Part shown: positions 1 to 64,000 of the stretch, piece after piece
How the letters are laid out: each line of letters opens with the position of its first letter
Numbering within the stretch: position 1 is the first letter of the stretch
Assembly: GCA_021299695.1 (NCBI GenBank)
Contig: JAJTEK010000007.1
Span: forward strand, 19,830-83,829
Direction of reading: 5' to 3'
Length of the DNA: 64,000 nucleotides
Origin: Pirellula sp.
GTDB lineage: Bacteria > Planctomycetota > Planctomycetia > Pirellulales > Pirellulaceae
The notes under the pieces: generated by a model
What the model was told of the DNA's origin: nothing
The model's database searches: none
What the model saw: the letters and a program-made list of their open reading frames with translations, nothing else
Position numbers and translations under genes: made by a program

Positions 1-1005
1 AATCGCGTCCAGGGCGAGCAAGCTATGAAATCCCTCGAAGAGGCCATTACCGATACCGACCGCTTCGTCTTTGGATTGGGCATCCATCCGAAGGACAAGA
101 ACATGACGATCGACTTCGGCGCACAGATGGTCGAAGGCTCCCGGTATGCCAAGCAACTCGGCTCGATGAAGACGATGATGTCCAAGCTCTCAGGACATAT
201 CGCCGATTCCAACGCCATCAGCGCCAAGACCATGACGTTGTTCGCACCTGAAGATGCAGCGCAGATGCAAGCCAGTGTCGATCAAGCCAAGAAGGCTATC
301 TACAGCCAAATCGATGACCAGATCGACAACACAGCCGTGTCGACGAAGGTCAAAGAGTACGTCGATCGTCTCATCAAGATTTTGACCGAGTCGAGTTCTG
401 AAGGTGCTGTTGAAGCGGCTATCAGTGTCTCGACCGATCCTTCGCTCAACGCCATTGCTGCATTCTCGCTTGCCGATGGGGCCAAAGTCGAGGCACTTGC
501 ACAGGATCTTGCCAACGAAGCGACCAACGCAGGGGCTCCGATTTCCGTCAAGCTCATGTCGGGCAAGCACCAGGGGTCGAATCTCCACAACATTTCGGTT
601 CCTCTTCCTTACAACGCGGACGATAAGCTTCGAAAGATCGTCGGGGACGATGTCAAGATCGCCATAGCGACGGCTCCTAAATCCGTTTATCTGTCGGTCG
701 GCAAGACTGCCGAAGCTTCCCTGAAGTCTGCACTCGATGCCAACGCAGGAGACAAGAAGATCGCCGGTGTCCCAGCTAGAATGCGCTTGAGCCTCTCGCA
801 AATCCTCAACTTCGTTCAAACCATCGAATCGAACCCCGTGGTCGATGGGATGCTCTCGTCGCTCAACAATGGCGAAGATATGATCATGTACGACAGTCAG
901 ATCATCGAACGCGGTGGGGTCAACCGAATCACCATCCAAGACGGCGTGATCAAAGCCGCCGCAGGTGGTGCTCGTGCTGGGATGGCTGGTCAAGGCGGCT
1001 TCTAA
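1..1005 (+). CDS. Hypothetical protein, 5' end outside window
   Basis: The reading frame is open from base 1. An in-frame ATG lies at position 25, but the open frame before it suggests the gene starts upstream of the window. The visible ~330 residues are rich in Ala, Asp and Lys, with many helix-forming stretches and a Gly/Ala-rich tail ending in GMAGQGGF. I recognise no domain. The composition and the absence of membrane segments in this part fit an exported or periplasmic planctomycete protein whose signal peptide would lie outside the window; that is inference. A hairpin follows the stop codon, so the gene probably ends its own transcript before the PII-like gene. Confidence 0.6.
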   Translation, partial: NRVQGEQAMKSLEEAITDTDRFVFGLGIHPKDKNMTIDFGAQMVEGSRYAKQLGSMKTMMSKLSGHIADSNAISAKTMTLFAPEDAAQMQASVDQAKKAIYSQIDDQIDNTAVSTKVKEYVDRLIKILTESSSEGAVEAAISVSTDPSLNAIAAFSLADGAKVEALAQDLANEATNAGAPISVKLMSGKHQGSNLHNISVPLPYNADDKLRKIVGDDVKIAIATAPKSVYLSVGKTAEASLKSALDANAGDKKIAGVPARMRLSLSQILNFVQTIESNPVVDGMLSSLNNGEDMIMYDSQIIERGGVNRITIQDGVIKAAAGGARAGMAGQGGF

Positions 1006-1060
1006 GCCGTCTTGATTCGAGCGATTGCCTAGAGGATCGATCCCAATCATCAACGCATAA

Positions 1061-1087
1061 CGAACCGGTGGTAGCCCCGCCGGTTCG
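1061..1087 (+). terminator. Possible hairpin terminator
   Basis: An 8-bp perfect stem (CGAACCGG pairing with CCGGTTCG) encloses an 11-base loop, 55 bases after the stop of the first gene. A short T-run occurs only about 15 bases after the stem, so intrinsic termination is plausible but not textbook. Confidence 0.4.
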
Positions 1088-1138
1088 TTCGTTAAACACC
1101 AGTTTTTTATCCGATTCGTCGTATCCATCGGAGCATGC

Positions 1139-1486
1139 GTGAAGCTAATCATCGCCATCGTTCAGCCCGATCGGCTCGAGCCGATCAAGGAAGCTTTGAG
1201 CCAAGTCGAGGTCTTTCGACTAACCGTTGTCGATTGCTTGGGATACGCCCGGCAAAAGGGGGATCAGAGTCTCCAACGTGCCCCGGACGGATCGATCCAC
1301 CTTTTGAGGAAACTGCAGCTTCAAATCGCTGTCAACGAAGAGTTCGTCGAACCGACAGTGCAAGCCATCTTGCGCGGTGCCAAGACAGAACAGGATGGAC
1401 GTATCGGCGACGGGAAAATCTTCGTCGTCCCCCTGGATCAATGCGTGCGAATTCGTACATCCGAACGAGGCCCCGAAGCGATTTAG
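1139..1486 (+). CDS. PII-family signal protein with altered T-loop
   Basis: This 115-residue protein aligns end to end with GlnB/GlnK. The N-terminal beta strand, the GYARQKG motif at residues 35-41 and the C-terminal IGDGKIFV segment are all present, the last preceded by a 3-residue insertion. PII trimers bind ATP, ADP and 2-oxoglutarate and use the T-loop to control partner proteins. Here the T-loop is unusual: Tyr51, the uridylylation site of enterobacterial GlnB, is Gly51, and Tyr46 is Gln46. Covalent control by GlnD is therefore not possible at the usual site. The start is GTG, with GGAG about 6 bases upstream. The gene is followed after 25 bp by an ABC ATPase, which may be its partner or simply a co-transcribed neighbour. 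Family assignment is secure; the target is unknown. Confidence 0.85.
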   Translation: MKLIIAIVQPDRLEPIKEALSQVEVFRLTVVDCLGYARQKGDQSLQRAPDGSIHLLRKLQLQIAVNEEFVEPTVQAILRGAKTEQDGRIGDGKIFVVPLDQCVRIRTSERGPEAI

Positions 1487-1511
1487 TCGCTAGCCCAATA
1501 AGTGAAAATCG

Positions 1512-2249
1512 ATGTCAGACCAACCCCTTATTGAACTCAGAGATGTAGCCAAAGTCTATCAACTCGAAGAAGTCGAAGTCCGCGCCCTCGATGGCGTAGA
1601 CCTTGTGATGCACCGGGGCGAATACTCCGCCTTGATCGGTCCGAGCGGTTCGGGCAAGTCCACGCTGATGAATACCCTCGGATGCCTCGATCGTCCCACC
1701 CGCGGTAGTTACAAGCTCGGTGGTATCGAAGTCGTCAACATGGCCGCCGATGTACGCGCTCGAATCCGCAACAAACAAATCGGATTTGTCTTCCAGAACT
1801 TCAACCTCCTTGCCCGAACCAGCGCTCTGGAAAACGTCGAGTTGCCGATGCTCTACGGCGAAGGAAGAACCAGTCGAGAGCGACGCGATCGGGCTAAAGA
1901 ACTCCTGAGCTTGGTCGGACTCGGCGATAGGCTCGATCATCATCCCGGACAACTCTCTGGTGGCCAGCAGCAACGCGTGGCGATCGCTCGGGCCCTATCG
2001 ACCGATCCGTCGATCCTCATGGGTGATGAACCGACCGGGAACCTCGACTCTCGCACCAGTCGCGAAGTGATCGAACTTTTCAAGCAGCTCAACGAGACCA
2101 GGAATCTGACCGTCATCCTTGTGACTCACGATTTGGGCGTCGCGCGCAATGCCAAGCGGAACATCGTGCTGCGCGATGGGAAGATCATTTCCGATACGAC
2201 GGATCACGAACAAGCAGCCGCGGCGCTCAAGGCGTCGTCGGAACTTTGA
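1512..2249 (+). CDS. ABC transporter ATP-binding protein, LolD/MacB type
   Basis: A 245-residue stand-alone nucleotide-binding domain. Walker A is at residues 43-51 (GPSGSGKST), the Q-loop Gln at 95, the LSGGQ signature at 148-152, Walker B with catalytic Glu173 (MGDEP), and the switch His at 206. The spacing and the RNKQIGFVFQNFNLL segment are typical of the LolD/MacB/FtsE class, which works with FtsX-type permeases in lipoprotein sorting or efflux. No permease gene lies next to it: the downstream neighbour is on the opposite strand and converges with it, overlapping its 3' end by 23 bp. The substrate cannot be told from sequence. All catalytic motifs look intact. Confidence 0.9.
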   Translation: MSDQPLIELRDVAKVYQLEEVEVRALDGVDLVMHRGEYSALIGPSGSGKSTLMNTLGCLDRPTRGSYKLGGIEVVNMAADVRARIRNKQIGFVFQNFNLLARTSALENVELPMLYGEGRTSRERRDRAKELLSLVGLGDRLDHHPGQLSGGQQQRVAIARALSTDPSILMGDEPTGNLDSRTSREVIELFKQLNETRNLTVILVTHDLGVARNAKRNIVLRDGKIISDTTDHEQAAAALKASSEL

Positions 2250-2694
2250 TCGTCAGCGTATCGTCTGGCGGTCGTAGCTGCTCTCGCTGCGTCAATCGGA
2301 CAAACTCGTGGGCTAAATAAGCCTTATCGACCCGCATGAGATTCTGTTCGAGCACATACTCGATCGCCGAATGGACCTGAGAAAATCGCATCTCAAGGAT
2401 CTTGGCCACCACCGCTTCGTTCTGCATGTTGTTGCTAAGGACTTCGACTTGATCCCCCAACCGATGCCCTTCGTCTCGGACCTGGTTCCATAAAATCGGC
2501 TTGACCCTAAACGACAATCGATCCCCGTAACGGACATGGTAGTACTCGCCGTCGAATGCGAAACGTTCCATCACGTGGTCGCTGGGAATCCAACCATCGA
2601 TCTTGTCGCGGTCCTCGGGGTGAAAGGCTTCGAGCCCTTGTTCGGGCCAGATCGCATAGATACCAAAATCCGGAAGTGTTGGCCAATCGATCAT
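2227..2694 (-). CDS. Hypothetical protein, third gene of WXG100-like operon
   Basis: A 155-residue protein. I chose the ATG at 2694 because it overlaps the stop of the preceding gene in an ATGA arrangement, the sign of translational coupling; the frame is open further upstream, but that part overlaps the neighbour. The N-terminal half is Trp/Tyr/Phe-rich (IYAIWPEQGLEAFHPEDRDKI begins near residue 10) and the C-terminal half is helical. I recognise no domain. Its fixed position behind a WXG100-like gene and a coiled-coil gene suggests a shared complex, perhaps for export or the cell surface; that is inference from context. Its 3' end overlaps the convergent ABC ATPase gene. Confidence 0.65.
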   Translation of the reverse strand: MIDWPTLPDFGIYAIWPEQGLEAFHPEDRDKIDGWIPSDHVMERFAFDGEYYHVRYGDRLSFRVKPILWNQVRDEGHRLGDQVEVLSNNMQNEAVVAKILEMRFSQVHSAIEYVLEQNLMRVDKAYLAHEFVRLTQREQLRPPDDTLTIKVPTTP

Positions 2695-3182
2695 CCCTCG
2701 TTCCCCCCTTGTGCTGCATATTGTTTGAGCGTCTCGATCCGTTGTTGCAAACGAGCCTGAGCCAATGGCAAAAGGGAATCCGATAGGTCCTCGAGTTGAC
2801 GCACACTCAAGGTCGATTCCTGTTGAAACTGCTCCCATTGCATCGCCAATTGAGGGAGCAGTCTAACGCGCTGCTCGCACATCTGGCGACGGGCTGTGGC
2901 CCGCTCGAGGGCTTTGCGCTCGAACATGCAAGACGTTTCATCCTCGGCCCGGGACTTGGCTTGGCATCGCAGAAGGTCCCCACGAGCTTCGGTCCAGCGT
3001 TTTTGAGAAATACGCAGTTGGTCGGCCCAATACTCGGGCAATTCTTTGCTCAGCCACATCGAGATCCTCTGGAACTGATCTCGGATGTCGTCGGAGTTGT
3101 GCACAGAGGAGTCCCTGAGCGATTCAATCGCCGAGGAGAACCGCTCGAGCGCATCGATGCTTTCCACGTTGGCTTTAGCCAT
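2691..3182 (-). CDS. Coiled-coil hypothetical protein
   Basis: A 163-residue, almost entirely helical protein with many Gln, Glu, Arg and Leu in heptad-like spacing and no signal peptide or membrane segment. It overlaps the WXG100-like gene at its 5' end by 8 bp and the next gene at its 3' end by 4 bp, so the three are translated as one operon. The length and the helical-hairpin character (two long amphipathic stretches, near residues 5-55 and 75-150) would fit a partner of a WXG100-type helical hairpin, but there is no recognisable domain and the function is unknown. Confidence 0.65.
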   Translation of the reverse strand: MAKANVESIDALERFSSAIESLRDSSVHNSDDIRDQFQRISMWLSKELPEYWADQLRISQKRWTEARGDLLRCQAKSRAEDETSCMFERKALERATARRQMCEQRVRLLPQLAMQWEQFQQESTLSVRQLEDLSDSLLPLAQARLQQRIETLKQYAAQGGNEG

Positions 3183-3456
3183 GACCTCGCTGGTACTCTT
3201 CGATAAGCTCGGCTTTGCGAATCAAATACGGAACGTGACGCTCGCTCGCGTCGATCAGGCGCGCCAGTTGCTTGAGCTCCTGTTCGAACTGGGCCGCAAA
3301 TTTCGCGTGTTCCTGGTCCCGCCAGCTCGAGGACAACTGCTGCATCTGTCCGGAAAGCTTGGCCGTCGAGTCGGCCAAGTTCCCTGAGAAGCGTTTGAGC
3401 ATCATCGCGAATTGACGCAGTTGCTCCGGGTCGACGATCGCTTGGGTCACGGCCAA
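3175..3456 (-). CDS. WXG100-like small helical protein
   Basis: A 93-residue protein with the size and layout of the ESAT-6/WXG100 superfamily: two predicted amphipathic helices joined near residue 45 by a short turn, here SSWRDQEH, where Trp is followed by Arg-Asp instead of the classical W-x-G. The first helix contains LRQFAMMLKRF and the second FAAQFEQELKQLARLI. WXG100 proteins are substrates or structural parts of type VII secretion, but no FtsK/SpoIIIE-type EccC ATPase lies nearby and the family is widespread in planctomycetes without an obvious secretion locus. It starts 7 bp after the desaturase stop and overlaps the next gene by 8 bp, so all four genes may share a transcript. Confidence 0.65.
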   Translation of the reverse strand: MAVTQAIVDPEQLRQFAMMLKRFSGNLADSTAKLSGQMQQLSSSWRDQEHAKFAAQFEQELKQLARLIDASERHVPYLIRKAELIEEYQRGHG

Positions 3457-3462
3457 ATCCTC

Positions 3463-4500
3463 CTAGGCTGCTTCGCTGGCCGACCGCTCGGCTCGCTTGC
3501 GCAGCTTTTCTTGGTAACTTGCAAGATCGATCACGTTGGTCGCCAAGCCCAAGGCTCGCAGGAATCGGATCGCTTGGAAGGTGATATCGAACTCCCACCA
3601 CTTGTGACCATGTTGAGCCAATCTCGGCAGGGCATGATGATTGTTATGCCATCCTTCGCCATAAGCAACGATAGCAACCCACCAAAGATTGCGGCTGTCG
3701 TCGCGAGTCTCGTAGTTTTTGTATCCCCAAATGTGGGAAGCCGAATTGACGAACCAAGTCACATGCAAGACCGCGACCATTCTAAGGCAAACGGCCCATA
3801 CCAACCAGGAAATCGCCAAGCTTTGGCCGCCGATCAAGTAACCGATTCCGGCAAGAGCCGCTCCGAAGGCAATGTGGATAGGCAAAAAGAATCGCTCGAA
3901 AAACATCAGACCCTTGTCCTTGACCAAGTCAGGTACCCAGTGCTTGGCAAATCCATCAAAGTCGCCGTTGTCGGTCGAAAAAGCCAACCAGAACATGTGT
4001 GCCCACCAAGGACCCTCGTGCGGCGAATGGGGATCCCCAGGTTGGTCGCTGTAAGCATGATGCTTGCGATGGTTGGCCGTCCAACTGATCGGACCACCCT
4101 CGCCGGCCAATACGCCGAAAAACGTCAGCGTGTATTTGACCCAGCCTGGAACCTCAAGCCCCGTGTGCGTCAAGAGCCGGTGATAGCCCAAGCAAATCCC
4201 AAGGCTACCGTTGATCCAGTGAATCAACACGCAGAGGAACAATCCACTCCAGGAAAAAGTCCAAGGAGCAGCAAGAGCGCCGAGGTGCAAGGCCACTAGC
4301 CAAGCGGTCGCTCCCCATTGGATGTGGTAAACCTCGGGGATCCGAGGCTGCGTCTTGGCACCCGATCGGACCGTAACACTCGATTCGAACTCCTCGACGC
4401 TTGGACTCAATGCCGGTGTGAGCATCTCGGCATGATGGGCCTTGCGGGGGTTTCTAAGTTGATTCGTCGACGATTCGTTTTCTGATGGATGACTTCGCAT
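3463..4500 (-). CDS. Membrane acyl-CoA/fatty acid desaturase
   Basis: This 345-residue integral membrane enzyme has the three histidine boxes of the stearoyl-CoA desaturase family: HRLLTH at 107-112, HRKHH at 144-148 and HNNHH at 285-289. These bind the di-iron centre that introduces a cis double bond into an acyl chain. Hydrophobic segments are visible near residues 62-100, 120-135 and 205-250, fitting the four-helix topology. The N-terminal ~55 residues are polar and probably cytosolic. It is the first gene of a minus-strand run, with the WXG100-like gene starting 7 bp downstream. Its role would be membrane lipid unsaturation; electron donor and substrate chain length cannot be read from sequence. 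Confidence 0.92.
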   Translation of the reverse strand: MRSHPSENESSTNQLRNPRKAHHAEMLTPALSPSVEEFESSVTVRSGAKTQPRIPEVYHIQWGATAWLVALHLGALAAPWTFSWSGLFLCVLIHWINGSLGICLGYHRLLTHTGLEVPGWVKYTLTFFGVLAGEGGPISWTANHRKHHAYSDQPGDPHSPHEGPWWAHMFWLAFSTDNGDFDGFAKHWVPDLVKDKGLMFFERFFLPIHIAFGAALAGIGYLIGGQSLAISWLVWAVCLRMVAVLHVTWFVNSASHIWGYKNYETRDDSRNLWWVAIVAYGEGWHNNHHALPRLAQHGHKWWEFDITFQAIRFLRALGLATNVIDLASYQEKLRKRAERSASEAA

Positions 4501-4913
4501 ATCAATTCGCTTGGGAAGCTCGCTCGGTAAGTTCGCTCAGTGAGCTCGCTCGGTAAGTTCGCTAGGGGGGGAATGATGACTACCAAACCTCATTGGCACA
4601 TTGGGTCTGTTGGACGGCACATTGGGTCCATTGGACGCAGAGCCACCGCTGAGGCACGCTAAAAGAGTAACCGTCAGGGGATCCAACAAGCGATGGCGGC
4701 AAGTCTAGCGGATGTCAAAGTTTGGTAAAACCCGTCGGTAAGCTACCAAAACGCCCTAAAAACGCCTCGCTCAATGATATTTCACACTGTTTGTTGTGAA
4801 AAACAGCGTTTGGCTATTGAACTTTTGCCCTACACTGGCGTAGTGACATTCTCTAACCTAGGCTTGTACCACCCCGGCATCCGGCATTAAATACACTTAT
4901 TGACTGGTTTGGC
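4501..4913. other. Intergenic region with short direct repeats
   Basis: This 413-bp gap separates two divergent operons and must hold both promoters. Near 4508-4566 the unit GCTCGCTCGGTAAGTTCGCT recurs with small changes. Near 4592-4636 the phrase GGCACATTGGGTC is repeated about 24 bases apart. AT-rich sequence at 4770-4890 lies in front of the secretion operon. No gene or structured RNA is evident. Confidence 0.5.
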
Positions 4914-7112
4914 ATGCTTCAGCAATCGAACGAACAGCCCTCTGGGTCGCAGTTGAACCAGCGCGAGATACTCCGGGAGTTGCTCGCTGAACTCTTGCTG
5001 CGTCTGGATGTTCCGCACGAACTTTCCGCCGTCTCGCAGGCCCTCAGCGATGCGGTCCTCGACGATGCTCGCACGCCCGATGCGCTTGCGATGTCGGTTA
5101 TGCGGGCAGGGACTGCTGTAGGCCTGAGATTGGCTCCGCTGGAGTTGAGCATGATCGATATATGGGAATTGCTCCTTGAGGAGTTCCCGGTAGCTGTTGT
5201 GTATCAGTCGAGCAGTGGTGAGCAGCAAGCTGCGGTCTTTTCGCACGTCGCTGGTGGGCGAGTCGATGCCACATTGCTCTCGGCCAAGAACAAGCGATCC
5301 GATTCGCTTACCCGAAGAGAGCTCTCTAGTTTGCTTGCCCAAGGCCGATCGCATCAGTACTTTATCGCCGAGCCGTCGCTCAGTTGTGAGAAAATCACCT
5401 CGAGTCATGAGCCTGACCAAGCCCGAATTCCCAAGGTGCACGACGATCACGATTCGCATCATGAACATGCCGAACATATCTCTCCCCAGAAGCGATTCCT
5501 CAGGCTCCTTAAACTAGAGTCCAAGGACATTTGGACCTTGGGAGTCTTTACCCTAGTGGTTAGCTTTCTGGAGCTTGCGACTCCATTGGCCGTCGAGCAG
5601 ATGGTCACGACGATCGGATTTGCATCGGTCATCCAGCCATTGATTTGGATTGCCGTTTTGCTTTTTGCAATCTTGACCCTCTCGGCGGTGATCAAGGCTT
5701 TGCAGGTCTTCATCGTGGAAATCTTGCAGCGTCGGATGATCGTCCGGATCGTTGGTGACCTTGCGGAACGTCTCCCGAGGTTGGAGCGTTCTGCGATGGA
5801 TGGAATTCACGGTCCGGAGTTGGCGAACCGATTTTTCGACGTCATGACGATGCAAAAGGCGACCGCATCGCTCCTGTTGGATCTGTTGGCTTTGGCGATT
5901 CAGACGTTGGCGGGATTGCTGTTGTTGGCAGTCTATAGCCCTTATCTTTTGGCCTTTGACCTGATCCTTTTGATGGGAATGACCGTGATGATCTATGCTC
6001 TGGGGCGAGGTGGCGTTCGGACGGCCATCGAAGAGTCCTTGATCAAGTATCGAATTGCCCACTGGTTGCAGGACATTATCGGCCATCCCAATGCGTTTCA
6101 GGTCCATGGGGGTGGGTCTTTGGCTGTCGATCGAGCGAATCGATTGATCGTTGAATACCTCAGCGCGAGGCGTAAGCATTTTGCGGTTTTGATCCGCCAA
6201 TCGCTTTTCGCTTTGCTTCTCTATGCAGTATCGATCTCGGCATTGCTCTCGCTCGGCGGATGGCTGGTGCTCAACAATGCGCTGACGATCGGGCAGTTGG
6301 TAGCCAGCGTTTCGGTTGTTGCGGTTGTCGTCGGCGCATTTTCCAAAGTTGGCAAGAGCCTCGAGTCGTTCTATGACTTGATGGCAGCGACGGACAAAGT
6401 CGGGCACTTGATCGATCTGCCGACGGTCCCGCCGACTCGGCCCTTGGATGCGGGGATCGGACCGGTCGAGGTACGTTTCCGAGATCTGGTTCTTCATACC
6501 GGTAGAACTCACATTGCGATCCCGAATTTCACCATCCAATCGGCACAGCGTGTGGCGATTTGCTGCGAAGGCCACTCGGGCAAGACCATGCTCTTGCAGA
6601 CCGTCGCCGGTCTGAGAAACCCTTATTCCGGTCTTTGCGAAATCGGCGGTATCGACTCGCGGGATGTCAATCGATTTGCCGATGGATCCATGGTCGGCTT
6701 TGCCTCCGAGGTCGAAATCTTTCATGGAAGCCTTCAGGAGAACATCACCCTGAATCGACTTTCAATCCACGACTCGGACCTTCGGGATGCCTTGCAACTG
6801 GCCGGGCTTTGGGACGAAGTCCTCTCGCTCCCGATGGGCCTAGATACGATGCTTCAGACCGACGGCTTTCCCTTGAGTCGGTCTCAAGCTCACCGATTGA
6901 TGATCGCTCGAGCCATCGTCTCAAGACCCCGCTTGTTGCTCATCGACGGCAGTCTAGATAAGCTCGGTCCTAGGATGAGGCAGCGTGTTTGGGATAACCT
7001 CCGATCCGATCTGCAACCTTGGACCTTGCTAATCGTCACGCACGATATAGATATCATCAATAACTGCGATAAACGCATCGAACTTACTCCACCTACAGAC
7101 GCTCATCACTAA
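4914..7112 (+). CDS. Type I secretion-like ABC transporter with degenerate ATPase
   Basis: A 732-residue fusion. It has a polar N-terminal region (1-195, with a His-rich stretch near 180-190), six membrane helices (about 205-440) and a nucleotide-binding domain (about 515-732). The order and the following HlyD-like and TolC-like genes place it in the HlyB/LapB class of exporters. The ATPase domain is abnormal: Walker A reads CEGHSGKT with Cys551 in place of the first Gly, the signature is LSRSQ (654-658) instead of LSGGQ, and the residue after Walker B Asp678 is Gly679 instead of catalytic Glu. The switch His710 is kept. It probably binds but barely hydrolyses ATP, unless it pairs with another ATPase. 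Its stop overlaps the next start by one base. Confidence 0.85.
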   Translation: MLQQSNEQPSGSQLNQREILRELLAELLLRLDVPHELSAVSQALSDAVLDDARTPDALAMSVMRAGTAVGLRLAPLELSMIDIWELLLEEFPVAVVYQSSSGEQQAAVFSHVAGGRVDATLLSAKNKRSDSLTRRELSSLLAQGRSHQYFIAEPSLSCEKITSSHEPDQARIPKVHDDHDSHHEHAEHISPQKRFLRLLKLESKDIWTLGVFTLVVSFLELATPLAVEQMVTTIGFASVIQPLIWIAVLLFAILTLSAVIKALQVFIVEILQRRMIVRIVGDLAERLPRLERSAMDGIHGPELANRFFDVMTMQKATASLLLDLLALAIQTLAGLLLLAVYSPYLLAFDLILLMGMTVMIYALGRGGVRTAIEESLIKYRIAHWLQDIIGHPNAFQVHGGGSLAVDRANRLIVEYLSARRKHFAVLIRQSLFALLLYAVSISALLSLGGWLVLNNALTIGQLVASVSVVAVVVGAFSKVGKSLESFYDLMAATDKVGHLIDLPTVPPTRPLDAGIGPVEVRFRDLVLHTGRTHIAIPNFTIQSAQRVAICCEGHSGKTMLLQTVAGLRNPYSGLCEIGGIDSRDVNRFADGSMVGFASEVEIFHGSLQENITLNRLSIHDSDLRDALQLAGLWDEVLSLPMGLDTMLQTDGFPLSRSQAHRLMIARAIVSRPRLLLIDGSLDKLGPRMRQRVWDNLRSDLQPWTLLIVTHDIDIINNCDKRIELTPPTDAHH

Positions 7113-8581
7113 TGGCTACACTCACCGAATGGCCAAGGGCCGAATCCCACCAGACCGAATCCCAACACGCCGCATCGCCAACATCGCGTCGGATGATCCG
7201 TTTGAGGCCGACGAAGGAACTCGGTGAACGTTTCCCTGCAATGCACTTGGTCAGGTCCAGTTGGTACGCGCGAGGTCTAGCCCGAGCTTTGCTCTTGCTC
7301 ATGGTCATGCTCTTGGCAGCCTCGCTCTTCCTGCCCTGGCAGCAATCGATCCGAGGCGATGGCCAAGTCACCGCTAGGATGCCGCAATTGCGCCGCCAAG
7401 CCGTCGAGAGTCCTGCCAAAGGGATCATCTCCTCGCTTCGGCCCGATCTGCGAGAAGGCTCCTTGGTCGAAGAAGGAGAAATCATTATGGAAATCAAACC
7501 CTTCGCAGAAGACGCAGAAAGACTTACCCAGGAAGCCGTCAAGGCCGTTCAAGACAAAATCGGTTCCTATCGCCTCATCTATGAAAACAACCGCCTACAG
7601 GCCGATTCAGTTCGTATACAGGGACAACAGGCCATCGCAGGAGCCGAAGCCGAAGTCCGCAGCGCGACGAACGCTTGGGAAAAAGCCACCCGAGATGTCG
7701 AAGACCAACTCGCTCGTTTCAACCAAGCCAAACTCGAACGAGAACGGTTCCAAGGCCTTGAAGTCGACGTGATCGCTCAAGTCGATTTTTTCGCGCTCGA
7801 AAACAAAGAACTCAGCGAATTGGCCAAACTCGAGGGAAGCATGGCCAGTGCCAAAAAATCCTACAACGACCTCGACGCCAAAGAACGTGACCTCGAGGGC
7901 AAACGCAATGAAGTCAACCAGAAAATCCTCCAAGCACAAAACTACATCGACAAAGCCCTGACCGATGTCAACAACGCCCAAAAAGAACTCAACGATGTGC
8001 TGACCAAACAAGGGGAACTCAATCGACTCAAAGTTCCTAGCCCGAGCCGCGGACGAATCCAATCCATCCGAGGCCAAGCCGGTACCAACTCCGTGAAAGA
8101 AGGGGATATCCTCTTTGAAGTCGTTCCGGAAACCGAAGATCTTGCCGTCGAAATGACCGTCCGAGGAGTCGATGCCCCCTTGATCCACGTCGGCGATCCA
8201 GTTCGCCTCCAATTCGAAGGGTGGCCCGCAATCCAATTCGTCGGCTGGCCATCGGTCGCCGTCGGCACCTTTCCGGGCGAAGTCATTGCTATCAATCCGA
8301 CCGACTCAGGACGAGGAATCTTCAAGATCGTTGTCGGACCCCCTCAAAATGGGAAAAGCAGTCAAAATTCAACGAATGTGACGAATGTAACGGATATTCA
8401 GTGGCCCGACAGTCGATACCTCCGACAAGGAGTCAGAGCTAACGGTTGGGTAATACTCAAGACAGTGCCACTAGGTTACGAGATATGGCGTCAACTCAAT
8501 GGATTTCCGATCACGATCAGCGATTCGGAGCCCGGCAAGGAAAAAGAATCCAAGGAGCCCAAGGCTCCGAAGATGAAGTAA
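7112..8581 (+). CDS. HlyD-family membrane fusion protein
   Basis: A 489-residue periplasmic adaptor. A cytoplasmic N-terminus is followed by one membrane helix near residues 52-75 (ARALLLLMVMLLAASLFLPW), a first biotinyl-lipoyl-like half, a very long alpha-helical hairpin (about 135-310, rich in Glu, Lys, Gln and Ala), a second lipoyl half around PSRGRIQSIRGQAG and a beta-barrel domain. Such proteins bridge an inner-membrane ABC exporter and an outer-membrane TolC channel. Its start overlaps the ABC gene stop, so synthesis is coupled. The C-terminal tail is charged and repetitive (KEKESKEPKAPK). The exported substrate is not in the operon, so the cargo is unknown. Confidence 0.9.
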   Translation: MATLTEWPRAESHQTESQHAASPTSRRMIRLRPTKELGERFPAMHLVRSSWYARGLARALLLLMVMLLAASLFLPWQQSIRGDGQVTARMPQLRRQAVESPAKGIISSLRPDLREGSLVEEGEIIMEIKPFAEDAERLTQEAVKAVQDKIGSYRLIYENNRLQADSVRIQGQQAIAGAEAEVRSATNAWEKATRDVEDQLARFNQAKLERERFQGLEVDVIAQVDFFALENKELSELAKLEGSMASAKKSYNDLDAKERDLEGKRNEVNQKILQAQNYIDKALTDVNNAQKELNDVLTKQGELNRLKVPSPSRGRIQSIRGQAGTNSVKEGDILFEVVPETEDLAVEMTVRGVDAPLIHVGDPVRLQFEGWPAIQFVGWPSVAVGTFPGEVIAINPTDSGRGIFKIVVGPPQNGKSSQNSTNVTNVTDIQWPDSRYLRQGVRANGWVILKTVPLGYEIWRQLNGFPITISDSEPGKEKESKEPKAPKMK

Positions 8582-8604
8582 TTACGCTAGCAAATCGCGA
8601 TGGG

Positions 8605-10590
8605 GTGGCTCTTCGCACCGCAGCACTCTCAATCCCATGCTCGAGGTTCTCGGGCCTCGGAGTATCGGCACTGAAATTTGCACAAGGGCTCCTGCTGTTA
8701 GTGGTCTCGCCTTGGGCCTTGGCCCAGGAGGCTCTGCCGAAGGCCGGCGAGCTGCAGCCACCTACAGTTAAGCCAACTCCCGTTCAGCCACCACTCGGGG
8801 AGAATCCGCCCTCGAGTACGATCCCTTTGAAAATCTCGGGCAAGTCGCTCGAGGAGCTCGAGCAGATGCTCAAAGCATCGCGAGTCGAGCTCGGCCAACG
8901 ATTGGCCGACCAAGACGCGCTGTCAAAGGATGTGCAGGAGTCCGACCCGCTGCGCGATGGAGAGAAGCGATTTTTGGAGCTCGAGGCGATCATCAACAAT
9001 CGACGCGATCAGCGTCAAAAGGAGCTTTTGCAGCTTCCTAGGGCTCCGTTGGGACCACGAATACCCACAGGTCCCGAGTTGGTACAACCCGTGCCCGCCC
9101 CTGAGACCAACTCCGGGCCGTCCGGCTCGGCGATGCCTCGGGGCGATTTGGAACTTGGCGAATCGCTCTTGCTTGCCGATGTGATCGCTTCGACGTTCCG
9201 ATCGTTTCCAGAGATTGAGATTGCGCGACTCGAAGCGAACGTCGCACGTGGCGAGATTACGCAGGCCAATGGAGCCTACGATTTGCACTTGGATTATTTC
9301 AGCCTCAATCAGCCCGTGGGTTACTATGAAAATAGCCGCTCTGGAGTGAGTCTATCGAGGCAATTGTGGTGGGGTGGGTATGCCATCGCAGGTTATCGAA
9401 TCGGCCGAGGTGTGTTTGAACCTTGGTACAAGGAGCGAGAAACAAACAAAGGGGGCGAGTTTCGCGTCGGATGGGTACAACCTCTTTTGCAAGGTCGAGC
9501 GATCGACCCGTATCGGGTCGCCTTGTTTCAATCCAATCTCAATCAACAAGCCGTTGCGCCGGAGATCCAGCAAAACGTCTTAGGAGCAAGTCTTGCGGCA
9601 GCCTCTGCTTACTGGGCTTGGGTCCAGGCCGGCAATGTGCTCCGTTCTCAAGAGCAATTGCTGGAACTGGCTATCAAGCGCAACGACGGACTTAACAAGT
9701 TGTTTGAGCGTGGGCTTTCGACTCGCCAAGAGCTCTCGATCAATGCGCAGACGATTTCCGAGCGACAGTTAAAGGTTTTCGAAGCGAGGCAGAAATTCCG
9801 AGATACAGCGTTCAAATTGGCTGTGTTCCTGCGAGACGAAAGCGGCACACCGATGCTCGCTCGCCCCGAATGGCTTCCAGGGTACTTTCCTCGCATCGAG
9901 AGGCTCGAACTTCAGGACTTTGAGACGGCGTTTCTCGAGGCCCAACAAAGGCGCCCAGAGTTGGCGTTAATCAATATCGACTTGCAAAAACTTCGATGGG
10001 ACTTGGAACTGGCTCGCAACCAAACCCTTCCCAACCTGGACTTCACCATTCAGGCCGTTCAGGATGTGGGAGATCAAGCCACCTCGCTCAACGACAAGCA
10101 GGACTTTGTACTCGAGTCCGGGGTCGTCGGGGGAGTTCCGATCCAACGCCGCAAAGCCAGAGGTAAGATCGAGAGCACGTTGGCCAAGATCCAGCAGGTC
10201 GAGCAGAAACGCTGGTTCATGTCCAATAAGATCGAAATGGATCTGAGGGTCGCACGCAACGCGCTCGAAGTCAGCCGCGAGATGGTTCTGCGAAGCGATC
10301 AATTGCTCCGTGAAACCCGAGAGACCTTGGAGTATTTTCGACGAGAGTTCGCTTCGGGAAATCAGGACTTCTTGTTCCTATTGACCCAAGAGGCCAAAGC
10401 GACTGAGGCGGAAATCAAGTTGCTCGACGCAGAACGTGAGTACTACTTCGCTTTAGCCATGCTCCAGGCGGTCTTAGGGCTCGATCCGCTCGAACAATCC
10501 CTGGGCTTGGATCAATCCGTCGCAGGTCAGCAGCCTCAGGTCGTTGGTCCCGGGGTAGTTCCCGGGGTAGTTCCCGAACCGGCCCGGTAG
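8605..10590 (+). CDS. TolC-family outer membrane channel
   Basis: An outer-membrane efflux protein of about 661 residues. The frame is open from 8446, inside the previous gene. I prefer the GTG at 8605 because it is followed by a good signal peptide (Ala/Leu-rich core GLLLLVVSPW, cleavage near ALAQE) just after the HlyD stop at 8581. A proline-rich linker and a coiled-coil segment precede the TolC repeats, which contain long periplasmic helices (for example QLLELAIKRNDGLNKLF and LLRETRETLEYFRREF) alternating with beta strands. With the two upstream genes it completes a type I secretion set. The tail has a short Val-Pro-Gly repeat (GVVPGVVPEP) encoded by a duplicated 12-bp unit. Confidence 0.85.
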   Translation: MALRTAALSIPCSRFSGLGVSALKFAQGLLLLVVSPWALAQEALPKAGELQPPTVKPTPVQPPLGENPPSSTIPLKISGKSLEELEQMLKASRVELGQRLADQDALSKDVQESDPLRDGEKRFLELEAIINNRRDQRQKELLQLPRAPLGPRIPTGPELVQPVPAPETNSGPSGSAMPRGDLELGESLLLADVIASTFRSFPEIEIARLEANVARGEITQANGAYDLHLDYFSLNQPVGYYENSRSGVSLSRQLWWGGYAIAGYRIGRGVFEPWYKERETNKGGEFRVGWVQPLLQGRAIDPYRVALFQSNLNQQAVAPEIQQNVLGASLAAASAYWAWVQAGNVLRSQEQLLELAIKRNDGLNKLFERGLSTRQELSINAQTISERQLKVFEARQKFRDTAFKLAVFLRDESGTPMLARPEWLPGYFPRIERLELQDFETAFLEAQQRRPELALINIDLQKLRWDLELARNQTLPNLDFTIQAVQDVGDQATSLNDKQDFVLESGVVGGVPIQRRKARGKIESTLAKIQQVEQKRWFMSNKIEMDLRVARNALEVSREMVLRSDQLLRETRETLEYFRREFASGNQDFLFLLTQEAKATEAEIKLLDAEREYYFALAMLQAVLGLDPLEQSLGLDQSVAGQQPQVVGPGVVPGVVPEPAR

Positions 10591-10638
10591 CACTTCGGTA
10601 ACCATTCGCCTTGGACTACGTCAGATCACAACGCCGGA

Positions 10639-12470
10639 TCACAACGCCGGATCGACCCCGATACAGCCCCGCAGACTCTGCAAGTACTCGGCCGACTCAT
10701 ACCGATCCAAATCCAACCGAGCCTGCTTCAATCGCTCGGTCAGTTGCAAGCGATCGATGACCTGCTGGTGATTGGCCTGCTGGCAATACGCTTCGAGACT
10801 CGCAAGCTTCCTCTTCGCCAACCTGCAAGACCGACTCGCGTGTAAACATTTGGCGAAATCCAGGGTCTTGGGCCGTCTTTCCATCCCACTTGCCCGTGGC
10901 CATGATCTCCAAAAGCGCCTTCAGTGGCGGGCAAGCATCCGCGATGCTGCCGTCCTCGATGTAAACCTTGGCCACGCGCTGCTGAGCCTCGGCAACATAA
11001 AGCATCCCATCGCGAATCATCGCCACCGGATCGCGCTCCTCGGGTCTCAGACGGCACCAAATCTCCGGCACAAACATACTGATGTCATGACCGACCTCGA
11101 TCTCCGGACCGATGTGGCCGGCGGCCGTGCTGAAACCACCCAGCCCCGTCAAGGCCATGCTTACCAAGGTTGCATTCAGGTCATGGACCATCGCCAACGC
11201 GTTGAATGGGCCCTTGGTAAGCGCCCCTTCGCTGCCCGCACCGGTCGTCGATGGACTCTTGCCGGTAAGCGAGCAGACGTAATCCATCATCAATTCGGGG
11301 AGTTCGTGGTAATGGATCGGATTGTAGAGCGCCAAGGACCGGATCCCGGCGGCTCGGTCCGGTGGATTGTTTCGACGCCCCGAGAGAATCGCCGAAACAG
11401 GGAGCGGAACCGGTGCATTCGAGCCCACCCCTCGGAAAAGCTGGATTCCTCGAAACGCTACGTACCGATCCTGAGGATTGATCAAGTCTGGGCGATCCTG
11501 AAGGTATCGCGGGTTCTTCGATGGCTTGCCATCGATCAACCGAGGGCTCGCCGAAGAAACTACGTAATCCTCATCGCTCTGGAGGAAGCCCTCGAGCCGC
11601 TGACGCATGGGCTCTGAATACTGCTCGAGCTCGATGATATTCGATGCCTCCTGGGCGACTGCCGATCGATCCAGAGGTTCAAAGTTGCAGAAGAAATTGC
11701 CGACGTCGGCAATGTCCCGCTCGGTCTGCTTGTCGAGCCCACGATGGACCGCATCGTCTGGCCGCTGAAACAAACGGTATTCGCAGTTGCTGACAAACTT
11801 GAAACTCTCAAGCCGATCATGCAGGGGTTCACTCAACTCCCGACCCGGCACGACGATGCTCGCGGTGATGTCGTCCTCAAGTTGGATCTTTCTCGCAGCG
11901 GCGAAGTCCTGCCGAAGCTTGTACATCCGCCATCGACCGGAACTGTCCACACCCACCCGCGTGCTCTTCTTCGACGTTCCCGAGCAAGTTCGCTGCGTAG
12001 GAGATCTGCGTCTTGACCTCCTTCTTGGTCAACTCGATCAAGTGCGGGGCCAAGATCACGCAACCGGTGTGCCCTGTCCAATGCTCGACATCCAACGCTG
12101 CGTCGTTGTCGGGCAAAAGCGGATCCCCTGCGTTCCCGAAAATCGACTCGACAAAGTCCAAGTTGCTGACCAAGCCTCCCGGCGCAAAGAAACGAATCTC
12201 CATTGTCTGCTCTTGGCAGTATCCAGGAACCCTCGGACGAACCAGCGGCCTGATGAGCAACGAAACCCACGTAGAGACTTGCTCGGTCCGCTCCAACGTA
12301 AAAGGGACCCGCAGATTCGCAAGCGGGGCGGCTACCGCCGCGCGAAACAATTGCATGAACACGTGCTTAGGTACCGCACGCTTGTCCCCTGCGATCGGCA
12401 GTCCCCCCTCGGCGACATGAAATGTCCCTCGGGGTCCTTTCCGGATCGGCTCGACTTTGGGAAGATTCCA
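10639..12470 (-). pseudogene. Broken PPi-type phosphoenolpyruvate carboxykinase remnant
   Basis: Read from 12470 downwards, the frame encodes family-like segments (GTFHVAEGGLPIAGDKRAV, SNLDFVESIFGNAGDP, HWTGHTGCVILAPHL). It shifts at the G-run near 11948-11952, where removing one G restores the frame. It continues with LTGKSPSTTGAGSEGALTKG and ISMFVPEIWCRLRPEERDP, and shifts again near 10840 before a final helical segment ending GCIGVDPAL. From memory these segments match the diphosphate-dependent PEP carboxykinase family (~1100 residues), which interconverts oxaloacetate and PEP using PPi. Only about the C-terminal half (~600 codons) remains: the frame ends at a stop at 12471 and nothing recognisable precedes it. 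Two shifts plus loss of the 5' half indicate decay. The family name is probable, not certain. Confidence 0.7.
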
Positions 12471-12490
12471 TCATGGACCTTCGCGGCTCT

Positions 12491-12520
12491 CTATTCCCAC
12501 ACCTCCTATTCCCACACCTC
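12491..12520. repeat. Tandem 15-bp duplication upstream of dehydratase
   Basis: CTATTCCCACACCTC occurs twice without a gap in the 66-bp space between the truncated PEP carboxykinase remnant and the dehydratase start. It may be a rearrangement scar or part of the dehydratase leader. Confidence 0.7.
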
Positions 12521-12536
12521 CGATCGATCCGCTTTC

Positions 12537-14330
12537 ATGAAACTCCCGAACCTGCGATCTGAGCAATGGTGGAACAACCCGAGCAACCCGGGAATGACGG
12601 CGCTGTATATCGAACGATTCCTCAATTACGGAATGACCCTCGGTGAACTCCAAGCCGGTCGGCCGATCATCGGAATCGCTCAGTCGGCAAACGATCTTGC
12701 GCCTTGCAATCGAGCCCACCTGCAAACCGTCTCGCGCCTGTGCGATGGAGTCCGCGATGCAGGTGGAGTGCCCCTGGTCTTTCCCATGCATCCGATCCAA
12801 GAATCGGTTCGCCGACCCACCGCCGCCCTGGACCGAAACCTTGCATATATTTCCTTGGTCGAAATCCTTCACGGCTATCCCCTCGACGGCGTAATCTTCA
12901 CCACAGGCTGCGACAAAACCACTCCCGCTGCATTGATGGCAGCAGCCACTACCGATATCGTCTCGCTGATCTTCAACGGCGGACCGATGCTCAACAGCTA
13001 CCTCGATGGACAACTCGCCGGCGCAGGTTCCATCATCTGGGAGGCCCGACGGCGTCTATCGGCCGGTGAAATCGACCAACAAAAATTCATGGACTTGCTA
13101 GCTGCCTCGGCCCCCAGCGCCGGTCACTGCAACGTCATGGGAACGGCCCTTTCGATGAACTGTTTGGCCGAAGCCATGGGGATGGCCCTGCCCGGTTCCG
13201 CTTCGATCCCAGCCCCCTACCGAGAGCGAGCCCAAGCGGCCCACGCCGCAGGCAAACGGATCGTCGAAATGGTTCACGAAGACCTCCGCCCTTCGAAGAT
13301 CATGTCGCGTGCATCGATGCTCAATGCGATCCGCGTCAATACCGCTCTGGGTGGCTCGACCAATTGCCCACCCCACTTGATCGCAATCGCCCGCCACGCA
13401 GGGATCGAATTGAGCATCCAAGACTGGGAAGATCACGGCTATCGTATCCCTCTGCTGGTGAACCTTCAACCTGCCGGCACGCAACTGGCCGAAGACTTCC
13501 ACCGCAGCGGCGGACTCCCAGCGGTGATGAAGGAACTCCTGCGAGGCGGACTGATCGATGGTTCGCTCCTGGCATGCACCGGCAAGTCCATCGAGGACCA
13601 ACTGAAAAATGCACCCGAACCCGACGGAGCGATTATTCGCTCTATCGATGATCCCCTCAAACACGATGCGGGATTCATGGTCCTAAGCGGCAATCTTTTC
13701 GATGCGGCCTTGATCAAGACCAGCGTCATCAGCCCCGCGTTCCGAAAGCAGTACCTCTCGAATCCTGACGATCCCAACGCCTTCGTCGCCCGCGCGATCG
13801 TCTTCGATGGACCCGAGGACTACCACGAGAAAATCAATCAAATCCAAGACTCCTGCGATCCCAACACCCTGCTGGTCATCCGGGGTTGCGGAACCTTGGG
13901 TTTTCCCGGCAGCGGTGAAGTCGTCAACATGCTCCCCCCGGATCGGTGGATCCGACAAGGGGTCCAGGAACTACCCACCCTGGGCGACGGTCGGCAAAGC
14001 GGAACCTCCGCGAGCCCTTCGATTCTCAACGCCTCGCCCGAAGCGATCGCCGGAGGAGGGCTAGGCAAACTCCAAACCGGGGACCTTGTCCGCATCGACC
14101 TCAACACCCGTCGTGTCGATGCCCAGGTCGATCCGCACGTCTGGGAACAACGCGCGAACTACCAAACCGCATCCGAACTTGATGGGATCGACGGATCGAT
14201 TCCACCGACGGCCACCCCTTGGCAGCAACTCTATCGCCAACACGTCGGACAGCTCCACACCGGCGCTTGTTTGGACTTTGCCTGCTCGTTCCGAGACGTC
14301 TGCAGTAAAGTACCACGCCACAACCACTAG
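12537..14330 (+). CDS. IlvD/Edd-family sugar-acid dehydratase
   Basis: A 597-residue protein. The frame is open further upstream, but the ATG at 12537 begins the family-like sequence MKLPNLRSEQWWNNP; the upstream part lies over the opposite-strand pseudogene. The three Fe-S ligand motifs are visible: LAPCNRAH, TTGCDKTTPA and GHCNVMGTA. GCDKTTPAALMAAAT and the long N-terminal arm resemble pentonate/aldonate dehydratases (xylonate, arabinonate) more than the valine-isoleucine enzyme IlvD. The reaction is elimination of water from a 2,3-dihydroxy acid to give a 2-keto acid. No sugar catabolic operon is adjacent, so the substrate is inferred only at class level. The 3' end runs into the palindromic repeat array within one base of the stop. 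Confidence 0.85.
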   Translation: MKLPNLRSEQWWNNPSNPGMTALYIERFLNYGMTLGELQAGRPIIGIAQSANDLAPCNRAHLQTVSRLCDGVRDAGGVPLVFPMHPIQESVRRPTAALDRNLAYISLVEILHGYPLDGVIFTTGCDKTTPAALMAAATTDIVSLIFNGGPMLNSYLDGQLAGAGSIIWEARRRLSAGEIDQQKFMDLLAASAPSAGHCNVMGTALSMNCLAEAMGMALPGSASIPAPYRERAQAAHAAGKRIVEMVHEDLRPSKIMSRASMLNAIRVNTALGGSTNCPPHLIAIARHAGIELSIQDWEDHGYRIPLLVNLQPAGTQLAEDFHRSGGLPAVMKELLRGGLIDGSLLACTGKSIEDQLKNAPEPDGAIIRSIDDPLKHDAGFMVLSGNLFDAALIKTSVISPAFRKQYLSNPDDPNAFVARAIVFDGPEDYHEKINQIQDSCDPNTLLVIRGCGTLGFPGSGEVVNMLPPDRWIRQGVQELPTLGDGRQSGTSASPSILNASPEAIAGGGLGKLQTGDLVRIDLNTRRVDAQVDPHVWEQRANYQTASELDGIDGSIPPTATPWQQLYRQHVGQLHTGACLDFACSFRDVCSKVPRHNH

Positions 14331-14848
14331 CCGTAGCATGGGCCTCTGCGCCCGTGCGAGGCTAGCGTATCAAGCGGCGCACGGGTCGCGCTCCTTTAGC
14401 CGTAGCATGGGCCTCTGAGCCCGTGCGAGGCTAACGTAGTAAACGACGCACGGGTCGAAGCCCCATGCTACGGTGGCTAGCTTAGCAAATGACGCACGGG
14501 TCGAAGCCCTTCTAGCCGTAGCATGGGCCTCTGAGCCCGTGCGAGGCTAACGTAGTAAACGACGCACGGGTCGAAGTCCTTCTAGCCGTAGCATGGGCCT
14601 CTGAGCCCGTGCGAGGCTAGCGTAGTAAACGACGCACGGGTCGAAGCCCCATGCTACGGTGGGCTAGCATAGTAAACGACGCACGGGTCGGAGCCCCATG
14701 CTACGGTGGGCTAGCTTAGTAAACGACGCACGGGTCGAAGCCCCATGCTACGGAGGCTAGCGTAGTAAACGACGCACGGGTCGAAGCCCCATGCTACGGT
14801 GGCTAGCGTAGTAAACGACGCACGGGTCGAAGCCCCTTTCTACGGTGG
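14331..14848. repeat. Array of GC-rich palindromic intergenic repeats
   Basis: About nine variants of one motif fill this space. Half-units begin CCGTAGCATGGGCCTCTG and end AGCCCGTGCG. They alternate with the inverted complement (CGCACGGGTCGAAGC, CCCATGCTACGG) and are separated by a spacer like GAGGCTAGCGTAGTAAACGA. The unit can fold into a long hairpin. Related single copies occur near 16975, 23570, 24383 and in 61812-62035, always between genes, which suggests a dispersed REP/MITE-like family. No coding sequence is present. Confidence 0.85.
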
Positions 14849-15015
14849 GAACCCTTTTGCCGTTTGCTCCGTTGGGGCTTTCGCTCCACGAAAACCTGTC
14901 GATAATCAACTCTTGAGAATGACCGTTCGGTCGATTGAAACATAGTCAATTGGTGATTTGCTCATAGGTACTCCTATGCGGCGGTAACCAAGCAGATTTT
15001 TACCAGAGGGAATCC

Positions 15016-16203
15016 ATGGCCAAGAAAAGCATTGCAGATGTCGATTGTCGCGGCAAAACCGTTTTGATGCGGGTTGATTTCAACGTGCCCCAAGACGACT
15101 CAGGCGCGATCACCGACGATCGACGCATCCGCATGGCGCTCCCTTCGATCCAATCGGTGATCGATCGCGGTGGCAAATTGATCCTTATGAGTCACCTGGG
15201 ACGTCCAAAAGGCAAAGGTCCAGAACCGGAGTTCACCCTCCATCCGACGGCCGTGCGTCTTGCCGAGCTGCTCGGTAAACCGGTCGCCTTTGCCAGCGAT
15301 ACCGTCGGTCCCGATGCTCAATCCAAAGTCGCCGCCTTGGCTCCAGGCGATGTTCTGGTGCTCGAAAACGTTCGATTCAATCCCGGCGAAAAAGAGGGCG
15401 AAGCCTCCTACGCGAAAACCCTTGCCTCCTTTGCCGACATCTATTGCAACGATGCGTTCGGCACCTGCCACCGCGAAGAAGCTTCCATGGTCGCCGTTCC
15501 GCTTGCCATGGGCAATCAGCCCAAGGTCGTCGGGTTCCTCGTCGCCAAAGAAATCCAATACCTCAGCGACACGATCAGCAAGCCAGGCCGTCCTTTCGTG
15601 GCGATCCTCGGCGGCGCGAAAGTCAGCGATAAAATCAACGTCATCAAAAACCTTCTAGGCATCTGCGACTATGTCCTCATCGGCGGGGCAATGGCCTACA
15701 CGTTCTCCCTTGCTCAAGGTGGGAAAACCGGAAAGAGCTTGGTCGAACCCGATAAAGTACCCTTGGCCAAAGAGCTCATTGCGGCCGGTTCGGGCAAGCT
15801 GATCCTGCCGAGCGACACGCATTGCGGAGACGCATTTAGCAGCTCGTGCAACAAGCAAGTCGTCGCCGCAGGGAATATCCCCGAGGGTTGGGAAGGACTC
15901 GACATCGGGCCCGAAACAGCCAAACGCTATGCAGAGATCGTCAAATCCTCCAAGACCGTCGTTTGGAACGGTCCGATGGGGGTCTTTGAGATGCCTCCGT
16001 TTGACGAGGGGACCAAGGCAGTGGCCAAGGCGATTGCCGATAGCGATGCGGTCAGTATCATCGGTGGTGGCGACAGCGCAGCGGCGATCGAACAACTCGG
16101 CTTTGCCGATGCCGTCACCCACGTAAGCACCGGCGGTGGGGCAAGCCTCTCGATGCTCGAAGGGGAGAAGTTCAAGGCCGTCGAAATCCTCGACGAAGCC
16201 TAG
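15016..16203 (+). CDS. pgk: Phosphoglycerate kinase
   Basis: A 395-residue enzyme of the usual bacterial length, catalysing 1,3-bisphosphoglycerate + ADP to 3-phosphoglycerate + ATP in glycolysis and the reverse in gluconeogenesis. Diagnostic segments are [11 protein letters not shown] near the N-terminus, the SHLGRPKG substrate-binding motif, GGAKVSDKI, the nucleotide-binding WNGPMGVFE and the C-terminal GGGDSAAA loop. The start is supported by an AGAGGG ribosome site about 6 bases upstream. It is a single-gene unit: palindromic repeats lie before it and a repeat-rich non-coding stretch follows. Nothing is unusual in the active-site motifs. Confidence 0.97.
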
Positions 16204-16238
16204 ATTCTAAGGGAGCTCCCTTTGGGCTCTCGCAGGCT

Positions 16239-16557
16239 AGTGAATTCCGGCGGTGTAGCACGATCGATTCGGTGCGGGCCTGATAGCCATCGCCCGCGGC
16301 TAGGCGCCTAGGCGGCTCACAGGGTTGAATCACCTGTGAGCCAACCAGCGCCAGCGGTTGGGCGATTTAACCAAGCCCGCCAGGAATCTGCGTTTGGGCC
16401 CGAGCAGGGTAGTGATTTTCATCGGTGCAGCCCAATCGAATCGGTGCGGGGCTTATGGCAATAGCCCGCGGCTAGGCGCCTAGCGGCTCACGGGGTCAAT
16501 CACCTGTGAGCCAACCAGCGCCAGCGGTTGGGCGATTTAACCAAGCCCACCACAAAG
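16239..16557. repeat. Direct duplication of a ~150-bp non-coding unit
   Basis: Positions about 16239-16395 and 16411-16557 are imperfect copies of each other. They share CCCGCGGCTAGGCGCCTA, the block CACCTGTGAGCCAACCAGCG and TTGGGCGATTTAACCAAGCC. The second copy ends exactly where the orphan FGE fragment begins. Short inverted repeats (GGCTCAC / GTGAGCC) could make hairpins. No open frame is convincing. Confidence 0.75.
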
Positions 16558-16640
16558 CTGCGCTCGGCTTGTCGGTCCGGGGTCGCCCCGGGCTTTCGGA
16601 ACGTCACCCTGGGCTTCCGCCTCCTGAGTTCTGCTCGTAA
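16558..16640 (+). pseudogene. Orphan 3' fragment of an FGE-fold gene (DGR variable-region remnant)
   Basis: This fragment reads in frame as LRSACRSGVAPGFRNVTLGF followed by RLLSSA, the same as the end of the first FGE domain at 22018-22101 except for a set of codons. The seven altered codons carry 12 base differences, all in codon positions 1 or 2. The last 26 bases are identical to the gene ends at 22.08 and 23.21 kb. No FGE coding sequence lies upstream, so only the last ~27 codons of a former target gene remain. It is followed by the same ~355-bp sequence that lies downstream of the 19.5-23.2 kb gene. Confidence 0.8.
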
Positions 16641-16998
16641 GGCCAAGGCGACGGAGTCGAAGGCAGACTTGAGGCTTGAGGGGGGAGGGGAGGGTAGGGT
16701 GCGGTGAAGCGGTCGGCCAAACATGGATTATGGATCCTCTGCCCACCAATCCACCATTCTCATTCGGCTCTGTTCAACCCATCGACCGCGCAACCCACCA
16801 TCGAGCACGGTACGTTCCGCGGTTGGTATTATCCTGGTGCGGTGTCTCTCCCCTCGTAAAATGGGTCTGTGGCCCGTTTGTGGATGAGGGCGATGGAAGG
16901 GCAAAGAGGCACGCCTATATTTGATGAGCCTAATGTCGGGCATGAAGGCGATCGATTGGTGACGTTCACGCACGGCCTCGGAGGGCCATGCTACGGTT
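16641..16998. repeat. Flanking direct repeat, copy R1
   Basis: A ~355-bp non-coding stretch that is closely similar to 23236-23590. Shared landmarks in order are GGGTGCGGTGAAGCGGTCGG, ATGGATTATGGATCCTCTGC, CATCGACCGCGCAACCCACC, GGTACGTTCCGCGGTTGGTA and, at the end, a palindromic GCACGGCCTCGGAGG unit. Together with R2 it brackets the three-gene MoxR/FGE cassette in the same orientation. Confidence 0.85.
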
Positions 16999-17082
16999 AG
17001 TCGTTGAGCCTGCCGATCCCTTCGGTTAGAATCAATCCGGATTACAAATATCTCGCTGAACGATCCTTATCACACCCAAATC

Positions 17083-18417
17083 ATGCTTCTTACCGATCAA
17101 CAATGGGATCAACTGGAATCGATATTCGAAAAAGTGACGCTCGGCAGCCACGGACGCCAAGCACTCCTCATCCCGATCGCAAGATCGGTGCGTCGGGACG
17201 TGGCTGACTCGCCTTTTGCCGAGTGGTTGGCAATCCCCGGAGCGGATGATTTTGTTGTGATCATGCGATACGTGATTCAAAAGGCCCAAGAGCCAGCACT
17301 TGAGAAAGCTCTCCTTCAAGGTCTTAAATCAAGAGCTTTGAATCAACAAGATCAAAACACTCTAACTTCTTGGCTTGAATCGCCGTCGCAACACCAACGC
17401 TCCCCCGACTTCGAGAGCACTGACGATGTGATTAAAACCCTATCGATCAGCCAAGGTGCAGAGAAGGTGCTTAGGCAGAGCATCCAACTCTTTGAGGAAA
17501 ATGCAAACGATAGAAAGCAATTCGTAATCGGTACTATCTCGAATGCGCTCTCCTGTGCTAAAGATCTCGCATCGAATCTAAAAAATTCAGGATGCCTCAA
17601 TCTATCGCCAAATGCAACCGGTGATGATATTGCCAAGGCGCTAGTAGGGAACGACCTTCCGGTCAAGCTTCTAGATGATATTGTGGACCACTGGAGCAGG
17701 TTCCCCAATGCAAACAAATTTATTGCGGAAGATGCGTCCGAGTTCCATCTGATTAAAGAGATCTTAGTCATGGAATCCCTCCCCGCCGAGGATCGAAGTC
17801 AGTTTCGACATGCGTTGCTCGAAGCAAACGATCACGCTTCCAGTCCGGGCCCCTCGTCTGATTTGGATGTTACTGTCCATAAGGAAGACGGGCGCATGCT
17901 TGATTACATCGAAAAACTCATTCGGCAGACGTGGTTGTCATTAACTATGGAACAAGACAGACTTTCCGAAGCACTTCGTATTTTGCTGAGCCATCGTAAA
18001 GCAGACCTCCATGAAAAGACGAGATTGCTGAGTAAAGTTCGATTTGTAACGGAGCCTAGCGAGGCAGATGACAACCAGTATCGTAATGGGTTGACCGCAA
18101 ACTCAATTGCTGAACATCTGATCAATGCTCTTGCGGGCAGGGTGCGAAAAGTTGAGAATCCATTGGCAGTGCTAACTCGAGATCTCGATCGAATGTCCCG
18201 GGAGAAGGTACTCGTGGTCATGACCGTGGCCGACAAACGTGAACGACTAAGCTATCTTGATTTGCTAAAACAGTCCTTTCCAAGCGTGCAACCCATTGGG
18301 CTCAGTCCGTACGAAGGGGACATCTATGCCCAAGTGACCCATCACTTGGAATGGATCGAGAAAAAAATCCCTAGGGAATACGTTATGAAACTCGATGACG
18401 GACCTGCCCATCGGTAA
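17083..18417 (+). CDS. Unknown protein preceding MoxR ATPase (VMAP/EAD-like candidate)
   Basis: A 444-residue soluble protein with no signal peptide or membrane helix. The N-terminal ~90 residues are a compact helical segment (LTDQQWDQLESIFEKV then ADDFVVIMRYVIQKA), which resembles in size and style the effector-associated (death-like adaptor) domains found in NTPase conflict systems. The middle (100-260) is helical, and the C-terminal third holds an alternating alpha/beta part (KVLVVMTVADKRERLSYLDL). I recognise no enzyme motif. It is 43 bp upstream of the MoxR gene on the same strand, with AT-richer codon use than the flanking housekeeping genes. By position it would be the third member of a MoxR-vWA ternary system; this is inference from layout, not homology. 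Confidence 0.6.
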   Translation: MLLTDQQWDQLESIFEKVTLGSHGRQALLIPIARSVRRDVADSPFAEWLAIPGADDFVVIMRYVIQKAQEPALEKALLQGLKSRALNQQDQNTLTSWLESPSQHQRSPDFESTDDVIKTLSISQGAEKVLRQSIQLFEENANDRKQFVIGTISNALSCAKDLASNLKNSGCLNLSPNATGDDIAKALVGNDLPVKLLDDIVDHWSRFPNANKFIAEDASEFHLIKEILVMESLPAEDRSQFRHALLEANDHASSPGPSSDLDVTVHKEDGRMLDYIEKLIRQTWLSLTMEQDRLSEALRILLSHRKADLHEKTRLLSKVRFVTEPSEADDNQYRNGLTANSIAEHLINALAGRVRKVENPLAVLTRDLDRMSREKVLVVMTVADKRERLSYLDLLKQSFPSVQPIGLSPYEGDIYAQVTHHLEWIEKKIPREYVMKLDDGPAHR

Positions 18418-18460
18418 CACGACCACCTAACTTTCTTTCTGATCACCCAGCGGATTAACC

Positions 18461-19531
18461 GTGAAACCAACTGAAAATCAATCGGTCCCGATTCGTACTC
18501 CTAACGGAGACGAGTTCTGCCACTTGCTGAGCAACCAAGAACAAGACGCGATTTATGGAGCCATCGCCGCCAATCGACCACTCCTGGTCCGCGGTGAACC
18601 CGGACTGGGCAAGTCCCAACTCGCTCTTGCAGCCTCCTCGCTGCTGAACCGTCCCTACAAAACGTTCACCATCGATTCGCATACCGAAGCCAGAGACCTG
18701 CTCTATTCCTTCGATGCCGTTCAGCGGCTTGCCGAAGCCCAAGTCGCAGCAAACTACTTTCGTGACGATCGCGAAGCACTACGCAAAGCGATTCGTGTTC
18801 GACGGTTTGTATCGCCCGGTCCTCTATGGTGGGCTATCTCCTGGACTTCGGCAAATAAGCAGCAGAAAATTTACAACTCGAATCGACAGGACGAAACTCC
18901 CGTGTTTGCAAGTCCTCAGCCGCCAGGAACCTGGGAGTCCAAGCACGGGATCGTCATTCTGATTGATGAAATCGATAAAGCAGACTCGAGCTTGCCCAAC
19001 GGTCTGCTCGAAGTACTCGGTTCGCACCAGTTCTTGCCAGCGGGCTTTAGGAAACCGATCGTCTCAGAGAGCAATACCCAGCCTCCCCTGATCGTTATCA
19101 CCACCAATCGGGAGCGGGCGATGCCCCCAGCGTTCCTCCGGCGCTGCTTGATCCTCGACCTTGTGCTTCCGCAGTACGAGCTAAGAAAAAATTCACCGGA
19201 TCCTTCCAGCGATGAACTCGGAGAAAGTAATCCCTTCATCGATCATTTCGTGCAGCTTGGACAAGCCCATTTTGGGACACAAATCCCGGAAAGCGTGTAT
19301 TCGAGTTTGGCGGAACTGCTGCATGAAGACCGTACCATGGCGGAGGAATCCCAAACAGGGACCAAGCCTGGTCCGGCCGAGTACATCGATCTGCTCAGGG
19401 CCATGCACCAATGGGTTGCATCGGACGCACCCACCAACACGCCTTTGCCTAGTTCCGACGAGGCTAAGTACGAAGACCTTTGCCGAAGGCTCAAAGCGTT
19501 CTTTTTCTCGAACAAGTACCGTGAGTTTTAG
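18461..19531 (+). CDS. MoxR-like AAA+ ATPase
   Basis: A 356-residue AAA+ protein of the MoxR/AAA_5 class, starting with GTG. Walker A is GEPGLGKS at residues 45-52, Walker B ILIDE at 166-170 (followed by IDKAD), sensor 1 TTN at 214-216, and an arginine-finger candidate lies in FLRRC (225-229). Such ATPases act as chaperone-like remodellers, usually with a von Willebrand A partner. The expected partner follows after only 3 bp: the 1236-residue vWA-like/FGE protein. The long insert between Walker A and Walker B (about residues 95-160) is typical of the family. The role would be ATP-dependent assembly or activation of the partner. Confidence 0.88.
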   Translation: MKPTENQSVPIRTPNGDEFCHLLSNQEQDAIYGAIAANRPLLVRGEPGLGKSQLALAASSLLNRPYKTFTIDSHTEARDLLYSFDAVQRLAEAQVAANYFRDDREALRKAIRVRRFVSPGPLWWAISWTSANKQQKIYNSNRQDETPVFASPQPPGTWESKHGIVILIDEIDKADSSLPNGLLEVLGSHQFLPAGFRKPIVSESNTQPPLIVITTNRERAMPPAFLRRCLILDLVLPQYELRKNSPDPSSDELGESNPFIDHFVQLGQAHFGTQIPESVYSSLAELLHEDRTMAEESQTGTKPGPAEYIDLLRAMHQWVASDAPTNTPLPSSDEAKYEDLCRRLKAFFFSNKYREF

Positions 19532-19534
19532 CGG

Positions 19535-22500
19535 ATGGATGACTTAGCGATTCCTCGAACACGCTCCCAGGGTGACTATTGGCGCGGTGATTTGCTCCGG
19601 ACGATGCTCTTTTTTGAAAGTAGCCAGCGCGATTTTGTCTCGTTTGCCCTTCTACGCGGGTACGATTTCGAATCGCACTTGCCCATCGAAGAACCGCCGA
19701 TCCTCCCCCCGTCGGTCGTTCCATTAGAGGAACGGGTCGATGAAAAGGTCACCGACTCGCCATCGGTGATTCAACCCGTCTCCGAGCGACTCTGGGTGCC
19801 ACTGCGTTATCTCGTAGATCGATTCGCTCCTGAAACGTATCTCGGTATCCATGGACTCGACAAAACGCAGAACAAAGAAGTCGCGGTGATTCGCGATGCG
19901 CAGATACTCCAACCACAAGTGAAATATCTCGCGGCTTGGCCTGAATTGCGCAACCGTCTTGATCCTCTTTTGGGCTTCCCGAAGCGTAATCGTCGTTTAG
20001 ATACCGAGGTTTTGATCAAGCGAATCTCACGAGGCGATCCCATCCGCCAAATCCCCTTCTATCAAAGGAAGCGAACCCACGATCAAATCACCGTCATCAA
20101 GGAACATGCTCTGCACTGTGCTCCCTACCGACTCGATCAGGAAATGGTAGTTGAGCATCTTTCAAAAGCGACCGCTCGAGGAGGGTTGCAGGTTCTCGAT
20201 GCGTTCTTCCCCTATGGCTTGACCAATCCTGCATCCGGCGATTCGTCGACGGTCATCCGGCGGCGGGAGGTGGAACCCACGCCGGGTAGCCATATCCTGA
20301 TCCTTGGCGATTTGGGTTTGTTGCTCAAGATCCAGGACGCGTTCGATCGGGATGCCGTCGAGTGGTGGTACCGGGCATGCCGCCGTTGGAGTTCGCGTGG
20401 GTGCAAGGTATTTGCGTTGGTTCCCTTGGGTTGTGAGCGAGTACCCGCGAAACTCAGGGCCTGGGTTGAGCCGATCGCTTGGCAAGGCGATGCGGTCAGG
20501 AGTTTGACCCATCAGCAGCAGGAACAAGGGGTCACTCGTTTGCTGACGATGGCTTATCCCGCTCAACAGATAGAGCCAGGTTTATTGAGAGAGTTTCGGC
20601 GTCTGTGCGCGGGCTTGGAGGATGCATCGATCGAGGCTCGATTCTGGCAGGATTGGCGGCATGGTGGTCCGACGTACAACGCGGTCAAGCAAACCGAGGC
20701 ATCTGCTCGCAAAGCGTTTGAGACAGACTTCGAGCAACTCGATGATTTGACCATCACTCAAATACTTCGCTCGATGCGCCATTATCGAATCGCAAGAGGT
20801 TACAGCGTGCTTTGGCAGATGGAGCTGATGAATCTTCCGAAGCGTCTTCGTGATCTGATCGATCCGAACAGCGCCGAGCAAGACATAGCGAATCAGACCT
20901 ACCAAGCCTTATGCTTTCAGATGCACCATGGAGGAACCTATGGTTTGCGAGATCGATTGATGTCGCTGAGTCTCCATGCAAGCGAGCATGCGATCGAGGA
21001 TTCGGATATCGGGTCGGCGGTTCGAACCATTCGAAACAGGTGCTTGCCTGATGCCAAGCGGAGCGACCAAACGCGTTTCGTCGAGTTGCCACCGTCGGTC
21101 GAAACGCGCAAGGTACAGATCGAATGCACACCCTCGGGGATCGGATTACGGGGAGTTGGCAAATCCGCATTGAATTCGATTGCTGTTGGTTCCAGCAACA
21201 GGGTCACGATGGCAAGCGGCCGGCCGGTTTTGGAGTTATATGTTCCCGGGGGATCGATTGAGAATCCGATAAGATCTTTTTGGAAATCCGGTAAGAAGCC
21301 CGATTGGGTCAGCGCGTTTGGTAAGGATGACTATGGGCTATGGTGCGAGTTCCAAGTGCCAAACCGCTGGTCTGACGATAAAGCCGCAAGCAACGATCGC
21401 AACGGGAGTGATCCTCAGGGCTTTGTCACTCAGCGGATGAGATGGATCAAGCCTGGGAAGTTCGTGATGGGTTCGGATGCGAGTACTAAAGAGTTATGGA
21501 TTGGAGATGAGACAGAGCATGAAGTAACGTTGACGCAAGGCTTCTGGATGGCCGATACACCGTGTACGCAGGGGCTTTGGATGGGTGCCGGTGCACGTGA
21601 GAATCGCAGTCGATTTCCAGGGTTCAGCAATCCAGTGGAGCGAGTATCGTGGGAGGATTGCCAAGGGTGGCTCAAGGGACTTGGGGAAGTTTTTCCACTG
21701 ATGCAGCCATCGCTTCCGACCGAGGCTCAGTGGGAGTACGCTTGCCGGGCTGGTTCGACCGGCCGGTACAGCTTTGGTGATGAAGAGCGGGAACTAAAGA
21801 GGTACGCTTGGTATGATGAGAACAGCGGTCATACCACGCACGCTGTTGGTGAGAAGCTGCCCAATGCATGGGGATTGTACGATGTGCATGGCAATGTGTG
21901 GGAGTGGTGTCAGGATTGGTATGGCGAGTATTCAGCAGAGCGAATAACAGACCCGACTGGCCCTAGCGAGGGCACGTCGCGCGTGGTTCGCGGTGGGGGT
22001 TGGTACGACCCCGCGCGGTATCTGCGTTCGGCTTGTCGGAGCAGGCTCGCCCCGGGCGATCGGCTCAGCCTCCTGGGCTTCCGCCTCCTGAGTTCTGCTC
22101 TAGGGGCCGAGCCGAGCGAGCGAGCGATGCTGCCCGAAGCGGAGCCGGGCACAGAGCGAGCGAGGATCGGCTCGGCCGAATTGGACTATGGTTTTTTGCG
22201 TTCGATCGATTTGGATGCAGTTGGCCAGACGACTGCTGAACACCAGTTCACAGAGATCGAGGTGAACGCTTACACGAGCATCCGCGTGGTGAGCGATCAA
22301 GAAGGATACCAGTTTGATCGGCTTGAGAAACCCGACTGGGCGGTGGAGTTTGGACACGATTCGTATGGGTTGTACTCGGTATTCGAGGTGGAGCCCGAGA
22401 AGAAGGGAACACCGGTACGTCAGACGATGCGCTGGATCCCTCCGGGGAAATTTGTCATGGGGTCAGCAAAGGGTAGGGATTACGGTCGAGGGAATGAGAG

Positions 22501-23245
22501 TCCTGAGCATGAAGTAGTGATCACGCAAGGGAATTGGATGTTCGATACGCCTTGTACCCAAGGGTTATGGATGGCGCTGATGGGTAAGAACCCAAGTTAC
22601 TTTCCGGATCCAGAACGACCAGTGGAGCGAGTTGGCTGGGAGGATGCTGTAGGGTTTGCACAGAAGCTGAACGCTTGGTTTGAGAAGCGGAATTCAAAAT
22701 CCCGAGGCAAGAAGGTTTTGGGTTGGAATGAGTTGTCTTTTCGATTGCCGACGGAGGCCGAGTGGGAGTACGCATGCCGAGCAGGCACTCAGACGGAAAC
22801 GTATTTGGGTGATTTAGAGATTCCTGGTGATGCAAATGCACCGCTGTTGGATCGGATCGGCTGGTACGGTGGTAATTCGGGGTTGGATTATGATTTGGAA
22901 AGATCGGTTTCACTGGATCTACCTTGGCTTAAGGATCGACAGTATCCGGACAAGATGGGAGGTACTCGAAAAGTAGGTGGGAAAGAGCCGAACAATTGGG
23001 GGTTGTATGATATGCTTGGGAACGTTTGGGAATGGTGTAAGGACTGGTATTCGGATCACATTCCATCATCCGTCGCCGTCGATCCGATCGGACCACCTGA
23101 AGGGAATCGCAAAGTGTTTCGAGGCGGTGGATGGAACTCACCTGCTAGATATCTCCGAGCTGCGTATCGTCACAACCACAGTCCTAGTCCGATGGCAAGT
23201 ACCATGGGCTTCCGCCTCCTGAGTTCTGCTCGTCAGCCCAAGTGA
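19535..23245 (+). CDS. vWA-like protein with two C-terminal FGE/C-type-lectin-fold domains
   Basis: A 1236-residue protein. Residues ~185-330 look like a von Willebrand A-type Rossmann fold (ITVIKEHALHCAPYRLDQE, then ILILGDLGLLL and CKVFALVPLG), but the DxSxS metal site is absent. A helical region follows (330-500), then FGE-sulfatase-type domain 1 (~635-855) and domain 2 (~965-1236). Both have the PTEAQWEYACRAG or PTEAEWEYACRAG core, GNVWEWC and a terminal GFRLLSSA. Catalytic FGE cysteines are not at the expected site, so they are more likely binding domains. The end of domain 1 (21990-22080) is a probable DGR variable region. The gene follows the MoxR gene by 3 bp. The linker between the domains (~22100-22160) is GAGC-repeat rich. 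Confidence 0.8.
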   Translation: MDDLAIPRTRSQGDYWRGDLLRTMLFFESSQRDFVSFALLRGYDFESHLPIEEPPILPPSVVPLEERVDEKVTDSPSVIQPVSERLWVPLRYLVDRFAPETYLGIHGLDKTQNKEVAVIRDAQILQPQVKYLAAWPELRNRLDPLLGFPKRNRRLDTEVLIKRISRGDPIRQIPFYQRKRTHDQITVIKEHALHCAPYRLDQEMVVEHLSKATARGGLQVLDAFFPYGLTNPASGDSSTVIRRREVEPTPGSHILILGDLGLLLKIQDAFDRDAVEWWYRACRRWSSRGCKVFALVPLGCERVPAKLRAWVEPIAWQGDAVRSLTHQQQEQGVTRLLTMAYPAQQIEPGLLREFRRLCAGLEDASIEARFWQDWRHGGPTYNAVKQTEASARKAFETDFEQLDDLTITQILRSMRHYRIARGYSVLWQMELMNLPKRLRDLIDPNSAEQDIANQTYQALCFQMHHGGTYGLRDRLMSLSLHASEHAIEDSDIGSAVRTIRNRCLPDAKRSDQTRFVELPPSVETRKVQIECTPSGIGLRGVGKSALNSIAVGSSNRVTMASGRPVLELYVPGGSIENPIRSFWKSGKKPDWVSAFGKDDYGLWCEFQVPNRWSDDKAASNDRNGSDPQGFVTQRMRWIKPGKFVMGSDASTKELWIGDETEHEVTLTQGFWMADTPCTQGLWMGAGARENRSRFPGFSNPVERVSWEDCQGWLKGLGEVFPLMQPSLPTEAQWEYACRAGSTGRYSFGDEERELKRYAWYDENSGHTTHAVGEKLPNAWGLYDVHGNVWEWCQDWYGEYSAERITDPTGPSEGTSRVVRGGGWYDPARYLRSACRSRLAPGDRLSLLGFRLLSSALGAEPSERAMLPEAEPGTERARIGSAELDYGFLRSIDLDAVGQTTAEHQFTEIEVNAYTSIRVVSDQEGYQFDRLEKPDWAVEFGHDSYGLYSVFEVEPEKKGTPVRQTMRWIPPGKFVMGSAKGRDYGRGNESPEHEVVITQGNWMFDTPCTQGLWMALMGKNPSYFPDPERPVERVGWEDAVGFAQKLNAWFEKRNSKSRGKKVLGWNELSFRLPTEAEWEYACRAGTQTETYLGDLEIPGDANAPLLDRIGWYGGNSGLDYDLERSVSLDLPWLKDRQYPDKMGGTRKVGGKEPNNWGLYDMLGNVWEWCKDWYSDHIPSSVAVDPIGPPEGNRKVFRGGGWNSPARYLRAAYRHNHSPSPMASTMGFRLLSSARQPK
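21990..22101 (+). other. DGR variable region A with IMH-like end
   Basis: This is the last ~37 codons of the first FGE domain. Relative to the orphan copy at 16558-16640, the differing codons are AGC/TCC, AGG/GGG, CTC/GTC, GAT/TTT, CTC/AAC, AGC/GTC and CTC/ACC, while the intervening codons (GCC, CCG, GGC, CGG, CTG) are identical. All 12 differences fall in codon positions 1 or 2, as if both copies were randomised at adenines of AAC/AAT/AGG template codons. The invariant tail from 22075, GGGCTTCCGCCTCCTGAGTT, is in the place where an initiation-of-mutagenic-homing (IMH) sequence would be. Confidence 0.8.
23205..23233 (+). other. IMH-like sequence at the end of FGE domain 2
   Basis: The same 26-base end (starting GGGCTTCCGCCTCC) closes the second FGE domain, but the codons before it (23160-23204) are not related to variable region A by adenine changes: third positions differ too. 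It may be a retired target or a product of recombination with a neighbouring copy. Confidence 0.6.
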
Positions 23246-23590
23246 CGGAGTCGAAGTCAGGCTTGAGGCGAGAGGGGGGGGGGAGCGTAGGGTGCGGTGA
23301 AGCGGTCGGCCAAACATGGATTATGGATCCTCTGCCCACCAATCCACCATTCACATTCGGCTCTGTTCAACCCATCGACCGCGCAACCCACCATCGAGCA
23401 CGGTACGTTCCGCGGTTGGTATTATCCTGGTGCGGTTTCTCTCCGCTCGTAAAATGGGCCTGTGGTTCGTTTTTGGATGAGGGCGATGGAAGGGCAAAGA
23501 GGCACGCCTCTTTATTTGATGAGCCTTCTGCCGGGCATGAAGGCGATCGATTGATGACGTGCGCGCACGGCCTCGGAGGACCGTGCTACG
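23236..23590. repeat. Flanking direct repeat, copy R2
   Basis: Nearly identical to 16641-16998 and directly downstream of the FGE gene stop. It ends, like R1, with a palindromic GCACGGCCTCGGAGG unit and the text ATGAAGGCGATCGATTG. A poly-G tract differs in length between copies (23273-23282). A 137-codon frame across it is not conserved in R1 and is not considered a gene. From 23591 to 23754 nothing further is recognised. Confidence 0.85.
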
Positions 23591-23754
23591 CGCTTCGATT
23601 GCTGCGTCTGTGTCGCTCGCCGAGGACAGTCCCTAAAAATCTTGATCTTTGCTGAGGAATTGGAATTCGACGCTTGGTTTCGCTGCTGCTTATTTGAAAA
23701 CCGCTAAACTGCTAGCGGAGTGTTTATCGCGTAAGTCCCAAAGGTCCAAAATAG

Positions 23755-24324
23755 ATGTCGCGATCCTCGGGGTCTGAATCCAAGCCGTTCCCGCCCCAAG
23801 TCCTTAGCTGCAAGCTTCTCGTCGATGGCTATAACTTGATGTATGCCATCGGATACGCCCAAGTCGCAGATACGCGGCCCAAAGCGCTCGAGTCTGGGCG
23901 GAATCGATTGATTGAATTGCTCGCTGAGCATCTTGGTCCCTTCGCGAATCAAACCTGCATCGTTTTCGATGCCGGGGATGTCGCCCCGAAAGGACTGCCG
24001 AAATTCTATCAAAGGCGATCCATCCACCTGCTGTTTTCTTCCGACTACCTCAGTGCCGATGAGTGCATTCAGGAGATCCTACAAGTTCACAGCAACCCGA
24101 AACGGCTCGTTCTGCTTTCGTCCGATCATAGTGTGCAGCGCAAAGGGACCGCTCGTGGTGCGACGATTCGAGACAGTGAGGACTGGAAGCAAGCGATAGA
24201 GTTATTGACGGATCGCGCACTTAATGACAAGCAGCCAGCCGAGGAAGCTTTGGATCCTTCCAAGCAAAACCCTAACCTATCGGCGAGCGATCGCGAGAAA
24301 TGGCTTCGCGAATTCGGTTTCTAA
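23755..24324 (+). CDS. YacP-like NYN-domain ribonuclease
   Basis: A 189-residue protein with the NYN/PIN-like fold of the YacP (Rae1) family. The first strand and acidic site are LLVDGYNLMYAIG (near residues 23-35), a second acidic strand is TCIVFDAGD, and a third is LVLLSSDHSV. These proteins cleave RNA; in Bacillus, Rae1 cuts mRNA on the ribosome. The first ~18 residues are low-complexity, so the true start could be later. The C-terminal tail (PAEEALDPSKQNPNLSASD) is disordered and precedes a short helix EKWLREFGF. The gene stands alone after repeat R2 and is followed by another palindromic unit at 24375-24412. Confidence 0.8.
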   Translation: MSRSSGSESKPFPPQVLSCKLLVDGYNLMYAIGYAQVADTRPKALESGRNRLIELLAEHLGPFANQTCIVFDAGDVAPKGLPKFYQRRSIHLLFSSDYLSADECIQEILQVHSNPKRLVLLSSDHSVQRKGTARGATIRDSEDWKQAIELLTDRALNDKQPAEEALDPSKQNPNLSASDREKWLREFGF

Positions 24325-24380
24325 GTCTATCCCGCATAGATTCCCAGGCGGGATGAAGGCAGATCGATTCGTCACCCTCA

Positions 24381-24412
24381 CGCACGGCCTCGGAGGGCCA
24401 TGCTACGGTGAG
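24381..24412. repeat. Single copy of the dispersed palindromic repeat
   Basis: ACGCACGGCCTCGGAGGGCC followed by ATGCTACGG, with the same GATCGATT..GTCACC lead-in seen at the end of repeats R1 and R2. It lies between convergent genes and may serve as a bidirectional terminator. Confidence 0.75.
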
Positions 24413-24437
24413 GCTAACGCACGAAGAGTCGTGAGTC

Positions 24438-25010
24438 CTAGTAGCAAGCGTCCACGGCTGCCACGACGACCATCGTGGCCCCAACAAGAAGCTTGCCCGA
24501 GGTTCCTAGCAGTCGGCCGACCATCGCACCGGTCCCGACTCGCATCCCCTGGTCGAGCGACTTGCCCTTCCAAAGCTCGCCGAGCCAAGCTCCCGCAAAC
24601 GCGCCCGCTGCCCCCCCAAAGACCGCGCCGAGGATCGGACCTAGAATCGGGATCGGAAGGGTAAATATCGCCCCAAGGACGCTACCGGCCATCGTCCCTA
24701 CGACCGCCAAGGCCATCGCGCGGCGGCTCGCACCCTGCTTGCCGGCGATCGCTGCCCCGGCTACGAACTCAAGCACCTCGCCGAGAATCGCTAGCACCAC
24801 CAGGATCCCGATCCCGTAGATCCCGACTCCGGAACTGGCCGCCTCGGGAAAGAAATACGCGTAGATCGCTGTCACCACGACAATCAGCCAGTTGCCTGGC
24901 ATCGACACGAGATTGGCCGACCAACTGGCCAAATTGGCTACGCACAAAAGCACCAGTCCTAGGATCCATATTCCAATGGACCAATCGAGCCATCCTGCAA
25001 GGTTGAACAT
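24438..25010 (-). CDS. DUF456 family membrane protein
   Basis: A 190-residue, strongly hydrophobic protein with about five membrane segments: residues 12-34, 38-58, 64-92, 98-140 (Gly/Ala-rich, IPILGPILGAVFGGAAGAFA) and 165-188. The glycine-zipper-like middle and the SMPGNWLIVV turn are typical of DUF456. The function is not established. It follows the exported hydrolase gene after a 6-bp gap on the same strand, so it is probably co-transcribed. It ends near a palindromic repeat. Confidence 0.8.
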   Translation of the reverse strand: MFNLAGWLDWSIGIWILGLVLLCVANLASWSANLVSMPGNWLIVVVTAIYAYFFPEAASSGVGIYGIGILVVLAILGEVLEFVAGAAIAGKQGASRRAMALAVVGTMAGSVLGAIFTLPIPILGPILGAVFGGAAGAFAGAWLGELWKGKSLDQGMRVGTGAMVGRLLGTSGKLLVGATMVVVAAVDACY

Positions 25011-25016
25011 GGTGTG

Positions 25017-27200
25017 TTACGGTTCGACAAAAGGGCGAATTGGCTTGAGTTTCCAAGCCTCATCGAAAAAGTCGGCTTGGACAATCTTCCCGGGCCAACG
25101 TCCGTTCGGAGCCGTCGTCGTATCGATCATCGCCCAATCGGGTAGCTTGGGAACCTGACGCGCATTGTTGAGGTAATCGTACTCGCGGTAAGTGAAACTG
25201 CTGTTCAAAACGACATAGCGCTCGGGCGCGAGCGGATTGGGGTAGATCATCAACGGCACATGCTTGTCCGAGGCGAGTTTCAAGCTTCCGAGTTCGATCG
25301 TGGTTTGGTCCCACTGCAGGGGAATTTTCGCAGGACCGGTCGCTTCGAGAACTTTCGCGATGGTCGGATTGCTTTTCGGATCGCCCCAAAGGATGAGGTT
25401 GTAGTTTTGGAAATCGCTATCCTTAAGCTCGTCCGAGGACTTGATCCGCGCGTCGCCTCGCATTTGGCGATGCCACTGCGCGACGGCTCGATCGAATTCG
25501 CTCTGCACCCATTGGTCGATGTTCGGATGGTGCCCTTGGGCGGTAGGTCGGACGAACAAAAAAGGTGCCATCAGCGCATCGTCGATGGGACCTTGGAGGC
25601 CATGCTTCTTGATCAGCTCCGTTGACTCCGGTTCGATCGGAGAGGCGATATTCCATACTCCATCCTGGATTTTGAAGGTCACGCGGAGCGACCCGTCGGA
25701 CGAAGGCAACACGACAAAAGGATATCTCGCAGGCCCGATTCGTTTCTCGGCAATCATTCGTTTGTCGTTGATGTAGATGTTGATGGACCCGTGTCCGAGT
25801 TGACTTGCATCGCGGGCAAGCGTAAAGCGGGTGATTCCTCCATCGATTCCGATACTTATGGTGTTGGATTTGTTGGGAGCTTGTGGGTAATCGAAACTCG
25901 CTGTGATGCTCGCTGGCTCATGATGGTTTTCCAACGCGTCGAGCGTCACCCAAAAGGCTCGGTTGTAGCGCAATGTCGTCGTGGTAAAGACGACGTTGTC
26001 CTCTCGGCTCTCTTGGCGTTTGGATAGCAGACCGGATGCAGGATCGAGAATGCGAAGCCTTCGATCGATCTCCTTCTTGGCTTCGGGGGAGATCGAATGG
26101 GCTGTTTTGGGAGCGATGATATGCGTGAGCTCGAAGCGCTCTTCCTCGGGAAGTTCCCAACTGGCTTTGGCCATGATGTCGGCAGCCTGCTTTTGCTTAT
26201 CGATCTGACCGCTGTAGGCGATCGTCGGGACCGAGCGCAAGTTGCGAACCCAAACAGGGCAATCGTGCATGGTCCATAGTTTCTCTTCGAACCAATAAGG
26301 TTTTAGCGCCTCGGATTGGAAGACTTTTAAAAAGTCAGGGGTCTCGGAGAAGCCTGCCCCGGGTGTGGCCGCAAACCAGCGGTCAGGGTAATGGACGGCA
26401 AGATGCCAAGCCGCCGCGCCACCCATGGAAAAACCCCTTATCGCAACCCGCTTAGGATCGATCGGGTATTGGCTCATCGCATGCTCGAGGGCTTCGAGGG
26501 TATCGACCTCTCCAGCCAATTTGTTGGCGTTGCAGTAGCGTCCAAAGGGATGGATCATCAGCACCCCTTCGTCGGGCAGCGGATCAAGGCTCTTCATGCG
26601 GGTCGAAAGGAATTGGAGTTCGAGACCCTTCTCGCTGCGACCTCGGCACCACACATCGGCCCGCCCACTTGCAGAAATCGAGGACTGGAAAACGACCCCA
26701 TAAGGCTGAACCGTACCGTCGAGCTTCGAACGAAATCCTCGGACCGTGATGTAGGGCGAACTGACAATTTGCGTCCAGTAAGGAAAAGCATTCCCACGGA
26801 GCGCTTCGGATCGGCGGTTCCCTTCGTCGATAAGCTCTTTGGCCCGGGTGAAGTCGGCCGGCTCGAAGAAACCGTTTTCACTCAGAGCAAGCGACACGGC
26901 TCGATGAAAGATTTCCACATCAGGAAGGTATTTCTGAACCCTCGCTTCTTTCGAAGCGGAAAGTTCCTCGATCGACTTTTTCAGCACCTCAAGCGACTTG
27001 CTCAGCGATTCACGAACCTCGGCAGGAACCTCAATCCCAGGAGGGGGTACCGGCCGAATACTGGCGACTTGATTATCGGCCGGCCCGTCGGCAAGCGATC
27101 GAGACGCTCCGAATCCCATGAGCCCGAACATCCCCATGAGTCCAAAAAGCCCCCGTAAGCCAATGAATCCAAGACTCCCAACTGGATTTTGATTCCGCAT
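25017..27200 (-). CDS. Exported alpha/beta hydrolase (prolyl oligopeptidase-like)
   Basis: A 727-residue protein. The start carries a Gly/Met/Leu-rich hydrophobic segment (GLRGLFGLMGMFGLMGF) followed by ASRSLADG, a likely signal peptide. The catalytic fold is centred on the nucleophile elbow GFSMGGAA, Ser258, preceded by the strand GVLMIHPFG. A plausible catalytic Asp/His pair lies in GQIDKQKQA and KTAHSIS. The C-terminal half (about 410-727) is a non-catalytic extension with beta-rich segments. Related planctomycete enzymes are annotated as prolyl oligopeptidase-family or phospholipase/carboxylesterase-like; the substrate is unknown. It is the first gene of a two-gene unit with the DUF456 protein. 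Confidence 0.8.
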   Translation of the reverse strand: MRNQNPVGSLGFIGLRGLFGLMGMFGLMGFGASRSLADGPADNQVASIRPVPPPGIEVPAEVRESLSKSLEVLKKSIEELSASKEARVQKYLPDVEIFHRAVSLALSENGFFEPADFTRAKELIDEGNRRSEALRGNAFPYWTQIVSSPYITVRGFRSKLDGTVQPYGVVFQSSISASGRADVWCRGRSEKGLELQFLSTRMKSLDPLPDEGVLMIHPFGRYCNANKLAGEVDTLEALEHAMSQYPIDPKRVAIRGFSMGGAAAWHLAVHYPDRWFAATPGAGFSETPDFLKVFQSEALKPYWFEEKLWTMHDCPVWVRNLRSVPTIAYSGQIDKQKQAADIMAKASWELPEEERFELTHIIAPKTAHSISPEAKKEIDRRLRILDPASGLLSKRQESREDNVVFTTTTLRYNRAFWVTLDALENHHEPASITASFDYPQAPNKSNTISIGIDGGITRFTLARDASQLGHGSINIYINDKRMIAEKRIGPARYPFVVLPSSDGSLRVTFKIQDGVWNIASPIEPESTELIKKHGLQGPIDDALMAPFLFVRPTAQGHHPNIDQWVQSEFDRAVAQWHRQMRGDARIKSSDELKDSDFQNYNLILWGDPKSNPTIAKVLEATGPAKIPLQWDQTTIELGSLKLASDKHVPLMIYPNPLAPERYVVLNSSFTYREYDYLNNARQVPKLPDWAMIDTTTAPNGRWPGKIVQADFFDEAWKLKPIRPFVEP

Positions 27201-27416
27201 GATCGGTCATTTCATTCGATGTGATCGCCAAAAACAAACGCACCATCAATATACTCCAGGCAATATACTCCAGGCCGGGTCTGGCGGCTCTAGGGGATCC
27301 AAGGCCCCTCAACCGGCTAAAAATAGATGAAATGCCTTAGCAATCCCCCCTAGGGACGTTGTATGCTTTAGAGTCTCCCAAGGAAATCCGACCTCCCCTT
27401 TGCGGATCGATCTGCC
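27201..27416. other. Divergent intergenic region
   Basis: This 216-bp gap separates divergent genes. It contains a direct repeat of AATATACTCCAGGC (near 27247-27274) and an AT-rich part, so promoters for both sides are expected, but no specific box is clear. Confidence 0.4.
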
Positions 27417-29963
27417 ATGTTCCTGCGATTGCCCTCGAAACTCACCGAACTCCCAGCCACCGAACGAGCAGCCACCCAACGAGCAGCCACCCAACTTTGC
27501 ATCCTCTGGGCCAGCGCCTTGGCCTTTTCGCACCAGTTTGCCTGGTCGCAGCAACAGGACACGGCGAAGTTCTTTGAGGAGCGGATTCGACCAAGTCTCG
27601 TTGAGCACTGCATCGCATGCCATGGTCCGGACAAGTCCGAATCGGGCTTGAGACTCGACCGGCCGGAGCTCTCTAAGCTCGGTGGCCAGTCCGGATCGCT
27701 CGTCGAGGCCCAAAAACCCGTCGAGAGTCTTTTGCTCCAAGCCCTTCGGCACGAGGGACTCGAGATGCCACCGAACAAAAAACTGCCCGATGAGCAGATC
27801 GAGGCCTTTGAAGCATGGGTCTCTGCCGGCGCACTTTGGCCAGAGTATGTCAAAGAGCTAACGGTCGCGACGGACCGAGACAAAATCCGCCAAGCGGACC
27901 GGGAGTATTGGTTCTTTCAACCGCTGAGCGATCCGGCCGTGCCTTCTTTGGGTTACACCAACCCCATCGATGCATTCGTGGCCCAGAAGCTCCAAGCCCA
28001 AGGTTTGAGTCTCGGTCAGAACGCTGACGAATCGGTTTTGGTCCGTCGGCTCTATTTGGATTTGCTCGGTGTCCCCCCAACGTTCGACGAGTTGCAGGAG
28101 TATCTTGCGAGTCCATCGCCGGACGCGGCAGAAGGGCAGGGCACAGAAGGCCAGAGCGCAGTAGGCCAGAGCGCAGTAGGCCAAGGCCGCTACGAACGGC
28201 TCGTCGATAAACTTCTGGATGATCCTCGCTACGGGGAGCGCTCAGGCCGATTCTGGTTGGATTTGGTACGGTTCGCAGAATCGGACGGATTCAAACAAGA
28301 CGATTTTCGGCCCAGCGCGTATCGGTACCGCGACTATGTTGTCTCCGCGTTCAACCAGGATATTCCTTATGCCCAATTCATCGCCGAGCAGCTTGCGGGC
28401 GATGAGCTCGACCCGACGTCGGATCGCATGAATGCCGCGACAGGATATCTAAGGCATTGGATCTATGAGTACAACCAGCGCGATGTGCGTTCCCATTGGG
28501 ACAATATCCTCAATGACCTGACGGATGTGACCGGCGAGGCCTTTTTGGGATTAGGTTTTTCCTGTGCCCGATGCCACGACCATAAGTTCGATCCGTTGCT
28601 GCAAAAGGACTACTATCGGCTCCAAGCCTTCTTTGCGCCGATCGAGCCACGGTACGATATTCCGTCGGATGCAACGAGTCTCGAAGCCCGCCGCGAAAAG
28701 CTCGAAGCTTGGCTCGAGTGCGCCGAGCCGGTTCGAACGGAGCTCGAGCAACTCGAGCGCGAGACGCGAATGAAAGTGGTCGAAGCGGCGATCGAGAAGT
28801 TTCCGCCGGATGTGCGACCTGCTTTGCGTAAAGCCCAAGCCGAGCGCGAGCCCGAGGAGCGATCGATCGCGGTGCTGGCTTACCTTCAGATCGCCAACGA
28901 GCTCAAGGGCTTGGACTTCTCCAAAAAACTCAAGGGCCAGGAGCTCGCGCAGTGGAAATACTGGAAGAAGCACGACGAAGAGCTCAAGAAGGGGATGCCT
29001 AAGGAGCCCGAGATGTCGCTGACGGTTCGCGACATCGGATCGCGCGCCCCGAAGGTCACCATCGTGGGCAGAGCCAGTGCTGGCGAGGTCCATCCCGAAG
29101 CTCCGAGCGTGCTTGGCGATCGATACCCTCTCGAGGTTCAATCCCAAGGGGAATCGACAGGTCGTCGATTGGCGTTGGCCCGTTGGATCACCGATCCTTC
29201 GAATCCGCTCGCTTGGCGAGTGATCGTCAACCGACTCTGGCAGCACCATTTTGGCCGAGGGCTAGTCGCCAACGCGAGCGACTTTGGTCGCTTGGGTGAA
29301 CCTCCGACCCACCCGGAGTTGCTTGATTTCCTGGCCCAGCAGATGATCGAGCAGGGGGGGAGGTTCAAGTCCTTGCACAGGCTCATGGTGACCTCCCAAA
29401 CGTACCGTCAAAGCAGTTATCCGCATGAGCGAGGGCAGGGACAAGCGATCGATCCGGAGAACCGTTGGTTATGGCGATTCGCGCCTAGGCGGCTCGATGC
29501 CGATCAAATTCGCGATTCGATCTTGGTCGTTTCGGGAACGATTGATCCGCGTAGCGGTGGGCCGTCGGACGCGAGCGACTCGAATCGCAGGAGCATCTAC
29601 CAACGCGTGATGCGGAATTCTCCGAATGCCTTCTTAGCTACTTTCGACGCCCCGGACGCGAGCGTTTCGGTCGCCCGCCGCAACACAACCACCACCTCGT
29701 TGCAATCGTTGTTCTTGACCAATTCGGCTTGGATGGTGCGCAAGTCCGAGGGATATGCCAAGCGGCTTATGACCCAAGAACAAAACAGTCGTGCGCGCAT
29801 CGAGCGGATGTTTCGAGAGAACTTGTTGCGGGATGCTACCGACGAAGAGATCCGATGGATCGAAGCGAGCATTGAGGAGCAAGGACCTAGCGATCCCTTA
29901 GGAGCATGGTCCGACGTATGCCAAGTTCTCTGGAACACCAGCGAGTTCCTCTACATCGAGTAG
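27417..29963 (+). CDS. PSCyt1/DUF1549/DUF1553 planctomycete protein
   Basis: An 848-residue exported protein. The N-terminus has a repeated ERAATQRAATQ stretch, then a hydrophobic signal core (LCILWASALAF). Next comes a planctomycete cytochrome c-like domain (PSCyt1) with a single haem motif CIACH at residues 65-69. DUF1549 (PSCyt2) spans about 160-370 and DUF1553 (PSD1) about 590-830. Between the domains is a charged helical part. Such proteins are abundant in planctomycetes, often paired with DUF1501 proteins and linked to polysaccharide use, but the reaction is unknown. No DUF1501 gene follows directly here. A short tandem repeat (GQSAVGQSAVGQG) lies in a surface loop near residues 245-255. 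Confidence 0.9.
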   Translation: MFLRLPSKLTELPATERAATQRAATQLCILWASALAFSHQFAWSQQQDTAKFFEERIRPSLVEHCIACHGPDKSESGLRLDRPELSKLGGQSGSLVEAQKPVESLLLQALRHEGLEMPPNKKLPDEQIEAFEAWVSAGALWPEYVKELTVATDRDKIRQADREYWFFQPLSDPAVPSLGYTNPIDAFVAQKLQAQGLSLGQNADESVLVRRLYLDLLGVPPTFDELQEYLASPSPDAAEGQGTEGQSAVGQSAVGQGRYERLVDKLLDDPRYGERSGRFWLDLVRFAESDGFKQDDFRPSAYRYRDYVVSAFNQDIPYAQFIAEQLAGDELDPTSDRMNAATGYLRHWIYEYNQRDVRSHWDNILNDLTDVTGEAFLGLGFSCARCHDHKFDPLLQKDYYRLQAFFAPIEPRYDIPSDATSLEARREKLEAWLECAEPVRTELEQLERETRMKVVEAAIEKFPPDVRPALRKAQAEREPEERSIAVLAYLQIANELKGLDFSKKLKGQELAQWKYWKKHDEELKKGMPKEPEMSLTVRDIGSRAPKVTIVGRASAGEVHPEAPSVLGDRYPLEVQSQGESTGRRLALARWITDPSNPLAWRVIVNRLWQHHFGRGLVANASDFGRLGEPPTHPELLDFLAQQMIEQGGRFKSLHRLMVTSQTYRQSSYPHERGQGQAIDPENRWLWRFAPRRLDADQIRDSILVVSGTIDPRSGGPSDASDSNRRSIYQRVMRNSPNAFLATFDAPDASVSVARRNTTTTSLQSLFLTNSAWMVRKSEGYAKRLMTQEQNSRARIERMFRENLLRDATDEEIRWIEASIEEQGPSDPLGAWSDVCQVLWNTSEFLYIE

Positions 29964-30230
29964 AGGGTCGCTACTGGTTCTTTTTCATGAAGCGTATTTC
30001 CGGAATTTTCATATGCTCTTACCATTGGCTCTGCGGTACATTCCAAGCGAACCATGGGAAGAAATGAATACCGAAGAGAATGGCACTGCTCTGGCTGTTT
30101 TTCGTGCTCGTGCTCGTGCTCGTACTCGATGCCGTATCTTCGATTACGAGTACAAGCACGATGGGATCCTGTGGTCGCGTAGGCCAGAACCAACGTTTAC
30201 TGGGCTTATGCTGGACCAAAGCAGCCTAGG
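29964..30230. other. Intergenic region with GTGCTCGTGCTC tract
   Basis: 267 bp between convergent genes. At 30106-30156 there is a run of CGTGCTCGTGCTCGTACTC followed by its inverted counterpart ACGAGTACAAGCACGA, giving a hairpin. It is related to the larger CTCGTA element at 33.4 and 43.9 kb. Confidence 0.6.
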
Positions 30231-31682
30231 CTATTTGCCAGGTGCTGCCGAAGTGGCGGGGACGTTGTTGGATGCCCCGGGCACAATAGCCGCCGGTAGA
30301 TTCGCCTCTCGGCGACGTCGCTCTTGAACTTCCGGTGGGATCTCGAGCAATGTATTTGGTACTCCAATTTCTTTGGTCAGTTCAAATGCATCGTAAAGTT
30401 CGCCGGTCGCCGTTCGGGATTCATAACGCAGTTTCATCCCATCGATGTGGATCACTTGGTAAAGTTGTGTGTCCTCAGCAACACGAACCATAAATTGCTT
30501 TTGGTCCAGGTTGTACATCTTCGGTCCACTAACCGAGACAACATAGATCGTTCCGATATGCTCATCGCGATGAGCAACCCCGATCGGAACGTTTCCAAGG
30601 GTCTCGACGTGGGGCGTTTCGAGTCCACTACGGCCGTAGGTGTGATCATGGCCTTGGAGCACCAAATCGACGTTGTACTTGTCAAGGATCGGCTTCCAAA
30701 GCGCGCGGACTTGGACGTTGTCCCGATCCTTTGCGGTCGAGAATACAGGATGATGGAACGTACAGACGATCCAAGGTGAGGTGTTCTCCGAGAGCGTCTT
30801 ATCGAGCCATTTTGCCTGTTCCTCGAGTTGTAGGTTGCTATTCAAGACCACGAAGCGAGTATTTTGGTACACAAACGAATAGCAGGTCTCCTCAAGGCCT
30901 TGCGGGCCATGACTCGGAAGTGTGAATTGGGGGCGCCAGTGATGCGTGACCGAGCGACTGTTTTCCGGACCTTTGTGCATCTCGTGATTTCCAACCACAG
31001 GAACGTTAGGAATCGTCGCGTTGAGCCATGCACCTGCTCCGAACCACTCACCCCATTCACCGTCGGCCTGCGCCGAATTGATCAAATCACCAGCATGAAG
31101 CAGGAACTTGGCCTTCGGAGCATCGCTGTAAGCCTCTCGGATAACCCTCGACCACATCGAACGGACATCGTTTTGAGCGTCTCCGAAGTAGATGAAGGAA
31201 AACGGTTCTTGCTCTATTTTGGCCGTTTTGAATTGAAACCACTCGCTCCAATTCAACCCGTCACCAACACGGTATGCATATTTGGTTCCAGGGGTTAAAT
31301 CCTTGAAGTTCACCGAGTGGTAATGGGCTGTACTGAGGTCCGTCTTGAGAGCAACTGATTCGGCATTGAGTCTCGTCGGATTCTTCGCGAACTCCGGACC
31401 CGAAGTTGCGACTGCAAGCTCAGCATAGGCCTTGCCGACATCGACGCTGGTTCGCCAAGTCACGCTTTGACTGTTCGTTGGGTCACCCGCCCATGTCAAA
31501 ACGATTCGGTCCGGCATCAAGGTCGGATTGTACAACTCTGTGTTTTCCAACTTGCGAACTTTGGAGTGGCTATGCCCCTCCTGACCATCGTGTGCCGAGG
31601 ATGAGCCTTGGAAGCAAATCAACGATGCTCCAATCGCAAGAACACTGCACCGTACGTTCACTCGCTTCGTATCCGTTCGCAT
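30231..31682 (-). CDS. Purple acid phosphatase-like metallophosphoesterase
   Basis: About 483 residues from the preferred start (ATG at 31682), which places MRTDTKRVNVRC before a hydrophobic signal core and the AHDG cleavage region; the frame is open 14 codons earlier. After a His-rich mature start comes an N-terminal fibronectin III-like domain (PDRIVLTWAGDPTNSQSVTW). The calcineurin-type metal motifs follow: FGDAQ, HAGDLI, VGNHEMH, FHHPVF and QGHDHTYG. The layout matches plant-type purple acid phosphatases, which hydrolyse phosphomonoesters with a dinuclear metal centre outside the cell. The C-terminal tail is Pro/Ala-rich. Single-gene unit. Confidence 0.88.
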   Translation of the reverse strand: MRTDTKRVNVRCSVLAIGASLICFQGSSSAHDGQEGHSHSKVRKLENTELYNPTLMPDRIVLTWAGDPTNSQSVTWRTSVDVGKAYAELAVATSGPEFAKNPTRLNAESVALKTDLSTAHYHSVNFKDLTPGTKYAYRVGDGLNWSEWFQFKTAKIEQEPFSFIYFGDAQNDVRSMWSRVIREAYSDAPKAKFLLHAGDLINSAQADGEWGEWFGAGAWLNATIPNVPVVGNHEMHKGPENSRSVTHHWRPQFTLPSHGPQGLEETCYSFVYQNTRFVVLNSNLQLEEQAKWLDKTLSENTSPWIVCTFHHPVFSTAKDRDNVQVRALWKPILDKYNVDLVLQGHDHTYGRSGLETPHVETLGNVPIGVAHRDEHIGTIYVVSVSGPKMYNLDQKQFMVRVAEDTQLYQVIHIDGMKLRYESRTATGELYDAFELTKEIGVPNTLLEIPPEVQERRRREANLPAAIVPGASNNVPATSAAPGK

Positions 31683-31724
31683 CGCAGGCCGCCTTAAAAA
31701 ACGATCTTGGAAAATCCACGCCAC

Positions 31725-31930
31725 TCTAAACCCATTAGTTTAGCCGCCGTCGATTGGGTCGAACGTCGGTTCGGTGAATTTTCTATGCGACTGGCGTTAA
31801 TTCGAGTCGATCGTCGAGAAAAGTGGGTGTTGCGACCATGATTTTTACCTCTGCTCGACGGAAATCGGGGATTCGATAAGCTTGATTTCGACAGGGATCG
31901 ATATGGACTCGGCCTCAATTACGATGGATA
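31725..31930. other. Intergenic region
   Basis: Some 250 bp between divergent genes (from the preferred start at 31682). No repeat or RNA gene is seen; promoters for both genes should lie here. Confidence 0.4.
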
Positions 31931-33400
31931 ATGACAGCTCTCTTGACACATCCCCCCGAGTTTGGTGCATACGGTCGTACCATGGATTCACATCCCCCAT
32001 TCTCCCGTAGAAGCATGCTGCAGAATGCAGGGTTTGGCTTCGGGCTACTGGCTCTACAGGCCTTGCTGTCCGAAAATCGTGTTCTAGGCCTGAACCCAGA
32101 CCCCACGAAATCCACCAACCACAAACCCCACCACCCTGCGAAAGCCAAAAGCATCATCTTCCTGTTCATGGAAGGTGGACCTAGCCATATCGATCTTTTC
32201 GACCCCAAACCGCGACTCGACGAACTCGCAGGCCAGCCCCTCCCACCGAGCTTCAAACCGATCATTACCCCCATGGGCGAATACAACGCCCCGCTGATGC
32301 CCAGCAAACGGGCCTGGAAACAACACGGAGACTCAGGCACCTGGGTCTCCGATTGGCTCCCTCATACCGCGCAGCATGTCGATGACCTTGCCGTCATCCG
32401 TTCCTGCTGGGGCAATGGCCTAAACCACTCCAATGGCGTGTGCCAAATGAACTCAGGCTCTACCCTGGGGGGGCGTCCGAGCCTCGGCTCTTGGGTCACT
32501 TACGGCCTAGGCACCGAAAACGAATCACTACCCGCTTTCGTCGTCATCGAAGACGACGACGGAAAAGTCATCAACGGGCCTCGCAACTGGAGTGCTGGGT
32601 TCATGCCCGCTGCTTATCAAGGCACTGCACTGCACAGCAACGGTGATCCCATCCGGCACCTCTCGACCCCGAATCCAACAAGCCCACAACGCCAAGACTC
32701 CAAACGCAAATTGATCGATGCGCTGAACCGAAAACATCAAGCGACCCGCTCGATCGACTCGGAACTCGAAGCCCGCATCCGCTCCTACGAACTGGCTTAC
32801 CGGATGCAATCCCAAGCCCCTGAAGCGATCGACCTAGCTCAGGAATCCCACTCGACTCTCCAACTCTACGGCATCGGTGAAAAAGAGACCAACGTCTTTG
32901 GCCGCAATTGCCTCATGGCCCGTCGGTTGGTCGAAAGGGGTGTCCGATTCGTCCAACTCTACCACGGATCGGGAAGCCGATGGGACGCCCACTCTGGCAT
33001 CGAAAAAAACCACTCGTCCCTCTGCCGAGCCTCAGACCGTCCCATCGCCGGCCTGCTGACGGACCTCAAACAACGCGGATTGCTCGACTCGACTCTGGTG
33101 ATCTGGGGCGGCGAATTCGGTCGTACTCCCATGAGCGAAAAAGGGGACGGACGGGACCATAACTCCAACGGCTTTACTATGTGGATGGCCGGCGGTGGAG
33201 TTCGCGGTGGACAAACCATCGGCAGCACCGATGAAATCGGACTCCATGCCGTCGAGGATCGACTTCATGTGCATGACCTCCATGCGACGATCCTCCACCT
33301 GATCGGCCTGAACCACTGGGACTTGGTCTACTCGCACCAAGGACGCCCGGAACGGGCCACACAAAACGAAGGCCGGGTCTGCACCAAGATCCTCGCCTAA
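31931..33400 (+). CDS. DUF1501 family protein
   Basis: A 489-residue protein with a twin-arginine type leader (FSRRSMLQNAGFGFGLLAL); an alternative start is the ATG at 31982. The body is the DUF1501 (sulfatase-like alkaline phosphatase superfamily) fold: FMEGGPSHIDLFDPKP near the start, the central LMARRLVERGVRFVQLYHGSG and the C-terminal WGGEFGRTPMSEKGDGRDHN. Metal-binding Asp and His residues are in GRDHN and VHDLHATILHL. The function is unproven; the family is typical of planctomycete catabolic loci together with DUF1553 proteins. Export through Tat is inferred from the leader. Confidence 0.9.
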   Translation: MTALLTHPPEFGAYGRTMDSHPPFSRRSMLQNAGFGFGLLALQALLSENRVLGLNPDPTKSTNHKPHHPAKAKSIIFLFMEGGPSHIDLFDPKPRLDELAGQPLPPSFKPIITPMGEYNAPLMPSKRAWKQHGDSGTWVSDWLPHTAQHVDDLAVIRSCWGNGLNHSNGVCQMNSGSTLGGRPSLGSWVTYGLGTENESLPAFVVIEDDDGKVINGPRNWSAGFMPAAYQGTALHSNGDPIRHLSTPNPTSPQRQDSKRKLIDALNRKHQATRSIDSELEARIRSYELAYRMQSQAPEAIDLAQESHSTLQLYGIGEKETNVFGRNCLMARRLVERGVRFVQLYHGSGSRWDAHSGIEKNHSSLCRASDRPIAGLLTDLKQRGLLDSTLVIWGGEFGRTPMSEKGDGRDHNSNGFTMWMAGGGVRGGQTIGSTDEIGLHAVEDRLHVHDLHATILHLIGLNHWDLVYSHQGRPERATQNEGRVCTKILA

Positions 33401-33403
33401 TCC

Positions 33404-33776
33404 TCGGTACTCGTACTCGATGGCTGTTCGAACCGAGGCGATGCCGATGGTTGATCGAGGCGGTCGCGGTTCCTTGTGGACCAAAGGGCCGGATTGCTAT
33501 CCTAAATCGCTTCGAGTACGAGTACGAGTACCGCGTTGCTGAGTACGAGTACGGGAAGACGCACGAACAAAGCATTGAACCGGAGTGCTCGATCGAGGGT
33601 TATGACTTGAGACTTTTTCTCCTCGCACAGGGTCAATGCGGTCGCTCTGACAACGCATCAGATTTCGTCGTACTCGTACTCAGCGAAGCGGTACTCAGTA
33701 AAACGGTACTCGTACTCGTACTCGATGGCTGTTCGAACCGAGGCGATGCCGATGGTTGATCGAGGCGGTCAGAGAG
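33404..33776. repeat. CTCGTA/GAGTACGA dispersed element
   Basis: Two copies of GTACTCGATGGCTGTTCGAA followed by CCGAGGCGATGCCGATGG flank this stretch (33408 and 33716, same orientation). In between, inverted tracts of GAGTACGAG and CTCGTACTC can form long stems. A related element occupies 43904-44215, and a short piece lies at 30106-30156. Non-coding; a 102-codon frame in it shows only repeat translation. Confidence 0.8.
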
Positions 33777-35210
33777 TCAGGACTGCGATAAGCAGTGGCG
33801 GTTTGCCATCGAAATCCCGCTGACGATCGCGCCGACGATCCCGACGAACCCTTGGTCGGTCCCGCACAAGAACAGATTGCCCAAGTGGGTTGTTCCGTCG
33901 AGTTTCTTCTCCGGCGCGCCGTAGACTGCGCCGTTGTCGTGCGAGGTGAATCGTCGAATGGTCTTAGGGGTGAACACATCGGTATCGATGACGTGACGGC
34001 GAAAGTCCGGAATGAAGCGCACGCACGAGGCCACGGCCGCGTCGTACCAATAGTACTTTTGACGCTGGTACTCGAGCTCCCCGAGGTTTGACCAGCGATC
34101 CGGATCGGCGATCGTGGTCAAGCGTACAAAGCCCGCCTCGAGGTTTCCTTCGTCCAAAGAGTACTCGTAATTGTTCGGCGAGCAGATGACCCCAGTCCGG
34201 ACATCGCATAGGCTATCGCGGCATCGTTCCCAGTGGAATTTCGGGCTGTCGTTGTAAAAGACGATCGTCTTGTCAAAGCCTATAGCCGAGGGTTGGCAGT
34301 CCAAAACCGAGATCGATTCGACGAACGACATTTGACCGGCCTGCTGGACCTTCTCCTCGCTCAGATGGTCGCACATTCGGAGTGTCTCGATCATGCCGGC
34401 GCTCGAAAGAACCCGCTTGGCCGTCAGGATGGTTCCGTCTTCGAGTTCGACGGAGGCGACGTTTTGATTTTCGACATGGAGCTTGGCCACCCCGCTGCGG
34501 AGCTTGAGTTGTCCTCCGAGTTCGCGGAATCGGCGGACAAGATTTTTCAGGATCAATCGGACCCCCTTGTAGGGTCTTGCGAAGCCTTCGAGAAAAATGC
34601 TTCGGAACATGATGCAGAACTGCCCCCAGTCCATGTCGTGCTCTTTGGCGTTGCCGTACCACATTAAGGGACACAGGATCATCTCGATCAGGAGCGGATC
34701 GGAGAAGATCTCTTCGAGGATCTTGCGAGTCGAGCAGTCGAAGTCCTCCTGCTTGAGATCGTCGTAGTCGGCAAGAGTCGCCAAGAGTTTGGCGAACGCG
34801 TCTTTCTGATGGGGGAACTTTTCAGCAACTTGGTTTTGAAAGAATTCGATGTTGTTGTCGAAGCACAATTCGATACCGGGAAAGGCGATGCTCGAACCTC
34901 GCTGAGGGGCCAACTGAAAGTCGTCCCATCGAAACCGCAGTTGCTTGAGCAGCCTTGCCAAAGGCCCTTTCTTTGCGCCCCGCTGGGTGAAGTTGGTCAT
35001 CGCATGGAGCCCGACATCGTAGTTTCTACCGTTGACCCGATAGAACGAGTTCAGGCCGCCGATTGTCCAGTGCTTTTCAAGAACGCACACACGATGGTCG
35101 TACATGGCAAGCCGGATGCCGGCGGCCAGCCCGCTCATCCCGGCTCCGATGATGATCGTGTCAAAATCGGTCTCGGTGCCCGAAGATTCCGAATGGGGTA
35201 ACTGGGACAT
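33777..35210 (-). CDS. CrtI/phytoene desaturase-like FAD oxidoreductase
   Basis: A 477-residue protein with the N-terminal dinucleotide motif IIIGAGMSGLAAG (G22-x-G24-x-x-G27), an acidic ribose-binding residue in VLEKH, and the GGLNSFYRVNG segment typical of carotenoid desaturase/isomerase and related amine-oxidase-type enzymes. The C-terminal GNLFLCGTDQGFVGIVGAI is the second FAD motif. No transmembrane helix is clear. It could act on carotenoids or other polyprenoids, but no other carotenoid genes are nearby. It starts 3 bp after the stop of the Pcm-like gene, so efp, pcm-like and this gene form a likely minus-strand operon. Confidence 0.8.
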   Translation of the reverse strand: MSQLPHSESSGTETDFDTIIIGAGMSGLAAGIRLAMYDHRVCVLEKHWTIGGLNSFYRVNGRNYDVGLHAMTNFTQRGAKKGPLARLLKQLRFRWDDFQLAPQRGSSIAFPGIELCFDNNIEFFQNQVAEKFPHQKDAFAKLLATLADYDDLKQEDFDCSTRKILEEIFSDPLLIEMILCPLMWYGNAKEHDMDWGQFCIMFRSIFLEGFARPYKGVRLILKNLVRRFRELGGQLKLRSGVAKLHVENQNVASVELEDGTILTAKRVLSSAGMIETLRMCDHLSEEKVQQAGQMSFVESISVLDCQPSAIGFDKTIVFYNDSPKFHWERCRDSLCDVRTGVICSPNNYEYSLDEGNLEAGFVRLTTIADPDRWSNLGELEYQRQKYYWYDAAVASCVRFIPDFRRHVIDTDVFTPKTIRRFTSHDNGAVYGAPEKKLDGTTHLGNLFLCGTDQGFVGIVGAIVSGISMANRHCLSQS

Positions 35211-35213
35211 AAA

Positions 35214-36515
35214 TTATTGGGGTTCGAGGACAATACCGTCGAACCAAGCGGTTCCTTCGGATCCGAACATTCCGATCGACACGATCGCTTCGCGAGCTTC
35301 GGGCGGGACTGGAAATTGACGCTCTTCGAGCTTCCAGGTACGGGTCCCCTTGAACCCGCCAACATAGTTGTATCCGATGCGGTTTCGATTGCTATCGAAC
35401 CACTGGATAGCAACCGATGGAGATTTTTCTTTGTCTCGGCCAACCTTGACGTTCTCAAGTTTAATCCAAGCACCGAGCTTGATCTTCTTGACCACTCGGC
35501 CATCGATCGGGATGCCTTGGAGGAGCATGTTAGGCCACTGAGGATCGGTCCCTTGGAATTCCAACACGTATTTGCCCTCGGGTGCTTGCGGGTCCTCGAG
35601 TTGCTTGCATCCGAACTGGTAGTACCAACCCGGGATGTGGAATTCGCGAATCAAGGCTTCCTCGAAACTCGCATTGGCAAGCGCAGGACGCTTCGGGTCG
35701 GGTTGTACGGTGCGGGTCTTTTCTGCGTCGCCGGTCATCGGAACAAAGAGCGTGGGGGTCAGCGCCTCTTTTTCGAGTTTGTCCCCTTTCTTACGCATCA
35801 AATAGAGCATCTGCTGGTAACGCTCCCCGACGGGGATGACCATCAGCCCCCCGTCTTTGAGTTGATCGACCAGCGGTTTAGGGACATCGGCTGGCGAGCA
35901 AGTGACGATGATCTTGTCGAATGGAGCTTCTTCGGGCCAACCCTTGAACCCGTCGCCGATGCGGCAGTGGACGTTTTTGTAGCCGAGGTTTTCGAGAAGT
36001 TCCGTCGTTTGCTTACCCAGATCCTCGACGATCTCGATGGTGTAGACGTCCTGGACCAATGGGCTCAGGATCGCCGCTTGATAACCGCTCCCGGTCCCGA
36101 TCTCCAAGACCTTGTCGGTGGCTCGTGGCGCAAGGGCTTCGGTCATCAGCGAGACGATAAATGGGCTGCTGATGGTTTGCGATTCGCCGATTGGGATCGC
36201 GATGTCGAGATAAGCTTGCCGAACGTACTTGGGGGGAACAAACTCATGCCGAAGTGTTTTTGCAACGGAGTCCAATACGCGCTGGTCGCGTATCCCGCCG
36301 GGGATCAGCACGTTTCGAATTAGGCGTTCGCGCTCGATCGCAAAGGGGTCCTTGGCATCGGGGGCTTGGCACCAAGCCGTCGCCCAGGAGACCAGGATGA
36401 GCCAGGCCGCTCCGGAGCGCAAGCCCACCGTGGCGGCGGCCGCTGAATTGCAGGCCGCCAAATAACTCGAACAGGAGGACTTGGTGCGGATCGAGTCAAT
36501 CATTGCAAGCCTCAT
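35214..36515 (-). CDS. Exported protein-L-isoaspartate methyltransferase with C-terminal beta domain
   Basis: A 433-residue protein. Residues ~55-245 match PCMT: PIGESQTISSPFIV and the SAM motif VLEIGTGSGYQ (136-146). PCMT repairs isoaspartyl sites by methylation. Two features are unusual. An Ala-rich hydrophobic N-terminal segment (about 22-50) looks like a signal peptide. A C-terminal extension (about 270-433), with GKYVLEFQG, KIKLGAWIKLENV and GTAWFDGIVLEPQ, resembles a carbohydrate-binding or beta-sandwich domain. Methylation outside the cytosol would lack SAM, so either the segment is a membrane anchor or the start is later (ATG at 36503 or beyond). It is 42 bp downstream of efp. Confidence 0.8.
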   Translation of the reverse strand: MRLAMIDSIRTKSSCSSYLAACNSAAAATVGLRSGAAWLILVSWATAWCQAPDAKDPFAIERERLIRNVLIPGGIRDQRVLDSVAKTLRHEFVPPKYVRQAYLDIAIPIGESQTISSPFIVSLMTEALAPRATDKVLEIGTGSGYQAAILSPLVQDVYTIEIVEDLGKQTTELLENLGYKNVHCRIGDGFKGWPEEAPFDKIIVTCSPADVPKPLVDQLKDGGLMVIPVGERYQQMLYLMRKKGDKLEKEALTPTLFVPMTGDAEKTRTVQPDPKRPALANASFEEALIREFHIPGWYYQFGCKQLEDPQAPEGKYVLEFQGTDPQWPNMLLQGIPIDGRVVKKIKLGAWIKLENVKVGRDKEKSPSVAIQWFDSNRNRIGYNYVGGFKGTRTWKLEERQFPVPPEAREAIVSIGMFGSEGTAWFDGIVLEPQ

Positions 36516-36557
36516 AAGCCTAGATCTAGGCCAGGAACTGTTACGACTTCGAGGAAT

Positions 36558-37130
36558 CTAATCCATGCTGACGCGTTCGACATAATCGCCGGTTCGCGTA
36601 TCGATCTTGATCACATTACCTTCTTTGATGAAACCTGGGACTTGGAATTCCCCACCGGTCTCGGTTTTGGCAGGTTTGGTCACGCTCGTAGCCGTATCGC
36701 CACGAACCCCAGGCTCGGTCTCGGTGACCTTCAGGGTCACGTGGGAAGGTGGGGTCAGGGTAATAGGATTGCCGTTGAACAAAACCATCGCAACGGGCAT
36801 ACCTTCTTTGAGGTACTTCCAATTGTCGTCGACTTGTTCGGCCGTCAGTTCGTATTGCTCGTAGGTCGCATTGTCCATGAAGACGAATGTGCCGGCTTGG
36901 TTGTAGAGGAACTGGGTTTCAAGTTCTTCGACGTCTGCGACCTCGAGATCGTCTCCACCCTTGAGGGTCCGGTCCAGGACGGTGTTGCGGATCAAGTTCT
37001 TCAGTTTGCACTTGTACAACGCGTTGCCCTTGCCAGGTTTGACAAAATTGACTTCGGTCAGCAGGTAGGGTTCGCCGTCGATTTGTACTTTTAAGCCTTT
37101 TCGCAGATCGCTGGTTTTGTAGGTGGCCAC
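36558..37130 (-). CDS. efp: Elongation factor P
   Basis: A 190-residue three-domain translation factor that relieves ribosome stalling at polyproline stretches. The KOW-like N-terminal domain contains the tip loop KPGKGNA with Lys34, the residue that is beta-lysylated in enterobacteria or otherwise modified in other groups. The OB domains follow, ending in the conserved GxxIKIDTRTGDYVERV segment. The length and domain order are normal. The start is GTG. It leads a minus-strand operon with the Pcm-like and CrtI-like genes. No modification gene (epmA/epmB) is in the window, so the state of Lys34 is unknown. Confidence 0.95.
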   Translation of the reverse strand: MATYKTSDLRKGLKVQIDGEPYLLTEVNFVKPGKGNALYKCKLKNLIRNTVLDRTLKGGDDLEVADVEELETQFLYNQAGTFVFMDNATYEQYELTAEQVDDNWKYLKEGMPVAMVLFNGNPITLTPPSHVTLKVTETEPGVRGDTATSVTKPAKTETGGEFQVPGFIKEGNVIKIDTRTGDYVERVSMD

Positions 37131-37380
37131 TGTGTTTCCGTTTTTCTAATCGCTGGGGATCGAGGATCGCTTGGACAGGGAGACTGACGAGAGAGGGCAT
37201 TTTAGGGACTCTTTTTTAAGTTGTCTTGCCCCCAAAATCCACAAATCCAAGGATTTCGACGCCGAAAATGCACGAAAAACGAAGCGATGTTGCGTTCTAG
37301 ACGTCCGATGCGGTTACCATAGAGATCTGTCGAGACCTCAAATCGCCCGTTTCCTCAAGCTTCAGGACCGTGAGCTAGGC

Positions 37381-38511
37381 ATGAGTTTGGATCGCGTGCT
37401 GCAACCCCTGGTAGCCTGCCTGGGCAACCCAGTCGGGGGCAATCCGACGCAGTTTGTGATGACCAGACTGGCTCGAGAGGCGGAATTGGATTGGCGGTTT
37501 TTTACCTCCCAGGTCCCACCGGAACTCTTCGAGACGGCCTTTCGTGGAATCCAAGCCCTAGGAATGTCTGGTGTCGCCATTCTTCCGCCGTTCGAGACGA
37601 GCCTCAAGCCGTTCCTCGACTCGATTTCTCCCCGTGCCCTTGCCCTGGGTAAGGTCCAAGTCGTCAAATGGGAATCCGACCAATGGACAGGCGACGAGAC
37701 GATCAGCACCGCGATCCTCCGCGCCTTGACCCACCGAATCTGCGCCCAAGCCGTCTCGGCCCATGTCGCCCCGGATGCGCAAAACGCCAATGACTCATTC
37801 ACACCGCAGTCGATCGGGGTGATCGGCAGCATGGCTCTTGCCAACGCACTGCAACTGGCACTCGTCGACATTCCCGGCGACTACACGGTCCTGCGCTTCG
37901 ACGAAACATTAAAACACGCCAAAGTCCTTCCCCCGGCGATTCCCATCGATCCACTCTCGGCCAATCCTCAAGCCCCCGCCAATGCTAAATCGCACACCGA
38001 GCGCTCGGATTTGACTACAACCCTTGATCCGTCCCTACCCGAGGGCTCGTCCCTCCGGAACAACTTCAACCCAGAGTCTGACCCTGTGCATCGCAAGGCT
38101 CTCGACCCGGCGCATTTGTCCGACCACATGATGCAGCCCGAGAACTCCGATCCTTCTTCGCATAGCGGCGAGGACGAACTGGTGCTGAAGGACCGGCCCC
38201 TGCGGGCCCTGATCATCGAGCACTTCGATTCGCTCTCGAGCAGCAGCCCTCAAGCCCGAAACCGCTTGCTCAAAGCAACAAACTTCGTCCAGCAACCGTT
38301 TGCCATTTTTGTACCACCCGCCGACGGCTGGACCGAATCGATCAAAGATCGATCGCGATGGATCGAACAACTCGAGGCGCATGGAATTGGATGGATCGAG
38401 GAGATCGAAGTTCTGACACATCAATACGCCATCAATTTTGAATTTTGGAGCGGATACGAAGCTCCTTTGGATTCGATTCGTGAATCACTCGAAGAGTACT
38501 TGCAATGGTAA
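37381..38511 (+). CDS. Shikimate dehydrogenase-like (AroE N-terminal domain) protein
   Basis: About 376 residues from the ATG at 37381 (MSLDRVLQPLVACLGNPV). The frame is open earlier, but that part overlaps the efp promoter region and looks non-coding. Residues 8-80 resemble the substrate-binding domain of AroE (CLGNPVGGNPTQFVMTRLA, then ELDWRFF), but the catalytic Lys/Asp motif NVTxPxK is missing: the equivalent stretch is GVAILPPFE. No intact NADP-binding motif is seen. A long low-complexity insert (about 180-265) separates the two parts. It may be a non-catalytic relative. It overlaps the next DUF1501 gene by 7 bp. Confidence 0.6.
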   Translation: MSLDRVLQPLVACLGNPVGGNPTQFVMTRLAREAELDWRFFTSQVPPELFETAFRGIQALGMSGVAILPPFETSLKPFLDSISPRALALGKVQVVKWESDQWTGDETISTAILRALTHRICAQAVSAHVAPDAQNANDSFTPQSIGVIGSMALANALQLALVDIPGDYTVLRFDETLKHAKVLPPAIPIDPLSANPQAPANAKSHTERSDLTTTLDPSLPEGSSLRNNFNPESDPVHRKALDPAHLSDHMMQPENSDPSSHSGEDELVLKDRPLRALIIEHFDSLSSSSPQARNRLLKATNFVQQPFAIFVPPADGWTESIKDRSRWIEQLEAHGIGWIEEIEVLTHQYAINFEFWSGYEAPLDSIRESLEEYLQW

Positions 38512-39920
38512 ACCGTCGCGCATTTTTGACCCAATCGGCCAACGGATTCGGCGCCGTGGCCCTGAGTGCTTTGCTTTCGGAGTCCGAGCGTTCGGCTGCC
38601 CAAGAACCGCTTTTGCAAGAACCGGCTCCTCTGGATCGCAAGTATCATTTTCCGCCCAAAGCCAAGAGTGTTATTTTTCTCTACATGGACGGTGGGCCCT
38701 CGCAAGTCGATACGTTTGACCCGAAACCCTTGCTGACCGAGTACAACGGCCGAAATCCTGCCGAGCTCTTCGAGGTCGCCCCGACGCAGTTCAACAACAA
38801 CGGAACCCTCCTCGGGAGCCTTTGGAAATTCGATAAGCACGGTCAGAGTGGAATCGAGATCAGCTCGCTGTTTCCCAACATCGCCAAGCATGCCGACAAG
38901 CTTGCTGTGGTCCGATCGATGACTTCGAAGTTCCCCGAGCACACCTCAGCGAACTATTTTTTGCATACCGGTGCAGGACTCCAGGGACGTCCAAGCATGG
39001 GTGCATGGGTCACCTACGGCCTAGGCTCCGAATGCCAGGACTTGCCCGGTTATGTCGTTCTCAATGGGGGACTCATCCCGCCCGGTGGCCTGGATTGCTT
39101 CGGTAACGGATTCCTGCCAGCAACCTTCCAAGGCTCTGTGCTGCGGCCCAGCGGAAACAGTCTTGCGAACGTTCGTCCTTTGGAACCCACACCGCAATTG
39201 CAGCAGCATAAGCTCGAGTTGCTCCGTCAACTCGATCGCCAAACCATCGAGCGGTTCGGTCAGCACGATGCGATCGAATCGGCAATCGCCAACTACGAAT
39301 TGGCCTTCAAAATGCAATCCGCCGTGCCGCAGGTTTGCGATATTTCCCAAGAGACTGCCGCGACGCAAACGATGTATGGATTGGACCACGAATTCGGGCC
39401 GACGAAGATCTTCGCACGCGAATGCCTTATGGCCAGACGCTTGGTCGAACGCGGAGTTCGTTTCATCCAACTGACTTGCCCGAGCGTCGGTCATGATCGA
39501 TGGGACCAGCACTCAAATCTCAAGGCAGGGCACGAGCAAAATGCCAAAGCGGTCGATCAGCCGATCGCAGCGCTCCTTGAGGACCTCCAACAGCGCGGGC
39601 TACTCGATTCGACCATGGTCATCTGGGCCGGCGAATTCGGCCGCACGCCGTTCGCTCAAGGTGCCGATGGTCGGGACCATAACCCGTTCGGGTTTTCCAT
39701 CTGGATCGCCGGTGGTGGAATCAAGGGCGGGATCGTCTACGGAGCGACCGACGAGTTTGGATACAAGGCCATCGAACGCAAAGTCGAGATGCACGACCTC
39801 CACGCGACGATGCTCTACTGCCTGGGCTTGGATCACACCCGGTCGACCTTCCGATTCGGTGGGAGAGATATGCGATTGACCGACGTCCACGGCAACGTGC
39901 TGTTTGACTTGATAGCCTAA
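38505..39920 (+). CDS. DUF1501 family protein
   Basis: A 471-residue protein with a twin-arginine leader (VNRRAFLTQSANGFGAVAL). It has the DUF1501 signatures YMDGGPSQVDTFDPKP, CLMARRLVERGVRFIQLTC, WAGEFGRTPFAQGADGRDHN and MHDLHATMLYCLGLDH. It overlaps the AroE-like gene by 7 bp and is followed after 37 bp by the sulfatase, so the three and the RimK-like gene probably form one transcript. The exact reaction is unknown; the fold belongs to the alkaline phosphatase/sulfatase superfamily. It is related to the DUF1501 protein at 31.9 kb but not a recent duplicate. Confidence 0.9.
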   Translation: MVNRRAFLTQSANGFGAVALSALLSESERSAAQEPLLQEPAPLDRKYHFPPKAKSVIFLYMDGGPSQVDTFDPKPLLTEYNGRNPAELFEVAPTQFNNNGTLLGSLWKFDKHGQSGIEISSLFPNIAKHADKLAVVRSMTSKFPEHTSANYFLHTGAGLQGRPSMGAWVTYGLGSECQDLPGYVVLNGGLIPPGGLDCFGNGFLPATFQGSVLRPSGNSLANVRPLEPTPQLQQHKLELLRQLDRQTIERFGQHDAIESAIANYELAFKMQSAVPQVCDISQETAATQTMYGLDHEFGPTKIFARECLMARRLVERGVRFIQLTCPSVGHDRWDQHSNLKAGHEQNAKAVDQPIAALLEDLQQRGLLDSTMVIWAGEFGRTPFAQGADGRDHNPFGFSIWIAGGGIKGGIVYGATDEFGYKAIERKVEMHDLHATMLYCLGLDHTRSTFRFGGRDMRLTDVHGNVLFDLIA

Positions 39921-39957
39921 AGGCATGACGACTGACCCATAGGGAGATTTCTCTGCG

Positions 39958-41472
39958 ATGCGACCCGATCCGATCTTGCGACTCGATTTTCCCATCTTGC
40001 CCATCCGATACGATTCGCTCAAGCCGCTCATGCGTTGGCTTGCTCTGTGGCTCTTGGCATGCGGAGTTACAATCGCTCCGGTGTGTGCCGAGAGTCCCGT
40101 CGGCCCGACTGCCAAATCACCGAATATCATTTTGATCTTCGCCGACGATCTTGGGTTTGGAGACTTGGGTTGCTATGGTCAGAAGCGATGGAAGACCCCC
40201 AACATCGACTCGATCGCAAGCCAAGGGGTGCGGTTCACCGATTTTCATTCCTCGCAACCGGTTTGCTCAGCTTCGCGCGCAAGCCTTCTTACGGGTTGCT
40301 ATGCCAATCGGATCGGCATCCATGGCGCCCTGGGGCCAGCCGCGATGAACGGGATTCACGATGACGAAGTGCTCGTCTCGGAGTTGCTCAAATCCAAGGG
40401 CTACAGAACCTGCGCCGTTGGAAAATGGCACTTAGGGCACCATCCTCAATTCCTGCCGCTCAAGCACGGATTCGATCGCTATCTAGGGCTCCCTTACTCG
40501 AACGATATGTGGCCCCACGGACCGGTGGTCAAACCTAAAACTTTCCCCGAACTCCCCTTGATTCGCGGCGATCAAATCATCGATTCGGATGTCGACGCCC
40601 TGGACCAATCCCGACTGACCGAGCAGTACAGCGACTTTGCTCTCGAGTTCCTTGAGGATTCCAAAGACTCGCCGTTCTTTCTGTACTTTGCCCATACTTT
40701 CCCCCATGTACCGCTTTATGCCGCAGAGAACTTTCGCGGCAAATCCGGGGGTGGGATCTATGGAGATGTCCTCGAGGAATTCGATGCGGTCGTAGGTCGC
40801 ATTCTCGGATTCCTCAAAGACAACGCCCTTGAAGAAAACACGCTGGTCCTCTTCACAAGCGACAACGGACCTTGGCTGACCTACGGCGACCATGCCGGCA
40901 GCGCAGGGCCATTGCGCGAAGGGAAAGGAACCGTCTATGAAGGTGGAACGCGGGTTCCGATGCTCGCTAAATGGCCCGGTCGGATTCCAGCGGGCAGAGT
41001 CCAAGACGCCACGGCCATGACGATCGATATTCTCCCGACCATCGCCAATTTCGTCGGCGCAGAACTCCCCTCACACCCCATCGATGGCTTGGACATCGCG
41101 GATCTGCTGGCATGCAAACCAGGTGCGACCTGCCCGCACGAAGTCTTCTACCATTACTACCGACAAGGGGAGTTGCAAGCGATCCGAAGCGGTGACTGGA
41201 AGTTGATGCTGCCCCACGATGTCAATTGCATCGTGCCCGACAAACTCGGCTCGGACGGCAAACCTGGCCAATCCAAAATGCGCAAGATCACCGAACCGGA
41301 GCTCTATCATCTAGGGCAAGACATCGGGGAGACGACCAATCTTGCCGCAAGCCAACCGGAAGTCCTCGAACGGCTCTTGGTACTGGCGCAAGTCGGCCGA
41401 AAGGAACTCGGCGATTCGCTGACGCAGACCAAAGGCACAGGCATTCGGCCATCTGGAAAAAAGGATCGATGA
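39958..41472 (+). CDS. Arylsulfatase-type sulfatase
   Basis: A 504-residue exported sulfatase. An AGGGAG site about 11 bases upstream supports this start; an ATG at 40030 (MRWLALWLLACG) would give a shorter signal peptide. Calcium/substrate residues begin at ILIFADDLGFGDLG. The formylglycine motif is CSASRASLLTG with Cys103, a C-x-A-x-R variant of C-x-P-x-R that needs conversion by a formylglycine-generating system. Further motifs are GKWHLGHH and LFTSDNGPW. The enzyme would release sulfate from sulfated polysaccharide or an organic sulfate ester. Its stop overlaps the RimK-like gene in an ATGA junction. Confidence 0.93.
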   Translation: MRPDPILRLDFPILPIRYDSLKPLMRWLALWLLACGVTIAPVCAESPVGPTAKSPNIILIFADDLGFGDLGCYGQKRWKTPNIDSIASQGVRFTDFHSSQPVCSASRASLLTGCYANRIGIHGALGPAAMNGIHDDEVLVSELLKSKGYRTCAVGKWHLGHHPQFLPLKHGFDRYLGLPYSNDMWPHGPVVKPKTFPELPLIRGDQIIDSDVDALDQSRLTEQYSDFALEFLEDSKDSPFFLYFAHTFPHVPLYAAENFRGKSGGGIYGDVLEEFDAVVGRILGFLKDNALEENTLVLFTSDNGPWLTYGDHAGSAGPLREGKGTVYEGGTRVPMLAKWPGRIPAGRVQDATAMTIDILPTIANFVGAELPSHPIDGLDIADLLACKPGATCPHEVFYHYYRQGELQAIRSGDWKLMLPHDVNCIVPDKLGSDGKPGQSKMRKITEPELYHLGQDIGETTNLAASQPEVLERLLVLAQVGRKELGDSLTQTKGTGIRPSGKKDR

Positions 41473-42365
41473 AACACGTAGGCTATTTGGGTGCAAGCGA
41501 GGGCTGGTACTGTCGAGATTTGCAGCGAGCTGCAGGGCTTGGGCACTGGCCCGAACCCGTAGCGATAGAGCCATTGGCTTTTGCGGATCTTCAGGTCGCC
41601 TACCGAGGGGGCCCATCGAGTCAGTTTTCTGCAAGTGCCGATATCCAATCGAACGCGTGCCATGCCTTGATGGTGCGAACCATGCCGATCGGGTCGCTCG
41701 AGCAGACGATCTTCCGGATGAACGCGCTGCATGTGGCCCAAAGCAATGGGGTCCGAGTGGTCAATCCCCCGAGGGCGTTGGAAATCGCCATCGACAAATG
41801 GCTCACGCTCGAGACGGTCCGCCAGCATGGGCTAGCGATCCCGCGGACCGTCTGTTGCCAGAGTCGCGATCAAGCCATGGAGGCTTGGGAAAGCCTCGGA
41901 AGGGATTGCGTCGTCAAACCGATCTTCGGTGGAGAGGGACGAGGGATTTTGCGAGTCAGCGATCCGGATATGGCTTGGAGGGTCTTTACCACACTCGAAC
42001 AACTCCGGGCGGTCCTTTATTGCCAGGAGTTCCTTCAAGGTCCAGGCTATGATTTGCGATTGCTGGTCATTGCCGACGCGATATTTAGTGTCAAGCGAAT
42101 TGGGCAAGGGGACTGGAGAACCAATGTTTCCCGAGGGGGGAAGGCCGAGCCCCATGAGCCGACTTTTGAGCAAATGCAGATCGCCTTTAAGTCCGCCCGC
42201 GCCGTCGGCGCCTGGATGGCCGGTGTGGATCTGCTTACCGATTCCCAAGGTCGTGATGTGGTGCTCGAGGTCAATGCCGTCCCGGGGTGGAAAGCCACAG
42301 CCAAGGCTCTCGATACCGACATCGCACGCGTGGTGCTGGAGAAACTCCTCTGGGATACGGTTTAA
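41469..42365 (+). CDS. RimK-like ATP-grasp ligase
   Basis: A 298-residue ATP-grasp protein. The start at 41469 overlaps the sulfatase stop (ATGA); the longer open frame lies inside the sulfatase gene. The N-terminal domain ends near VRVVNPPRALEIAIDKWLT, and the grasp domain contains DCVVKPIFGGEGRGI, QEFLQGPGYDLRLLVI, the WRTNVSRGG loop and the magnesium-binding VVLEVNAVPGWK. Relatives add glutamate residues to a protein or a tetrahydromethanopterin-type cofactor; planctomycetes carry the latter pathway. Which acceptor is used here cannot be told, since no other C1 genes are nearby. Confidence 0.8.
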   Translation: MKHVGYLGASEGWYCRDLQRAAGLGHWPEPVAIEPLAFADLQVAYRGGPSSQFSASADIQSNACHALMVRTMPIGSLEQTIFRMNALHVAQSNGVRVVNPPRALEIAIDKWLTLETVRQHGLAIPRTVCCQSRDQAMEAWESLGRDCVVKPIFGGEGRGILRVSDPDMAWRVFTTLEQLRAVLYCQEFLQGPGYDLRLLVIADAIFSVKRIGQGDWRTNVSRGGKAEPHEPTFEQMQIAFKSARAVGAWMAGVDLLTDSQGRDVVLEVNAVPGWKATAKALDTDIARVVLEKLLWDTV

Positions 42366-42729
42366 GAGCATACCACGGAAGGCAGATCAACCACGGAAGG
42401 CAGATTAACCACGGAATACTCAGAACACACGGAAGGCGGATTAACCGCTGAATACCTAGAAGGCGTGGGGAGAGAGGGGGTTTGATTCCGTGTGTTCGGT
42501 GTGTTCGGTGGTGATATTCTTAAAACCTGAGGCAACCGGCGGTTTTGATCGCCGATAAACTGGGGTCCAGGCTATTTTTGCCGAGGACCCTGGTACAGGG
42601 GAACGAGCCAAATCGGTTAGAATATGGGGATTGTTCGACGTACAATGGCCTGACGAACTGTTCCGATAAGGCCCATGTGGGACTGGGAGCAGATCGCATC
42701 AGAGGGTATTCCAAGAGGGTACATAGCCG
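42366..42729. other. Intergenic region with ACCACGGAAGGCAG repeats
   Basis: At 42372-42450 the unit AACCACGGAAGGCAGATTAA recurs three to four times with changes, followed by GAATACTCAGAACACACGGA and, on the other strand, TTCCGTGTGTTCGGTGTG (42488-42505), which is partly complementary. The rest holds no convincing gene. Confidence 0.6.
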
Positions 42730-43878
42730 ATGGCAAAGGTATTGGACTGGCGCAGATCCGAAGATCCTGCGGACTTCATCCACCAAGCCGTTCAGGCATT
42801 GACCGAAGGCGCCTTGGTGGTCGTTCCTACCGACACTTGCTACATCGCCCTTGCCAGCGGGCTTCAAAGCCAAGCCGTCGAGGCGTTGTGGGATTTCTGC
42901 GGGCCGGGTCCAACGGGACTTTATCTAGTCCCTCGCTCGGCCGAGGAATCTGCGGATTTTATCCCAAGCTTCAGCCCTGGAGCCTTGCGGTTGGCTCGCA
43001 AGGTTTGGCCTGGGCCACTGATCATCCAGCACGGAAACGGCTCGCATGCGAGCACCATCGATTGCTTGAGCGATTCGACCCGTCGCAGGCTCCAGACTGA
43101 GGATCACCAAGTTCGGCTTTGGCAACCGGGCAACGAAATACTCGGACACATCTCCCGACTCTTTTCCGGACCCCTCGTCGGCGGACTGCCGATGGGCAAA
43201 CAACCTGAGGGCAAACAAGGAGTCATCACGGAAGTCAGGCAGTTGCCAGAACCCAACGAAGGGGAGCTTGTGGTCATCGATACCGGACCGATCGTTGGAA
43301 TCGGAGCGCCGACGGTTGTAGGGATCGACGGGACCGTCGGTCGGATCCTCGTGCCAGGGGTATTGGTCCCCGAGCAGCTCCAAGCCCTCTCGCAGTTGCT
43401 CGTTCTGTTGGTTTGCACCGGAAACACATGCAGATCCCCGATGGCTGCTGCGTTGATGCAAAAGAAAATCCTCGAGCGATTCGGTGGTACCGCCGATTCG
43501 ATTCCCATCGCCGTGACCTCCGCAGGTGTCAGCGCCATGGGGAACGATCCTGCCTCGAGTGGAGCCCGACAAGCGATCCGAAACTATGGGTTGAATCTCG
43601 AGAGCCACCAAAGCACCCCGATCCAAGAGTACATGGTTGAGCAAGCCGATTTGGTGCTCGTGATGGGATTTCGGCACCGTAGCGTCCTGTGCTCGCAGTG
43701 GCCTGAATATGCCGACAAAGTCTTCATGCTCGCAGGGGATCAAGGCGATATTTCCGACCCGTTTGGCGGTCCGATCGAAGTGTACGAGCATTGCGCCAAG
43801 CAAATAGACCGTCATACTTCCACCTGGGTCGACCGATTCGATCCCTCCTCAGTCATTCGGTGGGAAACTCGAGTATAG
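42730..43878 (+). CDS. Fusion of a YrdC/Sua5-like domain and a low-molecular-weight tyrosine phosphatase
   Basis: A 382-residue two-domain protein. The N-terminal half (about 10-205) has the YrdC/Sua5 fold signature (ALVVVPTDTCYIALASG, RLARKVWPGPLIIQ), the fold that makes threonylcarbamoyl-AMP for tRNA. The usual KRP-type lysine/arginine nucleotide site after the first strand pair is missing (FCGPGPTGLYLVPRS), so it may be inactive. The C-terminal half has the complete phosphatase P-loop CTGNTCRS (Cys229-Arg235) and the catalytic acid Asp343 in DISDPFGG, so this domain is likely active on phosphotyrosine or arsenate-like substrates. The fusion ties a nucleotide-type fold to a phosphatase; its role is unknown. 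Confidence 0.85.
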   Translation: MAKVLDWRRSEDPADFIHQAVQALTEGALVVVPTDTCYIALASGLQSQAVEALWDFCGPGPTGLYLVPRSAEESADFIPSFSPGALRLARKVWPGPLIIQHGNGSHASTIDCLSDSTRRRLQTEDHQVRLWQPGNEILGHISRLFSGPLVGGLPMGKQPEGKQGVITEVRQLPEPNEGELVVIDTGPIVGIGAPTVVGIDGTVGRILVPGVLVPEQLQALSQLLVLLVCTGNTCRSPMAAALMQKKILERFGGTADSIPIAVTSAGVSAMGNDPASSGARQAIRNYGLNLESHQSTPIQEYMVEQADLVLVMGFRHRSVLCSQWPEYADKVFMLAGDQGDISDPFGGPIEVYEHCAKQIDRHTSTWVDRFDPSSVIRWETRV

Positions 43879-43903
43879 TACCAATCCAGCGCAGCGGATC
43901 GAA

Positions 43904-44215
43904 TTTCCTCGCACTCGCACTCGCACTCGCACTCGCACTCGCACTCGCACTCGTACTCGTACTCGTACTCGTACTCGTACTCAGTGAAACGGTACTCGTA
44001 CTCGACGGCTGTTCGAACTATGTCGAGGCCAATCGGTGATCCAGTAGGTAGCGGTTACTTGCGTACCAATAGGCCGGATTGCTATACTAAAACGATTCGA
44101 GTACGAGTACCGTCCGCCACGGCGGACTGAGTACGAGTACCGCGATGCTGAGTACGAGAAGAAGCACGAACAAAGCATTGGCCCGAAGTGCACGGTCGAG
44201 CGTTTTTGACTTGCG
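43904..44215. repeat. CTCGCACTCGTACTC dispersed element
   Basis: A microsatellite of CTCGCA and CTCGTA hexamers (43911-43982) leads into GGTACTCGTACTCGACGGCT, then the block TAGGCCGGATTGCTATACTA and inverted GAGTACGAGTAC tracts. Order and text parallel the element at 33404-33600, including GCACGAACAAAGCATTG near the end. The inverted tracts can fold on each other. No gene is present up to rpiB at 44290. Confidence 0.8.
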
Positions 44216-44289
44216 TTCAGTTTTATAGTCGCGCTCGGTCAATGCCGTCTTAAGTTTCGAGCTGAAGCACCTCTAGTGGGAGTTCAAGT

Positions 44290-44787
44290 ATGCGAATCGC
44301 CGTAGGAAGCGACCATCGCGGTTATCAAATCAAAGGCAAATTGATCACGTTGCTTATGGCCGACGGCCACGAAGTCGTCGACTTCGGGACCGATAGCGAT
44401 CAACCTGTCGACTACCCCGACTTTGCGGTGGCTGTGGCTAAGCAGGTAGCGCAAGGGCTCGTCGAACGCGGGATTCTCATCTGCGGAAACGGTTTCGGGA
44501 TGGCGATCACCGCCAACAAATTCCGAGGTGTACGCGCTGCGACTTGCGCCGACGAGGTCATGGCCGAAATGTGCCGACGTCACAACGACGTCAATATCCT
44601 CTGTCTGGCCGGCGATCTGATCGGTGATCGACCCGTCAGCGACTTGGTACGCATTTGGCTCGCTACCGAGTTCGAAGGTGGCAGGCACCTGCGCCGTCTG
44701 GAAAAAATCCTTTCGATCGAAAAAACAACCCCCGAAAAAACAACCCCCGAAAAAATAACCTCTGGAAAAAATACTGCAGGCTCGTAA
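44290..44787 (+). CDS. rpiB: RpiB-family sugar-phosphate isomerase
   Basis: A 165-residue protein. Asp8-His9 (GSDHRGY), Cys65 in ICGNGFGMAITANK and His98 (CRRHNDVNILCL) match the RpiB/LacAB family, which interconverts ribose-5-phosphate and ribulose-5-phosphate. The usual CGTGIG loop reads CGNGFG, a conservative change next to the catalytic Cys that could alter sugar specificity (allose-6-phosphate isomerases belong to the same family). The C-terminal tail is a short Lys/Glu/Thr/Pro repeat (EKTTPEKTTPEKIT) encoded by a near-perfect DNA duplication. Its TAA overlaps the ATG of the amidohydrolase gene. Confidence 0.9.
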   Translation: MRIAVGSDHRGYQIKGKLITLLMADGHEVVDFGTDSDQPVDYPDFAVAVAKQVAQGLVERGILICGNGFGMAITANKFRGVRAATCADEVMAEMCRRHNDVNILCLAGDLIGDRPVSDLVRIWLATEFEGGRHLRRLEKILSIEKTTPEKTTPEKITSGKNTAGS

Positions 44788-45623
44788 TGCGCGTCGACTC
44801 CCACCACCACTTCTGGAACTACTCGGCTGAGCAATACGGTTGGATCAGCGAGAAAATGCAGGTCCTGCGCCGCGACTTTGCCCCAAAAGACCTGCTGGCA
44901 CAAACCGAGTCGACCCACATCGATTACGTCGTCAGCGTCCAAGCCCGCCAGGAAATCCAAGAGACCCGATTTCTACTCGACTATGCCGAAAAGAACTCGT
45001 GGATCCGTGGAGTCGTCGGCTGGGTTCCTCTGGCCCAGCCTGCCATCGCCAAAGTCCTCGATTCCTTCCAAGGTCAGGCGCTTTTGAAAGGCGTTCGGCA
45101 TGTAGTCCAAGACGAACCGGACGAAAAATTCCTCGACCGAGAGGACTTCAACGCAGGGGTCCGTTTGCTCCGATCCTTCAAACTCGTCTACGATCTGTTG
45201 GTTTTTGGCAAGCAATTGCCGATGACGATCCGGTTCGTCGACAGGCACCCGAACCAGCCTTTCGTTCTGGATCACATCGCCAAGCCCGTGATCGAGGCAA
45301 ACAAGTTCGATAAGCAATGGGAAAAGGACTTTCGGGAACTAGCCAAAAGACCCAATGTCGATTGCAAATTCTCGGCCCTGGTCACCGAGGTCCGGGACCC
45401 CGAGTGGAACGTCGAGCTGCTCAAACCCTACTGGGATGTCGCCCTGGAGGCCTTTGGTCCCGATCGGCTCATGTTCGGGAGCGACTGGCCGGTCTGTCTG
45501 CTCCGCAGTTCGTACGCCGACTGGGTCGCCGCGGTGAGCGTCCTGGCCAAGGATTTAACCCCCCAGCAGCAAGCCAACTTCTGGGGTGGAAATGCGAATC
45601 GAGCATACCACTTGGGCCTCTAG
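44787..45623 (+). CDS. Amidohydrolase 2 family lactonase-like protein
   Basis: A 278-residue TIM-barrel metal-dependent hydrolase. The start at 44787 overlaps the rpiB stop (TAATG). Motifs: VDSHHHFW at the N-terminus, DHIAKP in the middle and GSDWPVC near residue 240, all typical of the COG3618 amidohydrolases that include L-fucono- and L-rhamnonolactonases. The likely reaction is opening of a sugar lactone or related hydrolysis. Coupling with rpiB supports a sugar-metabolism role, but the substrate is not determined. Confidence 0.85.
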   Translation: MRVDSHHHFWNYSAEQYGWISEKMQVLRRDFAPKDLLAQTESTHIDYVVSVQARQEIQETRFLLDYAEKNSWIRGVVGWVPLAQPAIAKVLDSFQGQALLKGVRHVVQDEPDEKFLDREDFNAGVRLLRSFKLVYDLLVFGKQLPMTIRFVDRHPNQPFVLDHIAKPVIEANKFDKQWEKDFRELAKRPNVDCKFSALVTEVRDPEWNVELLKPYWDVALEAFGPDRLMFGSDWPVCLLRSSYADWVAAVSVLAKDLTPQQQANFWGGNANRAYHLGL

Positions 45624-45641
45624 CGATTAGACTTTAGCGGT

Positions 45642-47867
45642 ATGAACACCGACCCGATCGCCGAAAACTCGGCGACCAATACCGCTTACCAATCGCTCAG
45701 TTTCAGCACCAGTCCCTGGCTGGTTTTAGCATCGGTTTTGGCCTGCGCCATCTGCTTTGCCCTCTCATGGCTTGCGATCCGACGCAGCGGTTACTCCCGA
45801 GGGATTATCGGTTTGGAGCTCCTCCGATGCGGAGCGGTCTTGCTGGGCGCAATCCTGCTGAACCAACCCGAGTGGATCCAAGACTTTCGCTCCACCCAAA
45901 AACCGACCTTCGCCATCCTCGTCGATCGCTCGCCGAGCATGCAGACCCAAGACGTAGTGATCGACAAGAAAGCCACTTCGCGGCAATCGGCAACCGAGGC
46001 GATTTCTAAGCCCGAGTCCTGGAGCGAATTGTCCAAAATAGCCAACGTCGTGATCAGCGACTTCCCCCCCCAAGGCGTTGTCGATGGAACCGATCTTTCG
46101 AGTCCCCTTGGCTCTGTCCTGGACAATGCCTCAAACGTCATGGGGGTCTTGGTCGTCTCCGATGGAGATTGGAACGCCGGAGCGCCACCCGTGAGCGTTA
46201 CTTCCCGATACCGAACTCTCGGAACTCCGATCTTCGCCATGCCCATCGGATCCCCGACGAGACTCCCAGACTTGGAACTCCTGAGCATCGACACCCCAAC
46301 CTTTGGGATCGTCAAGAAAGGGGTTCGCATTCCCTTTACCATCGAATCGTCTCTGCCCCGCGATGTCGTATCGACCATTGTCATCAATACCTCTGATGGC
46401 GAGCGTTTGACCAAAGAGGTTCGTGTGCGCGCCATGTCCCGCACCTCCGATGCAGTCGTCTGGACTCCGAAGACCGAAGGGGACTTTTCGATCAACGTCG
46501 AAATCCCCGAACACTCCGAAGAGACAATCACCACGAACAACGCAGCCTCTTCGCCGATCTCGATCCGCCAAGAGAAACTCAAAGTGCTCGTCATCGACTC
46601 GCTACCTCGTTGGGAGTACAGGTACCTTAGAAACGCCCTGTCCCGCGATCCAGGTGTCGACGTCTCATGCTTGCTCCTCCATCCAGATCTCGACCGTGTC
46701 GGTGGGGGGAGCAAAGACTACATCAAAGAATTCCCAGCAACTCTCGAAGAGCTTTCCAAATACGACGTCGTCTTCCTCGGTGATGTCGGAATCGATAAAG
46801 GGCAATTGACCCAAGAGCAATGCCAGATGATCCGTGGCCTCGTCGAATTTCAAGCCAGCGGTTTGGTCTTCATGCCCGGCTCCCAAGGCAGCCAACACAG
46901 CTTAGTGGAAACACCCCTCGAACCTCTCATGCCCGTGGTCCTCGATCCGACGAATCCCGACGGAATCGGAACCCGAAACGCCATGCGCATGGAGCTGACC
47001 GAAGCCGGACGCAAAAGTCTCCTGACCAAACTCGCCGATACGGCCGAAGACAACGTCGATGTCTGGATGAATCTGCCGGGCTTTCAATGGCACGCGGCCA
47101 TCGCGCGAGCCAAGGCGGGAGTCGAAGTCTTGGCTGTCCACGAAACGGCGACGGGGGAACAAGGTCGCATGGCCCTTTTGGCAACCAAAACCTTTGGAGC
47201 TGGCAAAGTCCTCTTCATGGGCACCGACGGCGTTTGGAGATGGCGTAAAGGGGTTGAGGACAAGTACCACTATCGGTTCTGGAGCCAGGTCGTCCGCTGG
47301 ATGGCTTACCAACGCAACATGGCCAAAGGCGAATCGATGCGGTTCTATTTTTCTCCCGACACTCCGAGCATCGGACAGACATTGACCCTGCGAGCCAACG
47401 TCATGCAGACCAGCGGCGAACCCCTGACCCAGGGAGACGTCACCGCCCGCATCGAATCCCCATCGGGCAAATCGCAATCGATCAAACTCGCAAGCGGTGG
47501 TTCCGAAAGCTGGGGATCCTTCGAAGGCCGCTACGAGACCGCCGAACCGGGAACTCACAAAGTCACGCTCCTGTGCAAACAGACTGCCGAGTCGCTCGAG
47601 ACGAGCTTCTTCGTCCAAGGAGTATCGCGAGAGAGAATAGGACAAGCAGCCCGACCTAAAGTCCTCGACGAGCTTGCGAGGCTTACCGGCGGAAAGTCCC
47701 TCTCGCTTCAAGAACCTAATCAATGGATGGACGCCATTCGCATGGCTCCCCAACCACCCTCGACCATCCGACGGATCCCTCTTTGGTCCCACCCGTGGTT
47801 GGTCGCACTGATGGTTGCGTTACTGACGGCCTTTTGGATCGGTCGAAAAGCGATCGGATTGATATAA
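45642..47867 (+). CDS. Membrane protein with vWA-like and glutamine amidotransferase-like domains
   Basis: A 741-residue protein. Two membrane helices (about 27-47 and 55-75) precede a von Willebrand A-like segment with LVDRSPSMQT (MIDAS-type DxSxS at about 94-98) and VLVVSDGDWN. Then come Ig-like beta domains (about 205-300), an alpha/beta flavodoxin or amidotransferase-like domain starting KVLVIDSLPRWEYRYL, another beta domain, and a C-terminal membrane helix (LVALMVALLTAFWI). Such proteins often occur with MoxR, DUF58 and BatA genes, which are absent here. The function is unknown. It precedes the methyltransferase gene by 3 bp. Confidence 0.8.
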   Translation: MNTDPIAENSATNTAYQSLSFSTSPWLVLASVLACAICFALSWLAIRRSGYSRGIIGLELLRCGAVLLGAILLNQPEWIQDFRSTQKPTFAILVDRSPSMQTQDVVIDKKATSRQSATEAISKPESWSELSKIANVVISDFPPQGVVDGTDLSSPLGSVLDNASNVMGVLVVSDGDWNAGAPPVSVTSRYRTLGTPIFAMPIGSPTRLPDLELLSIDTPTFGIVKKGVRIPFTIESSLPRDVVSTIVINTSDGERLTKEVRVRAMSRTSDAVVWTPKTEGDFSINVEIPEHSEETITTNNAASSPISIRQEKLKVLVIDSLPRWEYRYLRNALSRDPGVDVSCLLLHPDLDRVGGGSKDYIKEFPATLEELSKYDVVFLGDVGIDKGQLTQEQCQMIRGLVEFQASGLVFMPGSQGSQHSLVETPLEPLMPVVLDPTNPDGIGTRNAMRMELTEAGRKSLLTKLADTAEDNVDVWMNLPGFQWHAAIARAKAGVEVLAVHETATGEQGRMALLATKTFGAGKVLFMGTDGVWRWRKGVEDKYHYRFWSQVVRWMAYQRNMAKGESMRFYFSPDTPSIGQTLTLRANVMQTSGEPLTQGDVTARIESPSGKSQSIKLASGGSESWGSFEGRYETAEPGTHKVTLLCKQTAESLETSFFVQGVSRERIGQAARPKVLDELARLTGGKSLSLQEPNQWMDAIRMAPQPPSTIRRIPLWSHPWLVALMVALLTAFWIGRKAIGLI

Positions 47868-47870
47868 ACA

Positions 47871-48611
47871 ATGTCTGACCCCCAGAGCTTCGAAATTTTT
47901 CAGAGTGTTGAAATTTTTCATTCCTGGGATCTCTACGACAACATCGTCCGCAACAATTGGATGATGCATCGCCAAATGGCAAGCGTCATTCAAAAGGTCG
48001 CTTTGGAAATCACCGGCACCCAGAGCGCGACCCCAAAGCTACGTGTTTTGGATCTGGGGTGCGGCGACGGCGCGATGGCTCGAAACGGCCTGAAAGATTG
48101 CCCTGTTGAAAAGTACGTTGGAGTCGATCTTTCGCAAGAAGCCCTCAGGAACCTAGCGGCCAGCCAAGGGCTCGGGTCGAACGTCCAAGTCCTCCACGGT
48201 GATATCGCCACGTCCATCGAAGAACTCCCTCCAGAGGCCTTCGACCTAGTCCTGGCAAGTTATTCTCTGCACCATTTTGAGTCGGCTCAGAAAAAATCGA
48301 TCTTGAACCAGATTCGCAGGCTCCTGAGCACCAACGGAGTGTTCCTCTGGATCGATATCGCAAGGTTGGATCGTGAGGATCGGTCCGGTTTTATCGCTCG
48401 AATCGAGCAGGAGATCCAAAGCCGATGGATTCCTATGCCCAGCGAACACCGCCATGACGCGATCGAACACATTCGAAACTATGATTTTCCAGAGCAGGAA
48501 TCCTGGATGATCGATACTTGGGATTCCAACTCCCGTAACCATCGATCCTCAGGCAATCCGATCGAATACCGCGATGCCTTTTACATCGCCCTGCGATTGG
48601 CCGCTGGCTGA
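47871..48611 (+). CDS. Class I SAM-dependent methyltransferase
   Basis: A 246-residue soluble enzyme. SAM motif I is RVLDLGCGDGAMARN (58-72), followed by VGVDLS (motif II acidic residue) and QVLHGDI. The post-motif AFDLVLASYSLHHF is typical of small-molecule methyltransferases, and the C-terminal half is a helical cap. The start lies 3 bp after the vWA-like membrane protein gene, suggesting co-transcription. The acceptor cannot be identified. Confidence 0.88.
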   Translation: MSDPQSFEIFQSVEIFHSWDLYDNIVRNNWMMHRQMASVIQKVALEITGTQSATPKLRVLDLGCGDGAMARNGLKDCPVEKYVGVDLSQEALRNLAASQGLGSNVQVLHGDIATSIEELPPEAFDLVLASYSLHHFESAQKKSILNQIRRLLSTNGVFLWIDIARLDREDRSGFIARIEQEIQSRWIPMPSEHRHDAIEHIRNYDFPEQESWMIDTWDSNSRNHRSSGNPIEYRDAFYIALRLAAG

Positions 48612-48686
48612 GATCCTCTCAGAGTATCACCACCTGCCTAACCACCTACCTAAACAGATACCCCGCCGCTCCTACCGGATGTACCG

Positions 48687-51299
48687 ATGCCAGCGAATAC
48701 CCTTTCGAAATTGCTTGCCCACACACTAGCCGCCTGGACCCTTTTCGTTCCGCCGTTGGTGCTCGGGACCGACGACCAACCCGATCCGGCCAAAGACAAA
48801 TCGCCCGGGCATTCGTTCCATGCCGAGGTGTTCAACGAAGGCCCCCGCCAAGCGGCCTACCTGATGCAGGGGATGGGCAACGTCCATTGGAAGATCTCCA
48901 CCGAGAATCCCATGGCGCAACGATTCTTTGATCAAGGCATCGCGCAGTTGCACGGGTTTTGGTACTTCGAAGCCGAGCGATCGTTTCGCCAAGCCGCCGC
49001 GATCGATCCAGACCGCGCGATCCACTACTGGGGCATCGCCCGAGCCAACGTCGAAAATCCCGAACGGTCCGCCGGCTTCATCGAGCAAGCCGTCAAGCGG
49101 ATCGAGAAATCCAGCCCTCTGGAGCGGCGGCTCATCGAGGCCTGGAGCAGGCGAGTCAAGGACTGGCCTAAGCCACCTGAGGACAAAAAGGACCCTGAAA
49201 AAAAGGATGCCGACAAAAAGGACTCGGACAGTAAAGACGCGAAAGATGCTCCGAAGAAGGACCCCAAGGGCAGCAAGAAGAAACCAGCCGTCAGCGATGA
49301 GGTTCGCGACAAACGCAAAGAGCGTTTCAAAACCTACGCTCGCGAGCTCGATGAGATCGTGCAAGACTACCCCGAGGAGATCGAACTCAAAGCCATGCTC
49401 GTGCTGCAGCTATGGCAAAACCAAAGCCAAGGGCACGATATCCAAAGCTACACGGCCATCGACTCGATGCTCGAGGAAATCTTCCGACGCAACCCGCGCC
49501 ACCCCGCTCACCATTTCCGAATCCACCTGTGGGATTACCGCAAAGAGAAACTCGCTCTGCGGGCTGCAGCCGAATGCGGACCGAGCGCGCCGGGAATCGC
49601 CCACATGTGGCACATGCCTGGCCATACCTATTCACGACTCCATCGCTATGCCGATGCGGCTTGGCAACAGGAAGCCTCAGCGCGCGTCGATCATGCGCAC
49701 ATGATCCGCGATCGGGTCATGCCCGACCAAATCCACAACTATGCCCACAACAACGAGTGGCTGATCCGCAATTGGTTCAACATCGGACGGCCTTCGGCAG
49801 CCGTCTCGTTGGCCAAGAACATGATCGAGCTGCCAAGGCACCCGAAATTCAATTCGACCACCGGAAACGGCAGCTCGAACCTCGGTCGACAACGGCTATT
49901 GCAGGCGATCCGAACCTACCGACTCTGGCCCCAAGCCGCCGAGTTGGTCGATAGCGTCTATTTGAAAGCGGAAGAAGGAACCTCGCGGGCTGACGAGGTC
50001 CAAATGCTGCGAGGAATCGCTGCCTTTGAAACCGGAAATAAACAACAAGCCGAATCGATCCTTCAAGGCATGAAAGAACTGCGACGGAGTCTGCTCATCG
50101 AAGTCGAAGCGGCAGAGCCAAGCGGTCAGCCCGCCAAACATCTGCCCCCGAAACTCCTCGAACCTGCCGAAGCTCCCAAAGATGCCTGGGGGGAAGAACG
50201 GGATCTCCCCTTTGTCGATCGCGTTACCCAAGACTACGACGAGGAAAAGTCCAAGGATAAAACTCAGGAGCAAATCGATCGGCTCAAGCAGACCCACGAT
50301 AAAAACTACCGAAGCTATCGACTCGCCGGATACATCAATACGCTCGAAGCGTACGCAGCAGCCAACCGTGGTGATTTTCGAGAAGCCCTCTGGCGCTCGA
50401 GCGAAGCCAGAGACACCATCGATCTTTGGCAACGCATCGCTTGGGCCCAAAGCGCAGGTGAACATGCGATCGCAGTTCGCAAAGCCCGAGATGGATTCAA
50501 CGGCGCTGAAGGTGAGGTCTTGCCCAGTGCCTCGATGGCAATCGTTGCCCATCGGGGCATTGAAGCCAACCCGCAATCCAAGGAGCTAGAAAAGTGGCAG
50601 CAGGATCGCAAGCGAGCGCTCGAAAGGTGTGCGAAACTCGCCTGGGCCAGCGAACCGGGTATCCAAGCGATCGATCAAGCCAAGCAGATCTCCGGGACCG
50701 TCGCCCCTGAAATCATTTGGGATACCCAAGCTCCGCAGGTCAAAGACCTCGGGGATCGACCACCGCTCGACTCGCTCGGACCCGTGCGTTGGACACCTCC
50801 TGTCGCCCCTTCTTGGAGCCTCGGTGCCCCTGAGTTCCAATCCCAAAAACCGTTGGCCAGTTCCGAGCCGCCGGCGCAGAGCATCGGATCCTCCTCGAGT
50901 CTCCGGGGTAAGCCCTACGTGATGATCCTCTACCTTGGATTCGGTTGCTTGCACTGCACCGAGCAGCTCAAAGCGTTTTCGCCCAAGGTCGCTGAATTCC
51001 AAAAAGCAGGGATACAACTCGTCGGTATCAGCACCGAGGATGAATCCTCGCTCCGCGAAGGACTCAAACGATTCGACGGAACCATGAACATCCCATTGCT
51101 GGCGAATTCCGATTTGGATGTCTTCAAAAGCTTCCGATGCTTCGACGATTTCGAGGGCCAACCACTCCACGGAACGATCCTCGTCGACGGCCAAGGTCGA
51201 ATTCGCTGGCAGGACATCGGGTACGAGCCGTTTACCGATGCAGACTTTTTGCTCGGCGAGGCCAAGCGATTGATCGACACACCCGTCGAGCCGAAATAA
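48687..51299 (+). CDS. Exported TPR-like protein with C-terminal thioredoxin/redoxin domain
   Basis: An 870-residue protein with a signal peptide (LLAHTLAAWTLFVPPLVLG). The N-terminal part (about 75-480) has TPR-like helical repeats (FFDQGIAQLHGFWYFEAERSF), interrupted near 165-205 by a Lys/Asp/Glu low-complexity segment. The middle is helical and charged. The C-terminal ~150 residues form a redoxin/AhpC-TSA-like domain: YVMILYLGFGCLHCTEQ with a C-x-x-C site (CLHC, near residue 754), then VGISTEDESS and GTILVDGQGRIRW. This suggests a periplasmic thiol-disulfide or peroxide-related function tied to a protein-binding scaffold. Relatives are common in planctomycetes but uncharacterised. Confidence 0.8.
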   Translation: MPANTLSKLLAHTLAAWTLFVPPLVLGTDDQPDPAKDKSPGHSFHAEVFNEGPRQAAYLMQGMGNVHWKISTENPMAQRFFDQGIAQLHGFWYFEAERSFRQAAAIDPDRAIHYWGIARANVENPERSAGFIEQAVKRIEKSSPLERRLIEAWSRRVKDWPKPPEDKKDPEKKDADKKDSDSKDAKDAPKKDPKGSKKKPAVSDEVRDKRKERFKTYARELDEIVQDYPEEIELKAMLVLQLWQNQSQGHDIQSYTAIDSMLEEIFRRNPRHPAHHFRIHLWDYRKEKLALRAAAECGPSAPGIAHMWHMPGHTYSRLHRYADAAWQQEASARVDHAHMIRDRVMPDQIHNYAHNNEWLIRNWFNIGRPSAAVSLAKNMIELPRHPKFNSTTGNGSSNLGRQRLLQAIRTYRLWPQAAELVDSVYLKAEEGTSRADEVQMLRGIAAFETGNKQQAESILQGMKELRRSLLIEVEAAEPSGQPAKHLPPKLLEPAEAPKDAWGEERDLPFVDRVTQDYDEEKSKDKTQEQIDRLKQTHDKNYRSYRLAGYINTLEAYAAANRGDFREALWRSSEARDTIDLWQRIAWAQSAGEHAIAVRKARDGFNGAEGEVLPSASMAIVAHRGIEANPQSKELEKWQQDRKRALERCAKLAWASEPGIQAIDQAKQISGTVAPEIIWDTQAPQVKDLGDRPPLDSLGPVRWTPPVAPSWSLGAPEFQSQKPLASSEPPAQSIGSSSSLRGKPYVMILYLGFGCLHCTEQLKAFSPKVAEFQKAGIQLVGISTEDESSLREGLKRFDGTMNIPLLANSDLDVFKSFRCFDDFEGQPLHGTILVDGQGRIRWQDIGYEPFTDADFLLGEAKRLIDTPVEPK

Positions 51300-51370
51300 T
51301 TCCAATCCGTCCGCATCCCTGTCCGTTTTATGATCTCCAATCTATAAATCTCCGATCCGGCGGCCACTTC

Positions 51371-53929
51371 ATGCTATCAAGACCAAGCTCATTTGTTGAC
51401 CCGCTAGGATCGCTCGCCTGCTGCATTTGGCTCGCACGTCAAGCACCGCTCGCACTGCTTGCCGGAATCCTGGTTAGCTCGGTGCTCGGTCAAGACAACC
51501 TTCCATCGCAAAACAATCTCTCATCGCAAGAACAGAGAGCAGGGCAGACCCGCACGAGCCAGGATCCAACGGAGCTTCGTCATTGGTTGGAGAGTATGGT
51601 CTGGCACCATAACTATTCACGAGAGGAAATCATGCAGGTAACGGGACTTGCGCCCGACGCCCTCGACCAAGCGCTTCTGAAATGGAATATTTCGCCCAAG
51701 ACCAAGCCTCTTGCGGAGGTGGACCCTCCGATTTTCGTGCTTCCTTATCCAGGGGGAAGGCATCCACGAATCGGCTTCCTCGACGGGGCCATCGAACCTC
51801 AGCGAGAGACCAAGCTCAGCATCTTTACCCCTTGGGATCCGGGGAGCTATGTCGTACTCGATGCGCCCGAAGCCCTTTGGTCCAACCTGGGCTTAACGTA
51901 TCTGGCCCATACCCACATCGATACGATCTGGGACAAGCAGGGGACCAAGCTCGATCGATTGGAGTGGACACGCAAACCCGACGGAAGCTATTTCCTGCGA
52001 AGAGAGTTGCCCAACAAGATCACTTATGAGATTCTTGCGACACCCCATCGAGACCACTTAGCGATCCGCATGTCGCTGACCAATGGCACCCCCGAGACGC
52101 TATCGGATTTGCGGGTGCAAATGTGTGCGATGCTCAAAGGGTGCAGGGATTTCGATCAGCAGACCAATGACAACAAGATCTTTCGCCGATCGCTTGCCGC
52201 TTGCCGTAATACCAACGCGGATCGATGGGTGATCCTGGGCTTTGAACCCAACCACCGAACTTGGGGAAATGCTCCATGTCCATGTTTGCACTCCGATCCG
52301 ATCTTCCCGAATCTTGAACCCGGTCAGACGCAGTACGTCCATGGACGGCTCTCGTTCTATCAAGGTACCGATATCGATGCGGAGCTTGCACGCATTGAGA
52401 AGCAATGGAACGTTCTCGAAGAGAAGGTGATTTACGGCCAAGTCGTCGACGAACAAACAGGTTCTCCGATCGCAGCTCGCATCTATGTACAGAGTGAATC
52501 GGGTCAATGGCATTTTGCCGAGGCAGCCGACTCTCAAGGGGAGGCCATTCGTTACGAAAAGCAAAACTGGATCAATCCCCGATCGAACGAATACCATACG
52601 AGCGTCTCTGCGCATCGATTCTCGCTGAGGCTTGCGCCTGGCAAATACACAGTGACTGTCGAACGGGGCAAGGAGTATTTTCCTTCGATACAGCAAATCA
52701 CCGTCGGGGAACAGACATCGCAAATAGAGATCCGGTTGAAGCGTTGGGTCGACATGGCCAGCCAAGGCTGGTTTAGTGGCGACACGCATGTTCACCGAAC
52801 GATCGAGCGGCTTAAGGTGCCGATGTTGGCCGAGGATCTCAACGTCGCATTGCCGATGGTGTATTGGACAACCCGAAGCGAACAATCGCCAGAGTTTGGG
52901 GATCGGACCGAGCCCGACGATGCGAGGCTTCCGAGCGAACTCATCGCAGTGGACCCTTTGCATGTGATTTGGCCTAAAAATACCGAATGGGAGATCTTCA
53001 CCGTTCAGGGCAAGCCGCATACGCTCGGAGCCCTCTTTGCGCTCAACCATCAAACACCCTTTAAGGTCGGGATCCCACCGATCCAGGGAGTGATCGAACA
53101 AGTCGACCGAGAAGGCGCGCTGTTGGACCTAGACAAACACGATTGGCCATTTGCGATGGTGCTCCCCCCGTTGCTTGGGAATCGTTTGACCTATGAGTTG
53201 GCGAATAATCACATGTGGAGAACTGAGTTTGCGTTTAGCAAGTGGACCACACCGGCTCCGAATTGGATGCCGCTAGCCGATCCCCAAACTGGAGGGGAAA
53301 AGGATTGGATGGAGTTTGTCCATCGCACGTATTGGTGTTTGCTCAACTGCGGTTATCGCTTGCAACCTTCGGCGGGAACGGCCTCGGGAGTCCATCCAGT
53401 ACCGGTTGGTTATGGAAGGGTTTATGTTCATTTACCGAGTGGTTTCAATTATCGCGACTGGATCGAGGGTTTGCGACAAGGCCGATCGTTTGTGACCACT
53501 GGACCGATGCTCCAAGTGCATCGGGAGGGAGATTCGGTGCACATTGAAGCCCGAGCCGACGGTCCGATCGAATCGCTTGAGTGGATCGAAAACGGCAAGG
53601 TGATCAAGTTACCGATCGATCAGCAGACCAAGCAGCCCAACGGATCGTATCTGCTCCGCACGGTACGAAGGGCCGAATTCGAGTCGACGACTTGGGTAGC
53701 AGTACGCGTATGGCAGGAGTCTGGCGGTCCAGGGCTATCGCAGGGTCGATGGAAATTTGCGCATTGTGCACCGTTGTGGTATGACGTAGCGGGCAAGCCC
53801 CTAGAGCCCAACGCGCAGGAGCGCAAGTTCATGCAAGAACGGATCGAAGTCGAATTGCAGCGCAGTCGCGAGTTGCTCATGCCTGAGAATCTACTCGAGT
53901 ACGAGCAGGCGCTTAGGGCTTACAAATAA
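51371..53929 (+). CDS. Exported CehA/McbA-type (PHP-fold) metallohydrolase
   Basis: An 852-residue protein. I use the ATG at 51371 because the hydrophobic signal core LARQAPLALLAGILVSSVLG begins shortly after; the frame is open upstream inside the previous gene. The N-terminal half (60-330) is a beta-rich region of unknown role. A carboxypeptidase-regulatory-like beta domain follows (ARIYVQSESG, FSLRLAPGKYTVTVERGKEY). The C-terminal half has the PHP-type start GWFSGDTHVHRT (near 470) and the late GYGRVYVHLPSG and FVTTGPML segments of CehA-like proteins. It probably hydrolyses a phosphoester or carbamate-type bond; the substrate is unknown. Confidence 0.8.
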   Translation: MLSRPSSFVDPLGSLACCIWLARQAPLALLAGILVSSVLGQDNLPSQNNLSSQEQRAGQTRTSQDPTELRHWLESMVWHHNYSREEIMQVTGLAPDALDQALLKWNISPKTKPLAEVDPPIFVLPYPGGRHPRIGFLDGAIEPQRETKLSIFTPWDPGSYVVLDAPEALWSNLGLTYLAHTHIDTIWDKQGTKLDRLEWTRKPDGSYFLRRELPNKITYEILATPHRDHLAIRMSLTNGTPETLSDLRVQMCAMLKGCRDFDQQTNDNKIFRRSLAACRNTNADRWVILGFEPNHRTWGNAPCPCLHSDPIFPNLEPGQTQYVHGRLSFYQGTDIDAELARIEKQWNVLEEKVIYGQVVDEQTGSPIAARIYVQSESGQWHFAEAADSQGEAIRYEKQNWINPRSNEYHTSVSAHRFSLRLAPGKYTVTVERGKEYFPSIQQITVGEQTSQIEIRLKRWVDMASQGWFSGDTHVHRTIERLKVPMLAEDLNVALPMVYWTTRSEQSPEFGDRTEPDDARLPSELIAVDPLHVIWPKNTEWEIFTVQGKPHTLGALFALNHQTPFKVGIPPIQGVIEQVDREGALLDLDKHDWPFAMVLPPLLGNRLTYELANNHMWRTEFAFSKWTTPAPNWMPLADPQTGGEKDWMEFVHRTYWCLLNCGYRLQPSAGTASGVHPVPVGYGRVYVHLPSGFNYRDWIEGLRQGRSFVTTGPMLQVHREGDSVHIEARADGPIESLEWIENGKVIKLPIDQQTKQPNGSYLLRTVRRAEFESTTWVAVRVWQESGGPGLSQGRWKFAHCAPLWYDVAGKPLEPNAQERKFMQERIEVELQRSRELLMPENLLEYEQALRAYK

Positions 53930-54404
53930 AACCCTTTCGACGGACCCTGTGCGGCTCACAACGCGTCCCCAGGGCGTCGCTTCGCTATGCCCTGGGCTCG
54001 GTTGGACGCTGCCCTTGGCCGAAATCGAGCACATGGCTTGCGTCATGACCTCGGTGGGAAAAGGGCTTTTTCGTTGGAGCCGCACATACCTCCTTTCGTA
54101 GGGTTCGTGAAGCGGTCCGGGTCACCACCCCAAACATCCCCAACGCATCGACCACAAGGATTATTGCAAACGTCGCCAACCAAAAGGACCGCGGAACGTA
54201 CCATGCGCGCGGGGGTGCCGCACGAGGATCCCATGCTCGATGGTGGGTTGCGCGGTCGATGCGCTCGTTGGGGCGTAATGATGAGGGTGGATTGGCGGTT
54301 GACGGTGGCTTGGTAAATGATGGGCCGACCGCTCCACCACACCCTACGAAACCCGTCCCATACTCGCTTGACCAGTACTTTTCCTGCGTGACAAGGGTCA
54401 AAGC
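53930..54404. repeat. Repeat copy R3, MITE-like, downstream of the NTPase-FGE gene
   Basis: Read on the minus strand from 54352, this has the same landmarks as R1 and R2: GTAGGGTGTGGTGGAGCGGT, CCAATCCACC, GCATCGACCGCGCAACCCAC and GGTACGTTCCGCGGT. Like those copies it lies just after an FGE-type gene. Its two ends (54095-54118 on plus and 54352-54330 on minus) are inverted copies of CGTAGGGTnnGTGAAGCGGT, giving a ~255-bp element with terminal inverted repeats. No transposase is present. Confidence 0.7.
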
Positions 54405-57310
54405 TCAAGGTTTTCCTTTCAGAGCCCTGGCAACGCGAAACCCGATAAAGATGTTCGTACTCGTAGGACCATCGTGATCGCGAAACGACGCCGAAGCGTC
54501 CCGTCCAAAGTCATAGAACGAGCCGCCCCGCAACACCCGGGGAACTGTCGCATCGCGAGCTAGGCTTTCTTGCCTGTGTTGCTGCTCTTGCTCTAGAAAC
54601 GGGGATACTTTGGCTGGGTCCTCGTAGTTCGAGCGTTGCCTATCCTGACACCACTCCCATGTGTTCCCCTGCATGTCCATCAGTCCCTTGTTCTGGCCTT
54701 CCGGGCCACGATCCAGCGCCTTGCTCCCTGATGAAGCCCGTGCAGGATCGGGAATAACTGTGAACCCTTTTCTCCGTTCGATGGAGTCTTGTCGGTGGTC
54801 TCGGAGCAATTGATCCGGGATTTGATGAACATCCGGTCAGCCTTTTCTAAATGCTCGTTGCGCTCCCACCAGTACTCGAGTTCCCAAGAGGCAAACCCGT
54901 ACTTGGCCGCATACTCCCACTCGGTCTCCCAAGGCAACTGACACGACTGGCCCTTCCACCGTAGCCACTGGCAGTACACCCACGCATCAAAAAAAGAAAT
55001 TGCTACCGCAGGATGTTTCAGGGTCTCGGAATGCTGCGCGTAATTTGTCCAGATCTGTGTGTGCCGAGGATTGTACAAGCGGTACCAAGCGTTGCTGATG
55101 GTCTGCCTGCCAAGCTGAAACGAGTCGATCGATAGCTCCGGATTGCTGACAGAAGTGAAACCGTAGAAAATCTCCAGAAGCTCTCTGACAGCTACTTCAG
55201 AATCTTTTCGCTGGAAGATCGCTTTGAGTTTCTGCTTGCGTCTTTCCTTTTCCAGATTACCAGCACGTGTTTCAAAGAACTTATTTTCAGCAAAATACTC
55301 TTCAAGCTTCGCCTCGTCACGAAACTCGTTGAGCGTTTTTTGACCAATCTCCATTGCCCCAGGAATTTCCTGCCGCTCGGGTGTCGTACCCAGCTTGACC
55401 GTCCCACCGGGAATGAGCAGCAGATGCTCGGTGATTTCCTCCGCGACAGCATTCAACGCTGCCCCATGTTCACCAGCCAGAAAACTCCCTTCGAATTCGC
55501 CCCACCAGCGCTCGCGAATGGCGTTGGCTCGGGCTCTGACATTCGCAAAACCCTTCTGAGTATAAGCGTCGAGCGTCTCCCACGATCGGTAAATCATCTC
55601 GTTGGATCGCTTGGAATAGAACCCGTAGCCCTCGTCGCGTGGATCATTGTCCTCAGGTGACTGTTTCCTGATGTTGGGCTCATATAGCATCGCAATGGAT
55701 TCTAGCCAAACCGAAGGTGTACGAGCCTTGCTGGGCATCTCGCACAGGAACTGCCAAAACGGATAATACTGATCGGAATCGTTACGGTCTGGCAAATAAA
55801 TCCAGTCCCACAAGTACTGCGATTCCTCCTTGCTTGCGTAGTTCGCAAAATAAAGAGCAAGCAAAAACTCGTGCAAACTGCGATTAGCCCACACGATCCG
55901 TCGATTCGATTGGCCAAACGCCACCTCGTCAAATATCCCATAATTGAGAAATTGATTCAAATGCTGCACGGCTTTCCATACTTGTACAAAATTGGTTTTC
56001 AGTCCACCGTTAGCTCGCTGGCAAATCTTTTCCTTGAACTGGTCGTACTGCGGGACGCTTTCGAACTCGGGTATGTCGTACAAATAAGCCGGCACAGGAT
56101 CCGCAGCTTTGCTGGGTTTGCCGCTGGTGAATGTTCGTGCAGAAGGACCCAAATGGATGTCGAAGGACTGGAAGGCTTGGCGAGCCAGTAACTCAAGAAC
56201 CTCCGTCGCTTCCACTCCGTCATACTCTTTTGGACGAGTTGCCATGCCCCTTGCGATCATCGTAACGAGGGCTTGGTAGTAGACATCTGCCGCCGTTCGG
56301 ATGTCTTGATAGTTGTCCACTTCTCGCAGGTACTCCAAAACGCGAGGGATGCACAGAAGTTCCCTGGCCGTCTCCGGGATCTTGGAATAGCGCGGCTCGC
56401 GTCTGGCCGGCGTCTGATCAGACGCAGCGGTCTCGATCCACCCCAGGTAGCGCATCTGCTGATCGACGGTAAACGGCTCGACTCGAACGAAGGTCCATGC
56501 TGGGTTAGAAAACGCTCGCTTCCATTGCATCAAAATGGCATTCGACCGCCCCGCGACGATCAGCCGGATGCGATTAATGTCGGGATCTGCTGAATTGAGA
56601 AACTCCGCGAGCAGTTCGCTTTTGTCGGAGATCTGATCGAGTCCGTCGGCTAGCAGGGTTAGTTTGCCTTCTTTGGCGCGTTGGGCAAGGAGCAACTCGA
56701 GGGCCGCGCGTTGAATTTCCAGCCTTGTGCCCTTGGCCTGGGTAATTCTCAACAACATTCGGTCGGCAACGAAGCGGATCAGCACATCGAAAAAAGAGGC
56801 GCGTGTTGGCTTGTTGGAATTATCCTTGAGAACCTGCTCCAGGTTGGTCAGATCGATCTTTACCGCTATCTGGCCATCCTGAGCGTTTCCAGTTGAGTTG
56901 AGCCGGTAAAGCAGCCACTCGATCCGATTTGTTTTGCCCATCCCCGCATCGGAGACGATGCATAAGCGGTTGAGGGAAATCGTGTCGGGGACGGGTTGCT
57001 TGGTTTGCACATTGCAATGGATTTGATCGCATCGAATTTCCCGGTCGAGGATCGAATTGCCATCGAGGATTTCGTGCCAAAACTTCTCGAGGTCTTCTTC
57101 ATAGAGGGTTCGCTTCCTTAGATACTCCTGTTGTGGATCCAGACCGGTGGTATCCATCGCAAACTGCTGGGTTCGACGCATGGGACGCAGCAGTTGCGGA
57201 TCGAGGCATGCACGTCTTTTGTCTGGGTCCTGGCTGGACAATAGACTCAGGACCTGGTCGTGGATGAAATCAGGGAGTGGCTTTCGTGAATCGTCGCTAA
57301 TGGGCTTCAT
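54405..57310 (-). CDS. STAND/NACHT-like NTPase with C-terminal FGE-fold domain (one frameshift)
   Basis: About 968 codons in two frames. Walker A is SDAGMGKT (120-127), Walker B LLADGLDQ (219-226), then LIVAGRSNAIL. Helical arms follow to ~600, then an FGE/C-type-lectin domain (~630-968) with LPWETEWEYAAKYG, GNTWEWCQD and GFRVARA. The frame breaks at an A-run (54768-54771): one missing A in GGAGAAAAGGG separates NGEK from GFTVIPDP. Both sides are conserved FGE sequence, so it is one gene with a recent mutation, a sequencing error or, less likely, frameshifting. The last ~120 bp (54422-54541) are a probable DGR variable region. The trypsin-like protease gene lies 84 bp upstream. Role: ligand-sensing switch protein. 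Confidence 0.8.
54422..54541 (-). other. DGR variable region E
   Basis: On the minus strand this reads RVLRGGSFYDFGRD, ASASFRDHDGPTSTNIFIGF, RVARA. Compared with 61602-61720 the framework codons (GCT TCG GCG TCG, CGC, CCT ACG, ATC GGG TTT CGC GTT GCC) are identical, but 13 codons differ, with 17 of 18 base differences in positions 1 or 2. The nucleotide similarity starts abruptly at CCGGGTGTTGCG; upstream the genes are diverged. Confidence 0.85.
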
Positions 57311-57394
57311 TCAACGCTCAGTGGTTAAGGGGAAATTTCGACTGTGGGGCCGACGGACCTTGTCCATTCGCTTGCTTACATCGGTCGGATACGA

Positions 57395-58309
57395 CTAAGC
57401 ATCATCGCCATCCTGCCAAAACCGCTTCGGATATTGATCGAAAAGCTCTGCATACAGAGTCGATCCGGTGTTAATCCCTTGGGAATAAATCGTTTCTGCG
57501 GTATTCGAATCAAATACCTTCACGACACTTTTGGCAATCCTCACAGGTTCCAATCCATTGCTTTCGGCAGAGACGTACTCTCCGGCAGGGTTCCGTGCGT
57601 AGGCCCAAGCGCCGAACCATTGGTCCTGGAGAGGACGAGTCCAATCCGAATCCCCAAACACAATCTTCTTCAACACATCTTCAAAAGAGATCGTTTGAAA
57701 ATCCAAATCTTTCAGGTTGAGAATTTTTTTCTGTGCGTTCAACCAATCGATCAGTAGATCGCTTGAGGTAGCTCGCGTAGGAAGAGATTTTTCGCCACCA
57801 AGGACCCCGATCCCGAAAATGGCAATTTCTGGAAACTCACTAAGCACGAGCGGTCCTCCACTGTTTCCTTCCATTCCAGACCCTAGGAACTGCAATCCCT
57901 TGCCGCTCGACGGTGCAATGCTTTTCAGAGAGATTCCATCTGTTGGCGCCATTTCGCTACCACCGAAAAGACAGCATTCGTCCGATGGAAACTGCGACAC
58001 CTTCCAAAGTACTCCACTCGCCAATGGTATCGGGCGGACCTGGGTCGAAACAAAATCTTTTGGTAACTGAAGCAATGCAACATCAAGGTCACGGCAGCTT
58101 TTGACTTTTGTTAGTTCCCTATACCCGTTTTGATCAGCAATCCAATTTCCGCCTCGTTGAGAAACGTGTTCACATGTCAGCATATACTTTTCGGATAACA
58201 AAAAACCCGTTCCTTCAAAGCTGTGGTGCTCCTCGCCATTTTTCGTCTCTCTACGAAAGAGCTTGAATACACGATTCTCTAAAGCCTTGAATTTCGGATC
58301 GGATTGCAT
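57395..58309 (-). CDS. Trypsin-like serine protease with unknown C-terminal region
   Basis: A 304-residue cytosolic protein (no signal peptide). The chymotrypsin-fold triad is visible: His48 in MLTCEHVS, Asp76 in RDLDVALLQ, and Ser150 in GMEGNSGGPLV. The C-terminal ~130 residues (from LLIDWLNAQKKI) are helical with no recognised domain and may be an adaptor. The gene lies 84 bp upstream of the NTPase-FGE gene on the same strand, so the two are likely one operon. Trypsin-like proteases linked to STAND NTPases have been proposed as effectors that cut cell proteins on activation, a caspase-like role. Lack of a secretion signal supports an intracellular target. Confidence 0.85.
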   Translation of the reverse strand: MQSDPKFKALENRVFKLFRRETKNGEEHHSFEGTGFLLSEKYMLTCEHVSQRGGNWIADQNGYRELTKVKSCRDLDVALLQLPKDFVSTQVRPIPLASGVLWKVSQFPSDECCLFGGSEMAPTDGISLKSIAPSSGKGLQFLGSGMEGNSGGPLVLSEFPEIAIFGIGVLGGEKSLPTRATSSDLLIDWLNAQKKILNLKDLDFQTISFEDVLKKIVFGDSDWTRPLQDQWFGAWAYARNPAGEYVSAESNGLEPVRIAKSVVKVFDSNTAETIYSQGINTGSTLYAELFDQYPKRFWQDGDDA

Positions 58310-58449
58310 TTTCTACCTTTCATCATCGCACTGTTGAATCTCCGACTAGGATCAAGTATAACCCGTGAGCGACCGGTAGTCCTGTGAGGATCTCTCCATG
58401 CTGACTACTCGATCCACTCCACAAACCTTCTCCCGAAGAGGCAAGTCTA
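58310..58449. other. Divergent intergenic region
   Basis: This 140-bp gap separates the divergent protease and unknown genes. It is the only candidate regulatory region for both conflict-system operons. No palindrome or clear promoter box stands out. Confidence 0.3.
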
Positions 58450-59328
58450 ATGGGTATCATCTACGCTGAGGCGATTCGCGATTACGATTTCAACCAATCG
58501 AACGAAATCGGCCGGGCTCCTGGACGTCATGGCACGACCATCACGGAAGTTTATCTTGATCCTGCAGTAAAAGGTGGCGTAGCGTACGGCAGGGAGGTAC
58601 CCGGAACATTTGGAGCCATGGACTACCATATCACCTACCGTCAAACTGGGGTTTCGACCCCCCGTACCGAGGGTCGGATTCGAGTCGAGGCTCAGGTCGC
58701 CAAGGAATCAGGTAACCCTTTTGAAGCTGGTGACAAAGTGGTTTTTGCTCGCGAGGCGGCATCGAAGTGGGTTACCTATAAGCCATTAAAGAATCCGAAC
58801 AAGCATGGGAAGGACCCGAGCGATCTGGATCCGATGAGTGATTTCGAACAGGTCTTAGCGGAGATCGAAAACTGGTCCTGTGACCCCTGGGAAACCGGTC
58901 AGTATCTCACAGCGGGGCTCAGTGTTCCTCCGAAGTTATACGATGACGATGTCCGCAATTACTCTCGCGGAGACTGGTACCTGAGTTGCTGCAAGGACTT
59001 TGATCAATGCTGGAAAGTCCTCTATGAATCGGATCCAGTTTGCGAACTCCTCGACCTAACGGAACGAGGTGTAATCAAGATCGGCCCTAAGGAACTCCCG
59101 GTCGATCATGTCAACCGAAAGCTCTGCGATGAAGCCAAGACCGAAGCGAATCCGCTGATATTTATATCGATCCGTCAGGCGCTCGCCGGGGTCGGACATA
59201 AACCGACGGAGACCAGTGCTGTAACTCCAGTGCCTGTGTTCACCTCGGTGGACTTCCTTTATCGAGACCACCTCTACAACCTAAATAGGAAACTCCGAGA
59301 TAGGGAGACCGAGCCGTTGGAGGAATAA
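58450..59328 (+). CDS. Unknown protein preceding an NTPase-FGE gene
   Basis: A 292-residue protein that I do not recognise. It has no signal peptide or membrane helix. The N-terminal third contains several Gly/Tyr/Arg-rich stretches (RAPGRHGTTITEVYLD, GGVAYGREVPGTFGAMD), and the middle has aromatic- and Cys-rich text (WYLSCCKDFDQCW). Its stop and the next GTG start are separated by 3 bp, so it is co-translated with the NTPase-FGE gene and should act with it. By position it corresponds to the protease gene of the neighbouring operon and may be an alternative effector or adaptor; that is inference. Confidence 0.65.
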   Translation: MGIIYAEAIRDYDFNQSNEIGRAPGRHGTTITEVYLDPAVKGGVAYGREVPGTFGAMDYHITYRQTGVSTPRTEGRIRVEAQVAKESGNPFEAGDKVVFAREAASKWVTYKPLKNPNKHGKDPSDLDPMSDFEQVLAEIENWSCDPWETGQYLTAGLSVPPKLYDDDVRNYSRGDWYLSCCKDFDQCWKVLYESDPVCELLDLTERGVIKIGPKELPVDHVNRKLCDEAKTEANPLIFISIRQALAGVGHKPTETSAVTPVPVFTSVDFLYRDHLYNLNRKLRDRETEPLEE

Positions 59329-59331
59329 TTC

Positions 59332-61737
59332 GTGACCTCGACAAACCGCAGTCCCTTTATCGCCGACCAATGCCTCTATGTGCTGAGCCCATCCAACGGA
59401 CAGAGCGTATCTCTGAGGGAGTGCTTGCGACTTGCCAACCTCCCCGAGTTTGATGCGATCGAGAACTCGCCGTCCAAGAGCGATCGCGCGACGGGTGCCA
59501 CCGAACTCTGGCAACGGATCGAGTCTGCTAGCCAAAGGACGCGGTTCCTAACCTCCTTGGAGATTCCAAGCCAAACATCGGACGTCCGAGCTGGTGGGCA
59601 GGATTCCATCCCCCGACAGATGAATGGAAGCCATTTTCATCGAAAATTGCTTTGCATCACCTCGTCTGCAGGCATCGGCAAAACGATGGCCGTCGAACAG
59701 ACAATACATCTTCACTCACGCCTTCCTGACCATTGGGTGATCCACTACCAATTTGACAAGTTACCCATCGATCCGGACGGATTCTGGGGTTTAGTTCCCA
59801 TGGACGGATCGAGCGATTCTATCTACGAACGCATAGCAAAGCACTTGGATCAAACCCGCAAACCGAGCGATTCACCCGTCCGGAAAGCGGCCGCAAATTT
59901 GCTTGTCAAATCCAAAATGGATGCCGGTCAAGTAACAATCATCGTCGATGGGCTCGATGAGCATGACCCTGCAACGGGAGTATCCCGCGCGCGTGCCCTG
60001 AGAAAATTTCTGACCCAGAACCCTCGATTGCACTGCGTTGTCGCCGGTCGTCCCTATGCCATCGCCGAAACCTATTGGGAAGCATTGTTCGCGACGAGCG
60101 AAGATCGTCGCGATGACAAGTCCCTATGGCTTTTCGGTTGCGTCGGTATGTTCACCCAAGACCAGATCCGACGTTCGCTTGGACCCAAACGCGCCGAACG
60201 AATCTTGTCGTTGGCCGGTGAGCTCAATCTCACACCCCGTACCATCGAAGTCCTCAGAAGCCTCCCCGACGAGAGTTTCGCACGCATCAACAATTTTTGC
60301 GATGTGTATTGGGAGTCCCTACCAAGAACCTTCGAGAAGGATGTGCTTAAGAAAAACAAAGGTGGCGTCACTCCGAACGTAGGGGGTATCCAAATCGATA
60401 CTTTCATCGAATACGCCTGCGCCTTGGCCATCACGATGTATCTTGAGAAGAAACGTGAGGTGCAATACAGTGACATCGCCGACGATCTTTTGACGCGTCT
60501 GAGAACGATCCCGAAATGGCAGGGGGATTCGGCGGAGTCGCTCGACAAACGTCGCGAATCGATCGAGGCGCTGAACGCCGGTGCGATCGAGTTCCGCTTA
60601 TTCAACCGAATTGACACCATGGTTTCATGGCGTGACAACACCCTTCGAGATTTCTTTGCGGCCCTTTGGATGGTTCGCTACAGTAACGAGGCCGAACTCA
60701 AGCAATTGATCGAAACCATTCCAGAGCGGCCAAGGACGCCTGACGATAATGAAGTTTGGGAGTTCATCGCAAGTATGCCGGTTGGAGCCATGGTGGCCGG
60801 CCCCAAGAGTGAACGCTGCATGCGATGGCTGCACCTTGCCAAAGCGGTCTTCAAGCAACCAGAGAAGCATCCTCGTCCCACTCAATTGATGTGGTACGCG
60901 TGGCCAAGGTTGGCAGAACTCACGGCGAAGAATCCCGAAATCAATGTTCCTGCCGAAGTACCAAGAAGTGCCCAATCGATTCGAGAGCGGTTTTTATCGG
61001 AGTTTGAGGCACTAGGTAAAACGCAAGAGTCGGCACTGATCATTGACGAAGACCTGATCTTCATTCCGATCGAACCGCTTGATAATGGATCATGGAATGT
61101 CGCGGTCGGCCATCCGGACGAAAACGACAATCAACCGAGAAGGATAGAACTCCACGGGCCATACTCCGCATCCAAGTTTCCGATCACCCGACGGCTTTAT
61201 AATCTGTTCGATTGCAATCATGATGTCCATTACCGAGACGATTTTGAGAAATACTGCTCGGAACAGCGATGCCCTGTTATCCGAGTGAACTGGTACGACG
61301 CACAGATGTTTTCAATATGGAGTGAGAGTCGCTTGCTTACCGAATGGGAATGGGAGTATACCTGCAGAGCGAATCGAAGTGCACAGGATCATCAGAAGAA
61401 AGAGCCAGAGCATTGGCGGGTAGATCCGATCGATGCTCAAGCACGAGAAAAGGTTGCATGGTTCGACGTAAACAGCCAAAACCACACATGGCCGGTCGAT
61501 GCGAAAACAGATCTGTCGCATGAGAATTCCTTTGGTCTCGTGGACATGCTGGGGAACGTCTGGGAGTGGACCGAAGGCGTCTACAAGGTGGGCGGAGTTT
61601 CCCGGGTGTTGCGTGGCGGCTCGTTCGATGGCAATGGTTTGCTCGCTTCGGCGTCGTATCGCGATCACAGTGATCCTACGGGTACGTACGTCAGTATCGG
61701 GTTTCGCGTTGCCAGAGCTCCGGAAGGAAAATCTTGA
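59332..61737 (+). CDS. STAND/NACHT-like NTPase with C-terminal FGE-fold domain
   Basis: An 801-residue protein, start GTG. Walker A SSAGIGKT (111-118) and Walker B VTIIVDGLDE (201-210) are followed by CVVAGRPYAI and a winged-helix/helical arm (about 270-560). The motif DFFAALWMVRY near residue 445 is shared with the next gene. The C-terminal FGE-type domain (about 575-801) contains LTEWEWEYTCRA, GNVWEWTEG, VLRGGSF and GFRVARA. The ~115 bp at 61602-61717 are a probable DGR variable region whose differing codons encode the ligand-exposed positions. No catalytic FGE cysteine pair is in the loop, so the domain is expected to bind, not modify. Transcribed behind the unknown gene at 58.4 kb. Confidence 0.85.
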   Translation: MTSTNRSPFIADQCLYVLSPSNGQSVSLRECLRLANLPEFDAIENSPSKSDRATGATELWQRIESASQRTRFLTSLEIPSQTSDVRAGGQDSIPRQMNGSHFHRKLLCITSSAGIGKTMAVEQTIHLHSRLPDHWVIHYQFDKLPIDPDGFWGLVPMDGSSDSIYERIAKHLDQTRKPSDSPVRKAAANLLVKSKMDAGQVTIIVDGLDEHDPATGVSRARALRKFLTQNPRLHCVVAGRPYAIAETYWEALFATSEDRRDDKSLWLFGCVGMFTQDQIRRSLGPKRAERILSLAGELNLTPRTIEVLRSLPDESFARINNFCDVYWESLPRTFEKDVLKKNKGGVTPNVGGIQIDTFIEYACALAITMYLEKKREVQYSDIADDLLTRLRTIPKWQGDSAESLDKRRESIEALNAGAIEFRLFNRIDTMVSWRDNTLRDFFAALWMVRYSNEAELKQLIETIPERPRTPDDNEVWEFIASMPVGAMVAGPKSERCMRWLHLAKAVFKQPEKHPRPTQLMWYAWPRLAELTAKNPEINVPAEVPRSAQSIRERFLSEFEALGKTQESALIIDEDLIFIPIEPLDNGSWNVAVGHPDENDNQPRRIELHGPYSASKFPITRRLYNLFDCNHDVHYRDDFEKYCSEQRCPVIRVNWYDAQMFSIWSESRLLTEWEWEYTCRANRSAQDHQKKEPEHWRVDPIDAQAREKVAWFDVNSQNHTWPVDAKTDLSHENSFGLVDMLGNVWEWTEGVYKVGGVSRVLRGGSFDGNGLLASASYRDHSDPTGTYVSIGFRVARAPEGKS
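61602..61720 (+). other. DGR variable region D
   Basis: This reads RVLRGGSFDGNGLL, ASASYRDHSDPTGTYVSIGF, RVARA. It is near-identical in framework to region E of the gene at 54.4 kb, with substitutions confined to codons compatible with AAC/AAT/AAG template codons. The constant end ATCGGGTTTCGCGTTGCCAG would serve as IMH-like target. Confidence 0.85.
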
Positions 61738-62133
61738 GCTTTTACCCTTGTCTGCCTGGGGGCGCGATTTTTCTAGCATCCTGGCAAAGTGGTAGTCTTC
61801 ATCGCTTGAAACGCACGGCCTCGGAGGGCCATGCTACGCAGCTAGGTTAACATCTACCCGTAGCATGGGCCTCCGAGCCCGTGCGCCGCTTCGCTAGGAT
61901 TCACGCACCGCCTCGGAGGGCCGTGTTACGAAGTTAGGTGAGCATCCACACGTAGCATGGGCCTCTGAGCCCGTGCGCTGCTTCGCTAAGAATCACGCAC
62001 GGCCTCGGAGGGCCATGCTACGAAGAGGGCGGTGCTACGAAGAGGGCCGTCCTAGTGTGGTATAATGCGTCTCTTCAACCTCTTCGATCGATGTTAATCT
62101 CTTGTCCCCTCGCTAAGCCGCTACCTAATCCGT
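61738..62133. repeat. Intergenic region with five palindromic repeat copies
   Basis: Alternating copies of ACGCACGGCCTCGGAGGGCC and its inverse (CGTAGCATGGGCCTCCGAGC) lie at about 61812, 61858, 61903, 61953 and 61992, each ~28 bp plus spacer. This is the same family as at 14.3 kb. Folded, it would make large hairpins that could stop transcription between the two NTPase genes. No open frame. Confidence 0.85.
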
Positions 62134-64000
62134 ATGTCGCAGCCCAGTAGAAAACTCTTCGTTCCTGATCAAGCGATCTATTGGCTCGATGCCAGTCGAA
62201 GCAAATCGACCACCAATACCAACCAGCTATCTGAGCCGACCGACAAACACCACTGGCTGGCAACTCACAATCTCCCAGAGTTTGTGGAGTCCTCCTCAAA
62301 GGAGCAACAACAATCGCCTTGGATTCGCATCGAAGGGACGGCGGCTCGAAACAAGTTTTTGAAGGATCTTGGTCCAGACTCCCAAAGACCTAAGCGACGA
62401 CTCCTTTGTTTCACGGCCTCGGCTGGCGTCGGCAAATCGATCGCACTAGAGCAGATCGCTTATCTGCGAAGCCTCGAGCCAGAGCACATTGTCATTCGCT
62501 ACCACTTCAGCGAACTGCCCTCCAATCCCCTGCATTTCAGGCTTGCTGGTGGTTCGCAACGCAGTGTCATCCCGGCGGGAAAAACCAAAACTCTGGTAAC
62601 TGCCTTGCTGAAAACCATCTTTCCTGCTGAGGAACAAGATCCAAATTGGCGAAGCCTAACCGACGCCTACGAGCAAGCGGTTCTACAATGGATCGAACTT
62701 AAGATCGCTCAGGGGCATGTGACGCTTATCGTCGATGGACTCGACGAGCTCAATGCGGATCTCAAGTCAGAAACAGGCGCACCTGGATCCGCTCGCGCAC
62801 GAGCTCTTTCCTCGTTGCTCTACGATGGAATCTACAAAAACCTGCACTGTGTGGTTGCTGGTCGGCCATATGCGATCCATAGTGACTACTGGAACGACTT
62901 ATTTAAATCGAAAGGGCTCCATCGCCATTCCAACGGCGGTTCGGATTGGGAGTTTTGCCTCGCCTCGCTGTTCACGGAAAAGCAATCGCAGCAGTACCTA
63001 GGTTCGAGATACAACAAGCTAGATTCGCTTCGGGCCCAGACCCCACTTACCCCCCGTCACTTGGAGGTGATTCGAACGTTACCATTTGACCGATTTGAAA
63101 ACTTGCACTCGCTTGCCTATGTCTACTGGGAGATGCTTCAAGCGAGTTTGGAGAAGGATCTGACCAGAAAAGGGAATGTCGGTCCATTCGAGCGCTTGAA
63201 TGTTCCGGTAGACGAGAAGCAATACATCAGTTATCTCGCCGCGTTGGCTTCGCTGACGATGGAAAACTCCGCGGATCTGTTGTCTCTGCGTTTAGCCACT
63301 GTCAAATCAAAATTGAATAGCCGAGTTTTGCAAACCCCTGCATGGCAACTGGCTAAAGATTCGGCGGAAGCAAAAATCAAACTCATCGCCGGACTGAACT
63401 CCTCCTCGATCGAATTCAATTACCTGCGACAAAGCAACGAGGAGGTGGTATGGAAAGACCGCACCGTGATGGATTTCTTCGCTGCGTTGTGGATGGTCCG
63501 GTACTCGACAGCGGCTCAGAGGAAGACGATCTGCGAGCAAGTCCCCCGACGCGGGGAAAAACCACTTCATGAGAACCGACGCGATCTTTGGACGTTCATT
63601 GCAGGAATGCCTTCCGAAGCGCTGGAGCAGTTCGATGAGGACTTACACTACGATGCCAGATGGAATCAGCTTGTGCAGCGATTGTTCCAACCATTTTCAG
63701 ACGCTAAGCGTCCGACGCAGCTTATGTATATCGCTTGGCAGGAACTTCAAAGGGGTGTCGAGGACAAGATTCGCGAGGTTTCGGTGACCGAGGTGATGAA
63801 CTCGTATACCCAACAGTATGTGAATCTAAGGAGTCGAGGAGACGAGGCATCGAAGATCATTGAAGAGGATCTTGAGGGACAGTACGAGAATATCCCTGAG
63901 CCTGCGCATGGATGGAGCAGGGTTGCAGTCGGACACAAGGACTACCCTGACAATCCTCCGCACACCGTTGCGCTCAAGGGTCCCTATGAGGTATCTGCCT
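62134..64000 (+). CDS. Third STAND/NACHT-like NTPase-FGE paralog, 3' end outside window
   Basis: An open frame of 622 codons from the ATG at 62134 to the window end without a stop. Walker A is SAGVGKS (96-102) and Walker B VTLIVDGLDE (196-205), followed by CVVAGRPYAIH. It shares DFFAALWMVRYS, TFIAGMPSEAL and RPTQLMYIAW with the gene at 59.3 kb, and the last visible residues (RVAVGHKDYPDNPPHTVALKG, PYEVSA) correspond to the start of the paralog's FGE domain. So a C-terminal FGE domain, possibly with its own variable region, should follow beyond the window. The N-terminal ~90 residues are not conserved between the paralogs. Confidence 0.85.
   Translation, partial: MSQPSRKLFVPDQAIYWLDASRSKSTTNTNQLSEPTDKHHWLATHNLPEFVESSSKEQQQSPWIRIEGTAARNKFLKDLGPDSQRPKRRLLCFTASAGVGKSIALEQIAYLRSLEPEHIVIRYHFSELPSNPLHFRLAGGSQRSVIPAGKTKTLVTALLKTIFPAEEQDPNWRSLTDAYEQAVLQWIELKIAQGHVTLIVDGLDELNADLKSETGAPGSARARALSSLLYDGIYKNLHCVVAGRPYAIHSDYWNDLFKSKGLHRHSNGGSDWEFCLASLFTEKQSQQYLGSRYNKLDSLRAQTPLTPRHLEVIRTLPFDRFENLHSLAYVYWEMLQASLEKDLTRKGNVGPFERLNVPVDEKQYISYLAALASLTMENSADLLSLRLATVKSKLNSRVLQTPAWQLAKDSAEAKIKLIAGLNSSSIEFNYLRQSNEEVVWKDRTVMDFFAALWMVRYSTAAQRKTICEQVPRRGEKPLHENRRDLWTFIAGMPSEALEQFDEDLHYDARWNQLVQRLFQPFSDAKRPTQLMYIAWQELQRGVEDKIREVSVTEVMNSYTQQYVNLRSRGDEASKIIEEDLEGQYENIPEPAHGWSRVAVGHKDYPDNPPHTVALKGPYEVSA

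What the first reader, a model, noticed from the sequence alone, without database searches (positions are those of the whole stretch)
54422..61720. Two NTPase-FGE genes end in variable regions mutated only at inferred template adenines (DGR signature)
The last ~110 bp of the genes at 54405-57310 (minus) and 59332-61737 (plus) are nearly identical, while their upstream sequences are strongly diverged. Similarity begins sharply at CGGGTGTTGCG. Within the shared part 13 codons differ: GAT/TAT, GGC/GAC, AAT/TTT, GGT/GGA, TTG/CGG, CTC/GAC, TAT/TTT, AGT/GAT, GAT/GGT, GGT/AGT, TAC/AAC, GTC/ATC, AGT/TTT. Of 18 base differences 17 are in codon positions 1-2, and every one can be explained by randomised adenine in an AAC/AAT/AAG-rich template. 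The framework codons are identical. Genes with this pattern in a C-type-lectin/FGE fold are classic DGR targets. Two targets from one template imply a trans-acting retroelement.
Basis: partly seen in the sequence, partly recalled or inferred. Interest (0 to 1): 0.95.

Follow-up and report, generated by a model that had tools for sequence, protein, structure and literature searches.

The report
Hypermutated sensor genes, missing their mutator
Two nearby genes of a planctomycete bacterium end in short segments that differ almost only where one shared template likely had the base adenine, so they were likely rewritten by a diversity-generating retroelement to vary what these predicted immune sensors would bind; its template and an intact copy of its enzyme were not found in this genome assembly.

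Summary
VR A (54411-54539, minus) and VR B (61603-61731, plus) lie in a shared 157-nt block; from codon 5 on 18 bases differ, 17 at codon positions 1-2. Tests that could have failed: with the two syntenic VRs of a sister species, 76 of 105 columns are invariant and none is A. In 26 further homologue VRs, 233 of 234 residues at nine AAY-type sites are reachable by changing adenines only (K/E/Q/M/W 1 of 234, against 25% at other highly variable columns). The VRs differ 17-20% between the species, the genes upstream 4-5%. Of 16 non-self matches to the inferred template peptide in 396 genomes, 14 lie by a DGR reverse transcriptase. So these are DGR variable regions. But the machinery was not found: no matching template, and the assembly's only DGR RT is a fragment (130 of 347 positions). 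Nine other own-genome FGE genes, one in this window (21980), carry VRs fitting templates of sister genomes. Gene A is frameshifted; a third NTPase gene runs off the contig end. The kind is known (Dore 2024; Treponema targets without RT or template).

The parts
54405..57310 (-). Gene A: P-loop protein (by eye) with C-terminal FGE domain; frame broken (ORFs 54680-57310 and 54405-54809)
   Evidence: PF03781 in both pieces; 1-nt gap against the G010 gene
54411..54539 (-). VR A, 43-codon shared block; variable codons 9-32 at 54444-54515
57395..58309 (-). Trypsin-like peptidase gene between the two targets
   Evidence: PF13365, 29.8 bits, cut-off 27.6
58450..59328 (+). 292-aa protein of unknown family, with a counterpart at the same place in the G010 cluster
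   Evidence: no family; G010 order B, 313-aa frame, 305-aa frame, A
59332..61737 (+). Gene B: STAND-like NTPase (NPHP3_N) plus C-terminal FGE domain, 801 aa
61603..61731 (+). VR B, 43-codon shared block; variable codons 9-32 at 61627-61698
61811..62025 (.). Array of palindromic dispersed repeats directly 3' of VR B
   Evidence: D1, D2, I3; 47 matches on 12 contigs, both strands of a palindrome counted
62134..64000 (+). Third NTPase gene of the family, cut by the contig end before a VR could be read; 96% identical over 622 aa to P0024, which has its own VR
19535..23245 (+). 1236-aa protein with two FGE domains, 3' of an AAA_5 ATPase gene (18461-19531): a second DGR target in this window
21980..22096 (+). 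VR in 19535-23245; against the RT-linked template of G014:C99, 17 of 24 template A and 2 of 93 other bases differ

Best explanation
The last ~110 bp of these two NTPase-FGE genes are hypervariable segments that were likely written by adenine-specific mutagenic retrohoming from one shared template, by a diversity-generating retroelement acting from elsewhere. Shown: the adenine-limited pattern in the aligned VRs and in 26 further homologous VRs, excess VR divergence between two species, RT-linked templates of the same peptide frame in related genomes, and no cognate template or intact DGR RT found in this assembly. Inferred: a DGR RT copied one AAY-rich template RNA, misread its adenines, and the cDNA replaced the 3' ends of two or three paralogous genes in trans. 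Inferred: the variable FGE (C-type-lectin-like) face binds an invader-derived ligand, the NTPase transmits the signal, and the neighbouring trypsin-like peptidase is the effector. Untested: whether the system still works in this organism. The RT and template may be unassembled, or lost; these two options are the first two rivals below and divide this explanation between them.
For: Four VRs (A, B; C, D of G010): 29 of 105 columns vary, 27 of them at codon positions 1-2, 25 contain A, and of 76 invariant columns none is A (C25 G27 T24); with E (G014) 64 invariant, A 0. Orthologue pairs: VR 17.1% and 20.0% different against 5.1% and 4.4% upstream; 16 of 18 and 20 of 21 VR differences at positions 1-2, while position 3 is the commonest class upstream; invariant A 8 and 5, against a minimum of 15 and 16 in 886 and 690 overlapping control windows. 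26 further distinct homologue VRs: 233 of 234 residues at nine AAY sites reachable; K/E/Q/M/W 1 of 234 against 344 of 1354 at 53 control columns. Non-self hits of the inferred template peptide in 396 order genomes: 14 of 16 have a DGR RT match in the fetched locus, two of them partial. Yardstick in the genus, template against VR of the same genome: mismatches at template A 18 of 18 (G009:C38), 13 of 14 (G001:C162), 12 of 14 (G017:C180). 11 near-full-length DGR RTs in 9 of 27 genus genomes. FGE domain by Pfam.
Against: No cognate template in the own genome or in 241 family genomes; no intact DGR RT in G000, none at E<=1 in G010, and G014's RT-linked template is of another family. The VR is not unique in amount of change: control windows reach 31 differences in A/C (VR 18) and 21 in B/D (VR 21); it stands out in kind, not in number. 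Of 29 variable columns in A-D, four hold no A (codon 4, codon 13 twice, codon 21). E (G014) adds 12 variable columns, ten at position 3 and eight without A. Codon 32 fits the inferred template in only 15 of 26 homologues. Gene A is frameshifted. No hairpin beyond chance 3' of the VRs. The template was inferred from the VRs themselves.
Confidence: 0.92

Rival explanations
1. Relic: the VRs were written by a DGR that this lineage has since lost; the repertoire is now frozen and decaying.
For: Own-genome DGR RT is cut after profile position 136 and followed within about 300 bp by an integrase-type transposase frame. At C168 and C62 the DNA just 3' of a VR gene lacks the ~1.9 kb that holds RT and template in G014:C99. 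The five own-genome matches of the template-peptide search at E<=0.01 all lie in FGE genes, and none of the five own-genome matches to the G014:C99 template is a template. Gene A is frameshifted.
Against: VRs A/C and B/D carry excess differences between G000 and G010, so the loss would have to be later than their split and separate in the two lineages. RT/template loci in this genus often lie at contig ends: at least 6 of 11 within 1 kb (from; contig length of G009:C129 not seen), so dropout is plausible. The 163-bp flank at C168/C62 is partly a repeat.
Confidence: 0.4
2. RT and template are present and active, but missing from the assembly because template/VR repeats break contigs or the element sits on an unbinned plasmid or phage.
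For: The window ends at the contig end inside the third target gene; G010:C188 begins at the 3' end of its VR D; VR divergence between the two species.
Against: Two sister MAGs (G000, G010) both lack it, and G014 (96% complete) lacks this template. In the plasmid collection only distant FGE matches (16 records, all below 60% identity); one VR pattern gave 0 viral contigs.
Confidence: 0.52
3. No retroelement: gene conversion between paralogues plus diversifying selection on a ligand-binding loop.
For: Silent states in codon 4 pair A with D and B with C, across orthology, so tracts may move between paralogues.
Against: Selection alone does not explain why no invariant column is A or why K/E/Q/M/W are almost absent at nine hypervariable sites, nor the mostly adenine-limited mismatch to RT-linked templates in nine other own-genome FGE genes.
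Confidence: 0.03

Closest known systems
DGR-diversified STAND NTPase-FGE targets with a trypsin-like peptidase (Thiohalocapsa PB-PSB1 DGR 6; clade 5D), PMC10907252 (outline, section 8 and section 11 part 1 read; other passages searched)
   Same: Two or more NTPase proteins with C-terminal FGE VRs beside a trypsin-like peptidase gene; trans or incomplete DGR loci; MITE-like repeats at DGR loci
   Different: Planctomycetota; divergent gene pair plus a third paralogue; no DGR RT match in the stretches held around the targets in G000, G010 and G014 (64.0, 12.8 and 18.9 kb); the EAD8 adapter was not searched for specifically
Target genes in Treponema denticola isolates that lack RT and TR, PMC4891356 (passages read)
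   Same: VRs recognised through templates held by sister strains; remnants of lost DGRs proposed
   Different: There TvpA-type targets, many with lipoprotein signals; here NTPase sensors, and VRs of several template families in one genome
Bordetella phage BPP-1 DGR (recalled)
   Same: Adenine-specific change of AAY codons at the 3' end of a C-type-lectin-fold gene
   Different: There one cis cassette with RT, Avd, template and target together

Membership tests
DGR variable region / target gene | Differences confined to template adenines | tested here: met
   the template itself is inferred, not seen; exceptions told in the Against line
DGR variable region / target gene | VR at the 3' end of a C-type-lectin-fold (here FGE) domain | tested here: met
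   sequence hits to solved FGE chains, and a weak one to TvpA 2y3c outside the VR
DGR variable region / target gene | Relatives have an RT-linked template of the same frame | tested here: met
   same peptide frame beside RTs; not the cognate nucleotide template
Complete DGR cassette | Template repeat in the genome | tested here: not met
   none in the assembly (95% complete, 229 contigs)
Complete DGR cassette | Intact DGR reverse transcriptase | tested here: not met
   only a fragment at C192, profile positions 7-136 of 347
Complete DGR cassette | IMH and hairpin 3' of the VR | tested here: inconclusive
   shared tail; hairpin z -0.66 and 0.03; IMH cannot be told without the template
Complete DGR cassette | Avd accessory gene | not tested
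   no search made
STAND-FGE-peptidase conflict system (Dore 2024, DGR 6 type) | STAND/NACHT-type NTPase fused to a VR-bearing FGE | tested here: met
   gene B: PF24883 28.8 bits, cut-off 24.8; third gene below cut-off; gene A not met by Pfam
STAND-FGE-peptidase conflict system (Dore 2024, DGR 6 type) | Adjacent trypsin-like peptidase | tested here: met
   57395-58309
STAND-FGE-peptidase conflict system (Dore 2024, DGR 6 type) | Defence activity | not testable with these tools
   no PADLOC model matches the three NTPase-gene proteins scanned

The most novel reading that the evidence does not exclude
One planctomycete genome keeps at least eleven retroelement-written sensor VRs from at least four templates without an intact mutator. 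It is either a frozen immune repertoire whose mutators were lost after writing it, or a set of targets driven in trans by a mobile RT shared between cells.
Probability: 0.4. Interest if true: 0.65.

Novelty: new member of a known kind. Interest (0 to 1): 0.52.

Why it matters
It ties a planctomycete STAND-FGE-peptidase locus to DGR diversification without help from an adjacent RT. It also shows that DGR targets can be recognised without their template, by an absence of invariant adenines and of K/E/Q/M/W at AAY sites. Roux et al. [quoted passage not shown] a test of this kind could. Whether such sensor repertoires outlive their mutators becomes a question that long reads can answer.

Tried and rejected
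Retron-like RT at C107 as the DGR RT: rejected. Its best PADLOC model is RT_VI (168.5 bits; the sixth-ranked model still has 140.9), with an upstream protein matching HTH_VI (58.7 bits), and no template-like sequence stood out in the 3.5 kb locus. G014:C99 template as the cognate of A/B: rejected; the five own-genome hits do not include A or B. DGR hairpin 3' of the VRs: weak, not above shuffles. AlphaFold model of protein B: mean pLDDT 68 and below 50 over residues 741-801, which hold the VR, so not used and no fold search made. Viral contigs by one VR pattern: 0 matches. Plasmids by protein: 16 records, all below 60% identity and none covering 80% of the query. Replacement of the RT by MITE-like repeats next to VR B, as in Thiohalocapsa: only suggestive, as the repeat has matches on 12 contigs.

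Caveats on counts: one search kept only places with at least 80% identity at non-A template bases, which inflates the Fisher values; it examined 30 of 36 own-genome FGE matches (the loci returned) plus the window and L069, against 21 templates. One search found 644 proteins and listed 120; one search looked at the first 45, one search used an alignment of 26 rows (25 of them homologues). In one search, 31 of 45 fitted the frame, 14 were skipped, 27 were distinct, and P0001 (the window's own) was dropped. Control windows overlap and are not independent. One search used E<=1e-7, E<=1e-30; three of the 11 near-full-length RT matches have one in-frame TAG in the matched stretch, and at G009:C17 the place 3' of the RT is poorer in N codons and may be a VR.

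Full report
WHAT IS THERE. The window is G000:C44:19830-83829, so its last base is the end of an 83,829-base contig. Gene B (59332-61737) and gene A (54405-57310, minus, in two frames) flank a trypsin-like peptidase gene (57395-58309, minus) and a 292-aa gene (58450-59328) with no family match. A third NTPase gene starts at 62134 and is cut by the contig end; it is 96% identical over 622 aa to P0024, an 809-aa protein that ends in its own VR. The sister genome G010 has the same order of frames, 800 (B), 313, 305 and 967 aa (A), the last without a break (the 305-aa frame was not scanned, its start reads like the window's peptidase). Contig lengths of G010:C188 (12,780) and G014:C29 (123,220) equal those of QWPJ01000185.1 and JAPLNM010000029.1, both titled Planctomycetota MAGs.

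IS THE PATTERN MORE THAN CHANCE. Two VRs cannot test adenine specificity. Four can: A and B from the window, C and D from G010. Over 105 columns, 29 vary (14, 13 and 2 at codon positions 1, 2 and 3) and 25 of these contain an A; the four that do not are in codon 4, codon 13 (two) and codon 21. The 76 invariant columns are C25, G27, T24 and A0. With the window's A content (23%), 0 of 76 has a binomial chance of 2e-9. Adding E from G014 leaves 64 invariant columns, again no A, but brings 12 more variable columns, ten at position 3 and eight without A; I read these as older divergence of the framework. Orthologue comparison: A/C differ 5.1% upstream and 17.1% in the VR; B/D 4.4% and 20.0%. Position 3 is the commonest class upstream, positions 1-2 dominate in the VR. 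Some control windows change as much or more in number (maximum 31 in A/C, 21 in B/D), but none of 886 and 690 falls as low in invariant A (minimum 15 and 16; VR 8 and 5). So the VRs were most simply rewritten after the two species parted.

OUT-OF-SAMPLE TEST. A search with residues 560-801 of protein B gave 644 proteins, 120 listed. Of the first 45, 31 fit the frame RGG[SA]F-24-GFRVA; 27 VRs are distinct, 26 without the window's own. At nine codons inferred as AAC/AAT, 233 of 234 residues are reachable by changing adenines only. K, E, Q, M and W, which need a purine third base, occur once in 234 cells, against 344 of 1354 at 53 columns with eight or more different residues elsewhere in a 26-row alignment; 7 of those 53 columns, but all 9 VR columns, hold at most one. 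Restricted codons behave too: TAT 25 of 26, CAC 24, GAT 24, ACG 25 and 24, ATC (codon 30) 25. Codon 32 does not (15 of 26); the template there is probably AAY in other lineages.

LOOKING FOR THE MACHINE. PF00078 finds one RT in the own genome, at C107; PADLOC's best model for it is retron RT_VI, with an HTH_VI match upstream. The VR DNA finds only A and B in the own genome. A profile from ten RT frames beside VR- or template-like places in the genus finds an own-genome DGR RT fragment at C192:1683-2072, profile positions 7-136 of 347, beside an FGE gene with a VR and followed by an integrase-type transposase frame. In the genus, 11 near-full-length DGR RTs (over 400 bits) lie in 9 of 27 genomes, each with a match to the template peptide directly 3' of it; at G009:C17 that place looks more like a VR. 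The inferred template DNA finds no cognate template in 241 family genomes; besides the VRs and the G009 tail its matches are G021, G049 and G158, all next to a DGR RT match. In 396 order genomes the inferred peptide gives 16 places other than VRs A-E at E<=1e-7, of which 14 have a DGR RT match in the fetched locus, two of them only partial.

OTHER TARGETS. Against 21 templates, nine further FGE genes of the own genome carry a VR: C44 (window 21980-22096), C62 and C168 fit G014:C99; C14, C158, C192 and C201 fit G022:C31; C83 and C209 fit G011:C158. Mismatches are 14-23 of 24-36 template A and 2-12 of 81-93 other bases; Fisher values run from 4e-13 to 9e-8, inflated by choosing on non-adenine identity. 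No template of the G014:C99 family was found in G000. At C168 and C62 the DNA after the VR gene passes within about 80 bp to a stretch that in G014 lies about 1.9 kb further on, beyond RT and template; part of that stretch is a repeat, so a deletion is likely but not proven.

HOW IT LIKELY WORKS. A DGR RT copies one AAY-rich template, misreads adenines, and the cDNA replaces the 3' ends of two or three paralogous genes in trans. The FGE face would vary its ligand, the NTPase would pass on the signal and the peptidase would act; these last steps follow proposals of Dore et al. 2024 (PMC10907252; outline, section 8 and section 11 part 1 read, other passages searched) and Kaur et al. 2020 (PMC7159879, passages only). 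Targets without RT or template are described in Treponema denticola (PMC4891356, passages), and trans action and MITE-degraded RT loci in Thiohalocapsa (PMC10907252). Full-text searches for DGR with planctomycet (7 papers) and with orphan (13 papers, 12 listed) list no title on such a locus in this lineage; most of those papers were not opened, so this is a limited search.

VERDICT. DGR variable regions: yes. A complete DGR: not found in this assembly. Present activity: open.

Noticed in passing
window 16555-23245: A second DGR target cluster: partial VR-like piece at 16555-16631 outside any long frame, AAA_5 ATPase gene 18461-19531, and a double-FGE gene 19535-23245 with a VR at 21980-22096.
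   Followed up: partly
window 61811-62025; also about 14327-14706, 16966, 23564, 24378: Dispersed ~28-bp palindromic repeat, 47 matches (both strands of a palindrome counted) on 12 own-genome contigs, near both DGR target clusters of the window.
   Followed up: partly
L001 (G000:C107:44814-48335): RT whose best PADLOC model is retron RT_VI, with an upstream gene matching HTH_VI.
   Followed up: no
L130 (G000:C192), 1665-2342: Truncated DGR RT beside an FGE target gene with a VR, followed by an integrase-type transposase frame.
   Followed up: yes
L187 (G014:C99) against L188, L189 (G000:C62, C168): RT and template lie 3' of a VR gene in G014 and are missing from contiguous DNA at two related VR genes in G000.
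   Followed up: partly
L071 (G009:C49) 1008-1063: The 3' tail of the VR block alone, without a recognisable VR before it, in another genome of the genus.
   Followed up: no
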